This document shows positions 1 through 64,000 of a stretch of DNA of 64,000 bases, piece by piece. Under the pieces are notes generated by a model. It was given only the letters and a program-made list of their open reading frames with translations, ran no database searches and had not been told where the DNA came from. Every line of letters starts with the position of its first letter. Positions within the stretch are counted from its first letter, which is position 1. The stretch is from a virus. The stretch covers positions 1 through 64,000 of the IMG/VR virus record IMGVR_UViG_3300007512_002775, one strand, 5' to 3'. A program made the translations under genes and the position numbers.

Positions 1-1323
1 GATGTTCCATGGTAGTTCCTGCGACGGTATGCCCAGACTGTCTGCTAGCTGTATGGCTTGTAACATGCCTTCGTACCCAGAATCCATGAGACGTTCGAAC
101 TGATCATCATACTCTGAAGCCTCTGTGAGCAGACCTCTTATGTACCTGCGCAGCTCGCCCAGCATGCCTTGGTACGCCTCGCCTTCTGCATCCTCCATCG
201 CCTGACCTATGTCCGGGCCTCGGAGGCCGCGCGCCATCAATTCCTTGGCAGCCACAGCCGGTGGTGCTCCGGCAAATTTTATGAAAGCATCGACCGCGCG
301 AGGGTTCATGCCGGCGGCTGCTCCGAATTCTTGCAAGTCTCTTGGACTCAACTCCACCCTACCAAAGCCTCTTTTCAGACCTGGCGCCGAAGCTCGGTCG
401 ACGCCAGCAAAACTCATGAGGAAACCAGTGGCATCCACCTCTGAGTTGGTGTATCTCATGCTCTTGAGGACTGATTTCACCTGGCCAGGATCGTTATCAG
501 CCAGCAACAAGGCCAACTGTACAGCTAGCACCGGAGATGGCGAATTGGTCGTGGGTTCAGTCCTCAGTCCCGGAAAGATTTGGTCGTACAATTCCAAATC
601 TTCTAACAATCCAAAAAAGTGAGTGACGTCCTGAGCTGACGAAATCCCTTTGACCAGCTCTTCGTGGATCCTGTCAGGAGACACTTCGGTCAGATCGTTG
701 TTATCCAAGATGGCAGACTTAGTCTCGATGTCCAGGTCCGAACCGAGCCGGGCAGCAAAGCGCACGGCTCGGAGGATCCTGAGCTTGTCCTCAGCGAACC
801 TCTCTGCAGGATCGCCGACTGCTCTGATCCTCTTGTTTTGGATGTCTGCGAGCCCGCCCACGTAATCGACCACCTCGCCGGCATCCATGTCATAGAAGAG
901 AGCATTGACAGTCAGATCCCGTCTCTTGACGTCGTCCTCGATCGTGGCGCCCAACTCGACGTCAGGCCTTCTGCCGGTACCTATGTCCTTGCGGAAAGTG
1001 GCGATCTCGTACTCGTTGCCGGCCGGGGTCCAGACCCTGACTACTCCGAAAGCCTTTCCGGTGAGGTCCGTCTTGTTATCTGGATCTTGTGATACCACGT
1101 CTATGACAGCGTCGAGTGATGCGCCGGTAGCCAGGTCATAATCCTTGGGGGTCTTGCCTAGAAGAGTATCTCTCACTGCGCCGCCGACGATGTACAGCTC
1201 TTCGCCGGATGCGCTGAACAGGTCGGACAGCTCACGCAAGTCAGAGGGGATCGCCATGTCCAGCGGTTGGCGAGTGGGAGCAGACTCGATGGCTTCCCGG
1301 ATGTATCGGCGCAGAAGGTTCAT
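1..1323 (-). CDS. CCA-adding tRNA nucleotidyltransferase / poly(A) polymerase family (partial, runs off left edge)
   Basis: Adds or repairs the 3' CCA end of tRNAs. The frame is open from the ATG at 1323 to base 1, giving 441 residues and no stop. The class II nucleotidyltransferase core is clear: GGAVRDTLLG followed by KDYDLAT (catalytic Asp pair), then the KRRDLTVNAL motif, then EDKLRILRAVRFAARLG and SPDRIHEELVKG. The N-terminus MNLLRRYIREAIES and a later segment GELRRYIRGLLTEAS (about residue 400) both resemble the Arg-rich amphipathic tag of other genes here. The start overlaps the stop of the upstream HAD gene as ATGA. The 3' end and any C-terminal domain lie outside the window. Confidence 0.9.
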   Translation of the reverse strand, partial: MNLLRRYIREAIESAPTRQPLDMAIPSDLRELSDLFSASGEELYIVGGAVRDTLLGKTPKDYDLATGASLDAVIDVVSQDPDNKTDLTGKAFGVVRVWTPAGNEYEIATFRKDIGTGRRPDVELGATIEDDVKRRDLTVNALFYDMDAGEVVDYVGGLADIQNKRIRAVGDPAERFAEDKLRILRAVRFAARLGSDLDIETKSAILDNNDLTEVSPDRIHEELVKGISSAQDVTHFFGLLEDLELYDQIFPGLRTEPTTNSPSPVLAVQLALLLADNDPGQVKSVLKSMRYTNSEVDATGFLMSFAGVDRASAPGLKRGFGRVELSPRDLQEFGAAAGMNPRAVDAFIKFAGAPPAVAAKELMARGLRGPDIGQAMEDAEGEAYQGMLGELRRYIRGLLTEASEYDDQFERLMDSGYEGMLQAIQLADSLGIPSQELPWNI

Positions 1324-2012
1324 AGCCCCAATTCCTGCAGGGCTCGGATGGTAGCTCCGCTGTTGCCCGGAATATGTAGTATGCCGATGCCTCCGAGGTC
1401 GTTCCACGCAGTGACCGTCGATGCCTTGTCGTCCACTAACACGTTCGGGACTCCACCTGCTACAGCGTAGTCCGACTTCTGAGCGGCAGGAGTGATGATG
1501 ATCTCGTTGGGCGGAGATATGGGATCCAACCACTCCTCCACCCAGAGTGTCTTGCCTTCTTCCGATGACGCAGCCGCACCAGGGCGGCTTCGGATAGGGG
1601 CCGATAGAATGTTGACGACGTGGCCGGAGGAAGTGAGGAACGGCCAGAGTTGATCCACTCCATCACGCAGCGGCGGCATCGATGCAAAGACGGACCCGGG
1701 ATTGGCGCCGATGGCACCCATCATAAAATGGCGAACTGGTTTGAGGTTCAGATCTGCATGATTCTTTGCACGCCATTCCGGACCGAGCTCTGACTGCACC
1801 TTGCGCAGTCGCTTGAAGTAGCCCTTGGTCATCTCTGCCCCCGGCAGAGGCTCGCCTTCCAGGAGGCGGTTGAGCAACCCTACGACTGCCGATTCAAAGT
1901 CCACTAAGACGCCGTCCATATCACAATACACGACTGAATTCAGTGGTATCATTGGAGCTCCTCCGTCCTGCTCCAGGAGCAGACTTCTCACAAACGCGCG
2001 CAGCAGTCTCAT
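1320..2012 (-). CDS. HAD-superfamily 5'(3')-deoxyribonucleotidase-like phosphatase with N-terminal tag
   Basis: 230 aa. After an N-terminal leader MRLLRAFVRSLLLEQ comes the HAD motif I YCDMDGVLVDF (nucleophile Asp and general-acid Asp), a motif II-like LSAPIRSRPG with Ser, and a C-terminal VPNVLVDDKAST with the acidic motif IV. This arrangement fits the cytosolic 5'-nucleotidase C family, which dephosphorylates (deoxy)nucleotides; the substrate is not readable. The leader ends in LLLEQ, a motif shared with several presumed virion proteins. The gene is coupled by a 4-nt overlap to the CCA-adding enzyme. A candidate promoter lies about 11-38 nt upstream. Confidence 0.75.
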   Translation of the reverse strand: MRLLRAFVRSLLLEQDGGAPMIPLNSVVYCDMDGVLVDFESAVVGLLNRLLEGEPLPGAEMTKGYFKRLRKVQSELGPEWRAKNHADLNLKPVRHFMMGAIGANPGSVFASMPPLRDGVDQLWPFLTSSGHVVNILSAPIRSRPGAAASSEEGKTLWVEEWLDPISPPNEIIITPAAQKSDYAVAGGVPNVLVDDKASTVTAWNDLGGIGILHIPGNSGATIRALQELGL

Positions 2013-2022
2013 AACAACACAA

Positions 2023-2050
2023 TAAATATGCGGTTAGAAGCCGCCATGCA
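2023..2050 (-). promoter_or_regulatory. Candidate promoter TGCATG-N16-TATTTA (weak variant)
   Basis: On the minus strand TGCATG (2045-2050) stands 16 nt before TATTTA (2023-2028), just upstream of the HAD gene start at 2012. It is a looser match to the TG(T/C)AAA-N16/17-TATAAT pattern found elsewhere in the window. Confidence 0.35.
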
Positions 2051-2065
2051 ACCTTAGTAGTTCTT

Positions 2066-2512
2066 TTAGAAAGGTTCCTTGGGGATGTGACGAAAGATGA
2101 ATTGAGGGTAGTAGTCTTCGGTGTAATCAGTACCGAACTCCAACCAGACGTGGCCGTCCTCCCAGTCCACCAATCGATAGCCGCGCATGCGCTGTGTACC
2201 CCACTCTCCGGATGCTCCCACATCATCGAAGTCTTCCACTCGAACCTTTGCTAGCGGCCGAGAAAAGAAGATGCTCTTCGTCGCATCCGTATAATCCATG
2301 ACGCCCAAGTGAGACCTGTAACCGTCCTCAGGATCTGCGATCACCTTGAAGGCGACGTCGTCCACTTTGAACTCGCACTCCACTTCGTCTGCACCATAGT
2401 AATCCAGTCTGGCTCCTCGCAGATTGAGAAGGTGCATGCAGACCAGCTCATAGTACTGGACGGGCATGTGGAGATGGGTTTCGACCATCCAGTTGTTGAA
2501 GTGATAATCCAT
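2066..2512 (-). CDS. Hypothetical protein, 148 aa
   Basis: No family recognised. It is acidic and rich in aromatic residues (many Tyr, Trp, Phe), with no signal peptide, membrane segment or cysteine pairs, so it is probably soluble and globular. The start codon overlaps the stop of the upstream aromatic amino acid hydroxylase (TGATG), so the two are translationally coupled; a role in the same process is possible but unproven. Confidence 0.6.
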   Translation of the reverse strand: MDYHFNNWMVETHLHMPVQYYELVCMHLLNLRGARLDYYGADEVECEFKVDDVAFKVIADPEDGYRSHLGVMDYTDATKSIFFSRPLAKVRVEDFDDVGASGEWGTQRMRGYRLVDWEDGHVWLEFGTDYTEDYYPQFIFRHIPKEPF

Positions 2513-3300
2513 CAGCTCAGTGGTGTCAGATACGCCGTCAACTCTCGTACGACCTGCTGAAAGTCGGTCGCACAGAAGAGGAGCGGTTGTGGGTTCATAG
2601 TATCGTAGGGAGTATTCTTCATTTCCTCGATATCAAAATTGCGCAGAGGCACTTGGCGAATGGAAGAGAGTTCATCGACTGAAGAGAGCAGCCCGGCGCC
2701 ATAAGCTCTGAGGCTCTCATCTCTGCCCTCGAAGCATACACCAAACTCTATCGTATGCCAGTACACCTTAATTAGATCTTCCACCAGCTCATCGCTCGCT
2801 TTCTGTGCAGCTCTACCGAACAGTCGGCTGATCTTGCGCATGTCTTCGTTTAAGAAGAAAACTGCATGGCCGAAGACCTCGTGTATCACATCCGGCTCTG
2901 GCGTGTACTCCGGTACCGAATGATGCCTGATGTATTGGGTACACAACATTGTGTCATTCGCCAGAGCCTCTAAGAACTCGCGCGGCGGAACTAGACCAGC
3001 GACCGGTGACAGGGAGAAGCAGTAGTCAAATAACTTCTTGTTCAGCGCAGAGAACTGCGGGATGCTAGCGTCCCATAACTCAAAGTTCTGGAAGCACTTA
3101 TTGTACTCCTTACATGCAAAATGAGGATACAAAGCTTGAAGTATGTGTGAGACTCGCTGCCACACTTCGTGCTCTTGCAGTACATAAGGCACTTCCGGAA
3201 TCAAGTCCCCTTGTTTGTAAGAGTCTGCGATGGAAGCAATCTCACTGCGTCGAGCTCTGTAGGCCGGGTCGGCAAAACCGGGGTGGCCCTCACGAAGCAT
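2512..3300 (-). CDS. Aromatic amino acid hydroxylase (phenylalanine 4-hydroxylase-like)
   Basis: 262 aa. Family members are non-haem iron, tetrahydropterin-dependent monooxygenases that hydroxylate Phe, Tyr or Trp. The iron-binding facial triad is visible: His140 and His145 in PDVIHEVFGHA and Glu185 in YWHTIEFGV; TPEPDVIHE matches the family's conserved stretch before the first His. The length fits bacterial single-domain enzymes. A longer frame runs to 3348, but the ATG at 3300 is preferred because GGAGG lies nine bases before it and the overlap with the upstream gene drops to 11 nt. A pterin-4a-carbinolamine-dehydratase-like protein, the enzyme that regenerates the cofactor, is encoded at 46616-47029. 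Substrate is not determined. Confidence 0.88.
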   Translation of the reverse strand: MLREGHPGFADPAYRARRSEIASIADSYKQGDLIPEVPYVLQEHEVWQRVSHILQALYPHFACKEYNKCFQNFELWDASIPQFSALNKKLFDYCFSLSPVAGLVPPREFLEALANDTMLCTQYIRHHSVPEYTPEPDVIHEVFGHAVFFLNEDMRKISRLFGRAAQKASDELVEDLIKVYWHTIEFGVCFEGRDESLRAYGAGLLSSVDELSSIRQVPLRNFDIEEMKNTPYDTMNPQPLLFCATDFQQVVRELTAYLTPLS

Positions 3301-3499
3301 CGCTAACAACCTCCAATGCATCGGCCGCCCACTTCTCCGTCTCTCCAATTTGGGGCCAAAGAATGCTAATGGTCTGGCCCACTGCTGAGTGGCGCACGCC
3401 GATCACGATCCCGATCCACCCTCTACGATCCAACTGCGAGCCGCCGTAAATTGGTGGCGGCTCGTACTGAAGCCTTACCAGGTCATTCAGGTGGATCAT
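3290..3499 (-). CDS. Small SH3-like 'MxxxDLV' protein
   Basis: 69 aa. The start IHLNDLVRLQY and a following GIVIGV beta-hairpin pattern match the MK(V/I)GDLV small-protein family repeated through this window, which reads like a single SH3/KOW-type barrel. Function unknown. It overlaps the upstream family member by 17 nt and the hydroxylase by 11 nt. Confidence 0.6.
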   Translation of the reverse strand: MIHLNDLVRLQYEPPPIYGGSQLDRRGWIGIVIGVRHSAVGQTISILWPQIGETEKWAADALEVVSDAS

Positions 3500-3683
3500 T
3501 CAGAACCTCCAAGTTTCGGATGGGCCATGGGGAAACTTCTCCTGTATCCCAAGAGACGAACCACTCCTTGCCCTCGTCGAGCTCATCGCCGATCCACCTG
3601 ACCACCCTGTCGACCAGTACTCCGATGTGTGGTTGACCCGCGTCTCCAAAGAGACGATTCGTCACGAGGTCACCTACTTTCAT
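3483..3683 (-). CDS. Small SH3-like 'MKVGDLV' protein
   Basis: 66 aa, starts MKVGDLVTNR and carries the IGVLVDRVVRW hairpin followed by a Trp-rich strand and an LEVLND end, typical of this paralogous set. It starts inside the end of the upstream paralogue (14-nt overlap): the DNA for K-V-G-D supplies that gene's ESR-stop in another frame. Confidence 0.65.
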   Translation of the reverse strand: MKVGDLVTNRLFGDAGQPHIGVLVDRVVRWIGDELDEGKEWFVSWDTGEVSPWPIRNLEVLNDPPE

Positions 3684-3861
3684 CCACTACCTCCAGCTCA
3701 GAAACTCGAAACTTCCACAGCTCGTTATTGTGCAACACTTCGACTCCGTCTCTTTCTTGGTTGATGCCTATCACAACCCCAGGAATGCTCCAATTTTTTG
3801 AGCCGTTCCAGAGAGAGTTATAGAGCCGACGAACCAAGGCTCCTACTTCCAGCTGCTTCAT
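3670..3861 (-). CDS. Small SH3-like protein (MKQLEVGALV)
   Basis: 63 aa. The frame is open to 3948, but the ATG at 3861 overlaps the upstream stop as ATGA and gives the family-type start MKQLEVGALVRR. It contains PGVVIGINQ and ends LEVVDESR. Paralogue of neighbouring small proteins; function unknown. Confidence 0.6.
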   Translation of the reverse strand: MKQLEVGALVRRLYNSLWNGSKNWSIPGVVIGINQERDGVEVLHNNELWKFRVSELEVVDESR

Positions 3862-4118
3862 GGAATGTTCACTCCATCCCGAATCACCACCCACTCTTTC
3901 CGCAGATTGTGAATATTGGAAGATGAGTACCCATGATCTTCTCGCCAAGTGCTATCTTCGCCTAGGCCATCCGTCCACTCGATGAAGACGGACTCGTGAC
4001 CGTGCTTGTCCTTCTTTATCTTGTGAACGAGGCCGAAGCGACGAGCTTCACCGGTACGTGGGTTCTTATGAACAATGAGGTCGCCGATGCGCGGCATCCT
4101 CCGGTTCCAATCACTCAT
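3858..4118 (-). CDS. Small SH3-like protein (RIGDLIVH)
   Basis: 86 aa. RIGDLIVHKNPRTGEARRFG followed by GLVHKIKKDK and a Trp-containing strand fits the same small barrel family, with a longer C-terminus. It overlaps the upstream gene by 4 nt (ATGA) and the downstream one by 4 nt. Confidence 0.6.
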   Translation of the reverse strand: MSDWNRRMPRIGDLIVHKNPRTGEARRFGLVHKIKKDKHGHESVFIEWTDGLGEDSTWREDHGYSSSNIHNLRKEWVVIRDGVNIP

Positions 4119-4411
4119 AGCTTGATGTCGGTCTCCACGTGAGGCGGCAGTTCGCCGTCTACCATCCCGCCTCGCACATAGATGATCTTGCGCACGAGCT
4201 CGAGGGGAACCCAGCCATAAACGGTCCCTTCCAAATTTGAAGGATCCTCCGCGTAATCCACCAGTTCCAGGACCGGGTAGCTGGGAAACCCAACCTCGAC
4301 CGCTTCATACGGTCCTTCATCGTCCCTAGGGCTACAGTAGGCCCCGTGGTTCGCTTGAACGCTCATCTCCAGCCCGTCTGCACAAACTACATGTCGATAC
4401 CGTTTCTTCAT
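4115..4411 (-). CDS. Conserved-looking phage hypothetical protein, 98 aa
   Basis: Starts MKKRYRHVVCADGLEMSVQA, a start I associate with small proteins of unknown function in large phages. It has two cysteines and the phrase AYCSPRDDEGPYEAVEVGFPS, and no catalytic motif. It overlaps the downstream gene by 4 nt and follows the SLOG-domain gene by 1 nt. Confidence 0.6.
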   Translation of the reverse strand: MKKRYRHVVCADGLEMSVQANHGAYCSPRDDEGPYEAVEVGFPSYPVLELVDYAEDPSNLEGTVYGWVPLELVRKIIYVRGGMVDGELPPHVETDIKL

Positions 4412-4412
4412 C

Positions 4413-4778
4413 TCACTCTCCTTCGACGATTACTTCCACAGGTACACCCAACTTCTGGGCGTGTTTGATTGTATTATCGGTGCCACCTTTTCGATCCGCA
4501 GCGACGAACGCATAGATGATATCAGAGTCCTCGGCGATCTTGAGGTTTCTTGCATGATAAGCCTGCGTGTAGACCCAGTGAGGGTTACTGCCGGCCGGAA
4601 AGTAAGGCAAGTGTTCTACAACTTCTAAGCCTCGAGAACGGGCGGCTGATGCTGCCCATTTATCAACGCCGCGGCAGCCTCCTGAGACGATGACTGAGTC
4701 TGGGGGCAGCTCGTTTACCAGAGCTTCGACCATCTCACGGTTTTGCCAACGTCGACTACCGACGATTCCAACTTTCAT
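4413..4778 (-). CDS. SLOG-domain (YpsA/DprA-like) nucleotide-binding protein
   Basis: 121 aa. The start is taken at the ATG at 4778, where it forms ATGA with the upstream stop; the frame extends to 4811 without support. MKVGIVGSRRW followed by SVIVSGGCRGVDKWAA is the nucleotide-binding GSR/GG-x-x-G-x-D signature of small SLOG proteins, and KGGTDNTI near the end is also typical. Such proteins are thought to bind or process nucleotide-derived ligands; the ligand here is unknown. Confidence 0.75.
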   Translation of the reverse strand: MKVGIVGSRRWQNREMVEALVNELPPDSVIVSGGCRGVDKWAASAARSRGLEVVEHLPYFPAGSNPHWVYTQAYHARNLKIAEDSDIIYAFVAADRKGGTDNTIKHAQKLGVPVEVIVEGE

Positions 4779-4957
4779 GCGATCACCTCTAGGTCCCTTT
4801 CGTAGTGCCAATCAACGTTCCTATCATACCCTGCGTCTGGGGAAAACTGCACCAGGAAAAACTGTCCCATTACCCCAGATTTTTCGGCTCGCACGCCTGT
4901 CTCTATCACCAAACCAGCGTTACCATAATCATCATATACCAGATCACCGATCTTCAC
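4775..4957 (-). CDS. Small SH3-like 'MKIGDLV' protein (GTG start)
   Basis: 60 aa. GTG start overlapping the upstream GIY-YIG stop (GTGA). MKIGDLVYDDYGNAG then LVIETG and a Trp-containing strand are the family pattern. Function unknown. Confidence 0.65.
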   Translation of the reverse strand: MKIGDLVYDDYGNAGLVIETGVRAEKSGVMGQFFLVQFSPDAGYDRNVDWHYERDLEVIA

Positions 4958-5202
4958 AAGATGAAGACTTCCTTCTGTTTTCGCGTGAGCTTCTTGAATG
5001 CTGCCTCTGCCACACTGGCTGAAGAGCGATCATCATGATCGGTAAAATACACAAGCCTCACAGGCCTTCGTGGCTTGGTATACTTCGCACCACGATTTGT
5101 GAAGTTGTGCTCATGGAGCCTTCGTGCAATATCAGTGGTAATGCCAGCATAGAAAGAACCATCCGCGCACTCCACCACGTACATGCACCACTCTTTGCTC
5201 AC
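4954..5202 (-). CDS. GIY-YIG nuclease-domain protein (YhbQ/UvrC-N type)
   Basis: 82 aa, a stand-alone GIY-YIG domain. MYVVECADGSFYAGITTDIARRLHEHN contains the Y-V-(x9-11)-Y-x-G core, the Arg and the downstream H/N; AKYTKPRRPVRLVY and the acidic-basic tail match the URI/YazA subgroup. The domain is a metal-dependent nuclease; stand-alone phage copies may act in repair or as remnants of homing nucleases. Confidence 0.85.
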   Translation of the reverse strand: MSKEWCMYVVECADGSFYAGITTDIARRLHEHNFTNRGAKYTKPRRPVRLVYFTDHDDRSSASVAEAAFKKLTRKQKEVFIL

Positions 5203-5205
5203 ACG

Positions 5206-5430
5206 TTACTCTAGGTCGCCATCATAGATGGGCGGCAGGTCTCCACTAAAGCACGATGGCGGGGGGCCGAGCCTGGCGTACGCCGGCGGCCTCGTCCCGG
5301 GATGGCGATCCTCCCACACAGCCATGGCAACGTCCATGGCCTCTCCCCACCGACCGTTGCTGGCCAGGCGATCCTCTTGGTGGGTGCTCAGAAGACGATC
5401 GACGTGATCGTTCAATTGCTTATCTGTCAT
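5206..5430 (-). CDS. Hypothetical protein, 74 aa
   Basis: No family recognised. The frame is open to 5514, but that would overlap the SWIM-protein gene by 73 nt, so the ATG at 5430 (MTDKQLNDHVDRLLSTHQ) is preferred; no clear Shine-Dalgarno supports either. The C-terminus is proline-rich. Confidence 0.45.
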   Translation of the reverse strand: MTDKQLNDHVDRLLSTHQEDRLASNGRWGEAMDVAMAVWEDRHPGTRPPAYARLGPPPSCFSGDLPPIYDGDLE

Positions 5431-5441
5431 GGATGCATGGA

Positions 5442-5759
5442 TCACGCTGCGGACCTCACCATCTTGATGTGCTTGCACGGCTTGCGCCAACGACGATAGC
5501 CCCAACAGCCACAAGAGGCGTTGCCGTCCGGGTAGAGAACGACAGTGTACTGATCGTTGCTAGAGCCAGTGACCAGGTGCGTCTCGATCTTGCCCGCGGG
5601 CTCGGCCACAGCGATGGTTGGACGGGACCAGTCGAGGTCGTCCAGCGTCGTATCCTCTGGCACTTTCACCCATTCGCCGCCGGCTGCTGCATACCGTTGC
5701 GCACCGACTCGAAATACTGTTGGCGGCAGATTGCCAGTGATCGCGATCTTGTTTCTCAA
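5442..5759 (-). CDS. SWIM-type zinc-finger protein
   Basis: 105 aa. The C-terminal GNASCGCWGYRRWRKPCKHI has the C-x-C-(xn)-C-x-H ligands of a SWIM zinc finger, which binds DNA or protein. The N-terminal half reads as short beta strands ending in YTVVLYPDG, the usual lead-in to SWIM fingers. It overlaps the upstream small gene by 4 nt. Partner unknown. Confidence 0.75.
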   Translation of the reverse strand: MRNKIAITGNLPPTVFRVGAQRYAAAGGEWVKVPEDTTLDDLDWSRPTIAVAEPAGKIETHLVTGSSNDQYTVVLYPDGNASCGCWGYRRWRKPCKHIKMVRSAA

Positions 5760-5941
5760 TCGCTACCTCCTGTTCCCGCAATGTTCAGGGGAGGAATCAA
5801 GCCGGCATCGCGAGCTTTGTCCAAAGCTTCGAACGCTTCTTCGACTAGAAAGCCGGCTGTACCTTGCCGCGAAATACACGCAATGACCTTTTGTGCATTC
5901 AAGACCAAGGCTGCGACTGCCTCATGCTGTTTGTTGTTCAT
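5756..5941 (-). CDS. Hypothetical small protein, 61 aa
   Basis: Mostly alpha-helical by eye (MNNKQHEAVAALVLNAQKVI); no family recognised. It is the first gene after a strong candidate promoter at 5969-5996 and overlaps the next gene as ATGA. Confidence 0.55.
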   Translation of the reverse strand: MNNKQHEAVAALVLNAQKVIACISRQGTAGFLVEEAFEALDKARDAGLIPPLNIAGTGGSD

Positions 5942-5968
5942 GATGATCTCTCGCTCAGTTACATGGAC

Positions 5969-5996
5969 ATTATACCATGCCTGGCGATTGTTTACA
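5969..5996 (-). promoter_or_regulatory. Promoter, TGTAAA-N16-TATAAT
   Basis: On the minus strand TGTAAA (5991-5996) precedes a perfect TATAAT (5969-5974) by 16 nt. It lies 28 nt upstream of the gene starting at 5941 and is a clear member of the promoter set recurring in this window. Confidence 0.7.
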
Positions 5997-6017
5997 CCGG
6001 AATGAGGATGTTTCGAA

Positions 6018-6338
6018 TCAGCCGGGTGCGCCGTATTTTGAGCCAGGAGAAGAGAGCCCGCGCCCTGTGAGAGAAGGAGCCGAAGGACCCGACCCTAAAG
6101 CGTCAATGAGAGCCAGGCTGACATCTTGGGTCAGCCGGTCGATGACACGCGCACGACGTTCATCATCCATCTCTCCCACCTTTTGAGACCGACGATTGGC
6201 AAGATCAACGAGCAGCTTATCGACCCATTGGCTGATCCGCTCTTTGTGCTTGTAGATGTCTGAAGCGGAAGCTTCGCGTCGCTCATGCAAGAGCTCTTCA
6301 CGAATGATCCGTCGGAGCTGGCCTTCTGTGATCCTCAT
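6018..6338 (-). CDS. Tagged small protein (MRITEGQLRRIIREELLHE)
   Basis: 106 aa. The true start is the ATG at 6338; the frame is open to 6449 but only the inner start gives the tag. Residues 1-19 are the archetypal tag of this genome. The body is helical and charged (SQWVDKLLVDLANRR), ending in a Ser/Gly/Pro-rich tail. Probably a packaged or virion-associated protein (inference from the tag). Confidence 0.65.
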   Translation of the reverse strand: MRITEGQLRRIIREELLHERREASASDIYKHKERISQWVDKLLVDLANRRSQKVGEMDDERRARVIDRLTQDVSLALIDALGSGPSAPSLTGRGLSSPGSKYGAPG

Positions 6339-6391
6339 TAGACATCCCGTGCACGTAAGTGACAATGGTAAATATGAGTTCACCCCTGGTT

Positions 6392-6580
6392 TTAGTCCGC
6401 AAGATCCAATTCGAATTCGGATTCGTATGTGGCGGTACCATCCGACCACAGCACTACGAAACCGTTGACATCCTCACTAACGTTTCCTATCGACGGCGGA
6501 GGCTGAAAAGCTACAATGATCCCGTACGGTTGGTCACGTTCAAACCCGTAAGCTCTCATTACGAGGTCACCTATCTTCAC
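6392..6580 (-). CDS. Small SH3-like 'MKIGDLV' protein (GTG start)
   Basis: 62 aa. MKIGDLVMRAYGFERDQPYG then IIVAFQPP and VVLWSDGTA follow the family pattern. Its GTG start overlaps the end of the upstream paralogue by 14 nt in the conserved stop-in-start arrangement. Confidence 0.65.
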   Translation of the reverse strand: MKIGDLVMRAYGFERDQPYGIIVAFQPPPSIGNVSEDVNGFVVLWSDGTATYESEFELDLAD

Positions 6581-6767
6581 TGATCACCTCGTAATCTTCT
6601 GGCCAACAGTTGGCAACTCTGCCGTTTGGAAACAACACCTTCATCGCTTGGTAGGATGGATCACGCTCTAGAATGAGTAGCGGCGCCTCCGTATAATCCA
6701 TGTAGGGGTCACCTTTGAGAGTCCAGAACATCCGCTTCTTCATCCGAACCAGGTCACCTACTTTCAC
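6567..6767 (-). CDS. Small SH3-like 'MKVGDLV' protein (GTG start)
   Basis: 66 aa. The frame runs to 6860, but the GTG at 6767 gives the family start (V)KVGDLVRMKKR and has GGAGG six bases upstream. It overlaps the upstream paralogue by 14 nt and the downstream one by 14 nt. It contains LLILERDPSYQAMKVLFPNG and a Trp strand. Confidence 0.65.
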   Translation of the reverse strand: MKVGDLVRMKKRMFWTLKGDPYMDYTEAPLLILERDPSYQAMKVLFPNGRVANCWPEDYEVISEDR

Positions 6768-6939
6768 GTAGCACCTCCATGCTGGTATCGAGCATGGAAC
6801 CCAAGGACCCGTTTGCCCACAAAACTTTACAACGAACACACAAGGGCCCTCCGGGGCCAAAGGATTTCGCCGGCAATTTCTCCACTACAATACCAACGTA
6901 CGGAGAGAAGTCTGATCTGACCAGATCGCCTACCTTCAT
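6754..6939 (-). CDS. Small SH3-like 'MKVGDLV' protein
   Basis: 61 aa, MKVGDLVRSDFSPYVG then IVVEKLP and KVLWANGSLG, the same barrel pattern, ending MEVLRESR. It overlaps the upstream gene as ATGA. Confidence 0.65.
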   Translation of the reverse strand: MKVGDLVRSDFSPYVGIVVEKLPAKSFGPGGPLCVRCKVLWANGSLGSMLDTSMEVLRESR

Positions 6940-7304
6940 ACGGGCCGCGTTTCCCTTTGCACAGCACCGGTCTCATAGTCGACCAGGTACCAGGCGAAAG
7001 TGCCCATGTGATCATCGTAGAAGTTGGACTCATTGATGACGTAGAGCTCGTCGCTGTCCAGGAGTTCTGTCACGGGAGGGCCAGAGACCTCACAACGGAA
7101 AATCGGATCGTACGGCGGCACGTGAAAACTGCGAATGCCGCCCACTGCTTGGGCTTGCGTAATCAGCAGCGCCAAACTGGTGGTGGTGTTTTCTCGCACG
7201 TACGCATCGATGCGGGGCAACATGCTGTCGCCATCGTAATGAACGTAACAGCCAGTGATGCCGCCGTCTGCGTGCTTGACCCCTAGTACTGCGTGTGTAC
7301 TCAT
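6936..7304 (-). CDS. Conserved-looking phage hypothetical protein, 122 aa
   Basis: Begins MSTHAVLGVKHADGGITGCY, then VHYDGDSMLP, a start I associate with small proteins of large phages, function unknown. It is acidic, with no catalytic signature. A variant promoter lies about 27 nt upstream, making it the first gene of a leftward unit. Confidence 0.6.
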   Translation of the reverse strand: MSTHAVLGVKHADGGITGCYVHYDGDSMLPRIDAYVRENTTTSLALLITQAQAVGGIRSFHVPPYDPIFRCEVSGPPVTELLDSDELYVINESNFYDDHMGTFAWYLVDYETGAVQRETRPV

Positions 7305-7330
7305 GCATCCCTCGTCCGTCAGACAATACC

Positions 7331-7358
7331 ATTATACGATGCCCTCAAGAAAACTGCA
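7331..7358 (-). promoter_or_regulatory. Candidate promoter TGCAGT-N16-TATAAT
   Basis: On the minus strand TGCAGT (7353-7358) precedes TATAAT (7331-7336) by 16 nt, upstream of the gene starting at 7304 in the divergent gap before 7402. Confidence 0.5.
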
Positions 7359-7401
7359 CGTGGGTACTGTTTTTTGCTTAAAGAATTCATATTTATACAC
7401 C

Positions 7402-8364
7402 ATGACAGACTATCGATTACTCAGACGCCTGATCAGAGAGACTCTACTCCGAGAGGGGGTTTACGATCCAGGCATCCTAAAAGCTGTATTCCTAGCCGGT
7501 GGTCCGGGAAGTGGAAAATCTCATACCGCAAAACTGATATTCGGACTGGACCCGGACAGTGTATATCAAACTGCAACAGCCAGCGGATTGAAGATCATCA
7601 ACAGCGATCCTGCATTCGAACACTTCCTACGAAAGGCCGGAGTGAGCCCAGGCGACTTGGCTAAAATAGCAAAGGAAGACCCCGAGCTATCGTATCAGTT
7701 GGGCATGGATGACAAGCGGGGAGTGCCCCCTGATTCTCCGAGAGGCATCGCTAAAAGGACCAGAGACACCCAGAAAGCCAACCTATTATCCGGAAAAGTA
7801 GGAGTCCTTCTCGACGGCACCGGCGATAATTACGAAAAGATCGCCAGGCGAAAACAAGAAATGGAAGACTTGGGCTACGACACCCACATGCTCTTCATCA
7901 ATACCACGCTGCCAGTGGCTCAGGAAAGGAACCTTGCACGAGAACGAAAGCTGGAACCTGAGATGGTAGCAAGTATCCATGCTAGCGTCATGGAAAACCT
8001 CGGCGCCTTCCAGCTGCTCTTCGGCCGCGCGGATTTTGCCATCATAGATAACACTGAATACGGCCCGATAGAATCTGAAGTCAGTGAAGCAATCGACGAT
8101 TGGTTAGCCCAGCCCGTCCAAAACCCAATTGGCCGCCGATGGGTAGAAGAAGAACTAGCCTACAAAGAGCACGAATTCGGAAAAGAGGACATCGAGAGGA
8201 AAGCACCGGGAGTCGAGCAGCGAACCTTAGGCACCGGTAGAAGAGCACCTGGCCGGCCAGGTGCGGGCGTGCAAGGACAATCTAGCATAAACGATCCCAT
8301 TTCTGATGCTGAAATAGAAAGCCTGCGTAAGAAGCATAAGAAGCAGAAGGAGACGGGCTTCTAA
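7402..8364 (+). CDS. Zeta-toxin-like P-loop kinase with N-terminal tag
   Basis: 320 aa, one of only four plus-strand genes. The start at 7402 gives the tag MTDYRLLRRLIRETLLREG. A Walker A motif follows, FLAGGPGSGKSHTAKLIF, then KIINSDPAFEHFL (substrate-binding Asp as in zeta toxins and polynucleotide kinases), VLLDGTGDN (Walker B-like) and QERNLARERKL (lid arginines). The C-terminus is lysine/arginine-rich. The fold is that of P-loop phosphotransferases; the substrate (nucleotide sugar, nucleic acid end or protein) is unknown. It converges on the next gene with a 4-nt stop overlap (CTAA). Confidence 0.75.
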   Translation: MTDYRLLRRLIRETLLREGVYDPGILKAVFLAGGPGSGKSHTAKLIFGLDPDSVYQTATASGLKIINSDPAFEHFLRKAGVSPGDLAKIAKEDPELSYQLGMDDKRGVPPDSPRGIAKRTRDTQKANLLSGKVGVLLDGTGDNYEKIARRKQEMEDLGYDTHMLFINTTLPVAQERNLARERKLEPEMVASIHASVMENLGAFQLLFGRADFAIIDNTEYGPIESEVSEAIDDWLAQPVQNPIGRRWVEEELAYKEHEFGKEDIERKAPGVEQRTLGTGRRAPGRPGAGVQGQSSINDPISDAEIESLRKKHKKQKETGF

Positions 8365-8561
8365 AGCTGGCCATCTTTCTTGAGCTTAACTGACTCAGCC
8401 AGATCGTGCAGTGCCGACTCGGGCAACTCTATCAGCTTGTCTCCTACCAACAGTTCACACAACCAATATAATTTTCCGCCGGCTGTATCTATGGTCCGAC
8501 GGCCGACGACGACAGCCACCTTACCAGACTGCGAACCGCTGACGAACTTCCACAGTTCCAT
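8361..8561 (-). CDS. Small SH3-like hypothetical protein, 66 aa
   Basis: MELWKFVSGSQSGKVAVVVG and a WLCELLVGDKLIELPES strand suggest another small barrel protein, more divergent than the MKVGDLV set. Its start overlaps the methyltransferase stop by 1 nt. Confidence 0.5.
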   Translation of the reverse strand: MELWKFVSGSQSGKVAVVVGRRTIDTAGGKLYWLCELLVGDKLIELPESALHDLAESVKLKKDGQL

Positions 8562-9286
8562 CAGCTGTTGAGCCGCACGAGCGACTTCCGAAAATAAACC
8601 GGGTCCAGTTCACATCCAACGAATCTCCTCCCAGTCTTCTGCGCAGCGTACGCAGTTGAACCAGAACCGCTGAAAATGTCGAGCACTGTATCACCCGGAT
8701 GGGTGTTCGCCAGAATGATTCGCTCGAGCAGTTGGACCGGCTTCTGGGTGGGGTGCCAACCGCAGTACTCCTTGGACGTCGTGTGGTTGTTCTTCGTCCA
8801 GACGTCCGTCGGAATCTTTCCTAGTGGATTGTTCTGTGCCGTCTTTCGTACGTTGGTCTTCATCTTGTAGGGAATCCGCACCTCGTCCGGATTGAACAGA
8901 AACTCCTGCCCCTTCGAATACATGAGCAGGTCCTCGTGCTTTCTAGGGAAGGTCTTCTTGGTTCGGCCGCCCCAATCGTAAGCCCATATGATCCAGTTCT
9001 GGTAGGTCATCTCGTCGAGGCCATTGAGGACGTCTAGCTTGTAGCGTAAAAAGGTGTCGGTCTTGGTCGTGCCCCAGACGTACATACACCTGTTCGGCTT
9101 GAGCACTCGGACGCACTCGTCAGTCCACGCTCGGCACCACTCCAAATAACCGGTTTCGTCTTCCCACTGGTTGTCCCAGTCGTTGGCTACGATGCCGAAA
9201 TAAGGCGGGTCCGTCAGTACTAGATCGATGGAATCGTCGTCTAGGGTACGCAGGAGCTCCATGCAATCTGCATTGACGAGCGTCAT
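8561..9286 (-). CDS. Beta-class DNA N6-adenine / N4-cytosine methyltransferase
   Basis: 241 aa. The catalytic motif IV DPPYFG is at residues 26-31 and the SAM-binding motif FSGSGST is near residue 211, so the order is IV then I (beta class). HPTQKPVQLLERII before motif I is typical of this group. It methylates adenine N6 or cytosine N4 in DNA; the target-recognition region is short. No cognate restriction gene is adjacent, which suggests an orphan enzyme protecting phage DNA or regulating it. Confidence 0.92.
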   Translation of the reverse strand: MTLVNADCMELLRTLDDDSIDLVLTDPPYFGIVANDWDNQWEDETGYLEWCRAWTDECVRVLKPNRCMYVWGTTKTDTFLRYKLDVLNGLDEMTYQNWIIWAYDWGGRTKKTFPRKHEDLLMYSKGQEFLFNPDEVRIPYKMKTNVRKTAQNNPLGKIPTDVWTKNNHTTSKEYCGWHPTQKPVQLLERIILANTHPGDTVLDIFSGSGSTAYAAQKTGRRFVGCELDPVYFRKSLVRLNS

Positions 9287-9291
9287 CGCAG

Positions 9292-9513
9292 TCAGCGCTT
9301 CTTTTCCAAGAACCTCAAGATGTCTTGAGCATGAGCTCCTTGTTCTGCAGCCTCTAACAGTTCCTTGATGATGCCCGAGTGATCGGCAACCCCCTGAGGA
9401 TAATTGAGGTAAAGGTTGATCTTCGCCTCAGCCTCTTTGATCTGTGATCGACAGTGTAGCCTTGCAGCCTCTAAGAATTGTTGTCCGTCAGGAGGGTAGT
9501 CAGATTTAGCCAT
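9292..9513 (-). CDS. Hypothetical helical protein, 73 aa
   Basis: Start chosen at the ATG at 9513 (MAKSDYPPDGQQFLEAARLH), which has GGAG six bases upstream; the frame continues to 9531. Mostly helical, no family recognised. It overlaps the Bfd-like gene and sits just upstream of the methyltransferase. Confidence 0.5.
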   Translation of the reverse strand: MAKSDYPPDGQQFLEAARLHCRSQIKEAEAKINLYLNYPQGVADHSGIIKELLEAAEQGAHAQDILRFLEKKR

Positions 9514-9719
9514 ATTGTTCTCCAGGTGCAATCAACCATATCTGGCCAGGCACACTTGTTCAGCAGCTCGCTAGCATTTGTTACATCGAAGGCAGCAAAC
9601 TCGCACGTGCCACAACAAGGGATCCCCTCTGTTAACTGCAAAAATTCCTGGAGCTTGCCCTGCAATAGAGCAGCTCGCACGTCTGTGGTTGTGATATTCT
9701 TACAGAAGCAGACGACCAT
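9471..9719 (-). CDS. BFD-like [2Fe-2S]-binding protein
   Basis: 82 aa. VCFCKNITTTDVRAALLQG followed by EGIPCCGTCEFAA gives the C-x-C ... C-x2-C spacing of bacterioferritin-associated ferredoxin domains, which bind a 2Fe-2S cluster. In bacteria Bfd releases iron from bacterioferritin; here the partner is unknown. The C-terminal 30 residues are not part of the domain. Confidence 0.7.
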   Translation of the reverse strand: MVVCFCKNITTTDVRAALLQGKLQEFLQLTEGIPCCGTCEFAAFDVTNASELLNKCAWPDMVDCTWRTIWLNLTTLLTDNNS

Positions 9720-9728
9720 TCGAGCGAT

Positions 9729-9953
9729 TCAGTTGACGTCGCCCGGCTTCCAGATTACGCCTTCCAAGACTGAGAGCGTAGGCATCGCCAGGCCCAGGAC
9801 GTATGTCAAGATCAGCTCGTTGCATGCGGCTTGCACTAGCGCATCGGGAGCCGTCTGACGCGAGGCCACCAAGGCCAACAGAGACAGGTCTGGTAAAGGC
9901 CGTTCCGCATTGACGAATTCATCGACGAATCGCGTGGTCTCGTTTGATGTCAT
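9729..9953 (-). CDS. Hypothetical protein, 74 aa
   Basis: The ATG at 9953 (MTSNETTRFVDEF) has AGGA six bases upstream and is preferred to the longer frame to 9986. Helical and hydrophobic-rich in the centre but without a clear membrane segment. No family recognised. Confidence 0.45.
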   Translation of the reverse strand: MTSNETTRFVDEFVNAERPLPDLSLLALVASRQTAPDALVQAACNELILTYVLGLAMPTLSVLEGVIWKPGDVN

Positions 9954-9987
9954 GATCGATCCTGAATTGGTCAGATTGAATTCCACT

Positions 9988-11385
9988 CTATGCCTTCGCT
10001 GCCGGCTTCATCTTCATCACGAAGTCCCGGTTGTCAGCGTCGAAGAGCAGGTTGGTGCCAGGAACCAGAAGCCATCCTCTCTTGAGCCGGCTGACTCCAG
10101 GCTTTGCAGCCTCGCCGTCCGTGATGATGATGTAACCATCGAAGCGGCTGGCGTTCTTGTTGGCGTGCTCGGTGACGCAGGTGAAGTCCGTGCCTCCGCA
10201 GCGGGTCCGGCCAGCTGCCGGAGTCTTGCCGCGGCGCCACTCGGTCTCGCTCTTCTCGTCGACTGCAGTGTCGAAGTGGAAGGTGGTGAACTCTGCGCGA
10301 CGGGCCAGGTTCCGCAGCTCTCCGAATGCCAGCTCCAACTCGCTGTTCCCCACCGATCCGCTCTGGTCGATGTAGACTGCGATGGAGGAGGAGTAGCCGC
10401 GCTCGGTGCCAGGGTGGATGCCCGTGTACTTTCGATTGAGGCGACGCACGTTGCTGCGTCGATCCGCTCGCCGGCTCAGCCCACAGAACTTGCGCAGCAC
10501 CGACCGCCAGTCGACCTCTTTGCTCACCAGCTCTCGAAGCACCTGTCGAGTGCTGCCGCCAACCGATCCCCATCGACCCGTCCGGTCACACTCTTTGACA
10601 GCGTCTTCGACAGCCTTAGCGATCTTGCCCTTGAGCAGCTCTCGCTCCTCGTCTCCGAGCTCATCCCAGCCGTCGTGAGAGTCCATGTCGCCAGGCAGGC
10701 CAGGCGTTCCGTTGCCGCAAGTGCAGACACCGTCACCGGGCTCTCCGTCGCAATTGCCGTCGCCAGGCTGGCAGTTGCCGTCACACTGGCCAGCGCCGGA
10801 GTTGCCCTCTTGGATGTCCTCGGCAACCTCCGGGTCTTCCATCAGCTTCGTGAAGTACCACTCAGCCGACTCGCCGGGCGGCAGGGAAGCGATCTTAGCC
10901 GACACTCGCTCGTAGCGGGCGACGGCCTCAGCTCCCATCTTCTCGCGATCCTCTTCGGTCAGCTCCTTGAACTCTTTGCCCGGCACCAGGCCGCCCTCAG
11001 GCAGCTCGCTCTCGGGGATGTCCGAGTTGATGGCCAGGTCAGTGGCGTAGTTGTGAATGATGTGTGGAGTCATCCGCCGTGAGGTGGTGTGCTCCAGAGC
11101 GAGGTGCATGGCCTCATGCTTGAGGAGTCCCTTGACCTGCGCAGCCGTCAGGCCGGCGAGGAACCGAGGGTTCCACCACATGTGGACATCGCCGTCCTTG
11201 GCGAGGACGCCGGCAGTCGGGATGGCCTCTGTGCGCTCGTAGTTTACGCCGCGAAGGACCCCTGCGAAGAAGGGCTCTTCCAGCATCATCTTCACCCGAT
11301 GCGGCTCGAGGTCGAAGGCGGCAGCAAGCTGCTCATCGACGTGACCGACCGGGGCGATGTCAGTGCTAGTGGTTTGTTTGTTCAC
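9988..11385 (-). CDS. DUF2201-type metallopeptidase-like protein with C-terminal von Willebrand A domain
   Basis: 465 aa. The N-terminal half has LLKHEAMHLALEHTTSRR (HExxH zinc motif, about residues 88-95) and NYATDLAINSDIPESELPEGG, the pattern of the DUF2201 putative metallopeptidase domain. A Gly/Asp/Cys-rich linker (about 205-240) follows. The C-terminal domain has SSIAVYIDQSGSVGNSEL, a MIDAS D-x-S-x-S motif, and IIITDGEA. Members often act with a MoxR-type AAA+ ATPase, but none is in this window. It starts just downstream of a strong candidate promoter. Confidence 0.85.
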   Translation of the reverse strand: MNKQTTSTDIAPVGHVDEQLAAAFDLEPHRVKMMLEEPFFAGVLRGVNYERTEAIPTAGVLAKDGDVHMWWNPRFLAGLTAAQVKGLLKHEAMHLALEHTTSRRMTPHIIHNYATDLAINSDIPESELPEGGLVPGKEFKELTEEDREKMGAEAVARYERVSAKIASLPPGESAEWYFTKLMEDPEVAEDIQEGNSGAGQCDGNCQPGDGNCDGEPGDGVCTCGNGTPGLPGDMDSHDGWDELGDEERELLKGKIAKAVEDAVKECDRTGRWGSVGGSTRQVLRELVSKEVDWRSVLRKFCGLSRRADRRSNVRRLNRKYTGIHPGTERGYSSSIAVYIDQSGSVGNSELELAFGELRNLARRAEFTTFHFDTAVDEKSETEWRRGKTPAAGRTRCGGTDFTCVTEHANKNASRFDGYIIITDGEAAKPGVSRLKRGWLLVPGTNLLFDADNRDFVMKMKPAAKA

Positions 11386-11406
11386 TCAACTCTCCCTTAC
11401 AACACC

Positions 11407-11434
11407 ATAATACCACAGCTGTGGACCTTTTGCA
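11407..11434 (-). promoter_or_regulatory. Promoter, TGCAAA-N16-TATTAT
   Basis: On the minus strand TGCAAA (11429-11434) precedes TATTAT (11407-11412) by 16 nt, 22 nt upstream of the DUF2201/vWA gene. Confidence 0.6.
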
Positions 11435-11449
11435 CCGGGGCGACGATCT

Positions 11450-11638
11450 TTATCTATTAGCACTCGCCACCAGAAACGGCATCGCGAAAAAATCGAAGAC
11501 CAACCCTAATCCGCCCAACCCGCTTGTGAGCAGATAGAGGATTGCCGAGGCCGGTTTGGCCAGGTAGAAACGATGGACTCCGAACGAACCAAAGAAGAAG
11601 AGGAACCCATAAGCCCACAGAATCGACTTTTTTTCCAC
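11450..11638 (-). CDS. TM2-domain membrane protein
   Basis: 62 aa. Two hydrophobic helices around GSFGVHRFYLAK, the conserved turn of TM2-domain proteins (G-x-H-x-FYLG type). It is likely an inner-membrane protein of unknown function; TM2 proteins are common in bacteria and some phages. Confidence 0.75.
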   Translation of the reverse strand: MEKKSILWAYGFLFFFGSFGVHRFYLAKPASAILYLLTSGLGGLGLVFDFFAMPFLVASANR

Positions 11639-11659
11639 AAGCGCCTCCGTTGCAGCACC

Positions 11660-11687
11660 ATCATACTACGCTTTGACGAGACTTGCA
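11660..11687 (-). promoter_or_regulatory. Candidate promoter TGCAAG-N16-TATGAT
   Basis: On the minus strand TGCAAG (11682-11687) precedes TATGAT (11660-11665) by 16 nt, 22 nt upstream of the TM2 gene, the same spacing to the gene as at 11407. Confidence 0.5.
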
Positions 11688-11695
11688 CCCAGGAT

Positions 11696-11938
11696 TTATT
11701 TGATCCTCTTTTCACGAGCTGTCGCTTCCAGTTCTTTGAGAAAGGATCTTCTCATATCGTTGAGACGCTTAAACTCTGCACGGCGCCGAGCATCGACTAC
11801 GAGGCCCTTTGGCTTCTTGACTTCTCCGTCGATGAGCATCTCATCGAAGTTGTAGAACTTGATGCGTGAATCTTTAGCCGAAGCTACCGACGAGAAACTC
11901 AGTAGGGACAGGACTAAGATCGCACGAAAAACATTCAC
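11696..11938 (-). CDS. Small secreted protein with N-terminal signal peptide
   Basis: 80 aa. Residues 1-21 are a signal peptide (MNVFRAILVLSLLSFSSVASA, cut after ASA). The mature part has IKFYNFDEMLIDGEVKKP, then RAEFKRLNDMRRSFLKEL, a layout I associate with small exported proteins of myxobacterial genomes (recollection, not checked). If correct it was acquired from a host. Periplasmic; function unknown. Confidence 0.6.
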   Translation of the reverse strand: MNVFRAILVLSLLSFSSVASAKDSRIKFYNFDEMLIDGEVKKPKGLVVDARRRAEFKRLNDMRRSFLKELEATAREKRIK

Positions 11939-11947
11939 GCATATTAA

Positions 11948-12184
11948 TTAGTCCTCTGCCGGCAGAGACGGAGCACATTTTTCACACACTAGACGCAGAA
12001 CGTCACCTGCGCAATCCACGATCCACGTATCTGCGTCACGCACCAAATCAAAACCAGCACTACACTCAGTACATGCAGTCGGCAAACCAGACATTGCATC
12101 GGTTACTTCTTGCAGCTGCTTTTTAGCTTCTTTGACGTGCTCTTTTTCTCGCTTCCTCTTGAGTTTGCGTTCGATACTAGACAC
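11948..12184 (-). CDS. Zinc-ribbon hypothetical protein, 78 aa
   Basis: A highly basic, helical N-terminus (KLKRKREKEHVKEAKK) precedes a CTEC ... CEKC pair that probably binds zinc. No family recognised. It overlaps the upstream deaminase-like gene by 8 nt. Confidence 0.5.
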   Translation of the reverse strand: MSSIERKLKRKREKEHVKEAKKQLQEVTDAMSGLPTACTECSAGFDLVRDADTWIVDCAGDVLRLVCEKCAPSLPAED

Positions 12185-12533
12185 TCATTTCCTCCCAGTT
12201 TCCTTCGTAATTAGTGTATCGCACAGTGCTAATACCAACATCACGAATGAGCTCCATGCAGTGATGACACGGTTTAGCCATGGCAAACTCATGGGCACGC
12301 TTTAAAAATCGCATGACTTCCAATGTGTCTCCAGGTCGTGCAAACCGTAAAACATTCATCTCAGCATGCATGTGTGCACTGTACGTACCATCCGGATACT
12401 TCCGCTTAAACCTCGGGTGCGTTTTACTAGTGTTTGTTCCCAGCCTGACCACTCTTCCTCTTCTGCGCAGTATGGCAGCTAAGTGATACGTTTGCCCGTT
12501 GTTTAGCGCTCGATCACGCGCTCGGTAATACAC
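12177..12533 (-). CDS. Cytidine/deoxycytidylate deaminase-fold protein
   Basis: About 118 aa. HMHAEMNVL supplies the His-Ala-Glu zinc/proton-transfer motif and KPCHHCMELI the P-C-x-x-C motif of the deaminase fold; it is shorter than usual dCMP deaminases. The frame opens at a TTG (12551) that is itself part of the GGAGG site, so the start is more likely the GTG at 12533, 11 bases after GGAGG. The substrate could be a free (deoxy)cytidine nucleotide or a nucleic acid base. A second deaminase is at 53920-54321. Confidence 0.75.
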   Translation of the reverse strand: MYYRARDRALNNGQTYHLAAILRRRGRVVRLGTNTSKTHPRFKRKYPDGTYSAHMHAEMNVLRFARPGDTLEVMRFLKRAHEFAMAKPCHHCMELIRDVGISTVRYTNYEGNWEEMSV

Positions 12534-12564
12534 TCGACATGTTACCTCCAAAAATGCTAATTCA

Positions 12565-12592
12565 ATATTAATCAGCAGAGTCTGATTTTACA
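12565..12592 (-). promoter_or_regulatory. Promoter, TGTAAA-N16-TAATAT
   Basis: On the minus strand TGTAAA (12587-12592) precedes TAATAT (12565-12570) by 16 nt, upstream of the deaminase-like gene; the -35 lies within the 3' end of the preceding gene. Confidence 0.55.
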
Positions 12593-12927
12593 AAATTCGG
12601 ATGAGGCTGCAAATGTTGAAAGTCGTGCCCTCGAATGATTGCCACGGTACCATTGACTAGCACACGACGAATTCGTTGGTGCTTAGACAGTTGACGACGA
12701 CGACCGTCGCGCAAACGATAAGGCCTTGGTCGACGAAGCTCTACATCGTCTCCTAAATAAACGATTGAGGCTTCTTGAGATATAAACCCCCACTCCGCCA
12801 TATCAGCAATCACCTTAGAATGGATCATCAGCCTGAAATCTGGATGAGTAGAGTACTTGCGAAGCGTGCCAACCCACGGAGGGACCAGCTGCAACAACAT
12901 ACCCTTTTCTAGTTCTCCTACTTTCAC
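12568..12927 (-). CDS. Hypothetical protein, 119 aa (MKVGELEKG start)
   Basis: The N-terminus MKVGELEKGMLLQLVPPW resembles the SH3-like family, but the protein is about twice as long and basic in the second half (RRPRPYRLRDGRRRQLSKHQ). Possibly nucleic-acid binding; no catalytic motif seen. Confidence 0.5.
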   Translation of the reverse strand: MKVGELEKGMLLQLVPPWVGTLRKYSTHPDFRLMIHSKVIADMAEWGFISQEASIVYLGDDVELRRPRPYRLRDGRRRQLSKHQRIRRVLVNGTVAIIRGHDFQHLQPHPNFVKSDSAD

Positions 12928-12935
12928 AGAAGAAG

Positions 12936-13187
12936 TTAGGAAATACCAGCACTATCAAACGGGTCTACGAATCGATCAGTTGTAGGCCGTAGAGTCTCAT
13001 GTAGCTCGAAACCGTGGGACCCATCAGCATGATGACCTGGAACTAGAGCAACGAGCTTGCAACCCGGATGCTTCTTCTCAACTTCCAATTTGGCATTGCC
13101 GCGAAGGAGCGGCGCCGAAATATTCATGACTCGAGTGGCAAACGTCTTCGACTCGATCAGGACGGCGGTATAAGGTCGTGCGTGCAT
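12936..13187 (-). CDS. Hypothetical protein, 83 aa
   Basis: MHARPYTAVLIESKTFATRV followed by KLVALVPGHHADGSHGFEL. No family recognised. It is in line with neighbours on the minus strand and separated from the next gene by 9 nt. Confidence 0.5.
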   Translation of the reverse strand: MHARPYTAVLIESKTFATRVMNISAPLLRGNAKLEVEKKHPGCKLVALVPGHHADGSHGFELHETLRPTTDRFVDPFDSAGIS

Positions 13188-13196
13188 ATCTCTCCT

Positions 13197-13523
13197 TTAG
13201 TTAGCAACCACATCTTCAGTAACTTGTTGTGCAGCATCGCGTACGTCATTGGCGACGCCCAAAATGGCGTACCCACAAATATCTTCCCAGGGGCTCTCTC
13301 CGAAGGCATCCTTCCGATTGGCCAGGCGAAAGAGTTTGTCGATGACTCGCACGATGGCAAGTGCATCACGATACTGATCCGCTTTGATACCGTTTGGGTA
13401 GAGCACCTCGAGGATCTTGCTAGCATGACCGAACGAGTCTCCGTACGCTGCATTCTTCTCAGCAACCAAGCTACCAATACGATTGCCAATCTCCTCGTAT
13501 ACACTCAATGCAGGTTCAGTCAT
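13197..13523 (-). CDS. DUF1599 / nucleotide-modification-associated (Nmad1-like) protein
   Basis: 108 aa from the ATG at 13523, which has an AAGGA site eight bases upstream; the frame is open to 13559. AEKNAAYGDSFGHASKILEVLYPNGI followed by DQYRDALAIVRVIDKLFRLANRK and DICGYAILG fits the DUF1599 family, which recurs in phages and has been linked by context to modified nucleotides. The biochemical role is unknown. Confidence 0.7.
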   Translation of the reverse strand: MTEPALSVYEEIGNRIGSLVAEKNAAYGDSFGHASKILEVLYPNGIKADQYRDALAIVRVIDKLFRLANRKDAFGESPWEDICGYAILGVANDVRDAAQQVTEDVVAN

Positions 13524-13599
13524 ATAGATATTCCTTTCCGTTGATGCAGGTGCCCACACGAGCGGCCAGCGTGCTTTCTCTTGCGCTTGTCACACTGGC

Positions 13600-13628
13600 A
13601 TTATATCACGGATCACCGCCAGTTTACA
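13600..13628 (-). promoter_or_regulatory. Promoter, TGTAAA-N17-TATAAT
   Basis: On the minus strand TGTAAA (13623-13628) precedes a perfect TATAAT (13600-13605) by 17 nt in the about 150-bp gap upstream of the DUF1599-like gene. Confidence 0.65.
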
Positions 13629-13670
13629 TTCAGTGTGCCCACTTTTTGTATTATGAAATTTAGACGACTG

Positions 13671-14312
13671 TTACCTGAGCAGGTTTTCCATCCACCCTGT
13701 CACCATCGGGCCGCTAGTGCCTTCAGAAAAACTCACGACGACCATTTCTTCATCTAGCAACCACGCAATGGGCAAGGTGACTCCACCGTTGTTTATGGAT
13801 CTGGGCAAAGTGGCCGCGGGATCTGACAGCACTCTGAAAGGGATGCTACCATACGTTTGAAGCATGTAATCTTCAAACGCGGCGAGGGTTGCTCTTCCCG
13901 CAGGCTGACGCGCAGAATCTTCGAACAGAGTATAGTATACTACGCCACCTCGATCCTTCCAGTCTTCAGCTATCATGGCCAAATAGTCAAACTCTACAAT
14001 GCATGCGCCACACCACTCAGTAGCTGACACTACAAGGATCGCTTTGCTGCCGCAGTGACTCTTGATGTTGACGCCTTCCCAATCGGCGTTCGGATAGCGA
14101 GTCGATGGAAAAGTATCCCCGATAGAAAAACCGACAGGATTATCCAGGTTGGGACAAGCTACTGTAACCGGAGTCGATGCGGAGTCTTCTTGCTGGCTGG
14201 CGTCAACAGCTGCTTCGTTATTCGACGTGCTTACAGAGCCTCTTCTTTCTACTCCACACGCTACAAAGGCGGCTGCCAATACAATGCAGCCAAATTTTAC
14301 GATAGTTTTCAT
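13671..14312 (-). CDS. Lipoprotein with thioredoxin/TlpA-like domain
   Basis: 213 aa. Signal peptide ending in a lipobox (AAFVACG, acylated Cys19), then a Ser/Thr/Asp-rich linker, then a thioredoxin-like domain with the redox pair in VVSATEWCGACIVEFDYL and the cis-Pro strand near GGVTLPIAWLLDE. It would sit in the cell envelope facing the periplasm and reduce or shuffle disulphides. Such a gene is unusual in a phage and suggests alteration of the host envelope or transfer from a host. It overlaps the upstream hydrolase gene by 4 nt. Confidence 0.85.
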   Translation of the reverse strand: MKTIVKFGCIVLAAAFVACGVERRGSVSTSNNEAAVDASQQEDSASTPVTVACPNLDNPVGFSIGDTFPSTRYPNADWEGVNIKSHCGSKAILVVSATEWCGACIVEFDYLAMIAEDWKDRGGVVYYTLFEDSARQPAGRATLAAFEDYMLQTYGSIPFRVLSDPAATLPRSINNGGVTLPIAWLLDEEMVVVSFSEGTSGPMVTGWMENLLR

Positions 14313-15229
14313 CTCTTTTTTACCTCTATGTTAAACTCTTCTTTGGAGGCCCCCCGAAAGACATCTGACACAATCAATCCTCGGCTGCCGATATCGGGGT
14401 GGGTCCAATTCTTTCTGTCAAAAACGTAGTAACTGATATCGGGCTCGATACTATCAGGCAACGTCTTCATGAATGTTTTAGCGCGGCGGTGGGGCGTATC
14501 CCACTTCCTGACCAGTACGTGCAGGTGGGCAGACGAATTCTGGAGGCAGCCCTTCCACGCCCTATCCAGCCAGTGATCGTAGGTTGCATCGAGCCAAACG
14601 ACGTGTTGGGGCTTAAGGCGACAAAGGCTTCCTTCTCGGGCTGCAGAGCTCAGGGCACTGCCTCCAGCTGAGTAGCCGGCAAATACTAACTTCAAGTCCC
14701 ACGGTACACTACCATGGCGCATGAGGCCCCACACGTCCAAATGTTCCACCACGTCCGCCATGAACACTGCGAGAGAATTCTTCTCTCGCCACACTTTGCC
14801 CTGTCGCCCGCGGGGCGTCTTAGTATTGGTCGACCACGGCATCTCGGGAATCACCATTGCCACCGGTCGTTCTTCAGTCGATATTCGTTTGAGCATCGGA
14901 ATGAGACGATTGCGAAAAGTCCTTTCGGAAAAACCGCGAAGTCCATGGAGCCATATGACTAAAGTCAATTGAGCAGGATGGGCGTGTTCGGGAACGACTA
15001 GTATTGTATCACGACGGCCGTTTTTATGCAATCGATCTCGTCCACCGTTGGTTGGTGAAACAAAGATCCACGAAGTCGAAGGGAATTCCGAATCCTTGAT
15101 AGCTCGCTGCCATCGTTCAACAGTTTGGGGATAAACGCCCAAACCAGTGTATACGCTCTTTAGTGGAGGCCCCGCAGCAATCAACAGCGAAGCTGCTAGC
15201 AAAACAGCTATTCGCCTAAGGCCGGTCAT
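14309..15229 (-). CDS. Secreted alpha/beta-hydrolase
   Basis: 306 aa. N-terminal signal peptide (MTGLRRIAVLLAASLLIAAG). The fold is marked by LTLVIWLHGLRGFSE (oxyanion-hole HG) and KLVFAGYSAGGSALS, the G-x-S-x-G nucleophile elbow; a late Asp and the His in NWTHPDIGSRG may complete the triad. It is likely a periplasmic or secreted esterase or depolymerase; substrate unknown. It overlaps the endolysin gene by 14 nt and the lipoprotein by 4 nt, so the three form one unit. Confidence 0.8.
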   Translation of the reverse strand: MTGLRRIAVLLAASLLIAAGPPLKSVYTGLGVYPQTVERWQRAIKDSEFPSTSWIFVSPTNGGRDRLHKNGRRDTILVVPEHAHPAQLTLVIWLHGLRGFSERTFRNRLIPMLKRISTEERPVAMVIPEMPWSTNTKTPRGRQGKVWREKNSLAVFMADVVEHLDVWGLMRHGSVPWDLKLVFAGYSAGGSALSSAAREGSLCRLKPQHVVWLDATYDHWLDRAWKGCLQNSSAHLHVLVRKWDTPHRRAKTFMKTLPDSIEPDISYYVFDRKNWTHPDIGSRGLIVSDVFRGASKEEFNIEVKKR

Positions 15230-15623
15230 CCTTCATGCCTTTGCCGTACCACCTGGCATTTCGACCGCGGACATCATAATGAGTAAACGTCTTGTATAAG
15301 CCCACTCCGCCTTTCTTCATCGCGCCCTCTGCAATCAACGCTTCGATGGCCGCCTTAACCTCCGTCGGCGTCAACCCGGCCACTTTGATATCGGCCGCCT
15401 TAGCGAGCATGTGTTGGCTCCTTCTAGCGCCACCTATCTTGCGATTATAAGCCGGAGATCTATAACCACTGATAACCCGAATCGGTTTCCCTAGCTGTTC
15501 TCGCAGGATCTGTAAATTATCGGCTAACGATTGGGCATTATCTAGGAGCTCGGAGGGCACATCAGACCCATCTCTGCAGCTAAACTCGCTCAAATTAAAA
15601 TTTTTAGTGAGCTGGCCAGGCAT
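15216..15623 (-). CDS. Peptidase M15 endolysin (D,D-/L,D-carboxypeptidase type)
   Basis: 135 aa. The M15A zinc-peptidase pattern is clear: LTKNFNLSEFSC, then IRVISGYRSPAYNRKIGGARRSQHMLAKAADI (His and Asp ligands) and FTHYDVRG with the final His. It cleaves peptidoglycan stem peptides at lysis. A GTG at 15788 would add a hydrophobic N-terminus but overlaps another gene by 161 nt. The ATG at 15623, with GGAGAG nine bases upstream and 4 nt after the preceding stop, is preferred. Confidence 0.85.
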   Translation of the reverse strand: MPGQLTKNFNLSEFSCRDGSDVPSELLDNAQSLADNLQILREQLGKPIRVISGYRSPAYNRKIGGARRSQHMLAKAADIKVAGLTPTEVKAAIEALIAEGAMKKGGVGLYKTFTHYDVRGRNARWYGKGMKDDRP

Positions 15624-15627
15624 TCCC

Positions 15628-15951
15628 TCAGCTCTCTCCGGAGGAACCGCCTGAACTACCGGTAGCTGACTCGGTTTCAGAATCTCCATCGCTGGGGGTT
15701 GTTTCGGAGTCTTCCGGGGGCGCACCAGCCACGCGATCGCCCTCTGGACTATGTTGAATAGTAACATGAACCATCGCATCAGGATCACTCCATTTAGTAG
15801 TTTGCCAATTCGTTATGACTATTACTTGTAAGTCTTGAACAGCTTCGCGCAGTTCTTCATTCTTAAATAAAAACTCAGCTATCGCAAGACGAACCTGTTC
15901 TTCTGTTAGCCGCGCCGTAGCTACGACTTGGGGTTGCTGCTCTTCACTCAT
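15628..15951 (-). CDS. Hypothetical protein with Ser/Asp/Glu-rich tail
   Basis: 107 aa from the ATG at 15951 (MSEEQQPQVVATARLTEEQV). The N-terminal half is helix plus strands (LQVIVITNWQTTKW); the last 30 residues are a low-complexity acidic Ser/Thr tail. It directly precedes the endolysin. No family recognised. Confidence 0.55.
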   Translation of the reverse strand: MSEEQQPQVVATARLTEEQVRLAIAEFLFKNEELREAVQDLQVIVITNWQTTKWSDPDAMVHVTIQHSPEGDRVAGAPPEDSETTPSDGDSETESATGSSGGSSGES

Positions 15952-15955
15952 CTTC

Positions 15956-16138
15956 TCACCTAATTGATACGTGCGATTTAAGAACATCGTCTAAACTTTT
16001 TACGATCGAAGATAGAGTCCATGCGGCATCCTGAGCTCTCATTTGAGCCATAGGGTTGCCCTTGCCTTCTATTTTTTCGAACTCTTCTCTGGCGAATTCT
16101 CTTAATTGCACTAACATTTTTACTTCTTTATCACTCAT
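15956..16138 (-). CDS. Small helical protein, 60 aa
   Basis: MSDKEVKMLVQLREFAREEF continuing as one or two charged helices. No family recognised; it sits between the glyoxylate operon and the lysis-side genes. Confidence 0.5.
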   Translation of the reverse strand: MSDKEVKMLVQLREFAREEFEKIEGKGNPMAQMRAQDAAWTLSSIVKSLDDVLKSHVSIR

Positions 16139-16186
16139 TTTTTCTCCCTGTTTCTAATGTAATGATATTACTATCAACATAAACCT

Positions 16187-17440
16187 TTATTTGAACTGAT
16201 CAGCTTCGGTTGATTCTTCCATGGCCAAAGTAGATGCCTGCGCACCAGAAATGCACTGAGCGACGAGGTCAAAATAACCAGTCCCTACTTCTCTCTGATG
16301 CTTGACAGCCGTATAGTCCGATTCATCGGCAAGCTGAAATTCATCTTGCTGCAATTCAGCGTACGCTGACATGTCTCGCGCTTCATAATCCAAAGCTAAT
16401 TCGAACATGCCAAAATTGAGAGCGTGAAAACCGGCCAATGTAATGAATTGAAACTTGTATCCCATTGCACTCAGTTCACGCTGAAACTCAGCGATGGTAG
16501 CATCATCTAAATTCTTCTTCCAATTGAAGCTGGGAGAACAATTGTATGCTAAAAGCTTTCCTGGAAACTCTCCGTGGATGGCTTCGGCAAATCTTTTAGC
16601 TTCGGCCAAGTCTGGTTTAGAAGTCTCGCACCAGAGTAAATCTGCATAATTCGCGTAACGTAAACCTCGCGCGATAGCCATGTCTAGGCCACCAGTAATG
16701 TGATAAAAGCCTTCCGGCGTGCGCTCTTTACTGGTAATAAAGGGCAGATCTTCGTCATCAATGTCTGTTGTCAACAACCTAGCACTATTCGCATCAGTGC
16801 GCGCAATCAAAACAGTGTCGGTGTCCATTACATCAGATGCTAATCTTGCAGCAATCAATTTTCTGATAAATTCTGAGCCTGGCACGAGCACCTTTCCGCC
16901 CAAGTGACCACACTTTTTGGCAGAACTCAATTGATCTTCAAAATGTACACCGGCAGCGCCGGCACGTATCATAGACTTCATCAACTCAAACGCGTTCAAC
17001 GGTCCTCCAAACCCGGCTTCGGCGTCTGCTACGATAGGTGCAAACCAGTCCCTAATAGTCCGGCAATCATTTTCGGCCCATTCAACCTGATCTGAGCGCT
17101 GCAGCGCATTGTTAATTTTTTGTACCAACATTGGGACGCTGTGCACGGCATAAAGACTTTGATCCGGATACATGGCGTGAGAATCATTGGCATCGGCGGC
17201 CACTTGCCATCCAGAGCAATATATGGCGGGTACCCCAGCTTTTACCATTTGCATCGCTTGATTCCCTGTGACTGCTCCCATAGCATGAGTATAATCTTCA
17301 GTCAACAAAAGGCTCCACAGACGATCTGCTGCTGCTTGAGCAAAGGGAGCTTCTTCAGGCTGCGACCCTTGAAGCGCGTGTACTGCGTCAACGGAATAGG
17401 GGCGATCTATTGGAGGGACGGCTAAAGGGAGGCGGCTCAT
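16187..17440 (-). CDS. aceA: Isocitrate lyase
   Basis: 417 aa, close to the usual bacterial length. It cleaves isocitrate to glyoxylate and succinate, the first step of the glyoxylate shunt. The family signature [10 protein letters not shown] with catalytic Cys is at residues 175-184. [12 protein letters not shown] (substrate loop), [10 protein letters not shown]-type [22 protein letters not shown] (metal-binding) and [12 protein letters not shown] are all present, so the enzyme looks intact. Its start overlaps the stop of malate synthase as ATGA, so the two are co-translated. Host-derived metabolic gene in a phage context. Confidence 0.97.
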
Positions 17441-19011
17441 TGAATTATAATCCTTTCGTAGGCCGGGAGGGTTAAAAACTCAGGGAGCACTTCGGCCGTA
17501 CAAAGCTCCATGAATAACTCAACTGCTTCTTGCAGTCGTGGAGAATCGTGCTTCTTTAGCACGAGCCCTAATTCCTGCTGTAATCTTCCCGGAGTAATGT
17601 CGTCGCCTTCTGCATCTTGCATCCCGTAACGTATCCATTGCCAAACTTGAGTACGAGAAATTTCAGCAGTCGCGGCGTCCTCCATAAGGTTGTTTAAGGG
17701 AACACAGCCTTGGCCTGCTAACCATGCTGCAAGGTACAATACACCTACTTCAACATTTTGCCTCAGGCCGGCTGCAGTAATGAGACCAATTGGAGGCCGC
17801 GTGAGTGAGACAGTCAGTCGCACTTCCTCAATATTACTCCATCCGTTCCTGAGTGACATTTGGTTGGCCCCCAACATGTGCTTACTAAAAATTTCTTCTG
17901 CCACTGGTACCAACGCTGGGTGAGCGACCCATGTGCCATCGTGGCCGCGCAAAACTTCGTGCAGTTTATCAAGACGCACTTTATTCATCGCAGCTGCATG
18001 ACCGGCGATGTCCCCTTTGATCGGTATTTGCGCAGCCATCCCTCCCATCGCATGACACCCTCTGCGGTGGCATGTATCTACCAATAGCTTCGCGTACGCT
18101 TCCATAAACGGGGTGTCCATTCCAATGAGTGCACGGTCAGGAGTGACACGATCGGATGTGTCGGCAAAACATTTAATGTAACTAAAAATATAATCCCAAC
18201 GGCCGCAATTTAAGCCAGCAGAATGATCTCGTAGGGCCCATAAAATCTCGTGCATTTGGAAGGCCGCCGGAAGGGTCTCGATCAGGACCGTGGCTCGAAT
18301 GGTACCAGTAGGCCATTCGAATGCTTGTTCTGTCCAAGCAAAGATCTTCGCCCACCAAGCGGCTTCTTCCCACCGTTCTAATTTAGGTAAATAAAAAAAC
18401 GGCTTCTTAGAACCAGCAGTAAAAACTTCAGCGTTGTGCCATGCATACAGCCCAAAATCAAACAAGGCAGCCGGAACCGTTTTACCATATAAAGAAAAAT
18501 GAGCTTCTCGTAAATGAAGCCCCCTCGGCCGCACGAACAAGACGGCCGGATCATCTTGTAGCCTGTATGTTCCTTTAGTGGGATGCTCATAAGTGATGTG
18601 GCCTCGTAAAGCATCTTTAAGGTTTAAATGCCCTTCTAATAACGCCTCCCAAGTAGGAGATAAGCTGTCTTCGAAATCTGCCATATAGACTTTTGCGCCC
18701 GAATTAAGGGCATTAATAATCATTTTTCTGTCGGGCGGTCCAGTGATCTCTACTCGACGATCTAGAAGCTCCGAGGGCGGGGGAGCCACTCGCCAATGCC
18801 CTTTGCGAATTTCTAGGGAGTCTGGAAGGTAGCCAACGTTGCAACGGGGATCGGCTTGGCGATCTCTTCTTGCCGCCAAAAGATCATCTAGTTCGGGGCC
18901 AAAGCGTTGTACGAGGCTAGCCAAGAAACCTACAGCATCTTCAGCCAACACCGAACTAGCTAATTCGTGATCCACGTAACTCACGCCATTTAGTCTTTTA
19001 GTTTGAGGCAC
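17437..19011 (-). CDS. aceB: Malate synthase A
   Basis: 524 aa, full length for the A isoform. It condenses glyoxylate with acetyl-CoA to malate. Signature [14 protein letters not shown] is at residues 261-274, preceded by [18 protein letters not shown]; the catalytic Arg region ([12 protein letters not shown]) and the C-terminal catalytic Asp region ([19 protein letters not shown]) are intact. It lies between the PMM-like gene (14-nt overlap) and aceA (4-nt overlap), giving one operon for the complete glyoxylate bypass. Confidence 0.97.
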
Positions 19012-19855
19012 TATTTTTCTCCAGCACAGGGATGATTTCTTCTTCTAATATTCTAATCGTCTCTTCGGGCCCAGAAGTCGAAAATGAACCTCCACTCGAA
19101 GCCAGAGCTGACCATAGACTGTGATCATTGCCTCCGGGATCACACTTATCCCCTATAAACCAAATAGGGCGCGCAGAGAAGTGCTTCAAGGCATGCGTTT
19201 TATCCCACCCCTTTGGATATATGTCGATCGATGTGACTCCCCCCAGTGCAAACTCTACATCCGCGAGGCCTAAATCATCTAAAGCTCCCCTCAAACTCTC
19301 GCAAAGCCTCGCGCGAATATTTTTCTTTTCGTCTAATCTAGCAAAAGCCTCCCGATCAACAGAAGTTGCGTCACGACCTATGGGAGACCAATTCAACGTT
19401 GCTGTTCTATATGAAACAAAATTCCCTGTCACGTGATTAAATCCTTGGTTGTCGTCAATAAATTGCAACTGTAATTCCAAAATACGCCTAATCAAAACTG
19501 TGTATACACTCTCATCATTGTAAGAAGCAAGGTAATCTCTAAAATCCAGGCCGTACTCTTGAATAAACTGCCGATGTTCAGTAGACCAAACAAAGAGCTG
19601 CGTTCCATTACAAGGCATTATCGTAAAAGATGCAGCCGGAAGAGAAGCAATTGAATTCCAAGCCAATGCTGCTTGACTCTCTATATACGAAAAAGGACTC
19701 CCGCTCACGATTCCAATATCGGCCAGCCTTGAAAGTTTTCGAAGAACAGGAACCATGGACCACTCCAACGACTCTCTAGGTGGAGTAATTGTGCCATCAA
19801 GATCAAAGAGAATCAATGGTTTGTTTTTACTCACGGCTTCCTGCAGTTTCGACAC
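18998..19855 (-). CDS. Eukaryotic-type phosphomannomutase-like HAD-IIB protein
   Basis: 285 aa. HAD motif ILFDLDGTITPPRE holds the nucleophile and acid/base Asp; LNWSPIGRDAT, GGVTSIDIYPKGWDKTHAL and FIGDKCDPGGND match the conserved blocks of alpha-phosphomannomutases of the PMM1/2 type, which convert mannose-6-P to mannose-1-P. It could feed GDP-sugar synthesis or be a related sugar phosphatase. It overlaps aceB by 14 nt and is the first gene of the glyoxylate operon. Confidence 0.82.
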   Translation of the reverse strand: MSKLQEAVSKNKPLILFDLDGTITPPRESLEWSMVPVLRKLSRLADIGIVSGSPFSYIESQAALAWNSIASLPAASFTIMPCNGTQLFVWSTEHRQFIQEYGLDFRDYLASYNDESVYTVLIRRILELQLQFIDDNQGFNHVTGNFVSYRTATLNWSPIGRDATSVDREAFARLDEKKNIRARLCESLRGALDDLGLADVEFALGGVTSIDIYPKGWDKTHALKHFSARPIWFIGDKCDPGGNDHSLWSALASSGGSFSTSGPEETIRILEEEIIPVLEKNSASN

Positions 19856-19916
19856 ACCAATACCTACGATTGTAACAATGGCCGCAATTGAGTTAACACT
19901 GGATTTTTAGCGGCGT

Positions 19917-20438
19917 TTAGTGCCTCAGCCGTCTTTTTAATTTGGCGTGTATAAGCACAGTAGAAGCGGGCTGAGCCGGAACCTTGAAAAGATCCATGCT
20001 GGTTTCATGAAGTAAATCAGACCCTTTTCTTTGGTTGCATCGAGTACAGGCTAATACTACATTTTTCCAAATATGTTTGCCACCTCTAGAGCGAGGCCGC
20101 ACATGATCTACGGTAGATTCCGGAAGAGAAAGTTTCTCTTGACAATATTGACATTGACCACAGTCGCGAAGATAGAGATTCATCTTCGTTAATCGCGCTG
20201 GCCCGCAGGCGGTCTTTATGCGTGCCGCAATTACCCCGCTGGTGAACCTGACTTTAGACGGAAACGGATGAGGCCCTGACGGGGTACCTATTGTCATCTC
20301 TTTATAGGTTTCAACAACTTCTGCTCGGCCGCCACACACGGCAGAGAGAGCTCTCTTCCACGTGGTCTGGAACAAGGGTTCATATCCAGAACTTAACATT
20401 AGTACAGGCGCAGAGATTGCGCATGAGACATCATGCAT
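19917..20438 (-). CDS. HNH endonuclease
   Basis: 173 aa. The C-terminal half has CQYCQEKLSLPESTVDHVRP, RSRGGKHIWKNVVLAC and CNQRKG, the zinc-stabilised HNH fold (two C-x-x-C knuckles; D-H, N, and the final position). Layout matches stand-alone HNH nucleases (homing-like or packaging-associated). The N-terminal 80 residues are unassigned. No terminase is adjacent. Confidence 0.88.
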   Translation of the reverse strand: MHDVSCAISAPVLMLSSGYEPLFQTTWKRALSAVCGGRAEVVETYKEMTIGTPSGPHPFPSKVRFTSGVIAARIKTACGPARLTKMNLYLRDCGQCQYCQEKLSLPESTVDHVRPRSRGGKHIWKNVVLACTRCNQRKGSDLLHETSMDLFKVPAQPASTVLIHAKLKRRLRH

Positions 20439-20475
20439 AGATTACCTCAACTAACTCTATTTTTAACTATTCTGC

Positions 20476-20829
20476 TTATACCGCCTTACGCAAATATTGG
20501 ATTACCAGTTTAGCGCGCCATCGACTTTGTGTTGTCGTGATGGGCCGATTACCAAAAGCCCTGCAGGAAGAACCCAGCAGGCCGCATAGATTTTTGAGCG
20601 CGGTAGCATGCTTACTATACGAAATAGATCCTTTGTCCCCGGAGAAAAGTGCTGCCTCATGAATGGCTCTTTTTAAGAGCTTACGAAATTTTCGCGTGGT
20701 TTTCCTGCGCTCTTTAGGAGATAATCCTTGCAACGATCGAAAAACGTACCCGGGCCCAGAACCGCAAAAAGGCACTACCTCTTCGTCTAGACACGCTAAA
20801 TTGATTATAATTTCATCCATAGACGGCAT
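20476..20829 (-). CDS. Hypothetical basic protein, 117 aa
   Basis: Start taken at the ATG at 20829 (MPSMDEIIINLACL), which has GAGG about six bases upstream; the frame extends to 20841. The middle is strongly basic (SPKERRKTTRKFRKLLKRAI). Possibly DNA- or RNA-binding; no family recognised. It is preceded by a good promoter. Confidence 0.5.
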   Translation of the reverse strand: MPSMDEIIINLACLDEEVVPFCGSGPGYVFRSLQGLSPKERRKTTRKFRKLLKRAIHEAALFSGDKGSISYSKHATALKNLCGLLGSSCRAFGNRPITTTQSRWRAKLVIQYLRKAV

Positions 20830-20852
20830 TGATGACCTCATCTATCATGATC

Positions 20853-20880
20853 ATTATAATTTTGAGTCTCAGATTTTACA
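20853..20880 (-). promoter_or_regulatory. Promoter, TGTAAA-N16-TATAAT
   Basis: On the minus strand TGTAAA (20875-20880) precedes TATAAT (20853-20858) by 16 nt, 24 nt upstream of the gene at 20829; the -35 overlaps the stop codon of the 52-aa gene upstream. Confidence 0.65.
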
Positions 20881-21034
20881 AATCGTCATCTGGTTCGACA
20901 TCATATAGCTCCTCTTCAAACATTTCCTTAGCGGATTCAATCACCGCAATTATTTCTGAATCTCCGGCTTCATCTACCAAAAGCTCGATCAGATGATCAA
21001 AAGCTCTTAAAACACTCAGGGAATCTCTTACCAT
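20876..21034 (-). CDS. Short acidic protein, 52 aa
   Basis: A short frame: ATG at 21034 with GGAGG seven bases upstream, TAA at 20876-20878. The product begins MVRDSLSVLRAFDHLIELLV and ends in an acidic run (EPDDDL). The good ribosome site and clean fit between neighbours support it. Function unknown. Confidence 0.55.
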   Translation of the reverse strand: MVRDSLSVLRAFDHLIELLVDEAGDSEIIAVIESAKEMFEEELYDVEPDDDL

Positions 21035-21148
21035 AGGGTTACCTCCGAAGTAATTATCACTACTTTCCTAATTTGTAAATTATGCTGTTAGTAATAATTG
21101 TGGCTCAATTATTTTTACTCAATAATTAAACATTAGAGGTTTACCCTA

Positions 21149-21391
21149 ATGAAGATCACCGAAAACCAACTCAGGATTATCGTCCGGAGCGCTCTAACCG
21201 AATTATTTGTTCGACCGAAGCATAGAAAATCGTTCTTACAACGAGCGCTAGGTGCTAAATACCAAGGCCCGGAATACAGTGGCGACCCGAGCGATCCGGG
21301 TTTTGGAGAATTCGAAGAAGAAAGCATGGACGAAGTAGACGAGCTCGATGAAATCAACACGCAACATTCTGGCAGGCCTGAGACGTTTTAA
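21149..21391 (+). CDS. Tagged small protein (MKITENQLRIIVRSALTELF)
   Basis: 80 aa on the plus strand. Residues 1-20 are the amphipathic tag; residues 22-38 are basic, and the rest is Gly/Asp/Glu-rich and probably disordered. It overlaps the following membrane-protein gene by 44 nt. Likely a packaged protein or scaffold-associated peptide (inference). Confidence 0.6.
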   Translation: MKITENQLRIIVRSALTELFVRPKHRKSFLQRALGAKYQGPEYSGDPSDPGFGEFEEESMDEVDELDEINTQHSGRPETF

Positions 21392-21830
21392 TCAGAGTGT
21401 TTATCGTTATGCACGCAACGCTGTGCGTGCTGTCGATGTAACTCCTTTTTTGGGATTTCTATTCATCGCTAACATTATAGACGCCGCCCTTTCGCTGCAG
21501 TGGATAAAAATGAACGTAGCCGAGGAAGCCAATCCACTCATGGCGTACCTCATCGACCTAGACCCTAGGCTCTTCTTAATCGTCAAAATCTCTCTAATTA
21601 CTTTATCGTGCATCATCCTATGGAGATTCAGCAATCATACTGGAGCGAAGATTTTCGCTCTACTTGCTGCAATTCTATATGCCGCCATTCTGGGCATCCA
21701 CCTGGTCGGAGCTTTTGATGCCGGCATCTTGCTCGTACCTTCCCAAGCAGAGCTGGAGGAGAGGGCGTTGAGCCTATGGAACACCGTGTCGGAGTGGCTA
21801 TCGCTGCACATTGTTAAATACCAAAATTAG
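21348..21830 (+). CDS. Multi-pass membrane protein (DUF5658-like)
   Basis: 160 aa with about three hydrophobic helices: FLGFLFIANIIDAALSLQWI, LFLIVKISLITLSCIILW and a long one near residues 105-130. NIIDAALSLQWI ... EEANPLM is the D-x2-(S/T)-T-x ... E-x-NPLM layout of small membrane proteins such as DUF5658. Inner membrane; function unknown. It converges on the next gene with a 4-nt stop overlap (TTAG). Confidence 0.7.
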   Translation: MKSTRNILAGLRRFNQSVYRYARNAVRAVDVTPFLGFLFIANIIDAALSLQWIKMNVAEEANPLMAYLIDLDPRLFLIVKISLITLSCIILWRFSNHTGAKIFALLAAILYAAILGIHLVGAFDAGILLVPSQAELEERALSLWNTVSEWLSLHIVKYQN

Positions 21831-22030
21831 CCATCAACATGATGCAGTTCATGCATTTTACAAGTAAGTTGTCGGCCGTCATCCAGTTTTAATACACAGA
21901 GTAATTCTTTCGAAGCAGTACCTCCGACTAGCCATTGGGGGTTATCTGCTGTTATTATCTCTACAATTATCCCTTTGATAGTTGCATCCAAAAAGGCTTG
22001 CACCTCATCTCCTACTCGCATGGCTCTCAT
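21827..22030 (-). CDS. Small SH3-like protein (MRVGDEV)
   Basis: 67 aa. MRAMRVGDEVQAF then IKGIIVEIITADNPQWLVGG and LLCVLKLDDGRQ, the family pattern with an internal start option at residue 4. It overlaps the upstream stop by 1 nt. Confidence 0.6.
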   Translation of the reverse strand: MRAMRVGDEVQAFLDATIKGIIVEIITADNPQWLVGGTASKELLCVLKLDDGRQLTCKMHELHHVDG

Positions 22031-22365
22031 TACACTTCTCCTTTGGTCTTATTACTCCATTTAAGCTTTTTAATGTGTTCCTCCAAGTACTCTTGTAGCA
22101 CCGCATCGTTGTCTTTTGCCCAAGACTCCATTTCACTTGATTTCAACTCATCGAGCATCGACCACAAAGATTCATTTTCATCTTTGAGTTCTTTGATTAA
22201 GCTCAAGCAGTAGTTCAGAGATGTATCCACCCACACATCAGGTGAAGAGCCAGCTGGCCTGAGGCGGGTGTCGAGCCAGTCGCGGATGTCTCCTAGCCTC
22301 TCTTCATCTGACTTTCCCTCATCCGCAGGAGAGGGAGTTGTTGCCTTCAATTCATTAAACTTCAT
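22030..22365 (-). CDS. Hypothetical acidic helical protein, 111 aa
   Basis: A C-terminal coiled-coil-like helix (ISLIKELKDENESLWSMLDE type heptads from about residue 55) follows an N-terminal disordered stretch. Overlaps the GAPDH gene by 11 nt. No family recognised. Confidence 0.5.
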   Translation of the reverse strand: MKFNELKATTPSPADEGKSDEERLGDIRDWLDTRLRPAGSSPDVWVDTSLNYCLSLIKELKDENESLWSMLDELKSSEMESWAKDNDAVLQEYLEEHIKKLKWSNKTKGEV

Positions 22366-23428
22366 CGATAAGAAACCTCGCTATTGAGTCTAGTTTTGCT
22401 GTGTAAGAAGTACCGTAAAATCCGTATAAAGCGGCAGCCACGCTTGAGAGCAAAGAGTTTCCGTCTTGAGGGGTAAAAACAAACCCAGTGATTTTACTCA
22501 TTGTTGCGGAATAATGAACCACATTGATGCTGGGCGCGCATACCACAGCTTGATTGTATATGCGACCGTAAAACCCGTGATCACGGCCAAAACTGAATAT
22601 TCTATTGGCCGAGGCGTGGTGGGTAATAGTAATAAATTTATCATTAGCTACCTTTTCTAACACTTGTTCGGGTGTGAATATCCCCTTTACAACAACGGAA
22701 AACCTCACCATATGCATGTATTGCGAGTTAACTTTCAGCGCGCTGGAAAATATCGGCATCTCGTAAGACGTCTTAGTCTTGAATAGATCGCTCACGTCTC
22801 TGGCATGATGCGTGCCAAAGGTCGAATCAGAATGGCCAGTAGCTGTAGGCGAAGGAATGAACCCTCTATCTTGACTCGCATCATTTGCGCGGCGGATGCA
22901 CACGAAATCGCCATCCAATACCTTCGTCGCGTCGTCCCCCGAAAGAGCCAGAATAAGCCGCGTAATTGCATGAGTATTGCAGCTCACGACTTGGATGAAG
23001 TTGGGCTCTTCTGTTACCAGCTCTGCATCGTTTACCCCCCACGCGAAAGGAAACCCAAACCCCTTTTCGCTGCCTTGAGCAATGAACATCTTATCAGAAT
23101 TGTCTGCATGGGATTGATAAAACAGTTCCTTGTTGTCATTGCCGGCCGGCGTACAGTCGATCACTACTTGCGAAACTTCTAACGCTTGCTCCATAGTATG
23201 TGTTACTTCATGGCCCAAGCTTATGAAATTTTCCACCTGATCTTCGTTTACAACTAGTTGAGCCCCTTGGCTGATTAAGCTATTGACTTTAGCGATCTCA
23301 TACTGAAGCGGAGTCCGCTTATGGAAAAGAACGCAATCGATCCCCAGCTCTTCTTTGAGTCTGGCTAGCAGGCCGATGAGAGGCTCCCCGATCGTTCCCG
23401 TGCCAATGACTAATACAGTCTTGCTCAT
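22355..23428 (-). CDS. Archaeal-type (type II) glyceraldehyde-3-phosphate dehydrogenase
   Basis: 357 aa. The Rossmann glycine motif VIGTGTIGEP is at residues 7-16, DCTPAGND near 91-98 marks the nucleotide domain's end, and catalytic Cys150 sits in VVSCNTHAITR, the sequence context of archaeal/type II GAPDH rather than the bacterial SCTTN motif. It oxidises glyceraldehyde-3-phosphate to 1,3-bisphosphoglycerate with NAD(P); a relative with another aldehyde substrate is possible. Start at the ATG at 23428, with GAGGAG upstream. Carriage by a phage is notable. Confidence 0.8.
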   Translation of the reverse strand: MSKTVLVIGTGTIGEPLIGLLARLKEELGIDCVLFHKRTPLQYEIAKVNSLISQGAQLVVNEDQVENFISLGHEVTHTMEQALEVSQVVIDCTPAGNDNKELFYQSHADNSDKMFIAQGSEKGFGFPFAWGVNDAELVTEEPNFIQVVSCNTHAITRLILALSGDDATKVLDGDFVCIRRANDASQDRGFIPSPTATGHSDSTFGTHHARDVSDLFKTKTSYEMPIFSSALKVNSQYMHMVRFSVVVKGIFTPEQVLEKVANDKFITITHHASANRIFSFGRDHGFYGRIYNQAVVCAPSINVVHYSATMSKITGFVFTPQDGNSLLSSVAAALYGFYGTSYTAKLDSIARFLIDEV

Positions 23429-23488
23429 TCGCTCCTCGATGCTGCAAGACAAATTCTACAAATGTTAGGTGGTTTGTAACAGAAGGGA

Positions 23489-23818
23489 TTAAAATGCCAC
23501 TGATTCACCACAGCCACACATGCCAGTCGCAGTTGGCGTATTGAACTTGAACCCTGTGGACATCAGCGTCTCCTCCCAATCGATCTCTGTACCGATCAAG
23601 AAGAGATAAGACTTTTTATCGCACGCGAGAGAAAGGCCGTCGTACTCAAAGAGGCGATGAGTTTTTTCTGGCGGAGGCTCTATGAACTCTATCTCATACA
23701 TGAACCCAGAACATCCACCGGCGTTCAGCTTGATGTTGAGGACGTAGTCGTCCGGTTTGTTCAGTTTCTTCTTGAGTTCTATGGCTCGAGCGAGAGCATC
23801 ATGAGTTATCGTTACCAT
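23489..23818 (-). CDS. IscA/SufA/ErpA-family iron-sulfur carrier (HesB)
   Basis: 109 aa from the ATG at 23818 (MVTITHDALARAIELKKKL); the frame opens further upstream without support. The three conserved cysteines are present in LNAGGCSGFMY and MCGCGES near the C-terminus. A-type carriers deliver Fe-S clusters to apo-proteins; A-type proteins are known from other viruses. It overlaps the upstream gene by 7 nt. A Fe-S client in the window could be the Bfd-like protein. Confidence 0.88.
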   Translation of the reverse strand: MVTITHDALARAIELKKKLNKPDDYVLNIKLNAGGCSGFMYEIEFIEPPPEKTHRLFEYDGLSLACDKKSYLFLIGTEIDWEETLMSTGFKFNTPTATGMCGCGESVAF

Positions 23819-24288
23819 GCTGATTCTTTGATCATCTCTCTTACAGTGCGCCTCAGGAGAGATTCGTTCATCCAGGCATCGCGTTTTTGATGCATGGCAT
23901 ATAACTCGTCGTCCCATGGGCCTTCTCCGCCGTACTTGATACAGTTGACTATTGCTTCTTCAGCAGTAAACTCTTTGTAGACTTCAGGCTGGTACATGTC
24001 GTAATAGAATTCTTTATCGATTCCACCTGGCTTAGTCGCACTTGTTTGGTAGTCAAAGACCAGGTCCCCCATCTCAACCCAGCCATGGACAATGGGCTTC
24101 GGTGGGCTCTTCCATTTATCTGTTACAGTGCCGTGGACGACCTTGAACTTGTCCTTGTTGTTGAGGTCTCTATGTTTTTGTGGGGCTCTACCTGGCGTAC
24201 CTTTTATGAAATGATTCTCAAACCATTCATCAGCTTTTTGATACGCGAAAGGAAAACACAAGCCAGTCGGTTGAATATTTTTTGGCAC
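23812..24288 (-). CDS. Hypothetical protein with C-terminal tag-like helix
   Basis: 158 aa. VVHGTVTDKW and HGWVEMGDLVFDYQT suggest a compact beta-rich domain of the kind annotated as hypothetical in large phages. The last 19 residues, MNESLLRRTVREMIKESAW, look like the tag placed at the C-terminus. Sits between the SET gene and the IscA gene. Confidence 0.55.
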   Translation of the reverse strand: MPKNIQPTGLCFPFAYQKADEWFENHFIKGTPGRAPQKHRDLNNKDKFKVVHGTVTDKWKSPPKPIVHGWVEMGDLVFDYQTSATKPGGIDKEFYYDMYQPEVYKEFTAEEAIVNCIKYGGEGPWDDELYAMHQKRDAWMNESLLRRTVREMIKESAW

Positions 24289-24292
24289 TCTG

Positions 24293-24763
24293 TTACTTCC
24301 ACCCTGATCGAGGCTGCTCTAGATCAGGCTGCTGTGTATAGTCGATCGTGATCTCTGTTCCTGGTTCTAAATCGTTATAAGGAAAAAGATGCCTCTCGTT
24401 TCCGATCCACGCATTGTAACAAGTGGGATTGCTCGAATGATTGTGGTACTTTCCGAGCTCAGTGACATCGTAACGGCCCGAGGGCAGTAAGATCTGCGCA
24501 GCACCTAGGTCAGCATCGGCCGATATCGGCTCCATTGCAAAGACGCCTAGGCCTTGAATAGGAGAATTACGAACTGCTAATGCCTCAGAAATCGTGAGGC
24601 CTCCATCATTAGATTCCAAGATCCAGCTTCGGATGCATTCACGCAGCATCCCCATCTTTATCAGATAGTCGCTCACCTTCTTCAGCTGCGCTGGATCGCG
24701 CTCGGATTCATAGCCCGGACGGTCCAAAAACAGGTCACTGCGTGTGGTGGATCGAAAAGCCAT
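24293..24763 (-). CDS. SET-domain protein (putative lysine methyltransferase)
   Basis: 156 aa. SPIQGLGVFAMEPI is the first SET block, YHNHSSNPTC the N-H-S-x2-P-N-type block that binds SAM, and GTEITIDYT the catalytic-Tyr block. The inserted region between them is very short. SET enzymes methylate lysines on proteins; the target here is unknown. Before the domain, KMGMLRECIRSWILES (about residues 37-52) resembles the genome's tag. Confidence 0.8.
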   Translation of the reverse strand: MAFRSTTRSDLFLDRPGYESERDPAQLKKVSDYLIKMGMLRECIRSWILESNDGGLTISEALAVRNSPIQGLGVFAMEPISADADLGAAQILLPSGRYDVTELGKYHNHSSNPTCYNAWIGNERHLFPYNDLEPGTEITIDYTQQPDLEQPRSGWK

Positions 24764-24765
24764 GT

Positions 24766-25146
24766 CTACCCCTTGATGTAAGCCGTCCAGCTCCAGAGTG
24801 CGCGCTTCTCCAGATATGTGTACTTCCTTTCGTTGGCGTACGCTTCACGCTCAAAGGGGCTCTCACGATAGGCCGTCTTGGCGTCTTTGTATTTCGCTAA
24901 GCCCCTGATCCAAAAAACTACATATAACAAGAAAAAACCGAAGATGAACAGTTCTAGCTGTTGGTGAAAATGGATGGTCTCGTGGCGGCGTTGCGTCTTG
25001 GAAAGCTCGCCCCTACAAAAAATTAATCCTAGGAGGCTTATGGCTCCTATTTCTATGGGAGCAATCTTCGACAACCAGGCTGGTATATTGCTATTCTCGA
25101 AGATCTTGGGGCTTTGCTTCGAGATATATTTTTGTAACCATCCCAC
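24766..25146 (-). CDS. Membrane protein with HETIH motif
   Basis: 126 aa. Two hydrophobic stretches: a short one around IGAISLLGLIFC and a longer one at LELFIFGFFLLYVVFWI. Between them, RRHETIHFHQQLE looks like an H-E-x-x-H zinc motif near the membrane. The C-terminus (SPFEREAYAN) fits a small family of membrane-bound putative peptidases; activity is unproven. Confidence 0.55.
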   Translation of the reverse strand: MGWLQKYISKQSPKIFENSNIPAWLSKIAPIEIGAISLLGLIFCRGELSKTQRRHETIHFHQQLELFIFGFFLLYVVFWIRGLAKYKDAKTAYRESPFEREAYANERKYTYLEKRALWSWTAYIKG

Positions 25147-25152
25147 GCGCGC

Positions 25153-25449
25153 TCACCCGCCGCTAGCGTACGGGCTCAGCAGAGTTTTGATCTTCTTCTC
25201 TAGGCTACCAGCTAAGTCGCCGGCTTCAGCTGCGGCAGCCGTCAGCTGCAGTATGGTCATGACTTCATCTGTTTGATTGGGCGGCAAGTCTGGCAGCTTC
25301 TCTTTGACGAAGTCTTGCAATGTCACTTTTGCTCCAGATGCCGAGAGCGATTCCTGCTCTTGTTCATTCAGTTGCTGTGTGTGGTATTTGACGATGATAG
25401 TCCGTAGTTCTTCACGAATAACTCTTCGAATCTCTTTTTCAGTGAACAT
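25153..25449 (-). CDS. Tagged small protein (MFTEKEIRRVIREELRTII)
   Basis: 98 aa from the ATG at 25449. Residues 1-19 are the tag, then a Gln/Glu-rich linker and a helical C-terminal half. No enzyme motif. Likely virion-associated (inference). Confidence 0.6.
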   Translation of the reverse strand: MFTEKEIRRVIREELRTIIVKYHTQQLNEQEQESLSASGAKVTLQDFVKEKLPDLPPNQTDEVMTILQLTAAAAEAGDLAGSLEKKIKTLLSPYASGG

Positions 25450-25492
25450 ATTATACACTCCTACACTGTTTTCTAAGTATTTATGAAGTTCA

Positions 25493-26521
25493 CTAAAACT
25501 TCAACAATGCATGTGGAGAGCTCTCAGTTTGCGATGCATGCGTCTGTTCAATAAAGCGCGACCTAGCCCTTAGTTCCATTAAGTTGTATGCCCCTGTGTA
25601 AGAAAGGCCACTGCGAACCCCCCACTCTAAATCATGCAATACGTCAGCAACGGGCCCTTTGATCGTTACAGTAGTTGAAACGCCCTCTATAGAACCTATC
25701 TTGCCGCGCCACGCCTTTTGTGCTTCATGAGATGCCATCCCTCTATAGATCTTACGAGGAGCACCGTCATTAGTTCGTAAAATCATTCCGGGAGTCTCAT
25801 CGGTTCCTGCGAGCAATGAACCACACATGATTACATCAGCTCCGGCCGCCAAGGCTTTGACCATATCTCCCGAGTTTTTGATGCCTCCGTCTGCAATGAG
25901 AATGGCGTCACGATCTGATGTTGCACAGTCCAATACACTCTGCAGCGTAGGAATCCCGTGGCCCGTCTGTACTCGAGTAGAGCAGATCGAACCACCGCCG
26001 ACTCCCACTCTAATACTATCCGCTCCCCAATCAGACAAGTCGTTAAAGGCTTCTAACGTGGCTACATTTCCTGCCATCAAATGAACTGATTTGCCAAAAA
26101 TATCACGCAACGTCTTTAGTGCCTTTTTCATCAATGCATGATGCCCGTGAGCAACGTCTAAGCAAAATATTCTACACCCAGCATCATACAGAGCAGTCGC
26201 TCGATCTTCGAAATCGCCTGTAATTCCCACGGCTGCTCCAAACACAGCCCCCGATTGAGCGGTTACAACCTCTTTGACCATAGAAGCCTGTTCTTCAACA
26301 GTATTGTAACGATGGAGAATCCCCAAAGCACCTGCCTTATGCATAGCGATGGCCATCTCTGTGCCTGTCACTGTATCCATGGGTGCCGAAATAATTGGAA
26401 GCCTCAAACGATCCTTTCTCCATCTGGTCAATTCAGTGGACAAATCGATCTGAACTCGAGTTTCAATATTGCTGTACCGCGGCTCTAACAAGACGTCATC
26501 AAAACAAATCGCGCGTCGCAC
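25493..26521 (-). CDS. IMP dehydrogenase / GMP reductase family enzyme, without CBS domains
   Basis: 342 aa. A GTG start at 26521 with GGAGG four to five bases upstream is preferred over starts at 26539 or 26551. FDDVLLEP, PIISAPMDTVTG, GVGGGSICSTRVQTGHGIP (catalytic Cys), ILIADGGIKNSGDMVKALAAGAD and GMASHEAQ follow the family order. CBS domains are absent. The T-R-x-x-T-G after the Cys is more like GMP reductase, while the C-terminal GPVADVLHDLEWGVRSGLSYTGA block is shared. It acts in guanine nucleotide balance. Confidence 0.9.
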   Translation of the reverse strand: MRRAICFDDVLLEPRYSNIETRVQIDLSTELTRWRKDRLRLPIISAPMDTVTGTEMAIAMHKAGALGILHRYNTVEEQASMVKEVVTAQSGAVFGAAVGITGDFEDRATALYDAGCRIFCLDVAHGHHALMKKALKTLRDIFGKSVHLMAGNVATLEAFNDLSDWGADSIRVGVGGGSICSTRVQTGHGIPTLQSVLDCATSDRDAILIADGGIKNSGDMVKALAAGADVIMCGSLLAGTDETPGMILRTNDGAPRKIYRGMASHEAQKAWRGKIGSIEGVSTTVTIKGPVADVLHDLEWGVRSGLSYTGAYNLMELRARSRFIEQTHASQTESSPHALLKF

Positions 26522-26589
26522 GTCTCCTCCTTTAAGCATACACTCAACCAAAAATAAAAACTACTAGACTGCTGTATATAGAAGCAGGT

Positions 26590-26802
26590 TTATTTAACTA
26601 CTCGTAAACTTTGAATGGGAATTTTTTTCACAATGCGAGAACCGAAAAGAACATCAACTACTTTAGTTTCGTAAGCGCCAGTGGAGAGTTTATCTATGGA
26701 AAGCACACAGCCATAAGGACCTTTAATTATTATACCTGTTACAGCCTCCGATTCTCCCTCTTTATCAATAACTTCGAATAAAACTAAACTCCCCCTAGTC
26801 AT
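26590..26802 (-). CDS. Small SH3-like protein (MTRGSLV)
   Basis: 70 aa. MTRGSLVLFEVIDKEGESEA, then TGIIIKGPYG and VVDVLFGS; a divergent member of the small barrel set. It overlaps the upstream paralogue by 8 nt. Confidence 0.55.
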   Translation of the reverse strand: MTRGSLVLFEVIDKEGESEAVTGIIIKGPYGCVLSIDKLSTGAYETKVVDVLFGSRIVKKIPIQSLRVVK

Positions 26803-26986
26803 CCAGAGGGCCGACGTCTTTATGGGTTACTACCCAGCTTTCTCCCTTGACTAAGACCTCGAATGTAGGCGGTGTTTCGGTAGGAAACTTTCTTAATATG
26901 ATCCCTGGAACTCGGTGCGCGCGCGCATCGCTTCTATCCAGCTGCACCATGATCAGATCACCTACTTCCACGTAGATAAATATCAC
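26795..26986 (-). CDS. Small SH3-like protein (VEVGDLI)
   Basis: 63 aa, or 58 aa from the GTG at 26971, which would give the family start (V)EVGDLIMVQL. It contains PGIILRKFPTE and FEVLVKG strands. Function unknown. Confidence 0.6.
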   Translation of the reverse strand: MIFIYVEVGDLIMVQLDRSDARAHRVPGIILRKFPTETPPTFEVLVKGESWVVTHKDVGPLDD

Positions 26987-26991
26987 ATAGA

Positions 26992-27210
26992 CTAATCCAT
27001 CAAGGTTTGGAACCTTTGAGCTGTTTCAGGATCTACTTCGAAACACGCAAGATACTTGTTTTCAGGTTTCACTTCATCAGCTGATGTCACGGGACGCCAG
27101 CCTAAGCAATCACGATTCCACCCCAGGATCCTCTCGCACTTGAACCGCTCTACAGTCAGAAGACGCGCAAAAAGGTAGCCAGCTGCAAACGGAATGAGTA
27201 TCTCAAACAC
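26992..27210 (-). CDS. Small protein with N-terminal hydrophobic segment, 72 aa
   Basis: MFEILIPFAAGYLFARLL could be a membrane anchor or signal; the rest is soluble and contains a Trp-rich patch. Overlaps the TilS-like gene by 8 nt. No family recognised. Confidence 0.5.
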   Translation of the reverse strand: MFEILIPFAAGYLFARLLTVERFKCERILGWNRDCLGWRPVTSADEVKPENKYLACFEVDPETAQRFQTLMD

Positions 27211-27793
27211 GATTTTTCTCGTACATGTTCTTTACCGTCGTAAACAGGCCGGGGTTGACTCGCAGCGCATCTTGCAAGATATCGTTCCGGATGATGTTCC
27301 TAGTGTGGCAGCTCGAAGTGTTTGTAGGATCTTCGACGTGGGGATACTCACTAAAGCGCTGCCATAGATCCTCGGGAGAGGTTAACAGGAATGGCCGCAA
27401 GACCGACGCATCGGGGCGCAAGATTGGGGTAAGTGTAGGATTGCCTCGCAACGCTGAAAAGATCCACCACTCTACAGCATCCTTGAGATGGTGCGCAGTG
27501 ATCACCGGGAGATCGAATTCCGAAAAAAACTCGTACCTCGCCTGGCGCCATGATGCCTCAGAAGCCTTACCATCTTTCGGGTATCGTCCTACTACGCACG
27601 GAATCCCTCTCGCTGCGCAAAATTCTCGTACGAATTCCTCTGCTTCATCTCCGTGAGAAGTACCGTGATTAAAATAAGCCACAGTAACATGGCGTTTGCC
27701 TCGCACCAGAAACTCTAGGGCCGACATACTATCTCTGCCGCCGCTACAAGCCAGTACTACTTCAATGGGGATCTTGCACGCAAGTCTGATCAT
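27203..27793 (-). CDS. TilS-like PP-loop ATPase (tRNA(Ile)-lysidine synthetase, short form)
   Basis: 196 aa. VVLACSGGRDSMSALEFL is the SGGxDS PP-loop; TAYFNHG-like VAYFNHGTSHGDEAEEFV, TAHHLKDAVEWW and VEDPTNTSSCHTRNIIRNDIL match the TilS catalytic core and its N-x2-R-N-x-I-R region. TilS adds lysine to C34 of the AUA-reading tRNA-Ile. The C-terminal domains of bacterial TilS are absent. With the CCA-adding enzyme and deformylase it forms a translation-upkeep theme. Confidence 0.85.
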   Translation of the reverse strand: MIRLACKIPIEVVLACSGGRDSMSALEFLVRGKRHVTVAYFNHGTSHGDEAEEFVREFCAARGIPCVVGRYPKDGKASEASWRQARYEFFSEFDLPVITAHHLKDAVEWWIFSALRGNPTLTPILRPDASVLRPFLLTSPEDLWQRFSEYPHVEDPTNTSSCHTRNIIRNDILQDALRVNPGLFTTVKNMYEKNRV

Positions 27794-27813
27794 GTGATTC
27801 CCTCTTCGAGAAT

Positions 27814-28095
27814 TTAGAGATGCTTCTCTCGTTCTCGCTTTCGCTTCTCTCGAAGTGCACGTCGCTGGGCCTTTGTCTTGGGCCGGCCTCGTTGTGAGGG
27901 TTTATCACTGTCGTCGGCCTCTACCTTCTTTTCCTTAACAGGCTCACGCCATGTCTTGACGATGAAGGTGCCATCTGAATTCATGCGCTTGATCTTGACC
28001 AAAAGGTTTCGAGAAGTCTCGGCCAAGAGCTGGCTGCGGCGAGTATCAGCGGCCTCAAAAGTTGCGTGCTTGGAATCGTTCTTCCAATCTTTCAT
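27814..28095 (-). CDS. Highly basic hypothetical protein, 93 aa
   Basis: The last 30 residues are almost entirely Lys/Arg (GRPKTKAQRRALREKRKRER), preceded by a K-E-rich linker with a GRP AT-hook-like motif. It is probably a nucleic-acid-binding or condensing protein; the N-terminal 50 residues are not recognised. Confidence 0.55.
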   Translation of the reverse strand: MKDWKNDSKHATFEAADTRRSQLLAETSRNLLVKIKRMNSDGTFIVKTWREPVKEKKVEADDSDKPSQRGRPKTKAQRRALREKRKREREKHL

Positions 28096-28161
28096 GAAAT
28101 GACCCTAGCTTAGTGAACTAAACAAGAGTATTGAAGAAGGGGTTAATGTACAGCAGTTAAA

Positions 28162-30381
28162 CTATCTGCAAACATCCGAAAAAATATCATCTAAATAAGC
28201 TCTTATTTCAGCAGCGGTAATTGCAGGATGAAGATCGTAACATCTTGCCGCAATATCGGCAGGAGAACACCACTGCACGTGATATCGTCTAGGAACGATC
28301 GCAAATACTTCCAACTTATCATCAGCTTCACAATTACCGATGGTACATGGATCCAAAGCTGCATTGACATCGGCTGGAGTGTAGTTGTGAAACGTCTGGG
28401 CCGATTCATCACTCAACACTACCGCCATGGGCCACGCATCACCTCTAAAAGCGAGATTTAAATTATTTCTGCCTACATCCACTACAGCATCATATTGAGG
28501 CTCTTCATTGTTGAGATTGCAACTGAGGCCAGCTAAGGCATTAGCAAATGTCAAAGAATCCACCAAGTTTATCTCTACATCAGGAGGGGACCTCCACGGA
28601 TTAGAAGGGCTTGGAGTCCTCCCTGGAACATTCACTAGTGCAAATCTATGTGGTGTATTAGCAAATTCCAGTACATAAGGTTGAATGCCTTCACGCAGTG
28701 CTCTAATCTTATTGCACATAGAACCAGAGCGATCGATGGCAAACACCATGTCCACCTTCTCGTGGCTATCCAGATCCTCGTCAATATCTCCGTCGCAGTC
28801 ATTGTCGATCCCGTCACAGACCTCCTCTTCAGGCAAAGTCTGGCCTGCACAGAGAGCATCTATAAAAATACCATTAGACTCATTTCCCCACCGGCCCATC
28901 TGACACGTGAGCTGGCCTGGTTCGCATATGCCGATATTCACAGTCCCAGGGGGCCCAGTATAGCATTCAGCAAAAAGGCCTTCGTCAGTGGTTTGATCGC
29001 AGTCATCATCCCACGCGTTACAGACTTCTGGGCTCGGCGTGCCCAAAGTGGGGTCGCACTCCTCTTGCACTTGAGGTTCGTAAGCACATAACGCTTGGCA
29101 CTCCGTAAAAGCGGTCTCAGTGCAATCTGGGTTGGTGCATACACACTCCATGAATCCAGCCCCACACACCAAACGCGGATTGCTCTGGCACGGAAGCAGC
29201 ATTCCCAAGAATTCAGGAGGACACATGCACTGCAACTCTTCATCGACAAGCCCGTCGCAGTCGTTGTCCATGCCGTCACAGATTTCAGCTTGTGGCTGCG
29301 GAGCGTTGCAATTCACCCAATTGCCAGCATTGCACGTTTCGATCCCAGAACCACAGATGGTCTGGCACGGTTGGAACAGTTCTTCGTCGGTGGCACCGTC
29401 ACAATCGTTGTCTACTGCGTCGCACTCCTCGGTTTGAGGATATAGTGCATCTTCACACAGCAGGTCGGCTCCGGAACACATCAACATGCCATAATCGCAT
29501 ATGCCGGCATCAGTGAGTCCGCATTGATCTCCTTCGTATTCCGGGTGGTCATCAACGGTCCCGTCGCAGTCGTTGTCCAGACCGTCACAGACCTCTGTCG
29601 CTGGCAGTACTTCATGCATGCACCCAGACCACGCACCATTCTCACATAATTCGATACCCGTCTTGCATGGGGTATATGAATTCAGCGGACTAGCAAACAC
29701 TAGCCAATCTTGGGGAGTACCATCCGGGTCAGAGGGCCCAGACCAACACATTCTCTTGAGGCCTTCGTCTGTGTGAGCATCACAATTATTGTCCTTACCA
29801 TCGCACACTTCTGTATGAGGGCCAACGGCACCAAGACATCCTCCTGGCAACCACACGTCGTCTTCTGTTCCTCCGATGGTATCGTAGCCGTCATCGAAGA
29901 TACCCCACTGTGAGCCGCCAGTCGGAAGTGGGTGACAGATTTGTTTTCCGTACTTGCACTCTCCGTATAAGCGACCGACTTGAGTACTGTGCTCTTCTAT
30001 TGTTCCCAATTCTCGGCCTTCTTCGTCTAACCAGCAACTCCTCTCTGGTATCGCCCAGTCAATGGAATACTCCTTATCAGCCGGCCAGCACTCGCATCCT
30101 TCGTCCACTCCCGTGTCACCAAAACCACAATTGACCAAATCGCCGTTAGAATCCTGCTCCTCTAATGGTAATGCAAGACAATTGCAGTTATTATCTAAGC
30201 CGTCGCAAAGCTCCAGGATGGATTCATCAAATTCTGCGTGTGGGTTGTCTAATTTACAGGAAGTATCGGGTGGAAAATCAGATGTTGAAGACCCGAACCA
30301 ATTGACCAGTTCGTCCGTGCAGCTCATACAGACAATCGCTATTATCACGGATAATATGATTGCTGAACGCTTTTTGTGCAT
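28162..30381 (-). CDS. MopE-repeat lipoprotein with C-terminal von Willebrand A-like domain
   Basis: 739 aa. Signal peptide with lipobox (VCMSC, acylated Cys about 21), then seven copies of the E-x-C-D-G-x-D-N-x-C-D-G-x-x-D-E repeat (e.g. EVCDGLDNDCDGTVDD, EICDGMDNDCDGLVDE), each a putative metal-binding loop of the MopE type. Then comes a vWA-like domain starting VDMVFAIDRSGSMCNKI (MIDAS). Such proteins are abundant on the surface of Myxococcota-type bacteria. In a phage it could be displayed on the host envelope or derive from the host. The gene has no clear own promoter and follows 30391 by 9 nt. Confidence 0.88.
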   Translation of the reverse strand: MHKKRSAIILSVIIAIVCMSCTDELVNWFGSSTSDFPPDTSCKLDNPHAEFDESILELCDGLDNNCNCLALPLEEQDSNGDLVNCGFGDTGVDEGCECWPADKEYSIDWAIPERSCWLDEEGRELGTIEEHSTQVGRLYGECKYGKQICHPLPTGGSQWGIFDDGYDTIGGTEDDVWLPGGCLGAVGPHTEVCDGKDNNCDAHTDEGLKRMCWSGPSDPDGTPQDWLVFASPLNSYTPCKTGIELCENGAWSGCMHEVLPATEVCDGLDNDCDGTVDDHPEYEGDQCGLTDAGICDYGMLMCSGADLLCEDALYPQTEECDAVDNDCDGATDEELFQPCQTICGSGIETCNAGNWVNCNAPQPQAEICDGMDNDCDGLVDEELQCMCPPEFLGMLLPCQSNPRLVCGAGFMECVCTNPDCTETAFTECQALCAYEPQVQEECDPTLGTPSPEVCNAWDDDCDQTTDEGLFAECYTGPPGTVNIGICEPGQLTCQMGRWGNESNGIFIDALCAGQTLPEEEVCDGIDNDCDGDIDEDLDSHEKVDMVFAIDRSGSMCNKIRALREGIQPYVLEFANTPHRFALVNVPGRTPSPSNPWRSPPDVEINLVDSLTFANALAGLSCNLNNEEPQYDAVVDVGRNNLNLAFRGDAWPMAVVLSDESAQTFHNYTPADVNAALDPCTIGNCEADDKLEVFAIVPRRYHVQWCSPADIAARCYDLHPAITAAEIRAYLDDIFSDVCR

Positions 30382-30390
30382 CAGAGTTTC

Positions 30391-30759
30391 CTACCTGCAC
30401 TGCTCCTCATTTATCATCGCCAGAACCAGCCGCTTGAGACTCTGGGTAGACAAGCGGCGGCTTTCATTAAGGGAAACCAGGGGTTCATCGATGGGAAACG
30501 AACGTGTTAAGGAAGTAGAGCTAAATTGATAGTCTTCAATTGGAGCTTCGAGGTCTTGGGCATTAGTGCGCAGCACTTCACTCTTGGTATGCAACACCAC
30601 TTTGTCTGCCAACAAATAGTCTAGTCCGTGATCCACCATCAGATCACGTGTAGACAACTGCTTAAGCGCATCTACCTCAGCAACCACCAAAGGTGCATTG
30701 TTAAGGGCTTTTATGACAGCTAATTCAAGGTCTACAGCTTCTGTGAGTTTTTTGCGCAT
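30391..30759 (-). CDS. Hypothetical protein with C-terminal tag-like helix, 122 aa
   Basis: N-terminal helix MRKKLTEAVDLELAVIKAL and a C-terminal helix SLKRLVLAMINEEQ resembling the tag. Between them, no family recognised. Immediately upstream of the MopE-repeat gene, so they are probably co-transcribed. Confidence 0.5.
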   Translation of the reverse strand: MRKKLTEAVDLELAVIKALNNAPLVVAEVDALKQLSTRDLMVDHGLDYLLADKVVLHTKSEVLRTNAQDLEAPIEDYQFSSTSLTRSFPIDEPLVSLNESRRLSTQSLKRLVLAMINEEQCR

Positions 30760-30858
30760 ACGTTTCGTGCCTCTATTTCAGTTTTAAATATGCAGGCACA
30801 CGTTGTTTTGATTTGTTTGTCGTAGCAAACTGATTTTAAACGCATATTTTGCAAACTA

Positions 30859-30890
30859 CGCCGTAAAACCTACTACTTCTTTTTACGGCG
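30859..30890 (-). terminator. Possible hairpin terminator after peptide deformylase
   Basis: CGCCGTAAAA (30859-30868) and TTTTACGGCG (30881-30890) can form a 10-bp stem with a 12-nt loop around the deformylase stop codon. No run of U follows on the minus strand, so it may be a weak terminator or an mRNA-end-stabilising structure. Confidence 0.35.
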
Positions 30891-31571
30891 TTTGTTCTGG
30901 CCGTACTTCTTATGCCGTCGTTTGCGCTTTGATGAAGACTTGGTTTTCGGCCAAGAGGGTTTTGTCCGAAAACCTTTTTTTGGCTCTTCAGCAACTCTCT
31001 TGATTTTTTCTGTTTTATTTTTTTGGAGAGCTGCTCTCGTTTGCCGACGGATGCTAGTCTTAAGGGCACTCACTGCTAAGCGTCTTTTTGATGATGAGAG
31101 GCGATCCAGGTAAAGTTTTCCCACCAAATGATCGGTTTCATGTTGAACTATTCCAGAAAATGGGGCCGTTAATTGCACAATTCGAAGCTCGCCTGTTAAA
31201 TCTTGATACTCTAGCGTGATATTCTTGTGCCTTTCTACTTCAGCAGAATAGCCGGGGACGGATAAGCATGCTTCTTCCCATGAAAATTTTTCTTGACCGA
31301 TGAGATCAATTTTAGGATTAATGAGAACAATGGCCTCGGAGAGGATCGGATCTGTTTCTATAGTATCTGCTGTCGCAAAATCAGAAGCAATAACAACTAG
31401 CGATTTAGTAACTCCTATTTGAGTAGCAGCTAAACCGGCGCCGAACTCTACTTTCATCGAATCCAACATATCGTTGGCTAATTGAACAATAGAGCTATCT
31501 AAGGTAGTGACAGGCTCTGCCGAAAGGCTAAGACGCGGATCAGGCCACGTTAAGATGGTCCTCGCTGGCAA
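30873..31571 (-). CDS. Peptide deformylase with long basic C-terminal tail
   Basis: 232 aa. The three deformylase motifs are intact: GAGLAATQIG, EEACLSVPG (Cys ligand) and QHETDHLVGKLY (HExxH). It removes formyl groups from nascent proteins. Usual phage and bacterial enzymes end near residue 170; here about 60 further residues are dominated by Lys/Arg (KRKRRHKKYGQNKRRKKK at the end), perhaps for ribosome or RNA contact. Start TTG at 31571 with AGGAG nine bases upstream. Confidence 0.93.
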   Translation of the reverse strand: MPARTILTWPDPRLSLSAEPVTTLDSSIVQLANDMLDSMKVEFGAGLAATQIGVTKSLVVIASDFATADTIETDPILSEAIVLINPKIDLIGQEKFSWEEACLSVPGYSAEVERHKNITLEYQDLTGELRIVQLTAPFSGIVQHETDHLVGKLYLDRLSSSKRRLAVSALKTSIRRQTRAALQKNKTEKIKRVAEEPKKGFRTKPSWPKTKSSSKRKRRHKKYGQNKRRKKK

Positions 31572-31583
31572 AAAAAACTTCTC

Positions 31584-31832
31584 CTAGGCAACGTGCTCAA
31601 TGCAAAGTTCTTTCTCGAGAATATCTAGGGCTTGGTCAAAGTCTTGCACCTCTTCAGGTTTGAGTTTGGCCCTGATTTTGGCAGTACGCAAAGCAGCTTG
31701 AAAAGCTTTCGGATCAACCTTACTTTTAAATTCAGCTAATAATTGCTTTTTATCATCCTGCAGTAACTTAATTTCGTTTTCAATTCTAGAATATCGATCA
31801 AATAATTCATTGATCTCTTGATTAGTCGCCAT
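31584..31832 (-). CDS. GapR/DUF2312-like small coiled-coil protein
   Basis: 82 aa. A heptad-rich N-terminus (YSRIENEIKLLQDDKKQLLA) then VDPKAFQAALRTAKI and an acidic end. The layout resembles GapR (DUF2312), a small protein that binds overtwisted DNA, but similarity is weak. AGAGGA upstream supports the start. Confidence 0.5.
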   Translation of the reverse strand: MATNQEINELFDRYSRIENEIKLLQDDKKQLLAEFKSKVDPKAFQAALRTAKIRAKLKPEEVQDFDQALDILEKELCIEHVA

Positions 31833-31835
31833 CTT

Positions 31836-32003
31836 TTATTTTTCCTCTCGCTTATGATAAAGTATTCCTACCCAACACCCCATTGCACATAACAGCTGAT
31901 ACCAGGCTAGTTTTTCTTGGCCCCTAAAAAGACTAATGGGAAAAAGTACCGTATTAATACAAACACATACAATGCATAAATCAAACACTAGCTTTTTAGT
32001 CAA
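31836..32003 (-). CDS. Small two-helix membrane protein, 55 aa
   Basis: A short frame: start TTG at 32003 (overlapping the end of the upstream gene) or GTG at 31988; stop TAA at 31836-31838. The product begins MTKKLVFDLCIVCVCINTVL, then a second hydrophobic stretch WYQLLCAMGCWVGILYH and a charged end. It fills the otherwise empty gap. Function unknown. Confidence 0.45.
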   Translation of the reverse strand: MTKKLVFDLCIVCVCINTVLFPISLFRGQEKLAWYQLLCAMGCWVGILYHKREEK

Positions 32004-32229
32004 AAGTCGCACTAGTATCCTTGACAGTCGGAATCAGTAAAAGCTCTCCCTGGACCAACACTACATCATAAACCGCTTCGCCTGTCATTTCAGACTTGTA
32101 AGAGGTGATGAGCAAACCCGAGGTAGGAGCATTTATTGTTTTCCTCCCATTTTCCTCGACTTTATAATAAAGCCCCGGCTTAACTGTCAACAACTTCTTG
32201 GGTTGTATCGATGATGACAAGATCGTCAT
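31996..32229 (-). CDS. Small SH3-like protein, 77 aa (start uncertain)
   Basis: The core LLTVKPGLYYKVEENGRKTI, then TSGLLITSYKS and YDVVLVQGELLLIP reads as a small barrel protein. The ATG at 32229 overlaps the upstream gene by 50 nt; a TTG near 32196 overlapping its stop would shorten this and is also possible. Confidence 0.5.
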   Translation of the reverse strand: MTILSSSIQPKKLLTVKPGLYYKVEENGRKTINAPTSGLLITSYKSEMTGEAVYDVVLVQGELLLIPTVKDTSATFD

Positions 32230-32434
32230 ATTCCTTCTGGGGCGGATCATCATTAGAAGGCTCTTCGACCTCTGGCTCTAAGCCTAGAACTTCTTGGATT
32301 TCCTCGACGGGCGGCGGGATGATCCGTTTAGACCTAAAAAGCTCCAGGGCCTCGCTCATCGTAGAAACCCCCCGTAAGAAGGCTGGAAGGGTCGTCCCTC
32401 TGCGGGCCTGTACATACCTCCATTGTTTCATCAT
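32180..32434 (-). CDS. Hypothetical acidic protein, 84 aa
   Basis: MMKQWRYVQARRGTTLPAFL then a proline-rich and acidic C-terminus (EPEVEEPSNDDPPQKEYDD). No family recognised. It overlaps the HTH protein gene by 4 nt. Confidence 0.55.
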   Translation of the reverse strand: MMKQWRYVQARRGTTLPAFLRGVSTMSEALELFRSKRIIPPPVEEIQEVLGLEPEVEEPSNDDPPQKEYDDLVIIDTTQEVVDS

Positions 32435-32724
32435 TTTCGTCTGACGTTGATGGAATTTAAAATATCTGCAATGCCAGCCTGAAATCTCGGGTCTTTAGCG
32501 GTCTTTTGGAGAACTTCTTCAGAGGTAGGCAGATCGTTAATTTGATGGACTGGTTTTGCAATCTTTTTCAGAGCCGACAAAAATACGTTTCGAGCGGTTG
32601 CATGATTCATCTTATGGCCGTTTTTAGTCATGACATTAGCGATAGTTCGGTAATCCTCTCCTCCGGCAAATGTCTTGTTCGTCGCATATCCATGCTCAGA
32701 CTTATATCCTTTAGGCATTGGCAT
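32431..32724 (-). CDS. HTH protein resembling a stand-alone sigma region 4.2
   Basis: 97 aa. After MPMPKGYKSEHGYATNKTF, the segment DYRTIANVMTKNGHKMNHAT ARNVFLSALKKIAK aligns by eye with sigma-70 region 4.2 (T-x-x-I-A-x-x-x ... R-x-x-x-x-A-L-x-K-L). It lies directly downstream of a sigma factor that lacks exactly this part, with its own AAGGAG site. It could supply -35 recognition to that sigma or be a general phage HTH protein. Confidence 0.6.
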   Translation of the reverse strand: MPMPKGYKSEHGYATNKTFAGGEDYRTIANVMTKNGHKMNHATARNVFLSALKKIAKPVHQINDLPTSEEVLQKTAKDPRFQAGIADILNSINVRRK

Positions 32725-32745
32725 GTAACTTCTCCTTATGTTTTA

Positions 32746-33453
32746 TTATAGTTCTGGCTCTGAAATCCCAAATCTCAAGCGCAGAACAGTTTCTTCTCGA
32801 GGGGAAAGCTCTGAGAGAGCTTCGCGAATGACAGCGATCATCTTACAGCGGTCCAACTCATCGCCTGGGTCTCTTGCGTCGTCGTCTACCAACACTTCGT
32901 GCAAACGACGATCAGAATTAGGATCCGATTGAAAGGCTGAGCTGTCCAGGGAAATTACCGACGAAGCAGACTTTATTAATGCCTGCAGGGTCTTAGGGCT
33001 CGTGCCTAGAAGATCGGCCACTTCCTTTTGAGTGGGTTTAAATCCGAACTCCTCTTCGTATTCTTCGATGATATTTTTCATCTTCCACAGGGTGCCTTTC
33101 GCATAAGAAGGAAGATTGATGGTACTTCCATGAGAAGCTACATGCTGACGCACAGCCTGTTTGATCCACCAACAAGCATAGGTAGAAAACTTAAACCCTT
33201 TGCGCCAATCAAATCGATCTACTGCTTTGATGAGGCCCAAAGAAGATTCTTGAATAAGATCATCTAAATCGCACCCCTTTCCAGCATACTTCTTCGCAAT
33301 ATTAATTGCCAGACGAATATTCGCCCGAATCATATGATCCCGGGCACGCTGGTCCCCAGCCTCAATTCGCTTTGATAGCTCTACTTCCTCTTCTCTCGAA
33401 AGCAAAGCAGTCTTGCCCACTTCTTTAAAATAAGCCTTTAGATCAGATGCCAT
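32746..33453 (-). CDS. Sigma-70-family RNA polymerase sigma factor lacking region 4.2
   Basis: 235 aa. Region 1.2/2 is complete: YFKEVGKTALLSREEEVELS, LDDLIQESSLGLIKAVDRFD, KFSTYACWWIKQAVRQHVAS; region 3 follows (STINLPSYAKGTLWKMKN; FKPTQKEVADLLGTS), then region 4.1 (LSPREETVLRLRFGI). The protein ends in SEPEL and two stop codons, where region 4.2, the -35-binding HTH, should begin. Truncation is clean, with no homopolymer run suggesting an error. It would direct host RNA polymerase to phage genes. Confidence 0.93.
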   Translation of the reverse strand: MASDLKAYFKEVGKTALLSREEEVELSKRIEAGDQRARDHMIRANIRLAINIAKKYAGKGCDLDDLIQESSLGLIKAVDRFDWRKGFKFSTYACWWIKQAVRQHVASHGSTINLPSYAKGTLWKMKNIIEEYEEEFGFKPTQKEVADLLGTSPKTLQALIKSASSVISLDSSAFQSDPNSDRRLHEVLVDDDARDPGDELDRCKMIAVIREALSELSPREETVLRLRFGISEPEL

Positions 33454-33454
33454 T

Positions 33455-33703
33455 TTATCGCCTATCTCCTCGGGGCTGCCTATTGTGTTGGCTAAACTTG
33501 ATTTCTCTTCGCTGTCTCATTTGCCTCTCATGATCCAGGTAACAATACTCTACTTCATGAGCGTGAGTGTCTTGTCCTAGGTTCCTAGCTTCTCGAATCG
33601 TCCTTTTAACTCTAAAAATATGACGTTGCAATTCGTCGTTTGTCATACCTCCTACCTCGTCCAATGAAAAAGTAACTACATCAAAATCGAATTTCTTGCC
33701 CAT
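33455..33703 (-). CDS. Hypothetical basic helical protein next to sigma factor
   Basis: 82 aa. MGKKFDFDVVTFSLDEVGGM then a long basic helix (RVKRTIREARNLGQDTHAHE). No family recognised; position directly before the sigma gene and after a promoter suggests a role in transcription, unproven. Confidence 0.55.
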   Translation of the reverse strand: MGKKFDFDVVTFSLDEVGGMTNDELQRHIFRVKRTIREARNLGQDTHAHEVEYCYLDHERQMRQRREIKFSQHNRQPRGDRR

Positions 33704-33745
33704 CCTGTCCTCCTATACTAAGCAGATTCCAAGCAAGTTTCTACC

Positions 33746-33774
33746 ATTATAATACTCTTTAATAGCGATTTACA
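33746..33774 (-). promoter_or_regulatory. Promoter, TGTAAA-N17-TATAAT
   Basis: On the minus strand TGTAAA (33769-33774) precedes TATAAT (33746-33751) by 17 nt, between the GroEL stop and the gene at 33703. It would drive the sigma-factor unit. Confidence 0.65.
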
Positions 33775-33785
33775 CCCCAATTGCA

Positions 33786-35414
33786 TCATAAAGTTTCAAT
33801 AAGTCCCAAATCAGAGACTGTTTCCTCACTGTAACAGATGGCACACCCTATGAGTAGCACATTACAGGCCACTGAGACCGCGTGTTGTAACGCAGAATGA
33901 ACCACAAGATGCGGATCAATAATCTTAAGGTCAATCATGTTACCAAAGCTATCTTGTGCTGCATCGTATCCCACGCCCTGCTTGTTTCGATGAACCTTTC
34001 TCACAACCATTTCCGGGATTCCTCCGGCGTTCTCTACAATTTGCCTCAAAGGAGCCGAGCATGCCTTGAGCAGCGCCTCATAACCCATCCTATAAGACTC
34101 AGATTCACACTTTTTAACTCGACATTTCGAAGCCGCACAGACTAAAGCAGTGCCTCCACCGGGTTGAATGCCCTCTTTTCTTGCAGCGCGCGCCGAATGG
34201 AGGGCATCGTCTATTCGATCTCGACGCTCCATCATTTCTCCCTCCGTCGCTCCGCCCACCCTGATGATGCCAATACCCTCAGACAACCTCCTCAGTCGTC
34301 GATTCGCTACATCCACCTCAAGTTGAGACGATGAGGGATCTTCTAAAATGGCCTTAATCGATACGATTCTTTCGTCGACTTTTTGGGCATCTCTTTTGTT
34401 TTTAGTTCCTATCAGGACTGTGCCATTTTTATTAATTACAACCTTGTCCGCATAACCAAGAAAATCGCTTACATCTTGACGTTCCATCAAACCGTCATCA
34501 ATCGCTAGCACTTCTGCTCCGCATAAAGCTGCAATGTCTTGAAGCGCTATCGTCCTAGCATTCCCAAACTCAGGAGCTTTAATGGCACAAACACAGAGTG
34601 TCCCCTTCATGCGATTCAATACTAAGGTCTGTAAGGCTTCACTAGCTACATCATTGGCAACAATGAGAAGTGCGCTGTTGGTATTGGCTGCATACTCCAG
34701 TGCTGGAAGGATAGACTTAGCTGTGTTGAGCGTTTGGTTGTAAACCAATATGGCTACTCGCTCCAACTCTGCCAAGCCTTTCGCTTGATCAGTCACAAAG
34801 TATGGACTGAGGAACCCTCTATCTATAACAGCTCCTTCCACTATTTCCAAGGAAGTATCGAATCCTTTCGCTTGTTCTACTGAGATGGCGCCGTCGTCTC
34901 CTACGGCGTCTAGCGCTTCAGCGATCAATTCTCCGATTGTAACTTCTCCATTAGCAGAAATAGTTGCCACACTAATGAGATCATCCCGGCCGTCAACACC
35001 CAACCTCGTTTGGTCTAACGCGCTTAAAACATCTAGCGACGCAGCTTCTATTCCAGCACAGAGCTGCCTAACATCAACATCAGTAAGAAGGAGTCGCGCG
35101 CCCTCGTGCAAGATAGCTTGTGCCAAGACTGTTGCAGTAGTGGTACCATCCCCAGCGACTTCAGCAGATCTTTGAGCTGCCTCCTTTACTAGTTGGGCAC
35201 CCAAGTTCTCGAAGGGATCCAACAGCGATATCGCATTAGCCACAGACACGCCATCCTTAGTGAGGTGCGGAGGTGCCCCAGGCCGAAAAATAGCAACATT
35301 TTTTCCTTTGGGCCCTAAAGTAACTTTGACTGCATTGGCCAAAGTATCAACCCCACGGATAATCTTACTCCTAGCTTCAGAATCAAATTTTACATCGGTT
35401 ACATCGTGAATCAT
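33786..35414 (-). CDS. groEL: GroEL-type chaperonin
   Basis: 542 aa. VTLGPKGKNVAI, TKDGVSVA, AGDGTTTATVLAQAI (nucleotide-binding), GGATEGEMMERRDRIDDALHSARAA and PGGGTALVCA are the hallmark blocks, and the catalytic D-G-T-T-T is intact. Apical-domain hydrophobic segments are present. The C-terminus lacks the GGM tail, and no groES is adjacent. Phage GroEL proteins may fold capsid proteins alone or with host GroES. It overlaps the next upstream gene by 4 nt. Confidence 0.96.
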   Translation of the reverse strand: MIHDVTDVKFDSEARSKIIRGVDTLANAVKVTLGPKGKNVAIFRPGAPPHLTKDGVSVANAISLLDPFENLGAQLVKEAAQRSAEVAGDGTTTATVLAQAILHEGARLLLTDVDVRQLCAGIEAASLDVLSALDQTRLGVDGRDDLISVATISANGEVTIGELIAEALDAVGDDGAISVEQAKGFDTSLEIVEGAVIDRGFLSPYFVTDQAKGLAELERVAILVYNQTLNTAKSILPALEYAANTNSALLIVANDVASEALQTLVLNRMKGTLCVCAIKAPEFGNARTIALQDIAALCGAEVLAIDDGLMERQDVSDFLGYADKVVINKNGTVLIGTKNKRDAQKVDERIVSIKAILEDPSSSQLEVDVANRRLRRLSEGIGIIRVGGATEGEMMERRDRIDDALHSARAARKEGIQPGGGTALVCAASKCRVKKCESESYRMGYEALLKACSAPLRQIVENAGGIPEMVVRKVHRNKQGVGYDAAQDSFGNMIDLKIIDPHLVVHSALQHAVSVACNVLLIGCAICYSEETVSDLGLIETL

Positions 35415-35605
35415 CCTTTGAGGATTCTCTTATTGGATTCAGTAATGAGATCTGCCTCTCCGACCACTCGACGCTCATTAGTCACTGCATTTTCAGCGAT
35501 AACTAAATCTCCTGTAACAAAAGCGACCTCCTGCTCAGATAACAATCCTTTTTCGCGAAGGATCCCCAGTTGTTGAGGCGTCAATATTTGCTTGAAGCTT
35601 GTCAT
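35411..35605 (-). CDS. Hypothetical small protein upstream of groEL, 64 aa
   Basis: MTSFKQILTPQQLGILREKG then EQEVAFVTGDLVIAENAVTN. No family recognised. It is not GroES-like in sequence. It overlaps the exonuclease gene by 71 nt and groEL by 4 nt. Confidence 0.5.
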   Translation of the reverse strand: MTSFKQILTPQQLGILREKGLLSEQEVAFVTGDLVIAENAVTNERRVVGEADLITESNKRILKG

Positions 35606-36392
35606 TTAAAATCTCCATAGTTGTTTTCCATTTTATCCACGCTTTACCAATTATGCTTTTAAATCGGTATTCCGTAAATGTGCTTTTGACGGTGGCCTCG
35701 TTAAATCTATTTGTTACAATTTCCCACAGGGCACAGTCAGGCTGGATGTCTGCTAAACGGATTTGGGCTTTGGCAGACTCAAAAATATCTCTGCGCGCAG
35801 TGTCCGCATCTAAAAATTGCCTAAGAATGTCCAAGTCCTCGCAAAGAGAAAATGCTCTCTTTGCGCCGATCCCACGAATTCCCTTGACATTGTCTGCTGG
35901 ATCTCCCTTTAGGGCTTTCCATGTGACATAATCTACGGGCCACTTCTCGATAAATTTTTTCTTTATCGGATTCCATAGAGAAATATTGCCTTTTTCTAAC
36001 AGTTGAATGAAATCTGTATCAGAGGAGAGAATAACAATATCATCCTCAGAGCTAAGAGCCTCACAGAGGTAACCGATCACATCATCGCACTCATAATTAG
36101 GGTGGCGAATAAAAATGAATGGAAATTTTTCGCTCAATTCGAATATTTCTCTTTTTTGCCGCAAAAATGCTTCATCGACTTCTGAGGGCCGATGAGCTTT
36201 GTAATCCTCGTTTAACGCTAAACGGTGCCGCGGATGGCCTTCTGATACTAGGTAAACCAGATCTGGGGAGTGACGATCTATTTCGGATTTCACCGATCGG
36301 AAGAAATTAAAAACCGTAGAATACTCTCCTGAACCAAAGCTATGACGCGCACGATGAATCATGTTGTAAGCATCAATTATCAGAATTTTCAT
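35535..36392 (-). CDS. 5'-3' exonuclease / flap endonuclease (T4 RNase H-like)
   Basis: 285 aa. LIIDAYNMIHRARHSF, YKAHRPSEVDEAFLRQKREIF, NYECDDVIGYLCEAL, VILSSDTDFIQLL and GDPADNVKGIRGIGAKRAFSL are the conserved acidic motifs and the H3TH of the FEN/5'-exonuclease family. It removes RNA primers or flaps during replication. The C-terminal 80 residues are specific to this protein. Confidence 0.93.
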   Translation of the reverse strand: MKILIIDAYNMIHRARHSFGSGEYSTVFNFFRSVKSEIDRHSPDLVYLVSEGHPRHRLALNEDYKAHRPSEVDEAFLRQKREIFELSEKFPFIFIRHPNYECDDVIGYLCEALSSEDDIVILSSDTDFIQLLEKGNISLWNPIKKKFIEKWPVDYVTWKALKGDPADNVKGIRGIGAKRAFSLCEDLDILRQFLDADTARRDIFESAKAQIRLADIQPDCALWEIVTNRFNEATVKSTFTEYRFKSIIGKAWIKWKTTMEILNDKLQANIDASTTGDPSRKRIVI

Positions 36393-36795
36393 TCAAGTAC
36401 TCCTCGGGAACTTTCACGTTAACTTTTGCCAACTGGCCATCAGGAAGCACCACTTGAGTAAAGCCCTCTTGAGAAGAAATGTCATCTAAAGAATTTGGGG
36501 TGCCTACGGTACCGAACGCCTCATTGGCAAACTGTTGGGCTTGGGTGATGCCGGCATCTATCATTTGTTCTGCGCGTGCCATTAAATGTTTCCTTACATC
36601 ATCAAGCTGCAAAAAATATAATGCGCCTAATTTTTCTAAAACGGCCGGCTTCCTATTAGGAAATTCAATCTTATGGGTAGTGGTTTCTCCATCTAGAGTT
36701 CTGCTCACTATCTGTTCATTGACACGCGCTGGAAGTACGATTTTTTCTTTCGAATCAATAATGTAGATAACAGTTCCCACCTCAATTTGCATCAA
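36373..36795 (-). CDS. Hypothetical protein with SH3-like N-terminus, 140 aa
   Basis: MMQIEVGTVIYIIDSKEKIV then VLPARVNEQI resembles the small barrel family, followed by a helical second half (HLMARAEQMIDAGITQAQQF). Overlaps the exonuclease by 20 nt and the PD-(D/E)XK gene by 14 nt. Function unknown. Confidence 0.55.
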   Translation of the reverse strand: MMQIEVGTVIYIIDSKEKIVLPARVNEQIVSRTLDGETTTHKIEFPNRKPAVLEKLGALYFLQLDDVRKHLMARAEQMIDAGITQAQQFANEAFGTVGTPNSLDDISSQEGFTQVVLPDGQLAKVNVKVPEEYLNENSDN

Positions 36796-37444
36796 GGGCC
36801 TCCGGGACGTACGTATAAGACGCAGGAGCGGCTTTCCAATAGTCCAATCTTTTTTGGAGCCTACAACGTTGTTTAGGAGTCAGGGAGCGCTTGGTCATAG
36901 CTGCCCGAATAGTCTTTAAATGCTTCTCTCTGTTGTTCTGGGCTTGCCCTACTAAAACTCTGCATTTTTTCATGCCTTTGTGCTTATACATCGCTACTTT
37001 CCCACGAGAACCGTTAGAAAGTGGTCGAAAGTCATCGACAGTTAAATTTTCAAAGTGGAGTACCACAAATTTTTCGAAATTATCGTCTGCTACAACATAC
37101 AAATAATCGAGTGATTCCTTTTGGAGAAGAGTCTCGTAATCTGAATGGAAACTAATGGCACCGCTTTGATGACGGCTCGTTAACTTACACTCCAGCTCTT
37201 TATCCAAGCCTCCGATAACAATGTCTGCTTGGCCTGTTCGGCCGTCATAAGTCACACCTTCTTGGGCACGAGATATAACGTCGGCAAAGAATTTCTCATG
37301 CGCTTGGGACATCACAATATTTCTGCGGCCCAAATTCTGCATTAAATCAAATCCATGCTTGGAAAATAATTCACTACATTCTGCGTGGAAGGTGCGCATC
37401 TGGCGCAATGCATCAATAGACTGTTCTCGACTCAAATATGACAT
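36782..37444 (-). CDS. PD-(D/E)XK-like nuclease
   Basis: 220 aa. GQADIVIGGLDKELECKLTS has the D ... E-x-K catalytic pattern of PD-(D/E)XK nucleases, about residues 75-95, and a YLYVVADD strand follows. The C-terminus is rich in basic helices. It could be a repair or restriction-type nuclease. It is the first gene after a strong promoter. Confidence 0.65.
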   Translation of the reverse strand: MSYLSREQSIDALRQMRTFHAECSELFSKHGFDLMQNLGRRNIVMSQAHEKFFADVISRAQEGVTYDGRTGQADIVIGGLDKELECKLTSRHQSGAISFHSDYETLLQKESLDYLYVVADDNFEKFVVLHFENLTVDDFRPLSNGSRGKVAMYKHKGMKKCRVLVGQAQNNREKHLKTIRAAMTKRSLTPKQRCRLQKRLDYWKAAPASYTYVPEALDAN

Positions 37445-37477
37445 AAAACTAATTCCTCCGACATGTATTTCGTTAAT

Positions 37478-37505
37478 ATTATAACATGTCAGGAACTTAT
37501 TTACA
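37478..37505 (-). promoter_or_regulatory. Promoter, TGTAAA-N16-TATAAT
   Basis: On the minus strand TGTAAA (37500-37505) precedes TATAAT (37478-37483) by 16 nt, 34 nt upstream of the gene at 37444. It would drive the exonuclease/groEL unit. Confidence 0.7.
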
Positions 37506-37510
37506 CCATT

Positions 37511-37882
37511 CTATTGAACTTCTCCGGCATGGGGTTGGCCAACTAAATTATCTTTGATTCGATAATTAATATCTAAGCCTTTTTTAAAAGCAACTCCCAA
37601 GGGTTCTAAGTCTAAAGCTGCCCTTACTTTGTCGTAAGTTTCTGAGTCTAGATTCTCCTTGAGAACCAGCATATCTGCATATTGATGCAAGTCTAGAACA
37701 GAAACAGGCAAATCTTCGCCTTCTGGTCCCGGTTCGATCTCACCGGTCTCCCTAGACTCGAATATGAAGATAACTTTTGGCATTTCCTCTTCAGGAGGAA
37801 CAGGGATAAATGGAATACTAGTTGTTAAAGAATCGTCCAACTCCCCTTCATACATAATCTCTGGGATCCAGTGCTTGCTCAT
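37511..37882 (-). CDS. Hypothetical acidic protein, 123 aa
   Basis: MSKHWIPEIMYEGELDDSLT followed by a proline-rich and acidic region, and AALDLEPLGVAFKKGLDINY. No family recognised. Probably part of the virion-protein region because of its position. Confidence 0.5.
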   Translation of the reverse strand: MSKHWIPEIMYEGELDDSLTTSIPFIPVPPEEEMPKVIFIFESRETGEIEPGPEGEDLPVSVLDLHQYADMLVLKENLDSETYDKVRAALDLEPLGVAFKKGLDINYRIKDNLVGQPHAGEVQ

Positions 37883-37941
37883 GCTTTACCTCAGGTAATC
37901 TATAACGTTTCACGCAATATTATGCGTTGCCATTTTTTTGT

Positions 37942-39240
37942 TTATTCACCTTCCACCGTAGAAGCTGCTGCAGCTTGAAGATCCTCTTTGGCTTTCTGAA
38001 CATCTTGCAAGAGCTCTTTACCACCTGGGGTGGTCATCAACGCGTTGGCGATCGCTTCTGTAGGCTCTTTTTCTTGGAGAGCCGCCATAGCTTTCTGGAG
38101 GAGTAGCGGTTTTCCGGTAGTTAGTTGCTCGTCAAAATTCTTCTTTGCATTAACAAAGACCACTTTCTCTGCCGCAGTCAAGGCTTCCTCATCAGATATA
38201 TCCGGCACTTCTTCTCCTTGGCCACCTTTTTGTTGAGCAGCTTGCTGGCGAAATTCTTCAGACTGGGCCATCTTTTGCGCGGTCTGCTTTATTTCTGCGG
38301 ACATTGCTTCTAGCCCTGTCGCTCCTAAATCTAAACCCTTTTCAGCGGCCTTATCAATTATCGATAAAAAAGTATCAACATCGGTCGCTTTTTCCAGGCT
38401 GTTTATCACTTGAAGCTGCAAAATAACCGGTGGGACTGTGCCATCCTCTGCAGCCACGCCTATCTCTTCCATGTAGTCAGCCTGGATCTCTTCTAGCTCC
38501 TGGGCTTGCTTAGCGAATATCTCATCCAAGCCTGTTTCATCGAAATAAGTTTTCAGAGCGTCTTCCAAGTTGGGTTTTTGATCATCGCCTGCTGCAGGCT
38601 CAGCTTCTTGCTCTAAGAGGAGCCTGCCTGCCACGATATCGATCGCCTCGTTGGTACCAAGGTAAAAAAGGCCAGCTAGCTTTTGAAGCAGACTCTTGTC
38701 TTTGCCACCGGCAGCCGCTCCTGCGGCGCCGGCTTTTTTGGCGCCCCCTCCGGAGGCGGGCTCTTGCACGTCGCCACCCACAATGAGGCCGGCCAAAGGT
38801 ATTCGCCAGCCGGATTGATCCAAGTAATCATAAATGTTGTCCGCTTTATCCCAGATTTGCATTGCAGCTTCCGAAGCAATATAATAGTGAGGAGCCAAGA
38901 CGAGTGCAATAATGTCAGCATCGCCACTCGCCAGGGCCTCCTGGTTCTTTTTGAGTATCGGTTCCCACTTCTTCTTGATCTTTTCGTGTCGGTCATCGTA
39001 TTTTGCTGATGCTTTTTCCACAGCTTCCGGACTAAAGGCGAAGAGCAGGTCCAAAGAAAATTTTGCTGCACTGAGTATGTCTTGACCAGTGAGTTTAGCC
39101 GCGTCAACGATGTCAGCAAACGGTTCTACAAAAGCTTTATAGAGGCTCTCCTCATTGAGCTGTCTGGCTTTGACGATCGCGCTGCGGTGGGCCTGCCGGA
39201 TCTTTTGCTTGTAGATGGCCTCAGTAAGTTTTTGGTTCAT
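37942..39240 (-). CDS. Probable virion/structural protein with internal LLLEQ motif
   Basis: 432 aa from the ATG at 39240 (frame to 39246). Mostly helical and Ala/Glu/Gln/Lys-rich. A Gly/Ala-rich linker (about 168-182) is followed by GRLLLEQEAEP, the motif shared with the proteins at 1320, 43891, 46616 and 49811. N-terminal MNQKLTEAIYKQKIRQAH is tag-like. Candidate internal head or scaffold protein; no homology recognised. Confidence 0.55.
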   Translation of the reverse strand: MNQKLTEAIYKQKIRQAHRSAIVKARQLNEESLYKAFVEPFADIVDAAKLTGQDILSAAKFSLDLLFAFSPEAVEKASAKYDDRHEKIKKKWEPILKKNQEALASGDADIIALVLAPHYYIASEAAMQIWDKADNIYDYLDQSGWRIPLAGLIVGGDVQEPASGGGAKKAGAAGAAAGGKDKSLLQKLAGLFYLGTNEAIDIVAGRLLLEQEAEPAAGDDQKPNLEDALKTYFDETGLDEIFAKQAQELEEIQADYMEEIGVAAEDGTVPPVILQLQVINSLEKATDVDTFLSIIDKAAEKGLDLGATGLEAMSAEIKQTAQKMAQSEEFRQQAAQQKGGQGEEVPDISDEEALTAAEKVVFVNAKKNFDEQLTTGKPLLLQKAMAALQEKEPTEAIANALMTTPGGKELLQDVQKAKEDLQAAAASTVEGE

Positions 39241-39291
39241 AAACACCTCAGGTAATAATTATACTGTAACCAGCGGAGAGGTATATACAAC

Positions 39292-39897
39292 ATGTACATA
39301 GGACTAGTGCCCATGGCCGCCAAACCATACCACGCCGGCCATCATTGGCTTGTAGAGAAGGCAGCAGGCGAAAATGACCACGTCATTCTATTCGTCTCAA
39401 CCTCAGATCGAAAAAGAAAAGGCGAAAAACCCATCTTAGGCCGTGACATGGTAAGAGTGTGGCAGGAAGAATTGGAGCCAGTAATGCCGGCCAACGTAGA
39501 GATCCGATACGGGGGCTCTCCGGTACAAAACGTCTACAAAGAGATCCAAGAAGCAGGGGAAATCGGCTCCGAGGACACTTACTTCGTCTACTCCGATGCG
39601 GCGGATACCGCTCTAAACTACCCAGAAAAGAACCGGATCCGCTGGATGGAGCCTCTCTACGGCTTGGGCCAAGTACGATTCCCTGGAGAGGAGGATCCGG
39701 CCGGTTTCACCCGAGGAGAAGGGTCGCCGAACGTGAGCGGCACTGCCATGAGGCAGGCCATACAAGGGTGTGACATGGAGGCCTTTCGTGCAGGCCTTCC
39801 TGATGGAGTCGATGCCGAAAATGTTTACAACATCCTCTGCGGAAAAGTCAATGAGCGATACCTACGCACGTATGTACGAGCAATCATCGCCGGCTGA
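39292..39897 (+). CDS. NMNAT/cytidylyltransferase-like nucleotidyltransferase
   Basis: 201 aa on the plus strand. MAAKPYHAGHHWLVEKAA gives the H-x-G-H nucleotide-binding motif; SPNVSGTAMRQAIQ is the C-terminal S-x-T-x2-R block; FVSTSDRKRKGEKPI fits the family. It may act in NAD synthesis or another nucleotidyl transfer. The last 11 residues, RTYVRAIIAG, resemble the tag and match the C-terminus of the 42535 protein (RTYIKSMILAG). Confidence 0.75.
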   Translation: MYIGLVPMAAKPYHAGHHWLVEKAAGENDHVILFVSTSDRKRKGEKPILGRDMVRVWQEELEPVMPANVEIRYGGSPVQNVYKEIQEAGEIGSEDTYFVYSDAADTALNYPEKNRIRWMEPLYGLGQVRFPGEEDPAGFTRGEGSPNVSGTAMRQAIQGCDMEAFRAGLPDGVDAENVYNILCGKVNERYLRTYVRAIIAG

Positions 39898-40398
39898 TCA
39901 GTGCGGGATCAGATGAGACTCAAAATCAACATCTAGAGGCGCGATGGCTCGGCCGATGGCTTGAATGTTCTCAGGATTATCCTCAAACAATCGAACAGCA
40001 TCAAACTCGCCGTCCTTGAGGCGGCCCAAAACGTACAGAGCTTTGGCCATCGGATTAGAGGTGCCAGTCGCTCGTACATCGATCCCCGGAACCCCGTTGT
40101 CAGCCATGAACTGGCGAACCGGTTCGTCCTCAGCGCGCGCCGTGAGGATGGCCACTGAGTCCAGTCCATCTTGGGCGACTGCGGCCTTTAGCTCGCCGAA
40201 GACGTCGTCGATGATCTGCGCATCGACCGGATACACATCGAACTCATCAAAGTCGAATTCTTCGTCTCCTTGCGGATGGTACTGTGCATACTCATCGGAT
40301 GTGAGAGCTTCGCGAGTACCGTCCGGACGAATCAAGTAGATCACGGCTTCTGACCTGACGAGAGTATCGTCAAAGTCGAATATGTGCAAAATAGCCAT
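39898..40398 (-). CDS. HAD-superfamily phosphatase-like protein
   Basis: 166 aa. HIFDFDDTLVRSE is motif I with both Asp residues; SVAILTARAED is motif II (Thr); RLFEDNPENIQAI is motif IV. The layout is like polynucleotide-kinase 3'-phosphatase or small phage HAD proteins. It converges on the nucleotidyltransferase with no gap. Substrate unknown. Confidence 0.75.
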   Translation of the reverse strand: MAILHIFDFDDTLVRSEAVIYLIRPDGTREALTSDEYAQYHPQGDEEFDFDEFDVYPVDAQIIDDVFGELKAAVAQDGLDSVAILTARAEDEPVRQFMADNGVPGIDVRATGTSNPMAKALYVLGRLKDGEFDAVRLFEDNPENIQAIGRAIAPLDVDFESHLIPH

Positions 40399-40410
40399 AT
40401 TCTTAAATAG

Positions 40411-40438
40411 ATCTTAATTGGGGAGTTTGGTATTTACA
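40411..40438 (-). promoter_or_regulatory. Promoter, TGTAAA-N16-TAAGAT
   Basis: On the minus strand TGTAAA (40433-40438) precedes TAAGAT (40411-40416) by 16 nt, 13 nt upstream of the HAD gene at 40398. Confidence 0.55.
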
Positions 40439-40444
40439 ACCAGA

Positions 40445-40756
40445 TCAGAACGTTTCAGGGAGGCGGGTCCAGACCCTCTCTCCCCATTCCACTCGATCGC
40501 TGCCGTGCACTCCGGCGTTTTCGAGCTCGACGTCGATCAAGCTTTGGATCGCATCCTCGTCCGCAATGTCGACGGCTCCTGCATCGATGGCGTTGATGAC
40601 TATCAAAGCCACATCATCCAAAGTCTCTCCGGATGCCGATCGCATGTGAGGGCCATCCCATGCACCGGGAGGCCATCGGATGCCAGGCCGCAACTGGCCT
40701 TCGCTCAGCAGACTCTCTCTGATGATCCGCCTGAGCTTGTTTTCGGTGATCCTCAT
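40445..40756 (-). CDS. Tagged protein (MRITENKLRRIIRESLLSE), 103 aa
   Basis: Start at the ATG at 40756; the frame is open to 40834 but only this start gives the tag. The body is acidic (SLIDVELENAGVHGSDR). No family recognised. One base separates it from the next tagged gene. Confidence 0.6.
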   Translation of the reverse strand: MRITENKLRRIIRESLLSEGQLRPGIRWPPGAWDGPHMRSASGETLDDVALIVINAIDAGAVDIADEDAIQSLIDVELENAGVHGSDRVEWGERVWTRLPETF

Positions 40757-40757
40757 C

Positions 40758-41015
40758 TTAAACGTAGACTCCCTGCGAGGGAACATTCCGGCGGAGCCGG
40801 CTCTCAACATCCCTGAGGGCTGCAGCGAGGGCATCCACTACGGCACCGTCTTCGAGATCCAGATCGGTATACATCTGTTCTTCATACAGCATCTCTAGGA
40901 TGTGATCAGCCATGCTCTGCTGCAGATCTGCCATCTCCGGGTCGATCTGCTCGGATACAAGCTTCCGCTTCTCTTCGCGGATGATCCGTCTTAGCTGTCG
41001 TTTTGTTACTTTCAC
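40758..41015 (-). CDS. Tagged protein (MKVTKRQLRRIIREEKRKL), 85 aa
   Basis: N-terminal tag, then an acidic helical body (EMADLQQSMADHILEMLYEE), ending RRNVPSQGVYV. AGGAG lies upstream of the start. Probably a packaged protein (inference). Confidence 0.6.
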   Translation of the reverse strand: MKVTKRQLRRIIREEKRKLVSEQIDPEMADLQQSMADHILEMLYEEQMYTDLDLEDGAVVDALAAALRDVESRLRRNVPSQGVYV

Positions 41016-41053
41016 CTTAGACTCCTATGTGGCATAAGTATGATCCTCTATGC

Positions 41054-42538
41054 CTAAACTTTTATCCTATCGATCACCTGTGGCGAGCTCACAGCCAGCT
41101 GCTTGTAGAGCTTCTTGACGATGGCCTTGGTGATGTCCCCCATCTCTTTTTTGGTCGCCTTGTTCTTCAGCGTCTTCTCGACCTCCTTCTGGATGGTCTT
41201 CGCCAGATCGTTGCCGACGACTTTATCGATCTCCTTCTTGGCCTGCTTGCGCGCAATGCGCTCGATCTCACGCTTGTCAGTCTTGGTCAGCTCTTCGATG
41301 AGGAGGGACTCGTTGATGTACTCGCCGAGAAGCTCCCCCATGTCGTCGGCGACTGCTTGATGGATTGGGCCGGCCCCAAGGCCACCCCCAATAGGATCAT
41401 AAAGTACGTCGTCTGAGCTAGGAGTTCTTGGTACCTTTCCTTTCTGCACTTGCCCAGACCACTTAATCAAACCCGAAGGATCGGTGAAAAAATCATTGCT
41501 ATCTGCCCGAAACTTTCCGCGGGTGTCTTTGCTCGTCATAGCCCCCCATGCAGTCGATGGTCGGAACCTTAGAGTCATTTGCTCTTCTCCCTCGGCGTAT
41601 TTTTTCGCTTCGTTTGAAATAGATTTTATAGTAGATAACACTGCGTCCAATTCTCCCAGACTCATCGTGGGGGAGGTCACGTCATGCGTCAACACACCAT
41701 CAGCCCGGCGCGGATTATTACTATCTCCGCCGAGAACAACCTCTAAAAAGGGAAGGTAATTCCGGCCTAACGCATCTTTTAGAGTAACGTAATAGTTATC
41801 CACTTGAAGAATGCTCTTAGGCATTACTTTTTGGCCCTTCCCCGAAACATATTTTCCTACGACAACTAATTTGTCCTTCACTAGCTGGTCTAAGCGTGGG
41901 CCGCCTTTCGGGCCGGCAGTCATTTCACCCGGTTTAGTCGGATGAGGAACGTTTTTAGGCGGCCTAACGTCAGGAATTGTATTGCCATCCCAATTAGGAG
42001 GAACATATGATGGATCTACTTTATGAATAGAATTGAGCACAAGATCATACGCTTTCTGAATTTGGGGTGCCTGACTTTTAGAATGAGCCTTAACTTTTTC
42101 GTACCAGGCGTCCACCATTTCTTGCGCTTCGGCCGTCGTGAAGACTGGCGTGCCGTCAGTTTGAATGGCCAGAAGCGATGACTTCAAGTCAGATCTGTCC
42201 ATCCAATTGCCAACCATCGCAAAATTCAATTTTTTCATGCTCACGCCCAGCTGATCAGTGCCGTTTTCTCCTGCCAGCAAGACCACATCAGCTTTAGGTT
42301 CTGGCTGTCCACCTCCAGCTTGACATGCGCCCCATAATTCGCGCTCCCCTAAGTCACCTAACGATATCAAAATCGGTTGAACTTCTTCAGAGTTTGTTAT
42401 AAAACAATCTTTACCAACAATAGCACCAGTAAGATTGTTGATGGAATCGCTAAGGTTTCTCTCGCTTTGTTGGCCAGAGACAAACTCCACCAAGAGGCGT
42501 CGCACCCACTCTCGCAATAGTCGTTCGTTGGTCATCAT
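41054..42538 (-). CDS. Large tagged protein (RLLREWVRRLLVEF), 494 aa
   Basis: N-terminal MMTNERLLREWVRRLLVEF is a tag with an LLVEF end. The central region has SLGDLGERELWGACQAGGGQ and VSMKKLNFAMVG, reading as a compact alpha/beta domain; a K/E-rich coiled C-terminus (about 420-480) includes a second tag-like ESLLIEELTK. No catalytic site recognised. Coupled by a 4-nt overlap to the ligase-like gene; probably a virion protein. Confidence 0.6.
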   Translation of the reverse strand: MMTNERLLREWVRRLLVEFVSGQQSERNLSDSINNLTGAIVGKDCFITNSEEVQPILISLGDLGERELWGACQAGGGQPEPKADVVLLAGENGTDQLGVSMKKLNFAMVGNWMDRSDLKSSLLAIQTDGTPVFTTAEAQEMVDAWYEKVKAHSKSQAPQIQKAYDLVLNSIHKVDPSYVPPNWDGNTIPDVRPPKNVPHPTKPGEMTAGPKGGPRLDQLVKDKLVVVGKYVSGKGQKVMPKSILQVDNYYVTLKDALGRNYLPFLEVVLGGDSNNPRRADGVLTHDVTSPTMSLGELDAVLSTIKSISNEAKKYAEGEEQMTLRFRPSTAWGAMTSKDTRGKFRADSNDFFTDPSGLIKWSGQVQKGKVPRTPSSDDVLYDPIGGGLGAGPIHQAVADDMGELLGEYINESLLIEELTKTDKREIERIARKQAKKEIDKVVGNDLAKTIQKEVEKTLKNKATKKEMGDITKAIVKKLYKQLAVSSPQVIDRIKV

Positions 42539-43833
42539 CCCGCCAGAATCATGCTCTTGATATAAGTACGCAGCAACGCCTCTCCTTGACCCTTGGGAAT
42601 GCGATAAGATGCGCCAATGATCTGGTTCAGCGGCGCGAACGCCCCGGTCAGCTTGTAGAGCGCCTTGCTGCCAGGCGGGTGTTCGAAGACGATGCCCTCC
42701 ATGGAGGACGAAATGTTATCAGGAGAGCCGAGCTTGTCGAGCTGTCGTTTGAGCATGTCGCGGCGCGCATCAGCCTTGGCGTCACGGGCCCCTTCGATCG
42801 CAGCGACGGCGGACTCCAGCTCGCTCTTCAGGCGATCGATCTCCTCATTGTGACCGGCAGTCAACACCGAGGCCGTGTCGCGCAGCACCTCGACCGCCAG
42901 ATCGTGGATCGCCAGCTGCACCGGGACCGTCACAGCACCAGAGGCTTTCATGGCGTTCGTCTGTGTGCCGAGCGCACTGACCTGGCGCTGCACGTCTCGA
43001 TTCAGGCCGCTCTTGATGTCGGCCAGCTGCGGCAGCGTGTCCGGATCCAGGCCCCGGCCGAGGCCGACGATGCGACGGATCAGATCCTCTTGCTTGTTGA
43101 CGGCGATCGGCAGATTTCCGACGGGCCCTTGGCGCAGCTTCTCCTCGACGAACTCTGCCATGGTCTGATCGTCTCTGACCCCCAGGGCGTCGATCTTACT
43201 CACGAAGTCCGAGTGCACCTCGGTGCCGCTCAAGTCCTGCAGCTCGATCACTTGCGGGCCGATGATGTTCCACTGCGCCTCGTCCTGCTCTGCCTGCGCG
43301 GCGTCGATTGCGGTCACCAGCCGATCGAAGTCGTCCTCACCGCGGAGCTGCACGCCGACGAGATTGCCTTCCGCATCGAACTCCTGCAGGTTGTGCATGA
43401 CGACGTAGTCGCCGCCGTATACGATGACGTTGGGATTGCCGGTGTAGACGATCTCAGCATTGATGTAACGCTGGCCACCGGGCGTTTGTGGTTCGAATAT
43501 GTCGGCTAGCGCCGATTGGTCCAGGCTGGCAAGCCCACCCTCGATGGCCGCAAAGCCGCCGGTGAACGCGCTCTCCGCCGGATGGCCGACCCACTTGGAA
43601 GCGAACTCCTCCGGGGTCATGCCGCCGGCGAGCATGTTGCCCTTGTTGCGTGCGGTCCGAATGGTACCGGTCTGGGGGTCTACTTGGAACTTGAAGAATA
43701 TGTTTTGGCCATCGACCTTCTCGACGACCGGGGTCTCGGCTGCCACGACATCCGCCAAGAGGTCTTTGAGTTCACCGAAGGTGAAGTCTAAGTTCTCGTG
43801 TAAGTGTGCTAGATGTCCGGCGAGTGCGCCCAC
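42535..43833 (-). CDS. KxDG nucleotidyltransferase (ATP-dependent ligase-like), putative
   Basis: 432 aa. VEKVDGQNIFFKF supplies a K-x-D-G motif I (lysine to be adenylylated) near residue 39; YINAEIVYTGNPNV and VVMHNLQEFD fit motifs III/IIIa; SSMEGIVFEHPPGSKALYKLTG fits motifs IV and V (E-G-x-V-x ... K-L). The order matches the RNA/DNA ligase superfamily, with a helical insertion between (about 230-350). The C-terminus RTYIKSMILAG is tag-like. Ligase or capping-type activity is unproven. Confidence 0.65.
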   Translation of the reverse strand: MGALAGHLAHLHENLDFTFGELKDLLADVVAAETPVVEKVDGQNIFFKFQVDPQTGTIRTARNKGNMLAGGMTPEEFASKWVGHPAESAFTGGFAAIEGGLASLDQSALADIFEPQTPGGQRYINAEIVYTGNPNVIVYGGDYVVMHNLQEFDAEGNLVGVQLRGEDDFDRLVTAIDAAQAEQDEAQWNIIGPQVIELQDLSGTEVHSDFVSKIDALGVRDDQTMAEFVEEKLRQGPVGNLPIAVNKQEDLIRRIVGLGRGLDPDTLPQLADIKSGLNRDVQRQVSALGTQTNAMKASGAVTVPVQLAIHDLAVEVLRDTASVLTAGHNEEIDRLKSELESAVAAIEGARDAKADARRDMLKRQLDKLGSPDNISSSMEGIVFEHPPGSKALYKLTGAFAPLNQIIGASYRIPKGQGEALLRTYIKSMILAG

Positions 43834-43862
43834 GTGGCCTCCTGTGCGTTACGGTGTGATCC

Positions 43863-43890
43863 ATTATAACACACGAACGCAGAAAATGCA
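43863..43890 (-). promoter_or_regulatory. Candidate promoter TGCATT-N16-TATAAT
   Basis: On the minus strand TGCATT (43885-43890) precedes TATAAT (43863-43868) by 16 nt, 30 nt upstream of the ligase-like gene; a looser -35 than the main set. Confidence 0.5.
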
Positions 43891-45051
43891 CTAAAGAAGA
43901 CCGGCAAGGCTTCGCCAGCGTTCCATGATCAGGTCGTCAGAACTGTTCTGAGATCTGGCCGACTCGTGGGCCATGCCTTTTTGTTGGCGACCCAGAGCGT
44001 TTCCTAACGAAGTGAGCACCGGAATGATGTCACTAGCAGGCGCCATCACCTTATGACCTTTGATAGAAGCACCCGGGTCGACGATCATCGTCCCGGACCA
44101 ACGGTGGTGACCGTCCAAGATCTCATCACCACCCGTGATGTAAGCCCCTAGCTCCTTGCCGTCGAAGCCTCCACCTAAAGCAAACGCGAGAGATTTTCCG
44201 ACGAGAACATTGCTCTGTGTGGGAATCATGGCAGCCACGTCGATCGGCTCGTTCTCTTTGACCTCGATCGAATCGTCAGGCTCAGTCTCATCCTTCAAGC
44301 CCTTGACGAGGAAGCTCAGAGCCAGGCCCTTGATGTCGTCAATGACGACCTTTTCTTTCTCCCCCTTTACGGGCGCACCGGGCATCCCAGCCTTGTGCTT
44401 TTGAGGATACTTGTCTTCCAACAGACGCGCAGCCAAACGATCGTAGGCTTCTTCCTTGACCTCTTCTTTCTTCGCTTGAGAGGCATGCCACGCCTCAACG
44501 TCCTCTTCGCCACCGGCCAACGGATCGGCCATGTCGATGTTCAGCTGGCCGCCAGGCTCCAATGCATCTTTGACATGATCGATATCGCTGGGCTCGAGCG
44601 CTGGCATCTGATCTTTTGGTTTTCCGCCTGTGGGAAGTTTGCCTTGCACGTTTGCAATGTTATCTCGCAAAAAGGAAGGCCCCTTTTCTAGAACCCAAGC
44701 CGCAATCGCCTTGATGCCTTCCGGGGTATCCGCCTTTGGAATCCCTGGGGTGTGCTCAGGGTTATGAAAGGCCGCGATAGCTGCGTAGACCGGCGCTTCA
44801 GGATCGCCGCTAGCCAATTGAGCCACGAGCTCAGTCGCATCGATTTTTGTTATATTATCATTCCCACTAAACGCAGTCATTTGTGGATTCTGGAACTCGG
44901 TTGGGAGGCCTTCTATTGCAGCTTCTTCTGCTGTCGCCTCTTCCTGTTCGAATAACAACGAAACCAAAGGCGTACTACGCATTGGCCGCTGCGAATTAGT
45001 GACTTCCTGTATGATCATCGAACGCAGCTCGTTAGCTGTGAGTTTTTTCAT
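43891..45051 (-). CDS. ParB/Srx-like domain protein with tag and LLFEQ leader
   Basis: 386 aa from the ATG at 45051, with GAGGG six bases upstream. Leader MKKLTANELRSMIIQEV then VSLLFEQEEATAEE. C-terminal third has GGDEILDGHHRWSGTMIVDP, the D-G-x-H-R box of ParB/sulfiredoxin-fold nucleotide-binding domains. Ends MERWRSLAGLL. The centre is acidic and disordered-looking. Probably packaged in the virion; role unknown. Confidence 0.65.
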   Translation of the reverse strand: MKKLTANELRSMIIQEVTNSQRPMRSTPLVSLLFEQEEATAEEAAIEGLPTEFQNPQMTAFSGNDNITKIDATELVAQLASGDPEAPVYAAIAAFHNPEHTPGIPKADTPEGIKAIAAWVLEKGPSFLRDNIANVQGKLPTGGKPKDQMPALEPSDIDHVKDALEPGGQLNIDMADPLAGGEEDVEAWHASQAKKEEVKEEAYDRLAARLLEDKYPQKHKAGMPGAPVKGEKEKVVIDDIKGLALSFLVKGLKDETEPDDSIEVKENEPIDVAAMIPTQSNVLVGKSLAFALGGGFDGKELGAYITGGDEILDGHHRWSGTMIVDPGASIKGHKVMAPASDIIPVLTSLGNALGRQQKGMAHESARSQNSSDDLIMERWRSLAGLL

Positions 45052-45087
45052 AGCGGGCCCTCTCCTCATGCCTCAGCACTAAATATG

Positions 45088-45360
45088 TTATTCCGGCTGA
45101 AGTCTCTGTGCTCTTCTCAGTTTTCGACGCAACACCTTGAGCAACCCATTATAATGCTCACGTGCGTCCGTGCGCCCGGGACAAGCGTCGCGGTCTTCAC
45201 AGGCATCTTCAATCCTGTATTGAAGATCTTTCACGCACCTAGGGCTGTCCATCCGAACCTGTTTACCATTGATGCATCGGTGCATCTCAGATGCGTCATC
45301 CGCTCTCACTGCCTCGGCGAGGCGCGCGCGCAATCGCCTCTTTAGTTGAGAGCGTCTCAC
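45088..45360 (-). CDS. Basic Cys-containing protein, 90 aa
   Basis: MRRSQLKRRLRARLAEAVRA is a basic, tag-like helix; four cysteines lie in the middle (e.g. EDACEDRDACPG) and a basic C-terminus follows. No family recognised. It overlaps the upstream gene by 4 nt. Confidence 0.5.
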   Translation of the reverse strand: MRRSQLKRRLRARLAEAVRADDASEMHRCINGKQVRMDSPRCVKDLQYRIEDACEDRDACPGRTDAREHYNGLLKVLRRKLRRAQRLQPE

Positions 45361-46088
45361 GATAGGCTCTTGTATGCCTCGAGAATCTTTCTAATGTGAC
45401 CTTTTTGCTGCTGCTCGCCGACGATGATCGGAGCTTCTTCGGTGCCGGCCCCTTGCGGCTTCTCCTTTTCTTTGACCTTCACAGTGACTTTTTCTTTTTT
45501 AGTAGGCGAGGTCTCCCCCTTTTTCACCCGTAGTCCCACATCGCCTGGATCAATCGCCTCGCCGCCAGAAACCACGCCGGCTAGAATCTGTGCTAAAGCT
45601 GTCAAAAATATAAACAGAGACTCTCGCTCTTGTTTGGCTAAGCCTTTTAAATATTGATCGAAAGACTTGCGTACAGCAGGATCCTTCAACGATTTTCCGC
45701 CCCGGAGGGCATTGAGTTTATCAACCAAACTCTGTGCGGTCGCTTTATCGATCTGTTGACCAGAAGGAGTGGCTAGTTTGGGAGAATCAGCTGTTCCTTT
45801 CCCTCCCGTTCTATCATCGCGAGGCTTCTCATCTTCCGGCCTAGGCACGCCGGAAGATTGAGTTTCTTCTGTGTCCTCTTCGTTGTCGGCCTCAGCTTCG
45901 TCGACGTCATCAGCCGTCTTTGATTTGTCTTCAGCATTGAGGTTGCGTTTTTTCACAACTGTTGCCAACTTTTCTTGGCGTCGACGCTCATCGTCATCCT
46001 CTGTCAAATGAGTTCCGAGTACCTCTTTAACTGTTTTGAGCGTCTCTCGACGAACGAATCGATCGAGATTGTTTAAATTGATGCTCAT
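45357..46088 (-). CDS. Probable virion protein, 243 aa, charged and low-complexity
   Basis: A basic N-terminus, an acidic disordered section (DDVDEAEADNEEDTEETQ), a helical domain with LFIFLTALAQILAGVVSGG that may touch membrane, a K/E-rich linker and C-terminal GHIRKILEAYKSL, tag-like. No family recognised. Overlaps neighbours by 4 nt. Confidence 0.5.
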   Translation of the reverse strand: MSINLNNLDRFVRRETLKTVKEVLGTHLTEDDDERRRQEKLATVVKKRNLNAEDKSKTADDVDEAEADNEEDTEETQSSGVPRPEDEKPRDDRTGGKGTADSPKLATPSGQQIDKATAQSLVDKLNALRGGKSLKDPAVRKSFDQYLKGLAKQERESLFIFLTALAQILAGVVSGGEAIDPGDVGLRVKKGETSPTKKEKVTVKVKEKEKPQGAGTEEAPIIVGEQQQKGHIRKILEAYKSLS

Positions 46089-46273
46089 TTTTGCTTCTCG
46101 TACGTCCGCAAATTCAATGGGTGTTCACGATACTTCCGTAACAAGCGCCGGGCATGCCAATTCTCTTCTTGGTCACGTCGGGCTTCTCGACGTACGTTAA
46201 GCTCATCCTCTTTTTTTTCTAGGTCCTGCATAAATTTTTCGAAAACAAACGTCTGCTGTTCACTCATTGTCAT
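46085..46273 (-). CDS. Small charged helical protein, 62 aa
   Basis: Reads as one long helix (FEKFMQDLEKKEDELNVRRE and RRDQEENWHARRLLRKYREH). No family recognised; overlaps the upstream gene by 14 nt. Confidence 0.5.
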   Translation of the reverse strand: MTMSEQQTFVFEKFMQDLEKKEDELNVRREARRDQEENWHARRLLRKYREHPLNLRTYEKQK

Positions 46274-46625
46274 TTTCCTCTTTATTAATTATCTCTTCCA
46301 AACTTAAGACCAAGTACTTAGTCGCTCCTTCATAAACCACTTTAAGCGACCTCATGAACCCAAACCTATGTTCACCATAACTGAATATGATCTCTGGTAT
46401 CGGAGCGACGTCGCTAAAGTCTAGGCCTGGAACTTCTAGCTCAAATTCCCACACTTTATCCCCTGCATTCAACAATTGAGCACTCTTCAAACTGCATATA
46501 AACGTCATGCCGGCAAAGGTTATCGTAGGATCGTTGGTCGTATCTACTCCCATGATGTTATCTAAATCATTACTCATGATCAAGTTATCCGGATTAGAAA
46601 GGGCTCTCTGGAATTCTAAATCCAT
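46260..46625 (-). CDS. Hypothetical beta-rich protein, 121 aa
   Basis: ITFAGMTFICSLKSAQLL then KVWEFELEVPGLDFSDVAPI and a FSYGEHRFGF strand suggest a beta sandwich; the layout fits a small virion component, not a known family. It overlaps the upstream gene by 10 nt. Confidence 0.5.
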   Translation of the reverse strand: MDLEFQRALSNPDNLIMSNDLDNIMGVDTTNDPTITFAGMTFICSLKSAQLLNAGDKVWEFELEVPGLDFSDVAPIPEIIFSYGEHRFGFMRSLKVVYEGATKYLVLSLEEIINKEENDNE

Positions 46626-47029
46626 TTTTTGGCCTCATCATAACCATAATGCAATACATCTTGATAAATCCTATCTACGTGTCGAATGTACTCACGATCT
46701 AATTCGGTGATGCGTTCAACTGTGTGAGTATATACCCCAATTTGGATCTTGTCATCGCTGATCTTCAATTCGCCGTGATGCTTCATTTCATCTTCGAACT
46801 TCAAGACTTCATTCACGAAATCAATTAAGCGGTATCTCTCTTTAAAACTAAAAACACGAACGAACCGTTCTGGGCCGTCGACTACTTCCCATTTGGCTTT
46901 AGTTGCCTTGAGCGGTACTTCTTGTTCTAAAAGAAGGCCGGGCGAAAATAAATGATCTTCGACAGGAGTTCGTATGGGGCTCCCCTCGGCATCAAAATAC
47001 TCTTTCATTATTTTCGCAATTTCCTGCAT
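46616..47029 (-). CDS. Pterin-4a-carbinolamine dehydratase-like protein
   Basis: 137 aa. From about residue 45: KWEVVDGPERFVRVFSFKER, then FVNEVLKFEDEMKHHGEL, then QIGVYTHTVERITELDREYI. This is the DCoH/PCD layout (W ... R-x-F-x-F, E-x3-H-H, T-H ... T-x-x-D). The usual Pro after HH is Gly and the usual Trp is missing, so activity is uncertain. The enzyme regenerates tetrahydropterin after aromatic amino acid hydroxylation. A 40-residue leader ends with SPGLLLEQEVP, the shared L-x-E-Q motif. It sits among probable virion genes. Confidence 0.7.
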   Translation of the reverse strand: MQEIAKIMKEYFDAEGSPIRTPVEDHLFSPGLLLEQEVPLKATKAKWEVVDGPERFVRVFSFKERYRLIDFVNEVLKFEDEMKHHGELKISDDKIQIGVYTHTVERITELDREYIRHVDRIYQDVLHYGYDEAKKWI

Positions 47030-47030
47030 G

Positions 47031-48194
47031 CTATAGCTCCGTAGTTTGATCCATGGCTTTCTTCAATAACTGCAGTTTTTTCTTTTTAGAAACGGATTGC
47101 CATCTATCTAACGCTTTTTCTACTAAGTCATCACTGAGCTCAGCAGCTTGTTTTAGTGCTGGAATGGCGGCCTCAATCTTGGCGGCCGCTTCCTCTGCAG
47201 CCGCGGAATCAAGAGCCCCGCTGGCGACAAGTTTATCTAATTTTCTCTTAATCACAGCAGGGCTACGTTTTGCACGACCCGAGAGCTGATTAATCACCGT
47301 CAATTTCAGCTCCTCAGGAATTCCTAAGTCTTGAATTCTTCCATCCAGCTCCCGGGCTGCCTCTTTTGCAACCTCCTTATAAGCTGGTAGGACAAAAGAG
47401 CTCACGAAAAAAAACCTAAACGAATCTAATTCTTTTACGGCCTGCGGGACAGCACGGAGCTCTTCTAAATCTTCGCTGTCCAATACTTCGGCGTCTCCCA
47501 AGACGTCAATGTATTCCCCTACAGCAAAATTCATGAGTGCTTCTAGATCTTCTCTTTTTACTTGTTGGGCAAAATACCCCAGTCTGCTAGTAATACGATT
47601 GATCTCTTGGCGTATTCCAGAAGGTCCTGAGTAGCCAAATTCTTGAGCCAGGTCTTCGAGGCTCATTCCTTCGTCCTCAAGGGGTTCAGCCGATATGGGT
47701 TCGACGTCGCCAAAGTAATCTATGCCGCCAGTCCGATATTGATCTAATTCAGCCTCTTCTTCAGCGGTCAGTACCTCATAGAGCACACGGCGTATCGCCC
47801 TTTTTATAGCTTCTTCTTGCACACTCTCCTCCTCGCCAACGTCTTCCTCCGTTTGAGGAACGCGATCGTTGGCTTCGTCTACTAATTTATGGAGCTGCTT
47901 GTAGTACCACTCCACCTCCTCAGGAGGCACGGCTCGAGCCAACACGCTAGCAGCGTTGGCGAGTTCTTCCACCGAAACCGGAACAAATTCGTCATCGTCA
48001 ACAGGGGGTTCTGCAACTGCTAGCTGTACAGCCATGAGTGGAGAAGGATCGATCGGATCTGATGTCGATTCGATCTCTTCGTCTTCGACTTCTTCATCAA
48101 ACTGTGCTTCCGTTGGATTGGGCAACGAATCATATATCCCACGAGATTGAACGGCAAACTGCTCGCTTAATGATTGTTTATTGATCTTAGTCAT
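47031..48194 (-). CDS. Probable virion protein, 387 aa, with internal tag-like helix
   Basis: ATG at 48194 is preferred (GAGGT five bases upstream; frame open to 48206). The first 140 residues are acidic and disordered, then EEAIKRAIRRVLYEVLTAEE is tag-like, and the rest is helical and Ala/Leu/Lys-rich. No family recognised. It precedes the carbinolamine-dehydratase-like gene by 1 nt. Confidence 0.5.
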   Translation of the reverse strand: MTKINKQSLSEQFAVQSRGIYDSLPNPTEAQFDEEVEDEEIESTSDPIDPSPLMAVQLAVAEPPVDDDEFVPVSVEELANAASVLARAVPPEEVEWYYKQLHKLVDEANDRVPQTEEDVGEEESVQEEAIKRAIRRVLYEVLTAEEEAELDQYRTGGIDYFGDVEPISAEPLEDEGMSLEDLAQEFGYSGPSGIRQEINRITSRLGYFAQQVKREDLEALMNFAVGEYIDVLGDAEVLDSEDLEELRAVPQAVKELDSFRFFFVSSFVLPAYKEVAKEAARELDGRIQDLGIPEELKLTVINQLSGRAKRSPAVIKRKLDKLVASGALDSAAAEEAAAKIEAAIPALKQAAELSDDLVEKALDRWQSVSKKKKLQLLKKAMDQTTEL

Positions 48195-48212
48195 CACATA
48201 CCTCAATACTAA

Positions 48213-48701
48213 TTATTGAGCTGCCTGGCCAACTGCATAACCAGCGGCTACAGTAACCAAAATTCCCGAAATAACTCCGGTGGCAAACCAAAACTCTCCA
48301 GACTCATACCACGATGGAGGAGACCAGTTCTTCTCCAGAAACCCGATCCTCTCATTTTTTATTCTCATTAAAGATTGGAACCTGTTCTCCTCGATTTGCA
48401 AACGCAGCGCAAAAGCATCGATCTGCGCCTGCAGGGTCAATGTATTGAGCTGCAACTCCTTATCCAACCTGAGCTGGCACTCTTCCTGACTGAATTTGAG
48501 ATCCCCGAACAAGGAAGCCGCGGCGTTTTGAGACAACAAGACTCCACTGAACGGCGCAACCTGGCCTTCGGCCAATTGTGTCACTCGACCTTGCGTCAGA
48601 TCATCGGCAGCGACCTCTTCCGCGCCGACGTTAATCGGCAGATACAGAATGGCCAGCGCGCACACACACGCAGTCAGCTTACTCCTTCGGCGTGTCAACA
48701 A
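48213..48701 (-). CDS. Spanin-like membrane/coiled-coil protein
   Basis: 162 aa. An N-terminal signal-like helix (TACVCALAILYLPINVGA), a long coiled coil (LQLNTLTLQAQIDAFALRLQ), and a C-terminal membrane segment (FATGVISGILVTVAAGYAVG). TTG start at 48701 with GGAG six bases upstream. The topology and neighbours resemble lysis proteins (i-spanin or holin partner); not proven. Confidence 0.5.
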   Translation of the reverse strand: MLTRRRSKLTACVCALAILYLPINVGAEEVAADDLTQGRVTQLAEGQVAPFSGVLLSQNAAASLFGDLKFSQEECQLRLDKELQLNTLTLQAQIDAFALRLQIEENRFQSLMRIKNERIGFLEKNWSPPSWYESGEFWFATGVISGILVTVAAGYAVGQAAQ

Positions 48702-49056
48702 AATCTGCTCCTATGATATTTGCGATCTTTCTTGCGAGGTCATCATCCTTCTCAGCATCGTCGATGAAATCCTGCTTCTCGCGCTCTAAATCTGCTTCCT
48801 TTTCCTCGGCCGTCTTTTCGATCTCTCTCGCCTTTTTATCTGATTCTTCGTCGATTTTTTCCAGCCCAGATTCCAGCTTATCTTGAGAATCTCTCAAGGT
48901 TCGCAATTCAGCTTCATTGGCGTCCTTGGCGTCCTGGAAATTCTCTCTATGTTCATCGGACATTGTTTTGAGTCGTAGGAGAACAAGGGAGCCAGTGAGC
49001 ATCGTTGCCAACGCTCCTACAAAAAACTTCCACTGTTTCTTCATCCAGTCCCACAT
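48679..49056 (-). CDS. Membrane-anchored coiled-coil protein (i-spanin-like)
   Basis: 125 aa from the ATG at 49056 (MWDWMKKQWKFFVG), giving an N-terminal membrane helix (FFVGALATMLTGSLVLL) followed by a long charged coiled coil (KLESGLEKIDEESDKKAREI and on). The topology is that of inner-membrane spanins. It overlaps the next gene by 23 nt. Confidence 0.55.
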   Translation of the reverse strand: MWDWMKKQWKFFVGALATMLTGSLVLLRLKTMSDEHRENFQDAKDANEAELRTLRDSQDKLESGLEKIDEESDKKAREIEKTAEEKEADLEREKQDFIDDAEKDDDLARKIANIIGADFVDTPKE

Positions 49057-49063
49057 GGCGATA

Positions 49064-49291
49064 TCAGCTACTGCCGTGCTTCCATGCAATTGCAGCATCG
49101 ACAACGGCTTGCGTCCCAATGTACGCCAACGTAACAGCTACCCAATCATTACTAGTCACCACGCCGTACATGCACAAGCCTGTCGCAGTCGACCAAGCTA
49201 AGAACTTCCTGCTTATGAATTTTTCAGTATACTTGTCTAAAAATGCTTTCATCTGTGCCATCGATAAACTCTCCTCAGTTAAGGTATCCAT
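49064..49291 (-). CDS. Small membrane protein, holin-like
   Basis: 75 aa; three consecutive ATGs (49297, 49294, 49291) could serve, the last giving MDTLTEESLSMAQMKAFLDK. Two hydrophobic segments (LAWSTATGLCMYGVV; WVAVTLAYIGTQAVVDAAIA) and a charged C-terminus fit a class II-type holin. Gene order with two spanin-like proteins supports a lysis cassette. Confidence 0.5.
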   Translation of the reverse strand: MDTLTEESLSMAQMKAFLDKYTEKFISRKFLAWSTATGLCMYGVVTSNDWVAVTLAYIGTQAVVDAAIAWKHGSS

Positions 49292-49562
49292 CATCATCTT
49301 TTTTAATGTTCCACTTAGAAGAGCGATGCACGCTTTTCTTAGTGGGAGAATCAACAATCCTAGCAATCACATCCATTTCGCTAGCTAATTCTCGAATAGC
49401 AGAAGCAACGCTGACTACGCATGCGCTCAGGGCTGCAATTGCCTCATTTGCATCTTGTAATTCTTTTTCTAGTGCAGTAATCTGGGTACGAGCTGCTTCT
49501 AGTTCCTCGTGAATATCAGTAGTATCTTCACTCGAAAGGATCGATTTGAGAAATGACATCAT
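49275..49562 (-). CDS. Coiled-coil protein, 95 aa
   Basis: MMSFLKSILSSEDTTDIHEE followed by heptads through residue 75 (ARTQITALEKELQDANEAIA). No family recognised. It overlaps the upstream gene by 35 nt and the holin-like gene by 17 nt. Confidence 0.5.
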   Translation of the reverse strand: MMSFLKSILSSEDTTDIHEELEAARTQITALEKELQDANEAIAALSACVVSVASAIRELASEMDVIARIVDSPTKKSVHRSSKWNIKKDDDGYLN

Positions 49563-49818
49563 AAAGATTTTCTGCTTCCTTTTCTGTTACCCGCTTCGTA
49601 GCCTTGTCGCGCTTGGCTCTATATACTTCTTTTATTATAGAAGTAGCACTCTCATCGTTTTCCCCTACGAGAGAAGCAAACGCCTCGAAAACTTCTTGCA
49701 TGGAAAGAGAATAGTCGAACAGCATCTTTCTAAATTGGGTATGAGTTGCTCTGGTAAGATTGATGTGGACAGACTTTTTGGTCTCTAAATCGATTAATTT
49801 TCGAGTAACATCATCCAA
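49528..49818 (-). CDS. Hypothetical protein with ribbon-helix-helix-like N-terminus, 96 aa
   Basis: KKSVHINLTRATHTQFRKML, then FDYSLSMQEVFEAFASLVG reads as strand-helix-helix, the ribbon-helix-helix DNA-binding layout, with a basic C-terminal helix. It may regulate the adjacent genes. Overlaps the upstream gene by 8 nt. Confidence 0.5.
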   Translation of the reverse strand: MDDVTRKLIDLETKKSVHINLTRATHTQFRKMLFDYSLSMQEVFEAFASLVGENDESATSIIKEVYRAKRDKATKRVTEKEAENLYDVISQIDPFE

Positions 49819-50482
49819 CTGCTGCTGCTCCTCCTGGAACTGCTCCTACCGCGATCGGAGTCTCGAGATCAGAGGAGGGAACATCTTGAGGTTCAACTAC
49901 GTCGATGTCATGCTTATCCGCTAGGATGCCCAATAATTCTTTTTCAGCTAATTCTCCATATCTAGTCATAATAAACTCACGGGATTTATTGACTAGCATC
50001 TTTTCCATGTCTAGTAAAGAAGTATAGTTTTTAACTAAACGAGCCACCTCAGCAGCAAACCTGTCCAAATCCAATTCTTGTTCGTACGTTGTATCTTCTT
50101 CTTGTTCCAATAAAAACTGCAACGAAAGATCGCCTTCTATGGTGATCGTAGCTTCTTCCGAAGTATCTTCGATTTCTTGACTCTTGCGTGCCTGAGCTTC
50201 GAAGTCAATAAGTAGTGCTTCTAAATCCTGATCGATGGATTTAGAGAGTTTCACTTCATCCTCGGGAGCAGCCGTTTCCTCGGGCTCCTCTCCCTCACCT
50301 TCACCTTCGCCTTCGCCCTCGCCTTCGCCTTCGGCAGCGCCTTCGTCAGGCGTGACTTCGGCCTCGGTCTCGTCAGGAGCAGGGGCTTCCTCTTCTCCTC
50401 CGAAGATGTCCTCTTCTTGTTCGAAAAGCCAGCCGCGAAGAGGTTTTTGTTCGTAGATAAACTTTACAGATTTGGTTTTCAT
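49811..50482 (-). CDS. Probable virion protein with LFEQEE leader and Gly-Glu repeat
   Basis: 223 aa. Leader MKTKSVKFIYEQ ... GWLFEQEED, then an acidic region with a (GE)n repeat (about residues 52-66) encoded by a hexanucleotide-like tandem repeat at 50291-50334. A second LLEQEED motif lies near residue 131, then a helical domain and a Gly/Ala-rich end. It looks like an internal head protein processed by a maturation protease (inference). Confidence 0.55.
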   Translation of the reverse strand: MKTKSVKFIYEQKPLRGWLFEQEEDIFGGEEEAPAPDETEAEVTPDEGAAEGEGEGEGEGEGEGEEPEETAAPEDEVKLSKSIDQDLEALLIDFEAQARKSQEIEDTSEEATITIEGDLSLQFLLEQEEDTTYEQELDLDRFAAEVARLVKNYTSLLDMEKMLVNKSREFIMTRYGELAEKELLGILADKHDIDVVEPQDVPSSDLETPIAVGAVPGGAAAVG

Positions 50483-50498
50483 TCTAGCTCCATCTTCA

Positions 50499-51179
50499 TT
50501 ATGCTCTAAATAATTGACCTACTTTGTCTGCTCGACGGAAGCGCTTTTCAATGTGGGCCCAATTCAGTTCTTTCATCATGGCAAGCACGTACGTCCTACT
50601 ATTATCTAAATAGTCGCGATAATAGGCACCTACGTTCATATCCATCACAATGATCGGAAGAACTCCTATGCCAACATTTTTAGCCTCTTCATCAACAACA
50701 AAATTAATATACCTCTGGAGAAAAACCGAATAACCGGTGATGGCATAGCCGTCTCTAGAAGACATACAGCAAGCGATGAAGTCTCGCTGCCACGCATCAA
50801 ACGTCCCAAAATCTCTCTCCAGCCGGATAAAAGCAATGGAGTCCATGGTGATTTGGCTACTCAGATCGCTAATATTTTCGAAATACATTGCCCTTAAAAA
50901 CGAAGCGTTCATGTTGTATACTTCATCTAACTTCAGAGAACGGTAGTCACTAGATTTATTGTTGGCGTTTTCGCGATCCGCCCCATCTAATTCTGCACTC
51001 ACCTTGTTCAGCGCAGCCACAAATTCCTCAAACTCTTGACGCTGCGCTGTTTTGGTGGCATCGCTCAGTAGATCTGTCTTTAAATCAAATTGTTTGGGTT
51101 CGGTAACGTAAGCTTCCTCTATCGTCTTCCCTATTGTTGAATTGATCGATCTAACAACCTCTCTCTTTAAATCTTTCAT
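50499..51179 (-). CDS. Superoxide-dismutase-like protein lacking the metal-ligand motif
   Basis: 226 aa. From residue 75: SSDYRSLKLDEVYNMNASFL, then RDFGTFDAWQRDFIACCMSSRDGYAITGY and LPIIVMDMNVGAYYRDYLDN follow the Fe/Mn-SOD C-terminal layout (F-G-x-F ... G-W ... D-x-W-E-H-A-Y-Y). The D-x-W-E-H ligand motif is here D-M-N-V-G, and the N-terminal His positions appear replaced too, so it is probably not a dismutase. It sits among virion proteins and may be a structural re-use of the fold. Confidence 0.6.
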   Translation of the reverse strand: MKDLKREVVRSINSTIGKTIEEAYVTEPKQFDLKTDLLSDATKTAQRQEFEEFVAALNKVSAELDGADRENANNKSSDYRSLKLDEVYNMNASFLRAMYFENISDLSSQITMDSIAFIRLERDFGTFDAWQRDFIACCMSSRDGYAITGYSVFLQRYINFVVDEEAKNVGIGVLPIIVMDMNVGAYYRDYLDNSRTYVLAMMKELNWAHIEKRFRRADKVGQLFRA

Positions 51180-51545
51180 CTATTTTACCTCGTAGTCGCT
51201 TTCGAATTCATCTTGATTCACAGCCAATAGTTCATCTTCGCCTAAAGGCGGTTGGCTCGGATCTAGATCACCATCGCCCGGGTCTATGATGTAGAGACCG
51301 TCAGGATCCACTTCATAAAGAACTTTCTCATGTATTCGGACGTCTTGAATGACTTCAGGGTCTTCTGGCGGCGGGTCAAACCTCGGCTCTTCGGGCATCC
51401 GGAGGATTATTTGGATGTCCCCATTCGGCTCTTCGATGACGTTATCGACTGTATACTCGTATTGAGACGCTTTATGGCGTACTTTCAAACCCGGGGAAAT
51501 AATCACATTACCCGCTTCGTCCCTGACGTCTGTTTCACCTAACAT
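51180..51545 (-). CDS. Small SH3-like protein with acidic tail, 121 aa
   Basis: The ATG at 51545 (MLGETDVRDEAGNV) overlaps the upstream stop by 1 nt; the frame continues to 51578. ISPGLKVRHKASQYEYTVDN is barrel-like, followed by a Pro/Asp/Glu-rich C-terminus. No family recognised. Confidence 0.5.
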   Translation of the reverse strand: MLGETDVRDEAGNVIISPGLKVRHKASQYEYTVDNVIEEPNGDIQIILRMPEEPRFDPPPEDPEVIQDVRIHEKVLYEVDPDGLYIIDPGDGDLDPSQPPLGEDELLAVNQDEFESDYEVK

Positions 51546-53848
51546 TATTTCTCCTTCAAACCGGCCAACTCGACCCAACGGACTCCTTCCTCAGAGCTTT
51601 CGTGCGTTTCCAGCAACGATCGTTGAGGGGTAGGACCTAGTAGCACTTCAACCAGTCGGCCTCGCTCATAATAAACACTCTCCTGTTGAGTAAACGTACC
51701 AAACGCCGGGGCTTGTGTCGCTGCCCTACCGCGCCTTTTGACGCGTCGAGTTGTACGAGTCTGTTCTTCCGAAGACTCTTGACGCTCGGCTGCAGGTTCT
51801 TTCTTCTTGGCCGGCTTCTTTTCAGCCGCCGGACGGCGACCTTCCGCCCTCTCCTTTCTACGGACTCTGTCGCCCAGAGAATCTGTATTATCTGTAGGCT
51901 TTACTTCGACTCCCACCTTTTTGGCACGATCTATCATGGCTTGCGTAGGCTTGCCAGGCTTTTTACGCTTTTTCTTGGCTTCGCCTGTTTTTTCTTCTGA
52001 ACTGCTGGCCGAAGTGCTAACGTCTTCCTCTTCTATCTCTATTTCGGCGCTCATCTCTACTGCTGCGTCGAGAGCGGCACGGGCATTGACGCCGGCTTCC
52101 TTTGCGACATCTACTGCAGCTTGCATATTGCCATCGGCGATTGCTTGCGTGAAATTAATCGTCTGCTGGCGTGACATTCCTACATCGTCCATGTAACGAT
52201 CGAACTGCCTTTCAGCCGCCGCATCTCTTTTCTCCAAGTAACTCAACAGCGTGCCCAGATTGTCCGCCTCGCCGGCAGCAGCTTGAGCAGCTTGCTTAAC
52301 ATCTTCAGACGGTATACCGGTTATTATCACATCATATTGATTCTGCAGTCGTGTAGCTAAGTCTCTAGCCAAGGTTGCGACTTTATCATCAGCAACACCT
52401 TGATCCTTGATGGACTTTTCCACGTCCTTAAACATGATCGCCTCAGATAATAGCACTCTCTGCAGCGAAGATTGATATACCCAGCCGGCCGTCTTCTTGA
52501 TCTGCTTACGTTCAAACAGGGCGTCCGTCAAGGAATGGTGGTGTACCCACGATTCTTCAGTTACGTCTCCTGATTGGGGCTTCTGGGTTGGGGCTTCGGC
52601 GGGGGGTCCTGGGTCTACTTCTGCTTCTTGCGCTACTTCCTCGGCCTCGTCAGGATCGAAGATGACAATCTTGGATTTGGGGTCATCGTTAATGAGTGCC
52701 GCCAGTTCCGGAGTCATGCCGGCGACATCTTCAGGGGCAGTAACCTTTCTTTCAAGGTCACCGATGGACACCAACTCCATGCCCTTGAGGTCATCTGCAC
52801 TGTCTGTTCTCTGGCCAGGCGTCATCTGTTGGACGGCTGTGGGAGAAGCGGGGACTGTTCCCACGCCGGGTACATTGACTGTTTGAGAAGCTCCGGCTAC
52901 AGTACTGCCACCCGCGACTGCCGTGGCGTCGCCAGTCGCCAAAGCTTGAAGATCTGTGGATATGGCGGTCGCGGCCGCTTGGGCCTGTTGCTTCTCTGCC
53001 TCTGCTTCTGCTCTTTTAGCTTCTAGCTCTTTGGCCTTGTTAATAATCTGTTCGAGAGAAGTGTCCAACAGATCGTTGGCGAACTCCTTAGAAGATAGAG
53101 TTTGGCCCTTGAAAAACGCTGCTACTTTACCCAAATACCCTTCTGGTGCCTTGGGCTCCTTGAAGGAATTCTGCGCAGCTTTTGTTAGTAAGCCAGCGTC
53201 TGGAAACTTAATACCTTTTGCCCATGTCATAAACTTATTCGAGGCTATGTCTCGAATAGGAAAATCTTTGAAAGCTTTCACTGCCTGATCCACGGCTTCT
53301 TCGGGAGATAACGTGGTTCCTTTATCATCAACTTCAATTGTGCCAGTATCCGTTCCTTTCATCCAGAACTCAGCAGCTTCCTCAGCAGCTGCCAAGGGAT
53401 CCTCCGAATACGGCAGCTTCGCCAATTCAGATCCAAAAAGAACTATAGCGTCATAAAAAGAATCTCTGACATTGTTTATGTTGGTGATCGCCGTGGTGAT
53501 CTTTCCAATCTGCTTTGCGGACTCTTGGGGGTCCCCCTTGAGAGCCACCTTGACCAAAGACAGGTTACCAGGTAGTGATTTTTTGAGATTGGCGAGGTAC
53601 TTAGTAGTTCTTTCGAATCCGAGCTCACCGACATCAACGATCAATTCATCGATGGTCTCGCCGGCAGCCTTTGACATCTGATCTAGTTTTTCTAGTTCTT
53701 TTCTATCTATCTTCTCAACGAGAACGCGACCGATAGAACCCTCTAAAAGGCCTGTTTCTACTGCACGCGCATAATCTAACTGAGCCCAGACCTTCCTTGC
53801 TATATTCTCGAGAAAGACCTCAGATTGGTTGGAGTTTATTTTTGGCAT
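51545..53848 (-). CDS. Large probable virion protein, 767 aa
   Basis: The largest gene of the structural block. Helical and Ala/Lys/Glu/Gln-rich with a Q/A segment (about 285-310), an acidic linker (about 385-415), LQRVLLSEAIMFKDVEKS (about 455) tag-like, a KK/RR-rich disordered stretch (about 625-715) and the end TPQRSLLETHESSEEGVRW. No family recognised; a multi-domain internal or injected protein is likely. Confidence 0.55.
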   Translation of the reverse strand: MPKINSNQSEVFLENIARKVWAQLDYARAVETGLLEGSIGRVLVEKIDRKELEKLDQMSKAAGETIDELIVDVGELGFERTTKYLANLKKSLPGNLSLVKVALKGDPQESAKQIGKITTAITNINNVRDSFYDAIVLFGSELAKLPYSEDPLAAAEEAAEFWMKGTDTGTIEVDDKGTTLSPEEAVDQAVKAFKDFPIRDIASNKFMTWAKGIKFPDAGLLTKAAQNSFKEPKAPEGYLGKVAAFFKGQTLSSKEFANDLLDTSLEQIINKAKELEAKRAEAEAEKQQAQAAATAISTDLQALATGDATAVAGGSTVAGASQTVNVPGVGTVPASPTAVQQMTPGQRTDSADDLKGMELVSIGDLERKVTAPEDVAGMTPELAALINDDPKSKIVIFDPDEAEEVAQEAEVDPGPPAEAPTQKPQSGDVTEESWVHHHSLTDALFERKQIKKTAGWVYQSSLQRVLLSEAIMFKDVEKSIKDQGVADDKVATLARDLATRLQNQYDVIITGIPSEDVKQAAQAAAGEADNLGTLLSYLEKRDAAAERQFDRYMDDVGMSRQQTINFTQAIADGNMQAAVDVAKEAGVNARAALDAAVEMSAEIEIEEEDVSTSASSSEEKTGEAKKKRKKPGKPTQAMIDRAKKVGVEVKPTDNTDSLGDRVRRKERAEGRRPAAEKKPAKKKEPAAERQESSEEQTRTTRRVKRRGRAATQAPAFGTFTQQESVYYERGRLVEVLLGPTPQRSLLETHESSEEGVRWVELAGLKEK

Positions 53849-53919
53849 CCTATAAAAATCCTCTTACGCATAACACAGCCCTATTTATTACTTATTATCG
53901 AGTAGGACCAAAGGACCTG

Positions 53920-54321
53920 TTAGAGTTTCCTCACGCTAACATTTGATGCTTTTAAAATATCAACACTAGACATATCGCGATATTCTTCGCTAAAAACGAC
54001 TTCATCAATTCCTGCGTTAATGATTGCTTTAGCGCACATGCGGCATGGCGAGAGCGTAATATACATGATTTTTCGTTTGGGGTTGTTGTAATCTAACTTG
54101 AGTAAAGCATTGATCTCTGCGTGGATAAACCCGCTCTGGCCAGGCTCGTCAGTTTCAGGCTCGTTAGGACCTCCAGAATAATTTCCATTGTAACCCACTG
54201 CCAATACTTGAGTATTGTCAGCCGCAACTACGATAGCGCCTACTTGAAAACGAGGATCATATGATCGCTGGGAGATGGTGCCAGCTGTCGCCATCCAGAC
54301 TTCGTCCCAATCAGGCCTCAT
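53920..54321 (-). CDS. dCMP deaminase
   Basis: 133 aa. SGFIHAEINALLKLD is the H-A-E zinc/proton motif and LSPCRMCAKAIINAGIDEV the P-C-x-x-C motif; GAIVVAADN and VGYNGN match the dCMP deaminase subgroup. It converts dCMP to dUMP, feeding dTMP synthesis. It clusters with thymidine kinase and the hydroxymethylase. Confidence 0.88.
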   Translation of the reverse strand: MRPDWDEVWMATAGTISQRSYDPRFQVGAIVVAADNTQVLAVGYNGNYSGGPNEPETDEPGQSGFIHAEINALLKLDYNNPKRKIMYITLSPCRMCAKAIINAGIDEVVFSEEYRDMSSVDILKASNVSVRKL

Positions 54322-54323
54322 GG

Positions 54324-55340
54324 CTATGCACCTTTTTCAGAATCGGAGCCGCTAGCAACTTCTTGAACAGAAAGCTTCTTCTTCTCGGCATCGAGAACCA
54401 CATCGACGCCAGCTTCTTCAGCTTTTTTCATCAATTCCTCGATCTCCGGTTGGATCTCCTCGACAGCCTCGTTGACTAGTTCCAAGACTTCTTCGTCGCC
54501 TTCCTCTTCGACGTCGAATAGGTCGTCCACCAGAGCATCTCCCGGCAGGCCAAAGCCAGCAGCCTTTTTGTGGCCGCCGCCACCAAAGCGTTTGGCAATC
54601 TCAGAAACATCGATCCTATCATGGAACGCACGCAAGCTCACCTTGATGTTCCTGTCTTCGTGATCGTAGAACCATATCATCGCAAAATCGCAATCCGGCG
54701 ACAGCCTTGCTCCGATCTCGGACATCCAGTGTGAGGCATTGACCACCATCACGTCCATCCCTTCGAACTTGCGGTGGACGGCCTTCTCACACACCTTTTT
54801 GACCACAGTCTTAGAATAGGCAAGAATGTAAGAACCTCTCTTCACCGCATCATCGAATACCGAGTCGTCTTCGTACTTCTCGAACTCCTCGAACTCAAAG
54901 GGCACCATGTCAAAGGCCGCGGCGAACTCCTTCGAGTAAGGCAGTTCCCACTTCCATAGATCTCGATCCTCGATGTAATCGATGAACTTGGGTGCTTCCT
55001 TGCCAGGGTGAAAGAAGTCCCAAGCCAAACGCGCGCCTGAGTGCTTCATGTCGAAATGTGTATTAGAAATATCGTGAAGCTCTACCATAGCAGACTTGTG
55101 GTGGTCAATGACGATCAGGCCCTCGGCATCTTTTATCATCTGCTTGGTGGTCGCATTATCAAACGAAAAGTCCAAAATTGCTACTGTCTTACCTTTGACG
55201 TCAGGTGGTGGCGTACCGTGCTTGCTGGCGTGGTACTCTGCTCGATTGCCCAATAGCTTCCAAGCCGCGTACGCAGCACCGAAGCCATCAGTACAGTCTT
55301 TATGATAAATTAGTAAGTCTATTGAACTGGGTTCTAGCAT
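54324..55340 (-). CDS. DHH-family phosphoesterase
   Basis: 338 aa. LLIYHKDCTDGFGAAYAAWK, VAILDFSFD and EGLIVIDHHKSA provide the DHH motifs; AKRFGGGGHKKAAGFGL is the DHHA1 G-G-G-H block. Family members hydrolyse nano-RNA, cyclic dinucleotides or pAp. The last 60 residues are an acidic coiled tail (LVNEAVEEIQPEIEELMKKA). It could degrade short oligonucleotides during host takeover. Confidence 0.88.
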   Translation of the reverse strand: MLEPSSIDLLIYHKDCTDGFGAAYAAWKLLGNRAEYHASKHGTPPPDVKGKTVAILDFSFDNATTKQMIKDAEGLIVIDHHKSAMVELHDISNTHFDMKHSGARLAWDFFHPGKEAPKFIDYIEDRDLWKWELPYSKEFAAAFDMVPFEFEEFEKYEDDSVFDDAVKRGSYILAYSKTVVKKVCEKAVHRKFEGMDVMVVNASHWMSEIGARLSPDCDFAMIWFYDHEDRNIKVSLRAFHDRIDVSEIAKRFGGGGHKKAAGFGLPGDALVDDLFDVEEEGDEEVLELVNEAVEEIQPEIEELMKKAEEAGVDVVLDAEKKKLSVQEVASGSDSEKGA

Positions 55341-55897
55341 TAGTCACCGTCATACAGATCATTTACAAATGGTGTCTCCGACCAAGCTCTCGGTTCATAC
55401 ATATCAGCTCCACCAACCTCGATCTCTGCAAGATTGTCGATTTTCCTCACTGTATAGTACGCATTATCACCAGTTTTTACACATACTGCGGGACAAACTT
55501 CAATCTTAGTGGCCCAAGGGAGCATCTCCTTTACTTCGTGGAAAACGTTTCCTGATGCCGAAATCTGGATTGAGGAAGCAACGATCGTCTTGCCCTGCTT
55601 AAACAAGTCGATGAGGGCCGTCGCGCAGTCGTCTATCATGAATGCTTCATCGATGCCGATCACATCATAACCGATACTGTGCGCCACGATGTCCTCTCCG
55701 TTGTTAACGTTGATCGCCGGAAACCTGAGGCCAGCATGAGTACAGATCTCGCCTTCCTCATAACGATCATCCATCTTCGGCTTGAAGGCCACAACCCGCT
55801 TGTTTTGATAAGAACAGCGCTCGAGAACCGAAAGCATCCTCGTCGTCTTAGAACCAAACATCGGGCCCGTGAACACTATGAATTCTGGATTTTTCAC
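55340..55897 (-). CDS. tdk: Thymidine kinase (TK1 type)
   Basis: 185 aa. IVFTGPMFGSKTTRMLSVL is the Walker A of type II thymidine kinases; YDVIGIDEAFMID is the Walker B/DEAQF region, with F in place of Q; YEPRAW near the end fits the lasso loop. It phosphorylates (deoxy)thymidine. The zinc cysteines of the family are mostly missing. It overlaps the DHH gene by 1 nt. Confidence 0.9.
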   Translation of the reverse strand: MKNPEFIVFTGPMFGSKTTRMLSVLERCSYQNKRVVAFKPKMDDRYEEGEICTHAGLRFPAINVNNGEDIVAHSIGYDVIGIDEAFMIDDCATALIDLFKQGKTIVASSIQISASGNVFHEVKEMLPWATKIEVCPAVCVKTGDNAYYTVRKIDNLAEIEVGGADMYEPRAWSETPFVNDLYDGD

Positions 55898-55927
55898 TCG
55901 GTGGCAGCCTCCGTTAATATAATAACG

Positions 55928-55956
55928 ATTATATCCAATTATTCAGACAATTTACA
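55928..55956 (-). promoter_or_regulatory. Promoter, TGTAAA-N17-TATAAT
   Basis: On the minus strand TGTAAA (55951-55956) precedes TATAAT (55928-55933) by 17 nt, 31 nt upstream of the thymidine kinase gene and downstream of the terminator. Confidence 0.7.
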
Positions 55957-55993
55957 TCAATTATTGTATTCTGTCCTCATGATAATATAAAAT

Positions 55994-56013
55994 GAGGGCA
56001 CCGCGGTGCCCTC
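55994..56013 (-). terminator. Rho-independent-type terminator
   Basis: A perfect 20-base palindrome, GAGGGCACCGCGGTGCCCTC, is followed on the minus strand by ATTTTATATTA. It ends the transcript of the PLP-enzyme unit (56075 onward) 60 nt after the stop, just before the thymidine kinase promoter. Confidence 0.75.
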
Positions 56014-56074
56014 TGTGGTTAGAACGCTTAAGCACGTGCTAAGTAGCGTTCATATACAATCGATTCGAAGTGCT

Positions 56075-56992
56075 TTAGTCCCTCACCTCCCCCCATGCTC
56101 TATAGCTATCGATTGCACCTTCGCTGTAATCGAACTCTGGCGTCGGATCTAATTCGCCAGCAACGTTCCAAAACAAAGCTCCCGGACGGCCATGCTCCAA
56201 CATGTACTTCCATCCCTTGCCGTCATAAGTAGACACCGTATCAAAAGGTGGCAAGTTTTGAGGTCGCTCTTTAGCCGTGAACGGTCGTGGTTCAGACCAA
56301 ATCTTCGTTCGGCCGAGCTCTCCAGCTTTCATGTTTCTCGCGACGCACACGCCACGCATGTCAGCATTCGGAAAACCAACCTGTAGCCCGCGAGTCAAAA
56401 CTCCGGTCGAGACCACGGTCCATACTTCCTTCGGCTCAGGAAAGCCAGATTCTAAGATGTTTTGACAGATTCGAGTAAACCCAGCGATGGTACCAGGGTG
56501 GTTTAGACCGAACGGCAGAAACGCTGCACTATTTTCTTTCGCCCATGCTGCTCCCATTCTATTGAGGTTGGGCATCGCAGCAATACGGCGCCACTTCACT
56601 TGCAGATCAACACCCAACTTCTCAGCCAACTCGATGGCAGCTGCTTGGTGATTTGTGATCCTTTTGCATGCTGGTGCAAACAAGACTACTTTCTTGTTAT
56701 ACAGATTCGCCAGAGAAACGATGGCGCACGGGGCATGTCCCACGCGTGGCATACTATATACCAATGTTTCTTCGGGCACTTGAGTTACCAACCACTCTCC
56801 AGCTCGAGCTTTCGTACCACCGTGACCAAGGAGATCCTCCCTCGCCACTTGAAACCCATTCACCTCTTCAATTATTACCGGGGGCAGTTTTGATACAAAC
56901 CCCTCTGTCATTTTCAGATAGGTCTCTCTATCAGGATACTCATTATTGATCTCCTTGTTGATGCCATCTATTACGTGATTGTTATGTGCCAT
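56075..56992 (-). CDS. PLP-dependent enzyme, ACC-deaminase / D-cysteine desulfhydrase fold type II
   Basis: 305 aa. VAREDLLGHGGTKARAGEWL carries the fold-type-II PLP lysine in G-G-T-K-x-R; VVSTGVLTRGLQVGFPNAD fits the phosphate-binding and cofactor-ring region. Family members act on ACC or D-cysteine-type substrates. Positioned after an aGPT-pyrophosphorylase-like gene and near a hydroxymethylase, it may process an amino-acid adduct on DNA bases; alternatively it serves amino acid metabolism. Confidence 0.75.
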   Translation of the reverse strand: MAHNNHVIDGINKEINNEYPDRETYLKMTEGFVSKLPPVIIEEVNGFQVAREDLLGHGGTKARAGEWLVTQVPEETLVYSMPRVGHAPCAIVSLANLYNKKVVLFAPACKRITNHQAAAIELAEKLGVDLQVKWRRIAAMPNLNRMGAAWAKENSAAFLPFGLNHPGTIAGFTRICQNILESGFPEPKEVWTVVSTGVLTRGLQVGFPNADMRGVCVARNMKAGELGRTKIWSEPRPFTAKERPQNLPPFDTVSTYDGKGWKYMLEHGRPGALFWNVAGELDPTPEFDYSEGAIDSYRAWGEVRD

Positions 56993-57083
56993 AATCAGTT
57001 CCTCCTTTTGTATGACATTGCATTATGCAACAATTATATTTTACCGATGTAAAGAGGTTCGTGAAGCCCTTAAAGTGATTTTT

Positions 57084-58133
57084 TTACCAAACCCATTGAG
57101 GGGTGCCTAACATCCATTTCTGTCGCCCTTTAGGGTGATCAGTGATCAGTGATGCATTCCATATCTTGGTTCGATCTAGATGACCGTACGTCTTCTCACG
57201 ATTGTCAGGAATGTAGTTCTCGACGTATCGGATGTAATCACACATGACATCCTCCAGGTCCTTCGGGTGACCACCGGTGCGATGCTGGGCTTCTTCCATC
57301 ACAAGATCATAGTAGTCTGCCTTAGAAACCCTCCCCACTTTCTCAGCAAAGAGATCCATGGCTTCCTGGGCATTCTTGCCATAGTACATGTGACTGCCTT
57401 CTTCTACGAGCTCGGGGTAGTAATCCGCGAGATCGGCCGCGATCGCCGTGTATTGAAAGTGGAACCTCTTCATGCCGTGCTCTCGGTTCCACTCGCACAT
57501 GAAGTCTACGATCTCTCGAATCGTCGCCTTTCCCCTGCAGCTTGTGGCTCTAAAGATAAACTTCCATACGTCATCCACCAGATGATGAGCATGCTCCCCA
57601 AAATAGACTTTGCCTCCGGTCCGATAACCGTTTCTAGGCTTGGGAAAAGCAGGGATCTGATTGCCGATCGAAGTGTACATGACACCATCGTAACTGCGGA
57701 TCCAATCCGTCATCTCCTCTACTGTCTTTAGCTTTGCGATCTCTGGAATTATCGTGTTACGGTAACCGTGATCAGCCTCAAAGGATGCGCCAGAGCCGGT
57801 AATTCGATGCACGAGAAAAACGAACAGCCACTCTCGATGCGTCCAGGCCACGTGCAGCCCTTCATAAGTGTGGTTCCGTGCCCGATGATCAGCGTCCCAC
57901 TTGTAGTACTTGGGAGCTCGACCAGCATACCACAGATCTTGCAGCATGTTTTGGAAACCAGCGTGCTTCCTTTCTACTGTGTCGTAGATGGTGACGTTTT
58001 CCATCAGATCATCACCACACGAACCAATGTAAGACATGCCGCCTAGGTTGCACTCCTTCTGGACTAGCTTCGCTTTGGCAGTATATTGCAGGAAATCATC
58101 AAAGTATTTGTTAAATTTAATCCTGTCTGACAC
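57084..58133 (-). CDS. Putative alpha-glutamyl/putrescinyl-thymine pyrophosphorylase-like protein (clade 3 type)
   Basis: 349 aa. RITGSGASFEADHGYRNT, YTSIGNQIPAFPKP, VDFMCEWNREHGMKRFHFQY and HMYYGKNAQEAMDLF resemble, from memory, the aGPT-Pplase clade 3 pattern of phage DNA-hypermodification loci, which displace pyrophosphate from an activated hydroxymethyl-pyrimidine with an amine or amino acid. Residues CDYIRYVENYIP and YGHLDRTKIWN close the domain. No check was possible. Its neighbours are an SGNH-like protein and a PLP enzyme. Confidence 0.5.
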   Translation of the reverse strand: MSDRIKFNKYFDDFLQYTAKAKLVQKECNLGGMSYIGSCGDDLMENVTIYDTVERKHAGFQNMLQDLWYAGRAPKYYKWDADHRARNHTYEGLHVAWTHREWLFVFLVHRITGSGASFEADHGYRNTIIPEIAKLKTVEEMTDWIRSYDGVMYTSIGNQIPAFPKPRNGYRTGGKVYFGEHAHHLVDDVWKFIFRATSCRGKATIREIVDFMCEWNREHGMKRFHFQYTAIAADLADYYPELVEEGSHMYYGKNAQEAMDLFAEKVGRVSKADYYDLVMEEAQHRTGGHPKDLEDVMCDYIRYVENYIPDNREKTYGHLDRTKIWNASLITDHPKGRQKWMLGTPQWVW

Positions 58134-59141
58134 TCAAATGCTCCATAGATAGTGTTCTGGGGAAATGTGCACGGAACGTGGTTTTTCCATGACACCAAAA
58201 TCTAGTTCGCTAAATTCGTTGATGAAGTACCTCGGCCATTCGATCACTTCAAACCCCAAAAAGGTGCATCGGTGTCGAAGTGCGTCGTTGAATGCCTTCT
58301 TGGCTTCGTTACGCTCTCTCCATGAACCCCAAAAAGGCTGGCCCTTATAGTAACCCGTCTTCGGTAATCGACGACTCTCATTTTCAATCGGTAGCGCAGC
58401 AACGACCTCGACCGTTTCCAATTCATAAGCTTCTTTGCATCGAAGAAGCTCTGCTAGATATCGGTCAGCCAAATCCACCGCCATCTGCCTCTGTTCAGAA
58501 GCACTCTTTGCTAGGCGGCAGACGTGGTGCCTGATGTCGATGTTACCAAAGTAGGTTCGAATAGAGAGTAGCTCACTAGGGTTTGAGCCGTGGGTATATT
58601 CTTCTATCCAATCCGAAAAACCTAAGTTCAGTGCGCCGTTCAGGGTCTGGCCATCCAGTCTGGTCAAATAAGCATCGGGACGCCAAGCTGCTAGAGCATG
58701 AGAGTCTCCTAACACCAAGCTTTTCTGATCTTGATCATGCTGCCTAACTGTCTTTGCGGAAGCACAAACCTTGGAAATCTTAGCAAAATCCAGCTGCCTG
58801 TAAGCAGGAGAAGAGTGCGGCCGCACACGGCAATGGAGTCGCTGGCCATAATCAGGGCAATCAATATCTAAGGAGAAGAGTTGCCCAGAAAAGTTCTGGA
58901 TCTGCTTTGCCTTAGCGGCTAAAGCGTCCCATGACTTATGGTCCTTAAGGAATACATTGACGCCCTTGGATTTCTCCTTAAACTCCATGCCATGTTCGAA
59001 GTAGACGATCTCTTCATTTGACCAGTCTCTTTTAAAAGCTAGTTCAGCTCCTAAGCATTTTCCCCACATGCGAGCCCAACCCGTACGATGACTCGTGGTA
59101 CGATTTGCATGAGTGGTAATAGGGCTAACGATTACAGACAT
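58134..59141 (-). CDS. SGNH/GDSL-like hypothetical protein, 335 aa
   Basis: KSLVLGDSHALAAWRPDAYL has the G-D-S-H start typical of SGNH hydrolases; a second block TYFGNIDIRHHVCRL could hold the G-N and catalytic H region. The rest is alpha/beta with conserved aromatic residues. It abuts the aGPT-Pplase-like gene (58133/58134), so the two probably act together. Activity is unproven. Confidence 0.5.
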   Translation of the reverse strand: MSVIVSPITTHANRTTSHRTGWARMWGKCLGAELAFKRDWSNEEIVYFEHGMEFKEKSKGVNVFLKDHKSWDALAAKAKQIQNFSGQLFSLDIDCPDYGQRLHCRVRPHSSPAYRQLDFAKISKVCASAKTVRQHDQDQKSLVLGDSHALAAWRPDAYLTRLDGQTLNGALNLGFSDWIEEYTHGSNPSELLSIRTYFGNIDIRHHVCRLAKSASEQRQMAVDLADRYLAELLRCKEAYELETVEVVAALPIENESRRLPKTGYYKGQPFWGSWRERNEAKKAFNDALRHRCTFLGFEVIEWPRYFINEFSELDFGVMEKPRSVHISPEHYLWSI

Positions 59142-59149
59142 CCTTACTC

Positions 59150-59587
59150 CTAAAATAGACCAGTGGAACCAAAGCCGCCAGGACCACGGATGGTCGCCTG
59201 CTCGAAGAGTTCCGATTCCTCGACCACCTCTATTGTATCATATAACACGGGAAGTAGCACCAATTGGACGAGTTTTTCTCCGGGCGAGATCATAGTCGTC
59301 TTGTCACCGACGTTGACGACGTGCAAATGGATCTCCCCTTGGTAATCCTCATCGACGACACACGCACCGACGAACAGTGACTTTTTGAGAGCAATGCCGC
59401 TCTTGTTAAAAGCGATCAATGCATACCCTTCTGGTACATTAGCTTTTATACCACTCGGTATGAACACTTTTTCGCCGACACCGATGCAAGCACGATTAAA
59501 ATCCTCAGGGACATAAAAGTCCAGCCCTGCTGATTGTGGTGTGCCCCTAGTCGGTGTCTTTACTTTCCGGACCTTCGTGATCCTCAT
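59150..59587 (-). CDS. dut: dUTPase (trimeric Dut family)
   Basis: 145 aa from the ATG at 59587, with AAGGAG seven bases upstream; the frame runs to 59638. Five motifs are visible: SAGLDFYVPEDF, IAFNKSGIALK, GACVVDEDYQGEIHLHVVN, EKLVQLVLLP and RGPGGFGSTG. It hydrolyses dUTP to dUMP, protecting DNA from uracil and supplying substrate for thymine synthesis. It overlaps the upstream gene by 41 nt. Confidence 0.95.
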   Translation of the reverse strand: MRITKVRKVKTPTRGTPQSAGLDFYVPEDFNRACIGVGEKVFIPSGIKANVPEGYALIAFNKSGIALKKSLFVGACVVDEDYQGEIHLHVVNVGDKTTMISPGEKLVQLVLLPVLYDTIEVVEESELFEQATIRGPGGFGSTGLF

Positions 59588-59852
59588 CGGCCTTCTCCTT
59601 GATGTAATTGTCCAATGCACCAATGTAAGCGCATGCATCCAGTAAATTGTCTTCTCTATAAGAGTACGAATGTCTAGAAAGCTTGAGGGCGACCAATGCA
59701 GCGTACATGTCTGCAGCCGTAAAATCCTTACCAGTCATGCCACGAGCAATGCTTGCTGCCCTCTCCATGCCCTCCGAAAACGGGCCGTACTGCCTGGCTT
59801 TCTCTTCGGACCGCTTATTGACGATCTCGTTTGCTCTATCTAGTATGTTCAA
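59547..59852 (-). CDS. DUF6378-like phage protein
   Basis: 101 aa. TTG start at 59852 with AGGAG seven bases upstream; the frame opens further. ILDRANEIVNKRSEEKARQYGPF, then MERAASIARGMTGKDFTAAD and KLSRHSYSYREDNLLDACAY resemble the DUF6378 family of phage proteins, distant kin of DUF1599-like domains. Position between the hydroxymethylase and dUTPase suggests a nucleotide-metabolism role. Confidence 0.65.
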   Translation of the reverse strand: MNILDRANEIVNKRSEEKARQYGPFSEGMERAASIARGMTGKDFTAADMYAALVALKLSRHSYSYREDNLLDACAYIGALDNYIKEKADEDHEGPESKDTD

Positions 59853-60678
59853 AGAACAGCTCCTTTTTTCTGCATGCAGCAAAGTTGTTTATGTCACTTT
59901 TTTCCATGTCTTCTTTCGGCAGAAACTTCCTTTCTTTTAGCAGCTTCTCCCAAGTCCAGCCAGCCTTTAATTCGAACCGGCGAGTGTTTGATGGGGGACT
60001 AACCGGTTCTTCAGTTAAAACCTTTGTCGCCATCTCAAAATGCCGTTCATACAGATGCAAGCTGCCAGCGTGGTGATGGTAGGAGCCTAGGCTGACGCCT
60101 GCCCCTCTCTCGTTCAATTCGTTGAGCATCAGTTGTTGGAAGAGCGCAAATGTGAAAACATCGTTACAAAAACCAAAGATGATGTCGTTGGATCGCATCG
60201 CAACACCTAGATGTAGGCTGTTATTACGAATGAAAAATTGCAGATATTGGGTACACGGATAATCTAGCTTGTTCTTCCCTTTGTGGTGCGGCTGATTTAT
60301 GACAATCGTCGCGCGACGTGTATCGTTGTCGCCCAACATCTCGTCGATAGCCCATTCCCACTGAGCAGAAAGATATACGCCGTAATTGGACTCAACTTCT
60401 CCGTCTTCGTCTTGGATCTGCTCCCATATCTTGGCCAGTTTGCCGATGTTATTGACAGCAGGATTTTTCGATAAATACCAGAGCCATTCTGCGATCGCAT
60501 AAGTGGAAGAAAACTTCCTGGCCTTAGAGTGAATCATCAGCTCTGTGGGATCTGCGATCTCAAACTGCTGGAATAGAAGCTCTTTCTGCTTACTTCCTCG
60601 GCTGTTCACTTCTTCGCCAAAATAATTGACTTTGTGCAGCAGCGATTTAAAAGCCGAGTCTAGCGAATCAAACTTCAT
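59836..60678 (-). CDS. Deoxycytidylate hydroxymethylase-like protein (thymidylate synthase superfamily)
   Basis: 280 aa. Folate-dependent C5 one-carbon transfer to a pyrimidine nucleotide. Catalytic Cys142 lies in YPCTQYLQFFIRNN. RSNDIIFGFCND at 162-173 places Asp173 where thymidylate synthase has the Asn that selects dUMP; T4 gp42 (dCMP hydroxymethylase) has Asp there too, and both share IWEQ/IWQQ, E-(V/I)-(E/N)-SNYG and AGSLH-YxRHF. This suggests 5-hydroxymethyl-dCMP as product, although dUMP remains possible. Start at 60678, 16 nt after the DnaE stop. Confidence 0.85.
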   Translation of the reverse strand: MKFDSLDSAFKSLLHKVNYFGEEVNSRGSKQKELLFQQFEIADPTELMIHSKARKFSSTYAIAEWLWYLSKNPAVNNIGKLAKIWEQIQDEDGEVESNYGVYLSAQWEWAIDEMLGDNDTRRATIVINQPHHKGKNKLDYPCTQYLQFFIRNNSLHLGVAMRSNDIIFGFCNDVFTFALFQQLMLNELNERGAGVSLGSYHHHAGSLHLYERHFEMATKVLTEEPVSPPSNTRRFELKAGWTWEKLLKERKFLPKEDMEKSDINNFAACRKKELFFEHTR

Positions 60679-60694
60679 ATCATTTATTTTATCA

Positions 60695-63600
60695 CTAGTT
60701 GTTGCCAAGTTCAAGTACCTTTCTCCAATTTGTGAAAAACCCAAAGTCTCCATTCTGCAACTGTATTGCCAGGACCGAGTAAGGGGAGAGCGTCGCATCT
60801 TTAGGGGTGTTCCAACAGAATACCCTGTGCTTCTTACCTGAGTTGCCCAAGACTTCTATGAGCAAATAAGGCTTGCCGTTTTTGGTCTTCTTCGAAATAG
60901 CCTTCAGGCAAAGCACCCAATAAATGTCTTCGCCTGAGAACTCGTCGATCGACTTGACGCCCTTCTCTTGCAACTTCTCCAAAAATTCTGCCGGGAGAAG
61001 CATCTCAACGTTCACTGTGCCTAGCAGGTTCATGCTGTTACTTGCCACTTCGGACATGGTCCACTCGCTGGTATCGCCACCTTCCAGTAGCAACTCCTTC
61101 ATGAAATTCATGCCTCGAAAGGGATCCTTCTTGGTGCTCTTCTTGAGTTTATCCCAGTGATCGATGACCACATCGTGAAAATGCTTGTAAGAATCAAAGT
61201 GGGCTTTTAGATCCATGGAATCGAAAGCGCGTAGCTGGATAAGGACCGACATGGCGCGCTTATTGAGCTTCGAGTGCTTCCACTTACCATCCTCACTCCA
61301 AAGCAAATCTTCGACGTTCTTATACGGTCTGTTTTGCATGATCTCGTAGACTGCAGCATTTCCTATGCCTTTGCAAGAAGAAAAGGAAGGCACGAAAGCC
61401 TTGTCTTCCGTACACACCCACGTCGTGTCTGATTTATTAATGTCAACACGAGCTATTTTGTACCCTAACGCCTTAACTTCAGAGAGGGCCTTAGCCAACT
61501 TCTTTGGACTTCCTGACGCAGCCTCGAGGTAAGCAGTAAGCCATTCTTCTTCGTAATGAGTAAGCATCCAAGCACAGTAGTATGAGATAAAAGCATAAGA
61601 CACTGCATGCGATGCATTGAATCCGTAGCCGGCAAAATAGAGGATCTTCTCATAGAGCTCTTGTGCAATGCCCTTGTTGATGCCATTTTCTATAGCTCCG
61701 CTAATGAACCTCTCCTGGAGCGCGCGGGCATTTACTACGTTTTCATCGCCGCCCGAGCTCGGCTTCATCATCTTGCGAATCTTGTTGAGTTCTATCTTTG
61801 GAATGCCGGCAACTACGTTGCATAAAGCCATCGCCTGCTCTTGGAAGACGATGCAACCATAGCTCGGCTCCAGCACCTCTTTGATCAGTTCATGCCCGTA
61901 TTCCACAGACTCTGGGTTCTGCTTAGCGTTGATGTAAGTTCTATCCACCTTGGCACTCAAGGGGCCTGGACGATATATCGATGTCAACGTTGCAATATCG
62001 ATGATGGATTCTGGCTTGGCTTTTTGGAAGAGCTTTTGCGCGCCTTTCTGTGTGCATTGGAAGACTCCGGCAAATCGGCCCTCGTGATACACGTTCCTAT
62101 AGACTTCTGGATCTTTCAGATCCATCTTCTTCGGATCCATGTGCTCTTGGTACCATGCCTTGACGTCTTCGAAAGTAGGATTCTGATTGCCTTCCTTCTT
62201 GAGGATGCGCCCGATGGCGCCTTCGATGATGCGCAGTGTCTCCAATCCTAGCAGATCGAACTTGACCCACCCAAAGGTCTCTAAGTGCTTCGCCGTCATG
62301 CCTTCGATCCATGGCGTCTGCACTTCGCCCTTCGTGACGATGAGCGGCATCCGTTCAGCGATCCTCTCTGATACGATGACTCCACCAGCATGACGCCCCA
62401 AACTCTTGTTCTGCTTGAAGAGAACGTTGATCGGCTCGAGAATATCCGGGTACTTCTCTAGGAAGTCACGCGTGCGCTCAGAATACCGTAGCGCCTCCTC
62501 GAGAGTGATGTCAAAGCTGACGTCATCTTCAGGCATGGCTCGACGGCCTCGGGCGACGTCCTTCTCCAGAGTAGACAACGCAATGTTGACTTCCTTGAAT
62601 TCCACCCCATAAAACCGAGAAACGTCTTTGATCAGCGACTTTAGCTTGAAGGTGTTGTAATTGGAAATGGGCACCACATTTTCAGTGCCGAACTCGTCTC
62701 GAAGTTGATCGATGAGCTTGTCTCTGTCAGAGACATCCGTATCAATGTCTGGGTATTCAGTTCGAAGCGGGTCCAAGAAGCGCTCAAAGAGCAGGCCGTA
62801 CTCGAGCGGATCTATGTTAGTGATACCGAGCAAGTAATTGACGAGCGAGCCGGCTCCAGATCCACGCCCGGGCCCGACGATCTGCTTCTGCCATGCCACG
62901 TCGATGATCTTTTTCATCGTCAAAAAATACTCAGAGAACTTCTTTTCCTTGATGACCTTCAATTCAGAAACAGTACGTGCTACATATGCAGGCTCTGTGT
63001 GGAGGCCTCTTTCTACCAACGCAGATTTGGCCATCTCCATGAGTGCCTGATCTGCCGTCTTCTCTTTAGGGATGACGTAAGACGGCAACTTCATAGAACA
63101 ATCAGGGTGAATTTCATCGATCTCATTGTGTGCAATGTCATGCGTTCTCTCAATCGCACTCCGCACGATGTCATCACAATAGAACTCCATGCCCTCAGTA
63201 GTGGTACGATACGACTCCCAGACTCCCTTTGCATTCTTAGGATAAAGTTCGCACTTGAGATCTTCTTCCGATTGAGGCAGCGCACTCGGATCGTAATCTT
63301 TATAGTTGAGCCAACCGAGCTTTTTGTACAGCTCCCTCTCTTTCCAATGTTCAGGACGAGCGTAATGACTATCGCACGTAACGATCAATCGATCGTCTGT
63401 GTTAGTCCTTTGAGCGAACTCCATGAGAGCCCGATTTACTAGATGCTGGGCACTGAGCTTGTTGAATTGGAGCTCCAAGCAAACATTGTCCCGGCCGACG
63501 GCATCTGTGAGCTGATCGTATACGTTCCCGATGCCGAGCATGATCTTCTCCATCAGGCTTCCATCGTCCAACAGTTCTGGCTTCAATTCGTCAAATTCGA

Positions 63601-64000
63601 CTTGCTGCAGATACCTGAAAACCTCATATGCCATCGGGCCGCCTAGACATGCAGTCGTAATGAGAAGGTGGCCACCCTGGGCTGCCTCCTTGAGCATCTT
63701 GTAGTCGACACGAGGAAAACGGTAGAACCCCTCCAGGTATCCCTTTGACACGAGCCCAAATAGTCTCTCGAGACCGACTGATGTCTTAGGCAGGACGACC
63801 ATGTGATGACGCCTCTTGATGGGATCATAGAACTTTCCCGACTTCGTCTCTTCTTCGTTTTCTATTGTGAGGCTTGCATCTTCGATACCGACGTCCAAGA
63901 TCTCATCGTTGGCATCGGTCACCGCTTCGACACACGTTGCCAGCTTCTCCCTCTCCTCAGACAACTTTTTGATCGCTGCAGCGTCCCCTCGCTTTTGGGC
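60695..64000 (-). CDS. dnaE: DNA polymerase III alpha subunit (DnaE type), partial, runs off right edge
   Basis: The frame is open to base 64000 (residues AQKRGDAAAIKK precede the internal TTG at 63964), so the N-terminus is outside. PHP-domain remnant: ITTACLGG. Polymerase core: QIVGPGRGSGAGSLVNYLLGI and PDIDTDVSDRDKL (catalytic Asp pair), KVDRTYINAKQNP, YGCIVFQEQ, and FNASHAVSYAFISYYCAW. A helix-hairpin-helix (ACKGIGNAAV-like SSCKGIGNAAVYEIM) and an OB-type end (EDIYWVLCLKAISKKTKNGK) follow. It is the replicative polymerase of this phage, an alternative to the PolA/PolB of most phages. Confidence 0.95.
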   Translation of the reverse strand, partial: AQKRGDAAAIKKLSEEREKLATCVEAVTDANDEILDVGIEDASLTIENEEETKSGKFYDPIKRRHHMVVLPKTSVGLERLFGLVSKGYLEGFYRFPRVDYKMLKEAAQGGHLLITTACLGGPMAYEVFRYLQQVEFDELKPELLDDGSLMEKIMLGIGNVYDQLTDAVGRDNVCLELQFNKLSAQHLVNRALMEFAQRTNTDDRLIVTCDSHYARPEHWKERELYKKLGWLNYKDYDPSALPQSEEDLKCELYPKNAKGVWESYRTTTEGMEFYCDDIVRSAIERTHDIAHNEIDEIHPDCSMKLPSYVIPKEKTADQALMEMAKSALVERGLHTEPAYVARTVSELKVIKEKKFSEYFLTMKKIIDVAWQKQIVGPGRGSGAGSLVNYLLGITNIDPLEYGLLFERFLDPLRTEYPDIDTDVSDRDKLIDQLRDEFGTENVVPISNYNTFKLKSLIKDVSRFYGVEFKEVNIALSTLEKDVARGRRAMPEDDVSFDITLEEALRYSERTRDFLEKYPDILEPINVLFKQNKSLGRHAGGVIVSERIAERMPLIVTKGEVQTPWIEGMTAKHLETFGWVKFDLLGLETLRIIEGAIGRILKKEGNQNPTFEDVKAWYQEHMDPKKMDLKDPEVYRNVYHEGRFAGVFQCTQKGAQKLFQKAKPESIIDIATLTSIYRPGPLSAKVDRTYINAKQNPESVEYGHELIKEVLEPSYGCIVFQEQAMALCNVVAGIPKIELNKIRKMMKPSSGGDENVVNARALQERFISGAIENGINKGIAQELYEKILYFAGYGFNASHAVSYAFISYYCAWMLTHYEEEWLTAYLEAASGSPKKLAKALSEVKALGYKIARVDINKSDTTWVCTEDKAFVPSFSSCKGIGNAAVYEIMQNRPYKNVEDLLWSEDGKWKHSKLNKRAMSVLIQLRAFDSMDLKAHFDSYKHFHDVVIDHWDKLKKSTKKDPFRGMNFMKELLLEGGDTSEWTMSEVASNSMNLLGTVNVEMLLPAEFLEKLQEKGVKSIDEFSGEDIYWVLCLKAISKKTKNGKPYLLIEVLGNSGKKHRVFCWNTPKDATLSPYSVLAIQLQNGDFGFFTNWRKVLELGNN

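Follow-up and report, generated by a model that had tools for sequence, protein, structure and literature searches.

Gene organisation of the locus

The window, i.e. the whole analysed stretch of 64,000 nucleotides from the viral record IMGVR_UViG_3300007512_002775 (74,947 bases, possibly a fragment), carries six open reading frames (ORFs) on the minus strand, encoding a hydroxymethylase of the thymidylate synthase (TS) family, a DUF6378 protein, a dUTPase, an SGNH-fold protein, an aGPT-like protein and a PLP enzyme (Table 1). This gene order had been proposed in an earlier note on the same DNA and was borne out with all six ORFs, as were the tight packing and the terminator described there. 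Neighbouring genes abut or overlap, with the GTG start of the aGPT-like gene directly after the stop codon TGA of the SGNH gene and the likely ATG of the dUTPase gene (59587) within the 3' end of the DUF6378 gene. An intrinsic terminator follows 61 bases beyond the stop codon of the PLP enzyme gene and consists of the hairpin GAGGGCAC-CGCG-GTGCCCTC and the subsequent ATTTTATATT. The co-directional six-gene cassette is confirmed as real. The hydroxymethylase probably begins with the ATG at 60678, as the longer ORF from 60798 overlaps the end of dnaE.

Table 1. Positions of the cassette genes, the terminator and two downstream genes in the window.
Feature	Position	Strand	Evidence or remark
dCMP-type pyrimidine hydroxymethylase, TS family (predicted)	59836..60678	-	Pfam PF00303, E=4e-20
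DUF6378 protein, accessory	59547..59882	-	PF19905, E=3e-10
dUTPase, accessory nucleotide metabolism	59150..59587	-	PF00692, E=2e-23; ORF listed from 59638
SGNH-fold protein with N-terminal Rossmann-like domain (predicted)	58134..59141	-	AlphaFold model and PDB fold matches
aGPT/AADT-like protein (predicted), GTG start	57084..58133	-	AlphaFold model, BFVD matches, E-x3-C motif
PALP-fold PLP enzyme, phage M6 gp52 homologue	56075..56992	-	phrog_7093, E=2e-37
Intrinsic terminator	55994..56013	-	8-bp stem with 6 G-C pairs, T-rich tail; closes the cassette
Downstream thymidine kinase family protein (nucleotide metabolism)	55340..55897	-	PF00265, E=3e-30
dCMP deaminase, downstream, nucleotide metabolism	53920..54321	-	PF00383, E=1e-22; phrog_174, E=2e-45

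Two of the six genes lie outside the conserved core, namely those for DUF6378 and the dUTPase. Both had been counted as members of the locus, but DUF6378 is found in 4 of the 80 viral loci with an aGPT-like protein, compared to 43/60 Ae233C loci. The thymidine kinase family protein encoded downstream is probably not part of the pathway either. A methyltransferase that had been taken as an additional hint is indeed encoded elsewhere but is of the N6/N4 type (PF01555), and the suspected DUF1599 (Nmad1-like) gene had no match in the 74,947-base record. Radical SAM was also sought in the complete record and not found, nor was a dedicated hm-dCMP kinase identified in this possibly fragmentary sequence.

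A hydroxymethylase predicted to be of the dCMP type

The closest PDB structure to the hydroxymethylase is the T4 dCMP hydroxymethylase gp42 (1b49, E=1e-21), followed by the CMP hydroxymethylase MilA. The TS fold with its catalytic Cys is evident from a PCTQ motif that aligns with the Cys region of T4 gp42, and the base-recognition position (177 in E. coli TS, 179 in T4) is occupied by an Asp aligned with T4 Asp179 (RSNDIIFGFCND vs T4 RSNDVVFGFRND). The same residue was present in all 54 readable hydroxymethylases from the 80 loci with an aGPT-like protein and in those of the Ae233C loci (22/22), whereas the hydroxymethylases of thymidine-hypermodifying M6-type loci carry Asn (55/55). In genomes lacking a hydroxymethylase within the cassette, a D-type copy was detected elsewhere wherever any copy was found. 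Independently, MetaGPA has tied Asp177 to cytosine-modified phage DNA (PMC8670742). The phage encodes its own ThyX and can therefore make dTMP without the TS-family gene. The dCMP type suspected in the earlier note could thus be upheld, and the sequence features strongly suggest that the enzyme converts dCMP to 5-hydroxymethyl-dCMP.

The conserved core: SGNH, aGPT-like and PLP proteins

The genes for the SGNH, aGPT-like and PLP proteins are kept together across five gene orders, and all loci (62/62) are co-directional. In clusters with full flanks, the aGPT-like gene is accompanied by the SGNH gene in 27/27 cases, by the PLP enzyme gene in 26/27 and by the hydroxymethylase gene in 24/27, the SGNH protein being the most constant partner within the cassette, a point absent from the earlier note. 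As dozens of divergent viral loci share the association despite these rearrangements, it is not due to chance.

Fold search with the AlphaFold model of the SGNH protein (pLDDT 93, pTM 0.88) led to 37 PDB chains with E-values no higher than 1e-3, headed by SGNH/GDSL esterases (top E=1.8e-5), while a sequence profile of the family found no relative in the PDB. Among 79 homologues GDSH, G(N)xDxRHH and His325 are conserved, with Ser147 (GDS), Gly199 and His325 invariant and Asn200 present in 68/79. These homologues vary at position 322, where SGNH enzymes usually have the Asp of their DxxH motif; hydrolase activity therefore does not follow from the predicted SGNH fold, although the fold membership itself stands. 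A likeness of the N-terminal domain to T4 beta-glucosyltransferase is weak (Pfam best 5e-4, 5/79 members; hhalign 77% over 45 columns to residues 53-98), and as the window copy has in addition lost the FGG part of this segment, the likeness was not relied on.

The aGPT-like protein gave no Pfam, PHROG or NCBIfam match and no tblastn match in 50,697 phage records; a comparison of 63 relatives with Pfam and PHROG yielded nothing usable, and none of them matches PF18724. HMM-HMM comparison showed no significant similarity of the family to Ae233C, to HMUDK_hel or to the amino acid:DNA transferases (ADDT), with a probability below 1% for the latter two, and a suggestive one only to the c12 paralogue (19%, E 0.0012). 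The AlphaFold model (pLDDT 76.6, pTM 0.81), however, matched ADDT-named phage proteins in BFVD (E=4.5e-5 for one of them), the 5-hmdU DNA kinase of SP10 (prob 1.00, E=2.6e-3) and HMUDK_hel of PhiW-14. No PDB match with E<1 was obtained, though glycinyltransferase structures exist there, and AGOG glycosylases appeared with poor overlaps only. A C-terminal E-x3-C motif about 45-55 residues before the C end shows 100% E and C in the aGPT-like, c12, Ae233C and ADDT families, whereas for HMUDK_hel the cut-off was reached by the Cys alone. The earlier designation as aGPT-Pplase-like, for which HMM and structure comparisons had been named as checks, agrees with the motif and with a predicted fold that may be of the AADT/HMUDK_hel kind, but the protein is no recognisable member of PF18724 or PF18723. 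We propose that it may be a base-flipping transferase acting on modified cytosine.

The PLP enzyme has a weak Pfam PALP match (0.029) but a strong one to phrog_7093, to which gp52 of Pseudomonas phage M6 also belongs (E=2e-159). Profile-profile comparison with M6 gp52 (hhalign), for which the M6 profile was kept clear of window-type PLP sequences, gave a probability of 98.6 (E=1e-15, 219 columns), and Lys61 is conserved. We take gp52 to be the PLP enzyme used in the M6 amine pathway; enzymes of its family are present in M6 but not in all thymidine-hypermodifying phages.

Proposed pathway and alternatives

The suggestion of the earlier note that the locus serves pyrimidine hypermodification, with cytosine as the target, is strongly supported by comparison, namely by the specificity Asp, the homology of the PLP enzyme to M6 gp52 and the aGPT/AADT-like predicted fold. 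We consider it probable (roughly 0.7) that the cassette makes a hypermodified cytosine via the hydroxymethylase, the SGNH and aGPT-like proteins and the PLP enzyme, likely with an amine-bearing product. In the first step, 5-hydroxymethyl-dCMP would very probably be formed from dCMP and enter DNA as 5hmC. The SGNH protein, which we propose to act on 5hmC in DNA, may then together with the aGPT-like protein attach to the 5-hydroxymethyl group a substituent that probably stems from an amino acid, thereby taking the position held by the 5-hmdU DNA kinase in thymidine-modifying phages. Finally, from its homology, the PLP enzyme would trim this substituent, most likely by decarboxylation, to an amine-bearing cytosine. 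The pathway would be a cytosine-directed analogue of thymidine hypermodification in M6 and Salmonella phage ViI with the SGNH protein as a new component, and its likely purpose would be the shielding of phage DNA from host nucleases. Hypermodification by such enzymes is known on thymine, with 5-(2-aminoethyl)-dU as the M6 product. If true, the cytosine version would broaden the chemistry of natural DNA and supply new enzymes that put amines on 5hmC, which is of importance in animal epigenetics as well.

Alternatively, 5hmC might carry a sugar- or acyl-type group finished or edited by the SGNH protein as O-acyltransferase or esterase, with the aGPT-like and PLP proteins supplying or shaping this group and no amino acid attached. 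Sialate O-acetylesterases are indeed among the best structural matches of the SGNH protein, and a constant SGNH protein with variable chemistry partners (PLP and aGPT-like proteins here, inositol-phosphate synthase, HAD phosphatase-like protein and FkbM methyltransferase in Ae233C loci, UDP-galactopyranose mutase in Aeromonas phage 25) suits a common acylation or editing step. We nevertheless regard this as unlikely, as the PLP enzyme is related to the M6 amine-pathway enzyme and occurs in 26/27 aGPT-like clusters but 0/13 Ae233C clusters, which fits amino acid chemistry in the aGPT subtype.

Thymidine hypermodification of the M6/ViI type, with the TS-family enzyme forming 5-hm-dUMP and the remaining genes acting on 5hmU, is improbable. 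Shared with M6/ViI are the TS-family hydroxymethylase, the PALP-fold PLP enzyme of the gp52 PHROG, a transferase-like protein with a C-terminal E-x3-C motif and the compactness of the set; the predicted aGPT-like fold and the nearby dUTPase and thymidine kinase genes would also suit this reading. Yet the specificity position is Asp (dCMP type) and not Asn (dUMP type) in every related locus, and the window's record has neither a radical SAM gene nor a match to 5-hmdU DNA kinase (PF18748), ADDT (PF18724) or HMUDK_hel (PF18723). In 39 aGPT-type records, i.e. the window's possibly fragmentary record and 38 related ones, the SGNH protein is always present (39/39 vs 0/5 M6-type records) in place of the HMUDK 5-hmdU DNA kinase (0/39 vs 4/5), and ADDT is likewise absent (0/39 vs 5/5). 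Least likely of all, the SGNH, aGPT-like and PLP proteins might have a target other than the phage DNA (RNA, nucleotides, cell surface) and lie near the hydroxymethylase through mere clustering of nucleotide genes, as might be read from the PDB-matched SGNH enzymes, which act mostly on lipids and carbohydrates, and from the many general nucleotide-metabolism genes among the neighbours, but the triad stays intact in all its gene orders with a D-type hydroxymethylase wherever one was found, an SGNH homologue forms a fusion protein with a domain similar to the helical domain of 5-hmdU DNA kinase, and the PLP enzyme belongs to the M6 hypermodification family.

Relation to other phage systems

Homologues of the SGNH protein, fused or standalone, occur in Aeromonas phages 31, 44RR and 25, the window protein being homologous to residues 1-335 of ORF233c of phage 31. 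Like the proposed pathway, these phages combine the SGNH protein with gene 42 (dCMP hydroxymethylase) and lack known glucosyltransferases, and in 2010 it was open what, if anything, they put on hydroxymethylcytosine (PMC2993671); the SGNH gene is a concrete candidate for this question. They differ from the window in that ORF233c of 31 and 44RR is fused to an HMUDK_hel/ADDT-like domain with no PLP gene found adjacent, whereas SGNH of phage 25 (ORF225c) is paired with the UDP-galactopyranose mutase and a possible glycosyltransferase. As phage 25 has no detectable aGPT or Ae233C gene, the SGNH protein need not activate for amino acid transfer. It is possible, though we suggest this tentatively, that these loci represent an undescribed, widespread class of cytosine hypermodification in which SGNH replaces the 5-hmdU DNA kinase and interchangeable partners put varied groups on 5hmC: aGPT-like and PLP proteins would lead to amino acids, Ae233C and inositol-phosphate synthase to inositol, and the enzymes of phage 25 to sugars. 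All three Aeromonas phages are cultured, so that the idea is directly testable.

In T4, a dCMP hydroxymethylase also supplies 5hmC to a second enzyme, there the alpha- and beta-glucosyltransferases; the cassette has no glucosyltransferase and carries SGNH, aGPT-like and PLP enzymes in its place. Two other systems likewise add to a cytosine of phage DNA that is already modified at C5. One is the 5hmC carbamoyltransferase from MetaGPA (PMC8670742), an enzyme unrelated to the cassette. The other is the carboxymethylcytosine-glycine system CmoX/CmoY (PMC12783734), in which glycine is joined to a cytosine derivative by CmoY, but its enzymes, a homologue of Cx-SAM-dependent C5-methyltransferases and an ATP-dependent amide ligase, are again unrelated to those of the window.

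Cassette layout and conservation

The six minus-strand genes for hydroxymethylase, DUF6378, dUTPase, SGNH, aGPT-like protein and PLP enzyme were all found in the order read in the earlier note, with neighbours abutting or overlapping, and a good intrinsic terminator closes the run. Pfam bears out the identities of DUF6378 and dUTPase. The full IMG/VR record comprises 74,947 bases, with the window as bases 1-64000, and is possibly a fragment.

Scanning viral contigs for the family yielded 80 loci that encode the aGPT-like protein. Among non-redundant clusters flanked by 4.5 kb or more on each side, its gene was accompanied by SGNH in 27/27, PLP in 26/27 and a thymidylate synthase (TS)-family hydroxymethylase in 24/27. 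The SGNH, aGPT-like and PLP triad occurs in five gene orders and is co-directional in 62/62, and its association therefore looks selected rather than inherited as synteny. DUF6378 and dUTPase do not belong to the core, DUF6378 being present in 4/80 loci and dUTPase as rarely. As a scan of genome contigs found relatives in only nine, all from binned or uncultured genomes, the family looks viral.

Base specificity and the PLP enzyme

The best solved relatives of the TS-family hydroxymethylase are T4 dCMP hydroxymethylase (1b49, E 1e-21) and the CMP hydroxymethylase MilA. Because the phage also encodes ThyX, the cassette gene is dispensable for dTMP. It carries Asp at the position of T4 Asp179 and, judged by this specificity residue, appears to be of dCMP type. 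In M6-type loci, thymine is the hypermodified base. The residue was Asp in 54/54 readable hydroxymethylases of aGPT loci vs Asn in 55/55 of M6-type loci, counts that include several nearly identical contigs and thus not only independent events. For cassettes lacking the gene, an Asp-type copy was encoded elsewhere in the genome wherever any copy was found. MetaGPA identified the same residue as a mark of phage DNA with modified cytosine (PMC8670742).

The PLP enzyme matches phrog_7093 (2e-37), the family of phage M6 gp52, and a clean profile comparison with that family (98.6%, E 1e-15, 219 columns) together with the conserved Lys61, the presumed PLP lysine, assigns it by sequence to the gp52 type. 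Relatives with ~32% identity lie in Erythrobacter phage vB_EliS_R6L (L014) and Microcystis phage Mae-JY30 (L015), in or beside genes annotated as DNA modification methylase or ParB/sulfiredoxin, perhaps reflecting another modification system.

SGNH and aGPT-like proteins

The unexpected centre of the cassette is the SGNH protein. Its model is confident (pLDDT 93, pTM 0.88) and ~210 residues match SGNH/GDSL esterases in a structure search (E 1.8e-5), which predicts an SGNH fold. Ser147, Gly199 and His325 are invariant among 79 homologues; the usual DxxH Asp is not conserved. Aeromonas phages 31 and 44RR encode a 795-residue protein whose residues 1-335 are homologous to this family and whose remainder resembles HMUDK_hel, the 5-hmdU DNA kinase helical domain (Pfam 0.0036; profile comparison 71% HMUDK_hel, 51% ADDT). 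In these phages, SGNH thus forms one polypeptide with a domain of hypermodification type, whereas in the window it adjoins one. Both phages have gene 42 and lack a glucosyltransferase, and a 2010 review cites them as examples of phages for which it was not known whether hydroxymethylcytosine receives further groups (PMC2993671). No earlier account of an SGNH protein taking part in DNA modification turned up in the literature searched, which includes few subscription papers.

The aGPT-like protein gave no family match, alone or via 63 family members (Pfam/PHROG; NCBIfam for the window protein). Its predicted structure (pLDDT 76.6, pTM 0.81) retrieved two viral proteins named amino acid:DNA transferase domain (39% identical; 11% identical, E 4.5e-5), followed by the SP10 5-hmdU DNA kinase (probability 1.00, E 2.6e-3). 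Weaker hits were PhiW-14 HMUDK_hel and an ADDT from a mycobacteriophage. Sequence-profile links were not significant, and no PDB match reached E <1 though glycinyltransferase structures exist. An E-x3-C motif with both residues 100% conserved, ~45-55 residues from the C end, is common to the aGPT-like, c12, Ae233C (C-terminal part of Aeromonas phage 31/44RR ORF233c) and true ADDT families. From the fold matches and this independent pointer we use the name aGPT/AADT-like, which stands for a relation supported by fold and motif, not for proven membership. The c12 family (~335 aa; L053 and ~30 similar loci) adjoins the aGPT-like gene in many loci and may be a paralogue, as in the AADT/HMUDK_hel pair of M6.

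Proposed pathway

The roles known for M6 and ViI are a kinase, glycine or serine transfer and PLP decarboxylation. By analogy, hm-dCMP would yield 5hmC in DNA, the SGNH and aGPT-like proteins would install an amino-acid-derived group on it, and the PLP enzyme would then trim this group. Sequence and comparison demonstrate the dCMP-type Asp, the gp52-type PLP enzyme, a predicted SGNH fold and the gene association. The main point of the original proposal, probable cytosine hypermodification, holds, and we put the whole pathway at roughly two in three; the exact substituent is much less certain. For the M6 and ViI roles, the order hydroxymethylation, DNA kinase, transferase is backed by PMC6449724.

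In whole records, SGNH was present in 39/39 aGPT, Ae233C or phage 25 records vs 0/5 M6-type, the M6-type DNA kinase (PF18748) in 0/39 vs 4/5 and ADDT in 0/39 vs 5/5; as records were picked for carrying the cassette, the SGNH count partly repeats the neighbourhood result; the lack of kinase and ADDT does not depend on how the records were picked. The simplest reading is that SGNH takes over the step performed by the kinase in thymidine pathways. It could instead catalyse acylation or editing, a caution raised by Aeromonas phage 25, where SGNH adjoins a UDP-galactopyranose mutase, with no aGPT-like or Ae233C gene detected. A possible glycosyltransferase also lies beside SGNH in phage 25; phages 31/44RR have the SGNH-Ae233C fusion instead.

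SGNH is paired with an Ae233C gene in 60 loci (L097-L156), none with a PLP gene. They carry c4, a myo-inositol-1-phosphate synthase gene (PF01658; 59/60), an FkbM methyltransferase (48/60) and a HAD/PNK phosphatase-like gene weakly matching polynucleotide kinase (56/60), which suggests an inositol-based variant of this pathway that modifies cytosine.

Other genes of the virus

Both glyoxylate shunt enzymes are encoded in one virus record. A biopterin-dependent aromatic amino acid hydroxylase is unusual in phage. The virus, whose DNA probably contains a modified base, also has two neighbouring DNA glycosylase genes.

Location of features in the window, the full record (G000) and compared viral loci (L-numbers)
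Feature	Location	Strand	Match
aGPT-like protein	window 57084-58133	-	
Terminator	window 56013-55994		
c12 example	L053:7338-8390		
Ae233C example	L115:3662-4867, 4866-5585, 5589-6011, 6001-7131		
Aeromonas phage 25 SGNH locus	L225:3743-7014		
Biopterin-dependent aromatic amino acid hydroxylase	window 2512-3348	-	PF00351, 1e-71
Isocitrate lyase and malate synthase, adjacent	window 16190-19011	-	PF00463, 3e-91; PF01274, 4e-96
IMP dehydrogenase	window 25493-26551	-	
GroEL-type chaperonin	window 33786-35414	-	
DNA glycosylases, Fpg/Nei and HhH-GPD types, side by side	G000 64859-66134 (L017:6860-8135)	-
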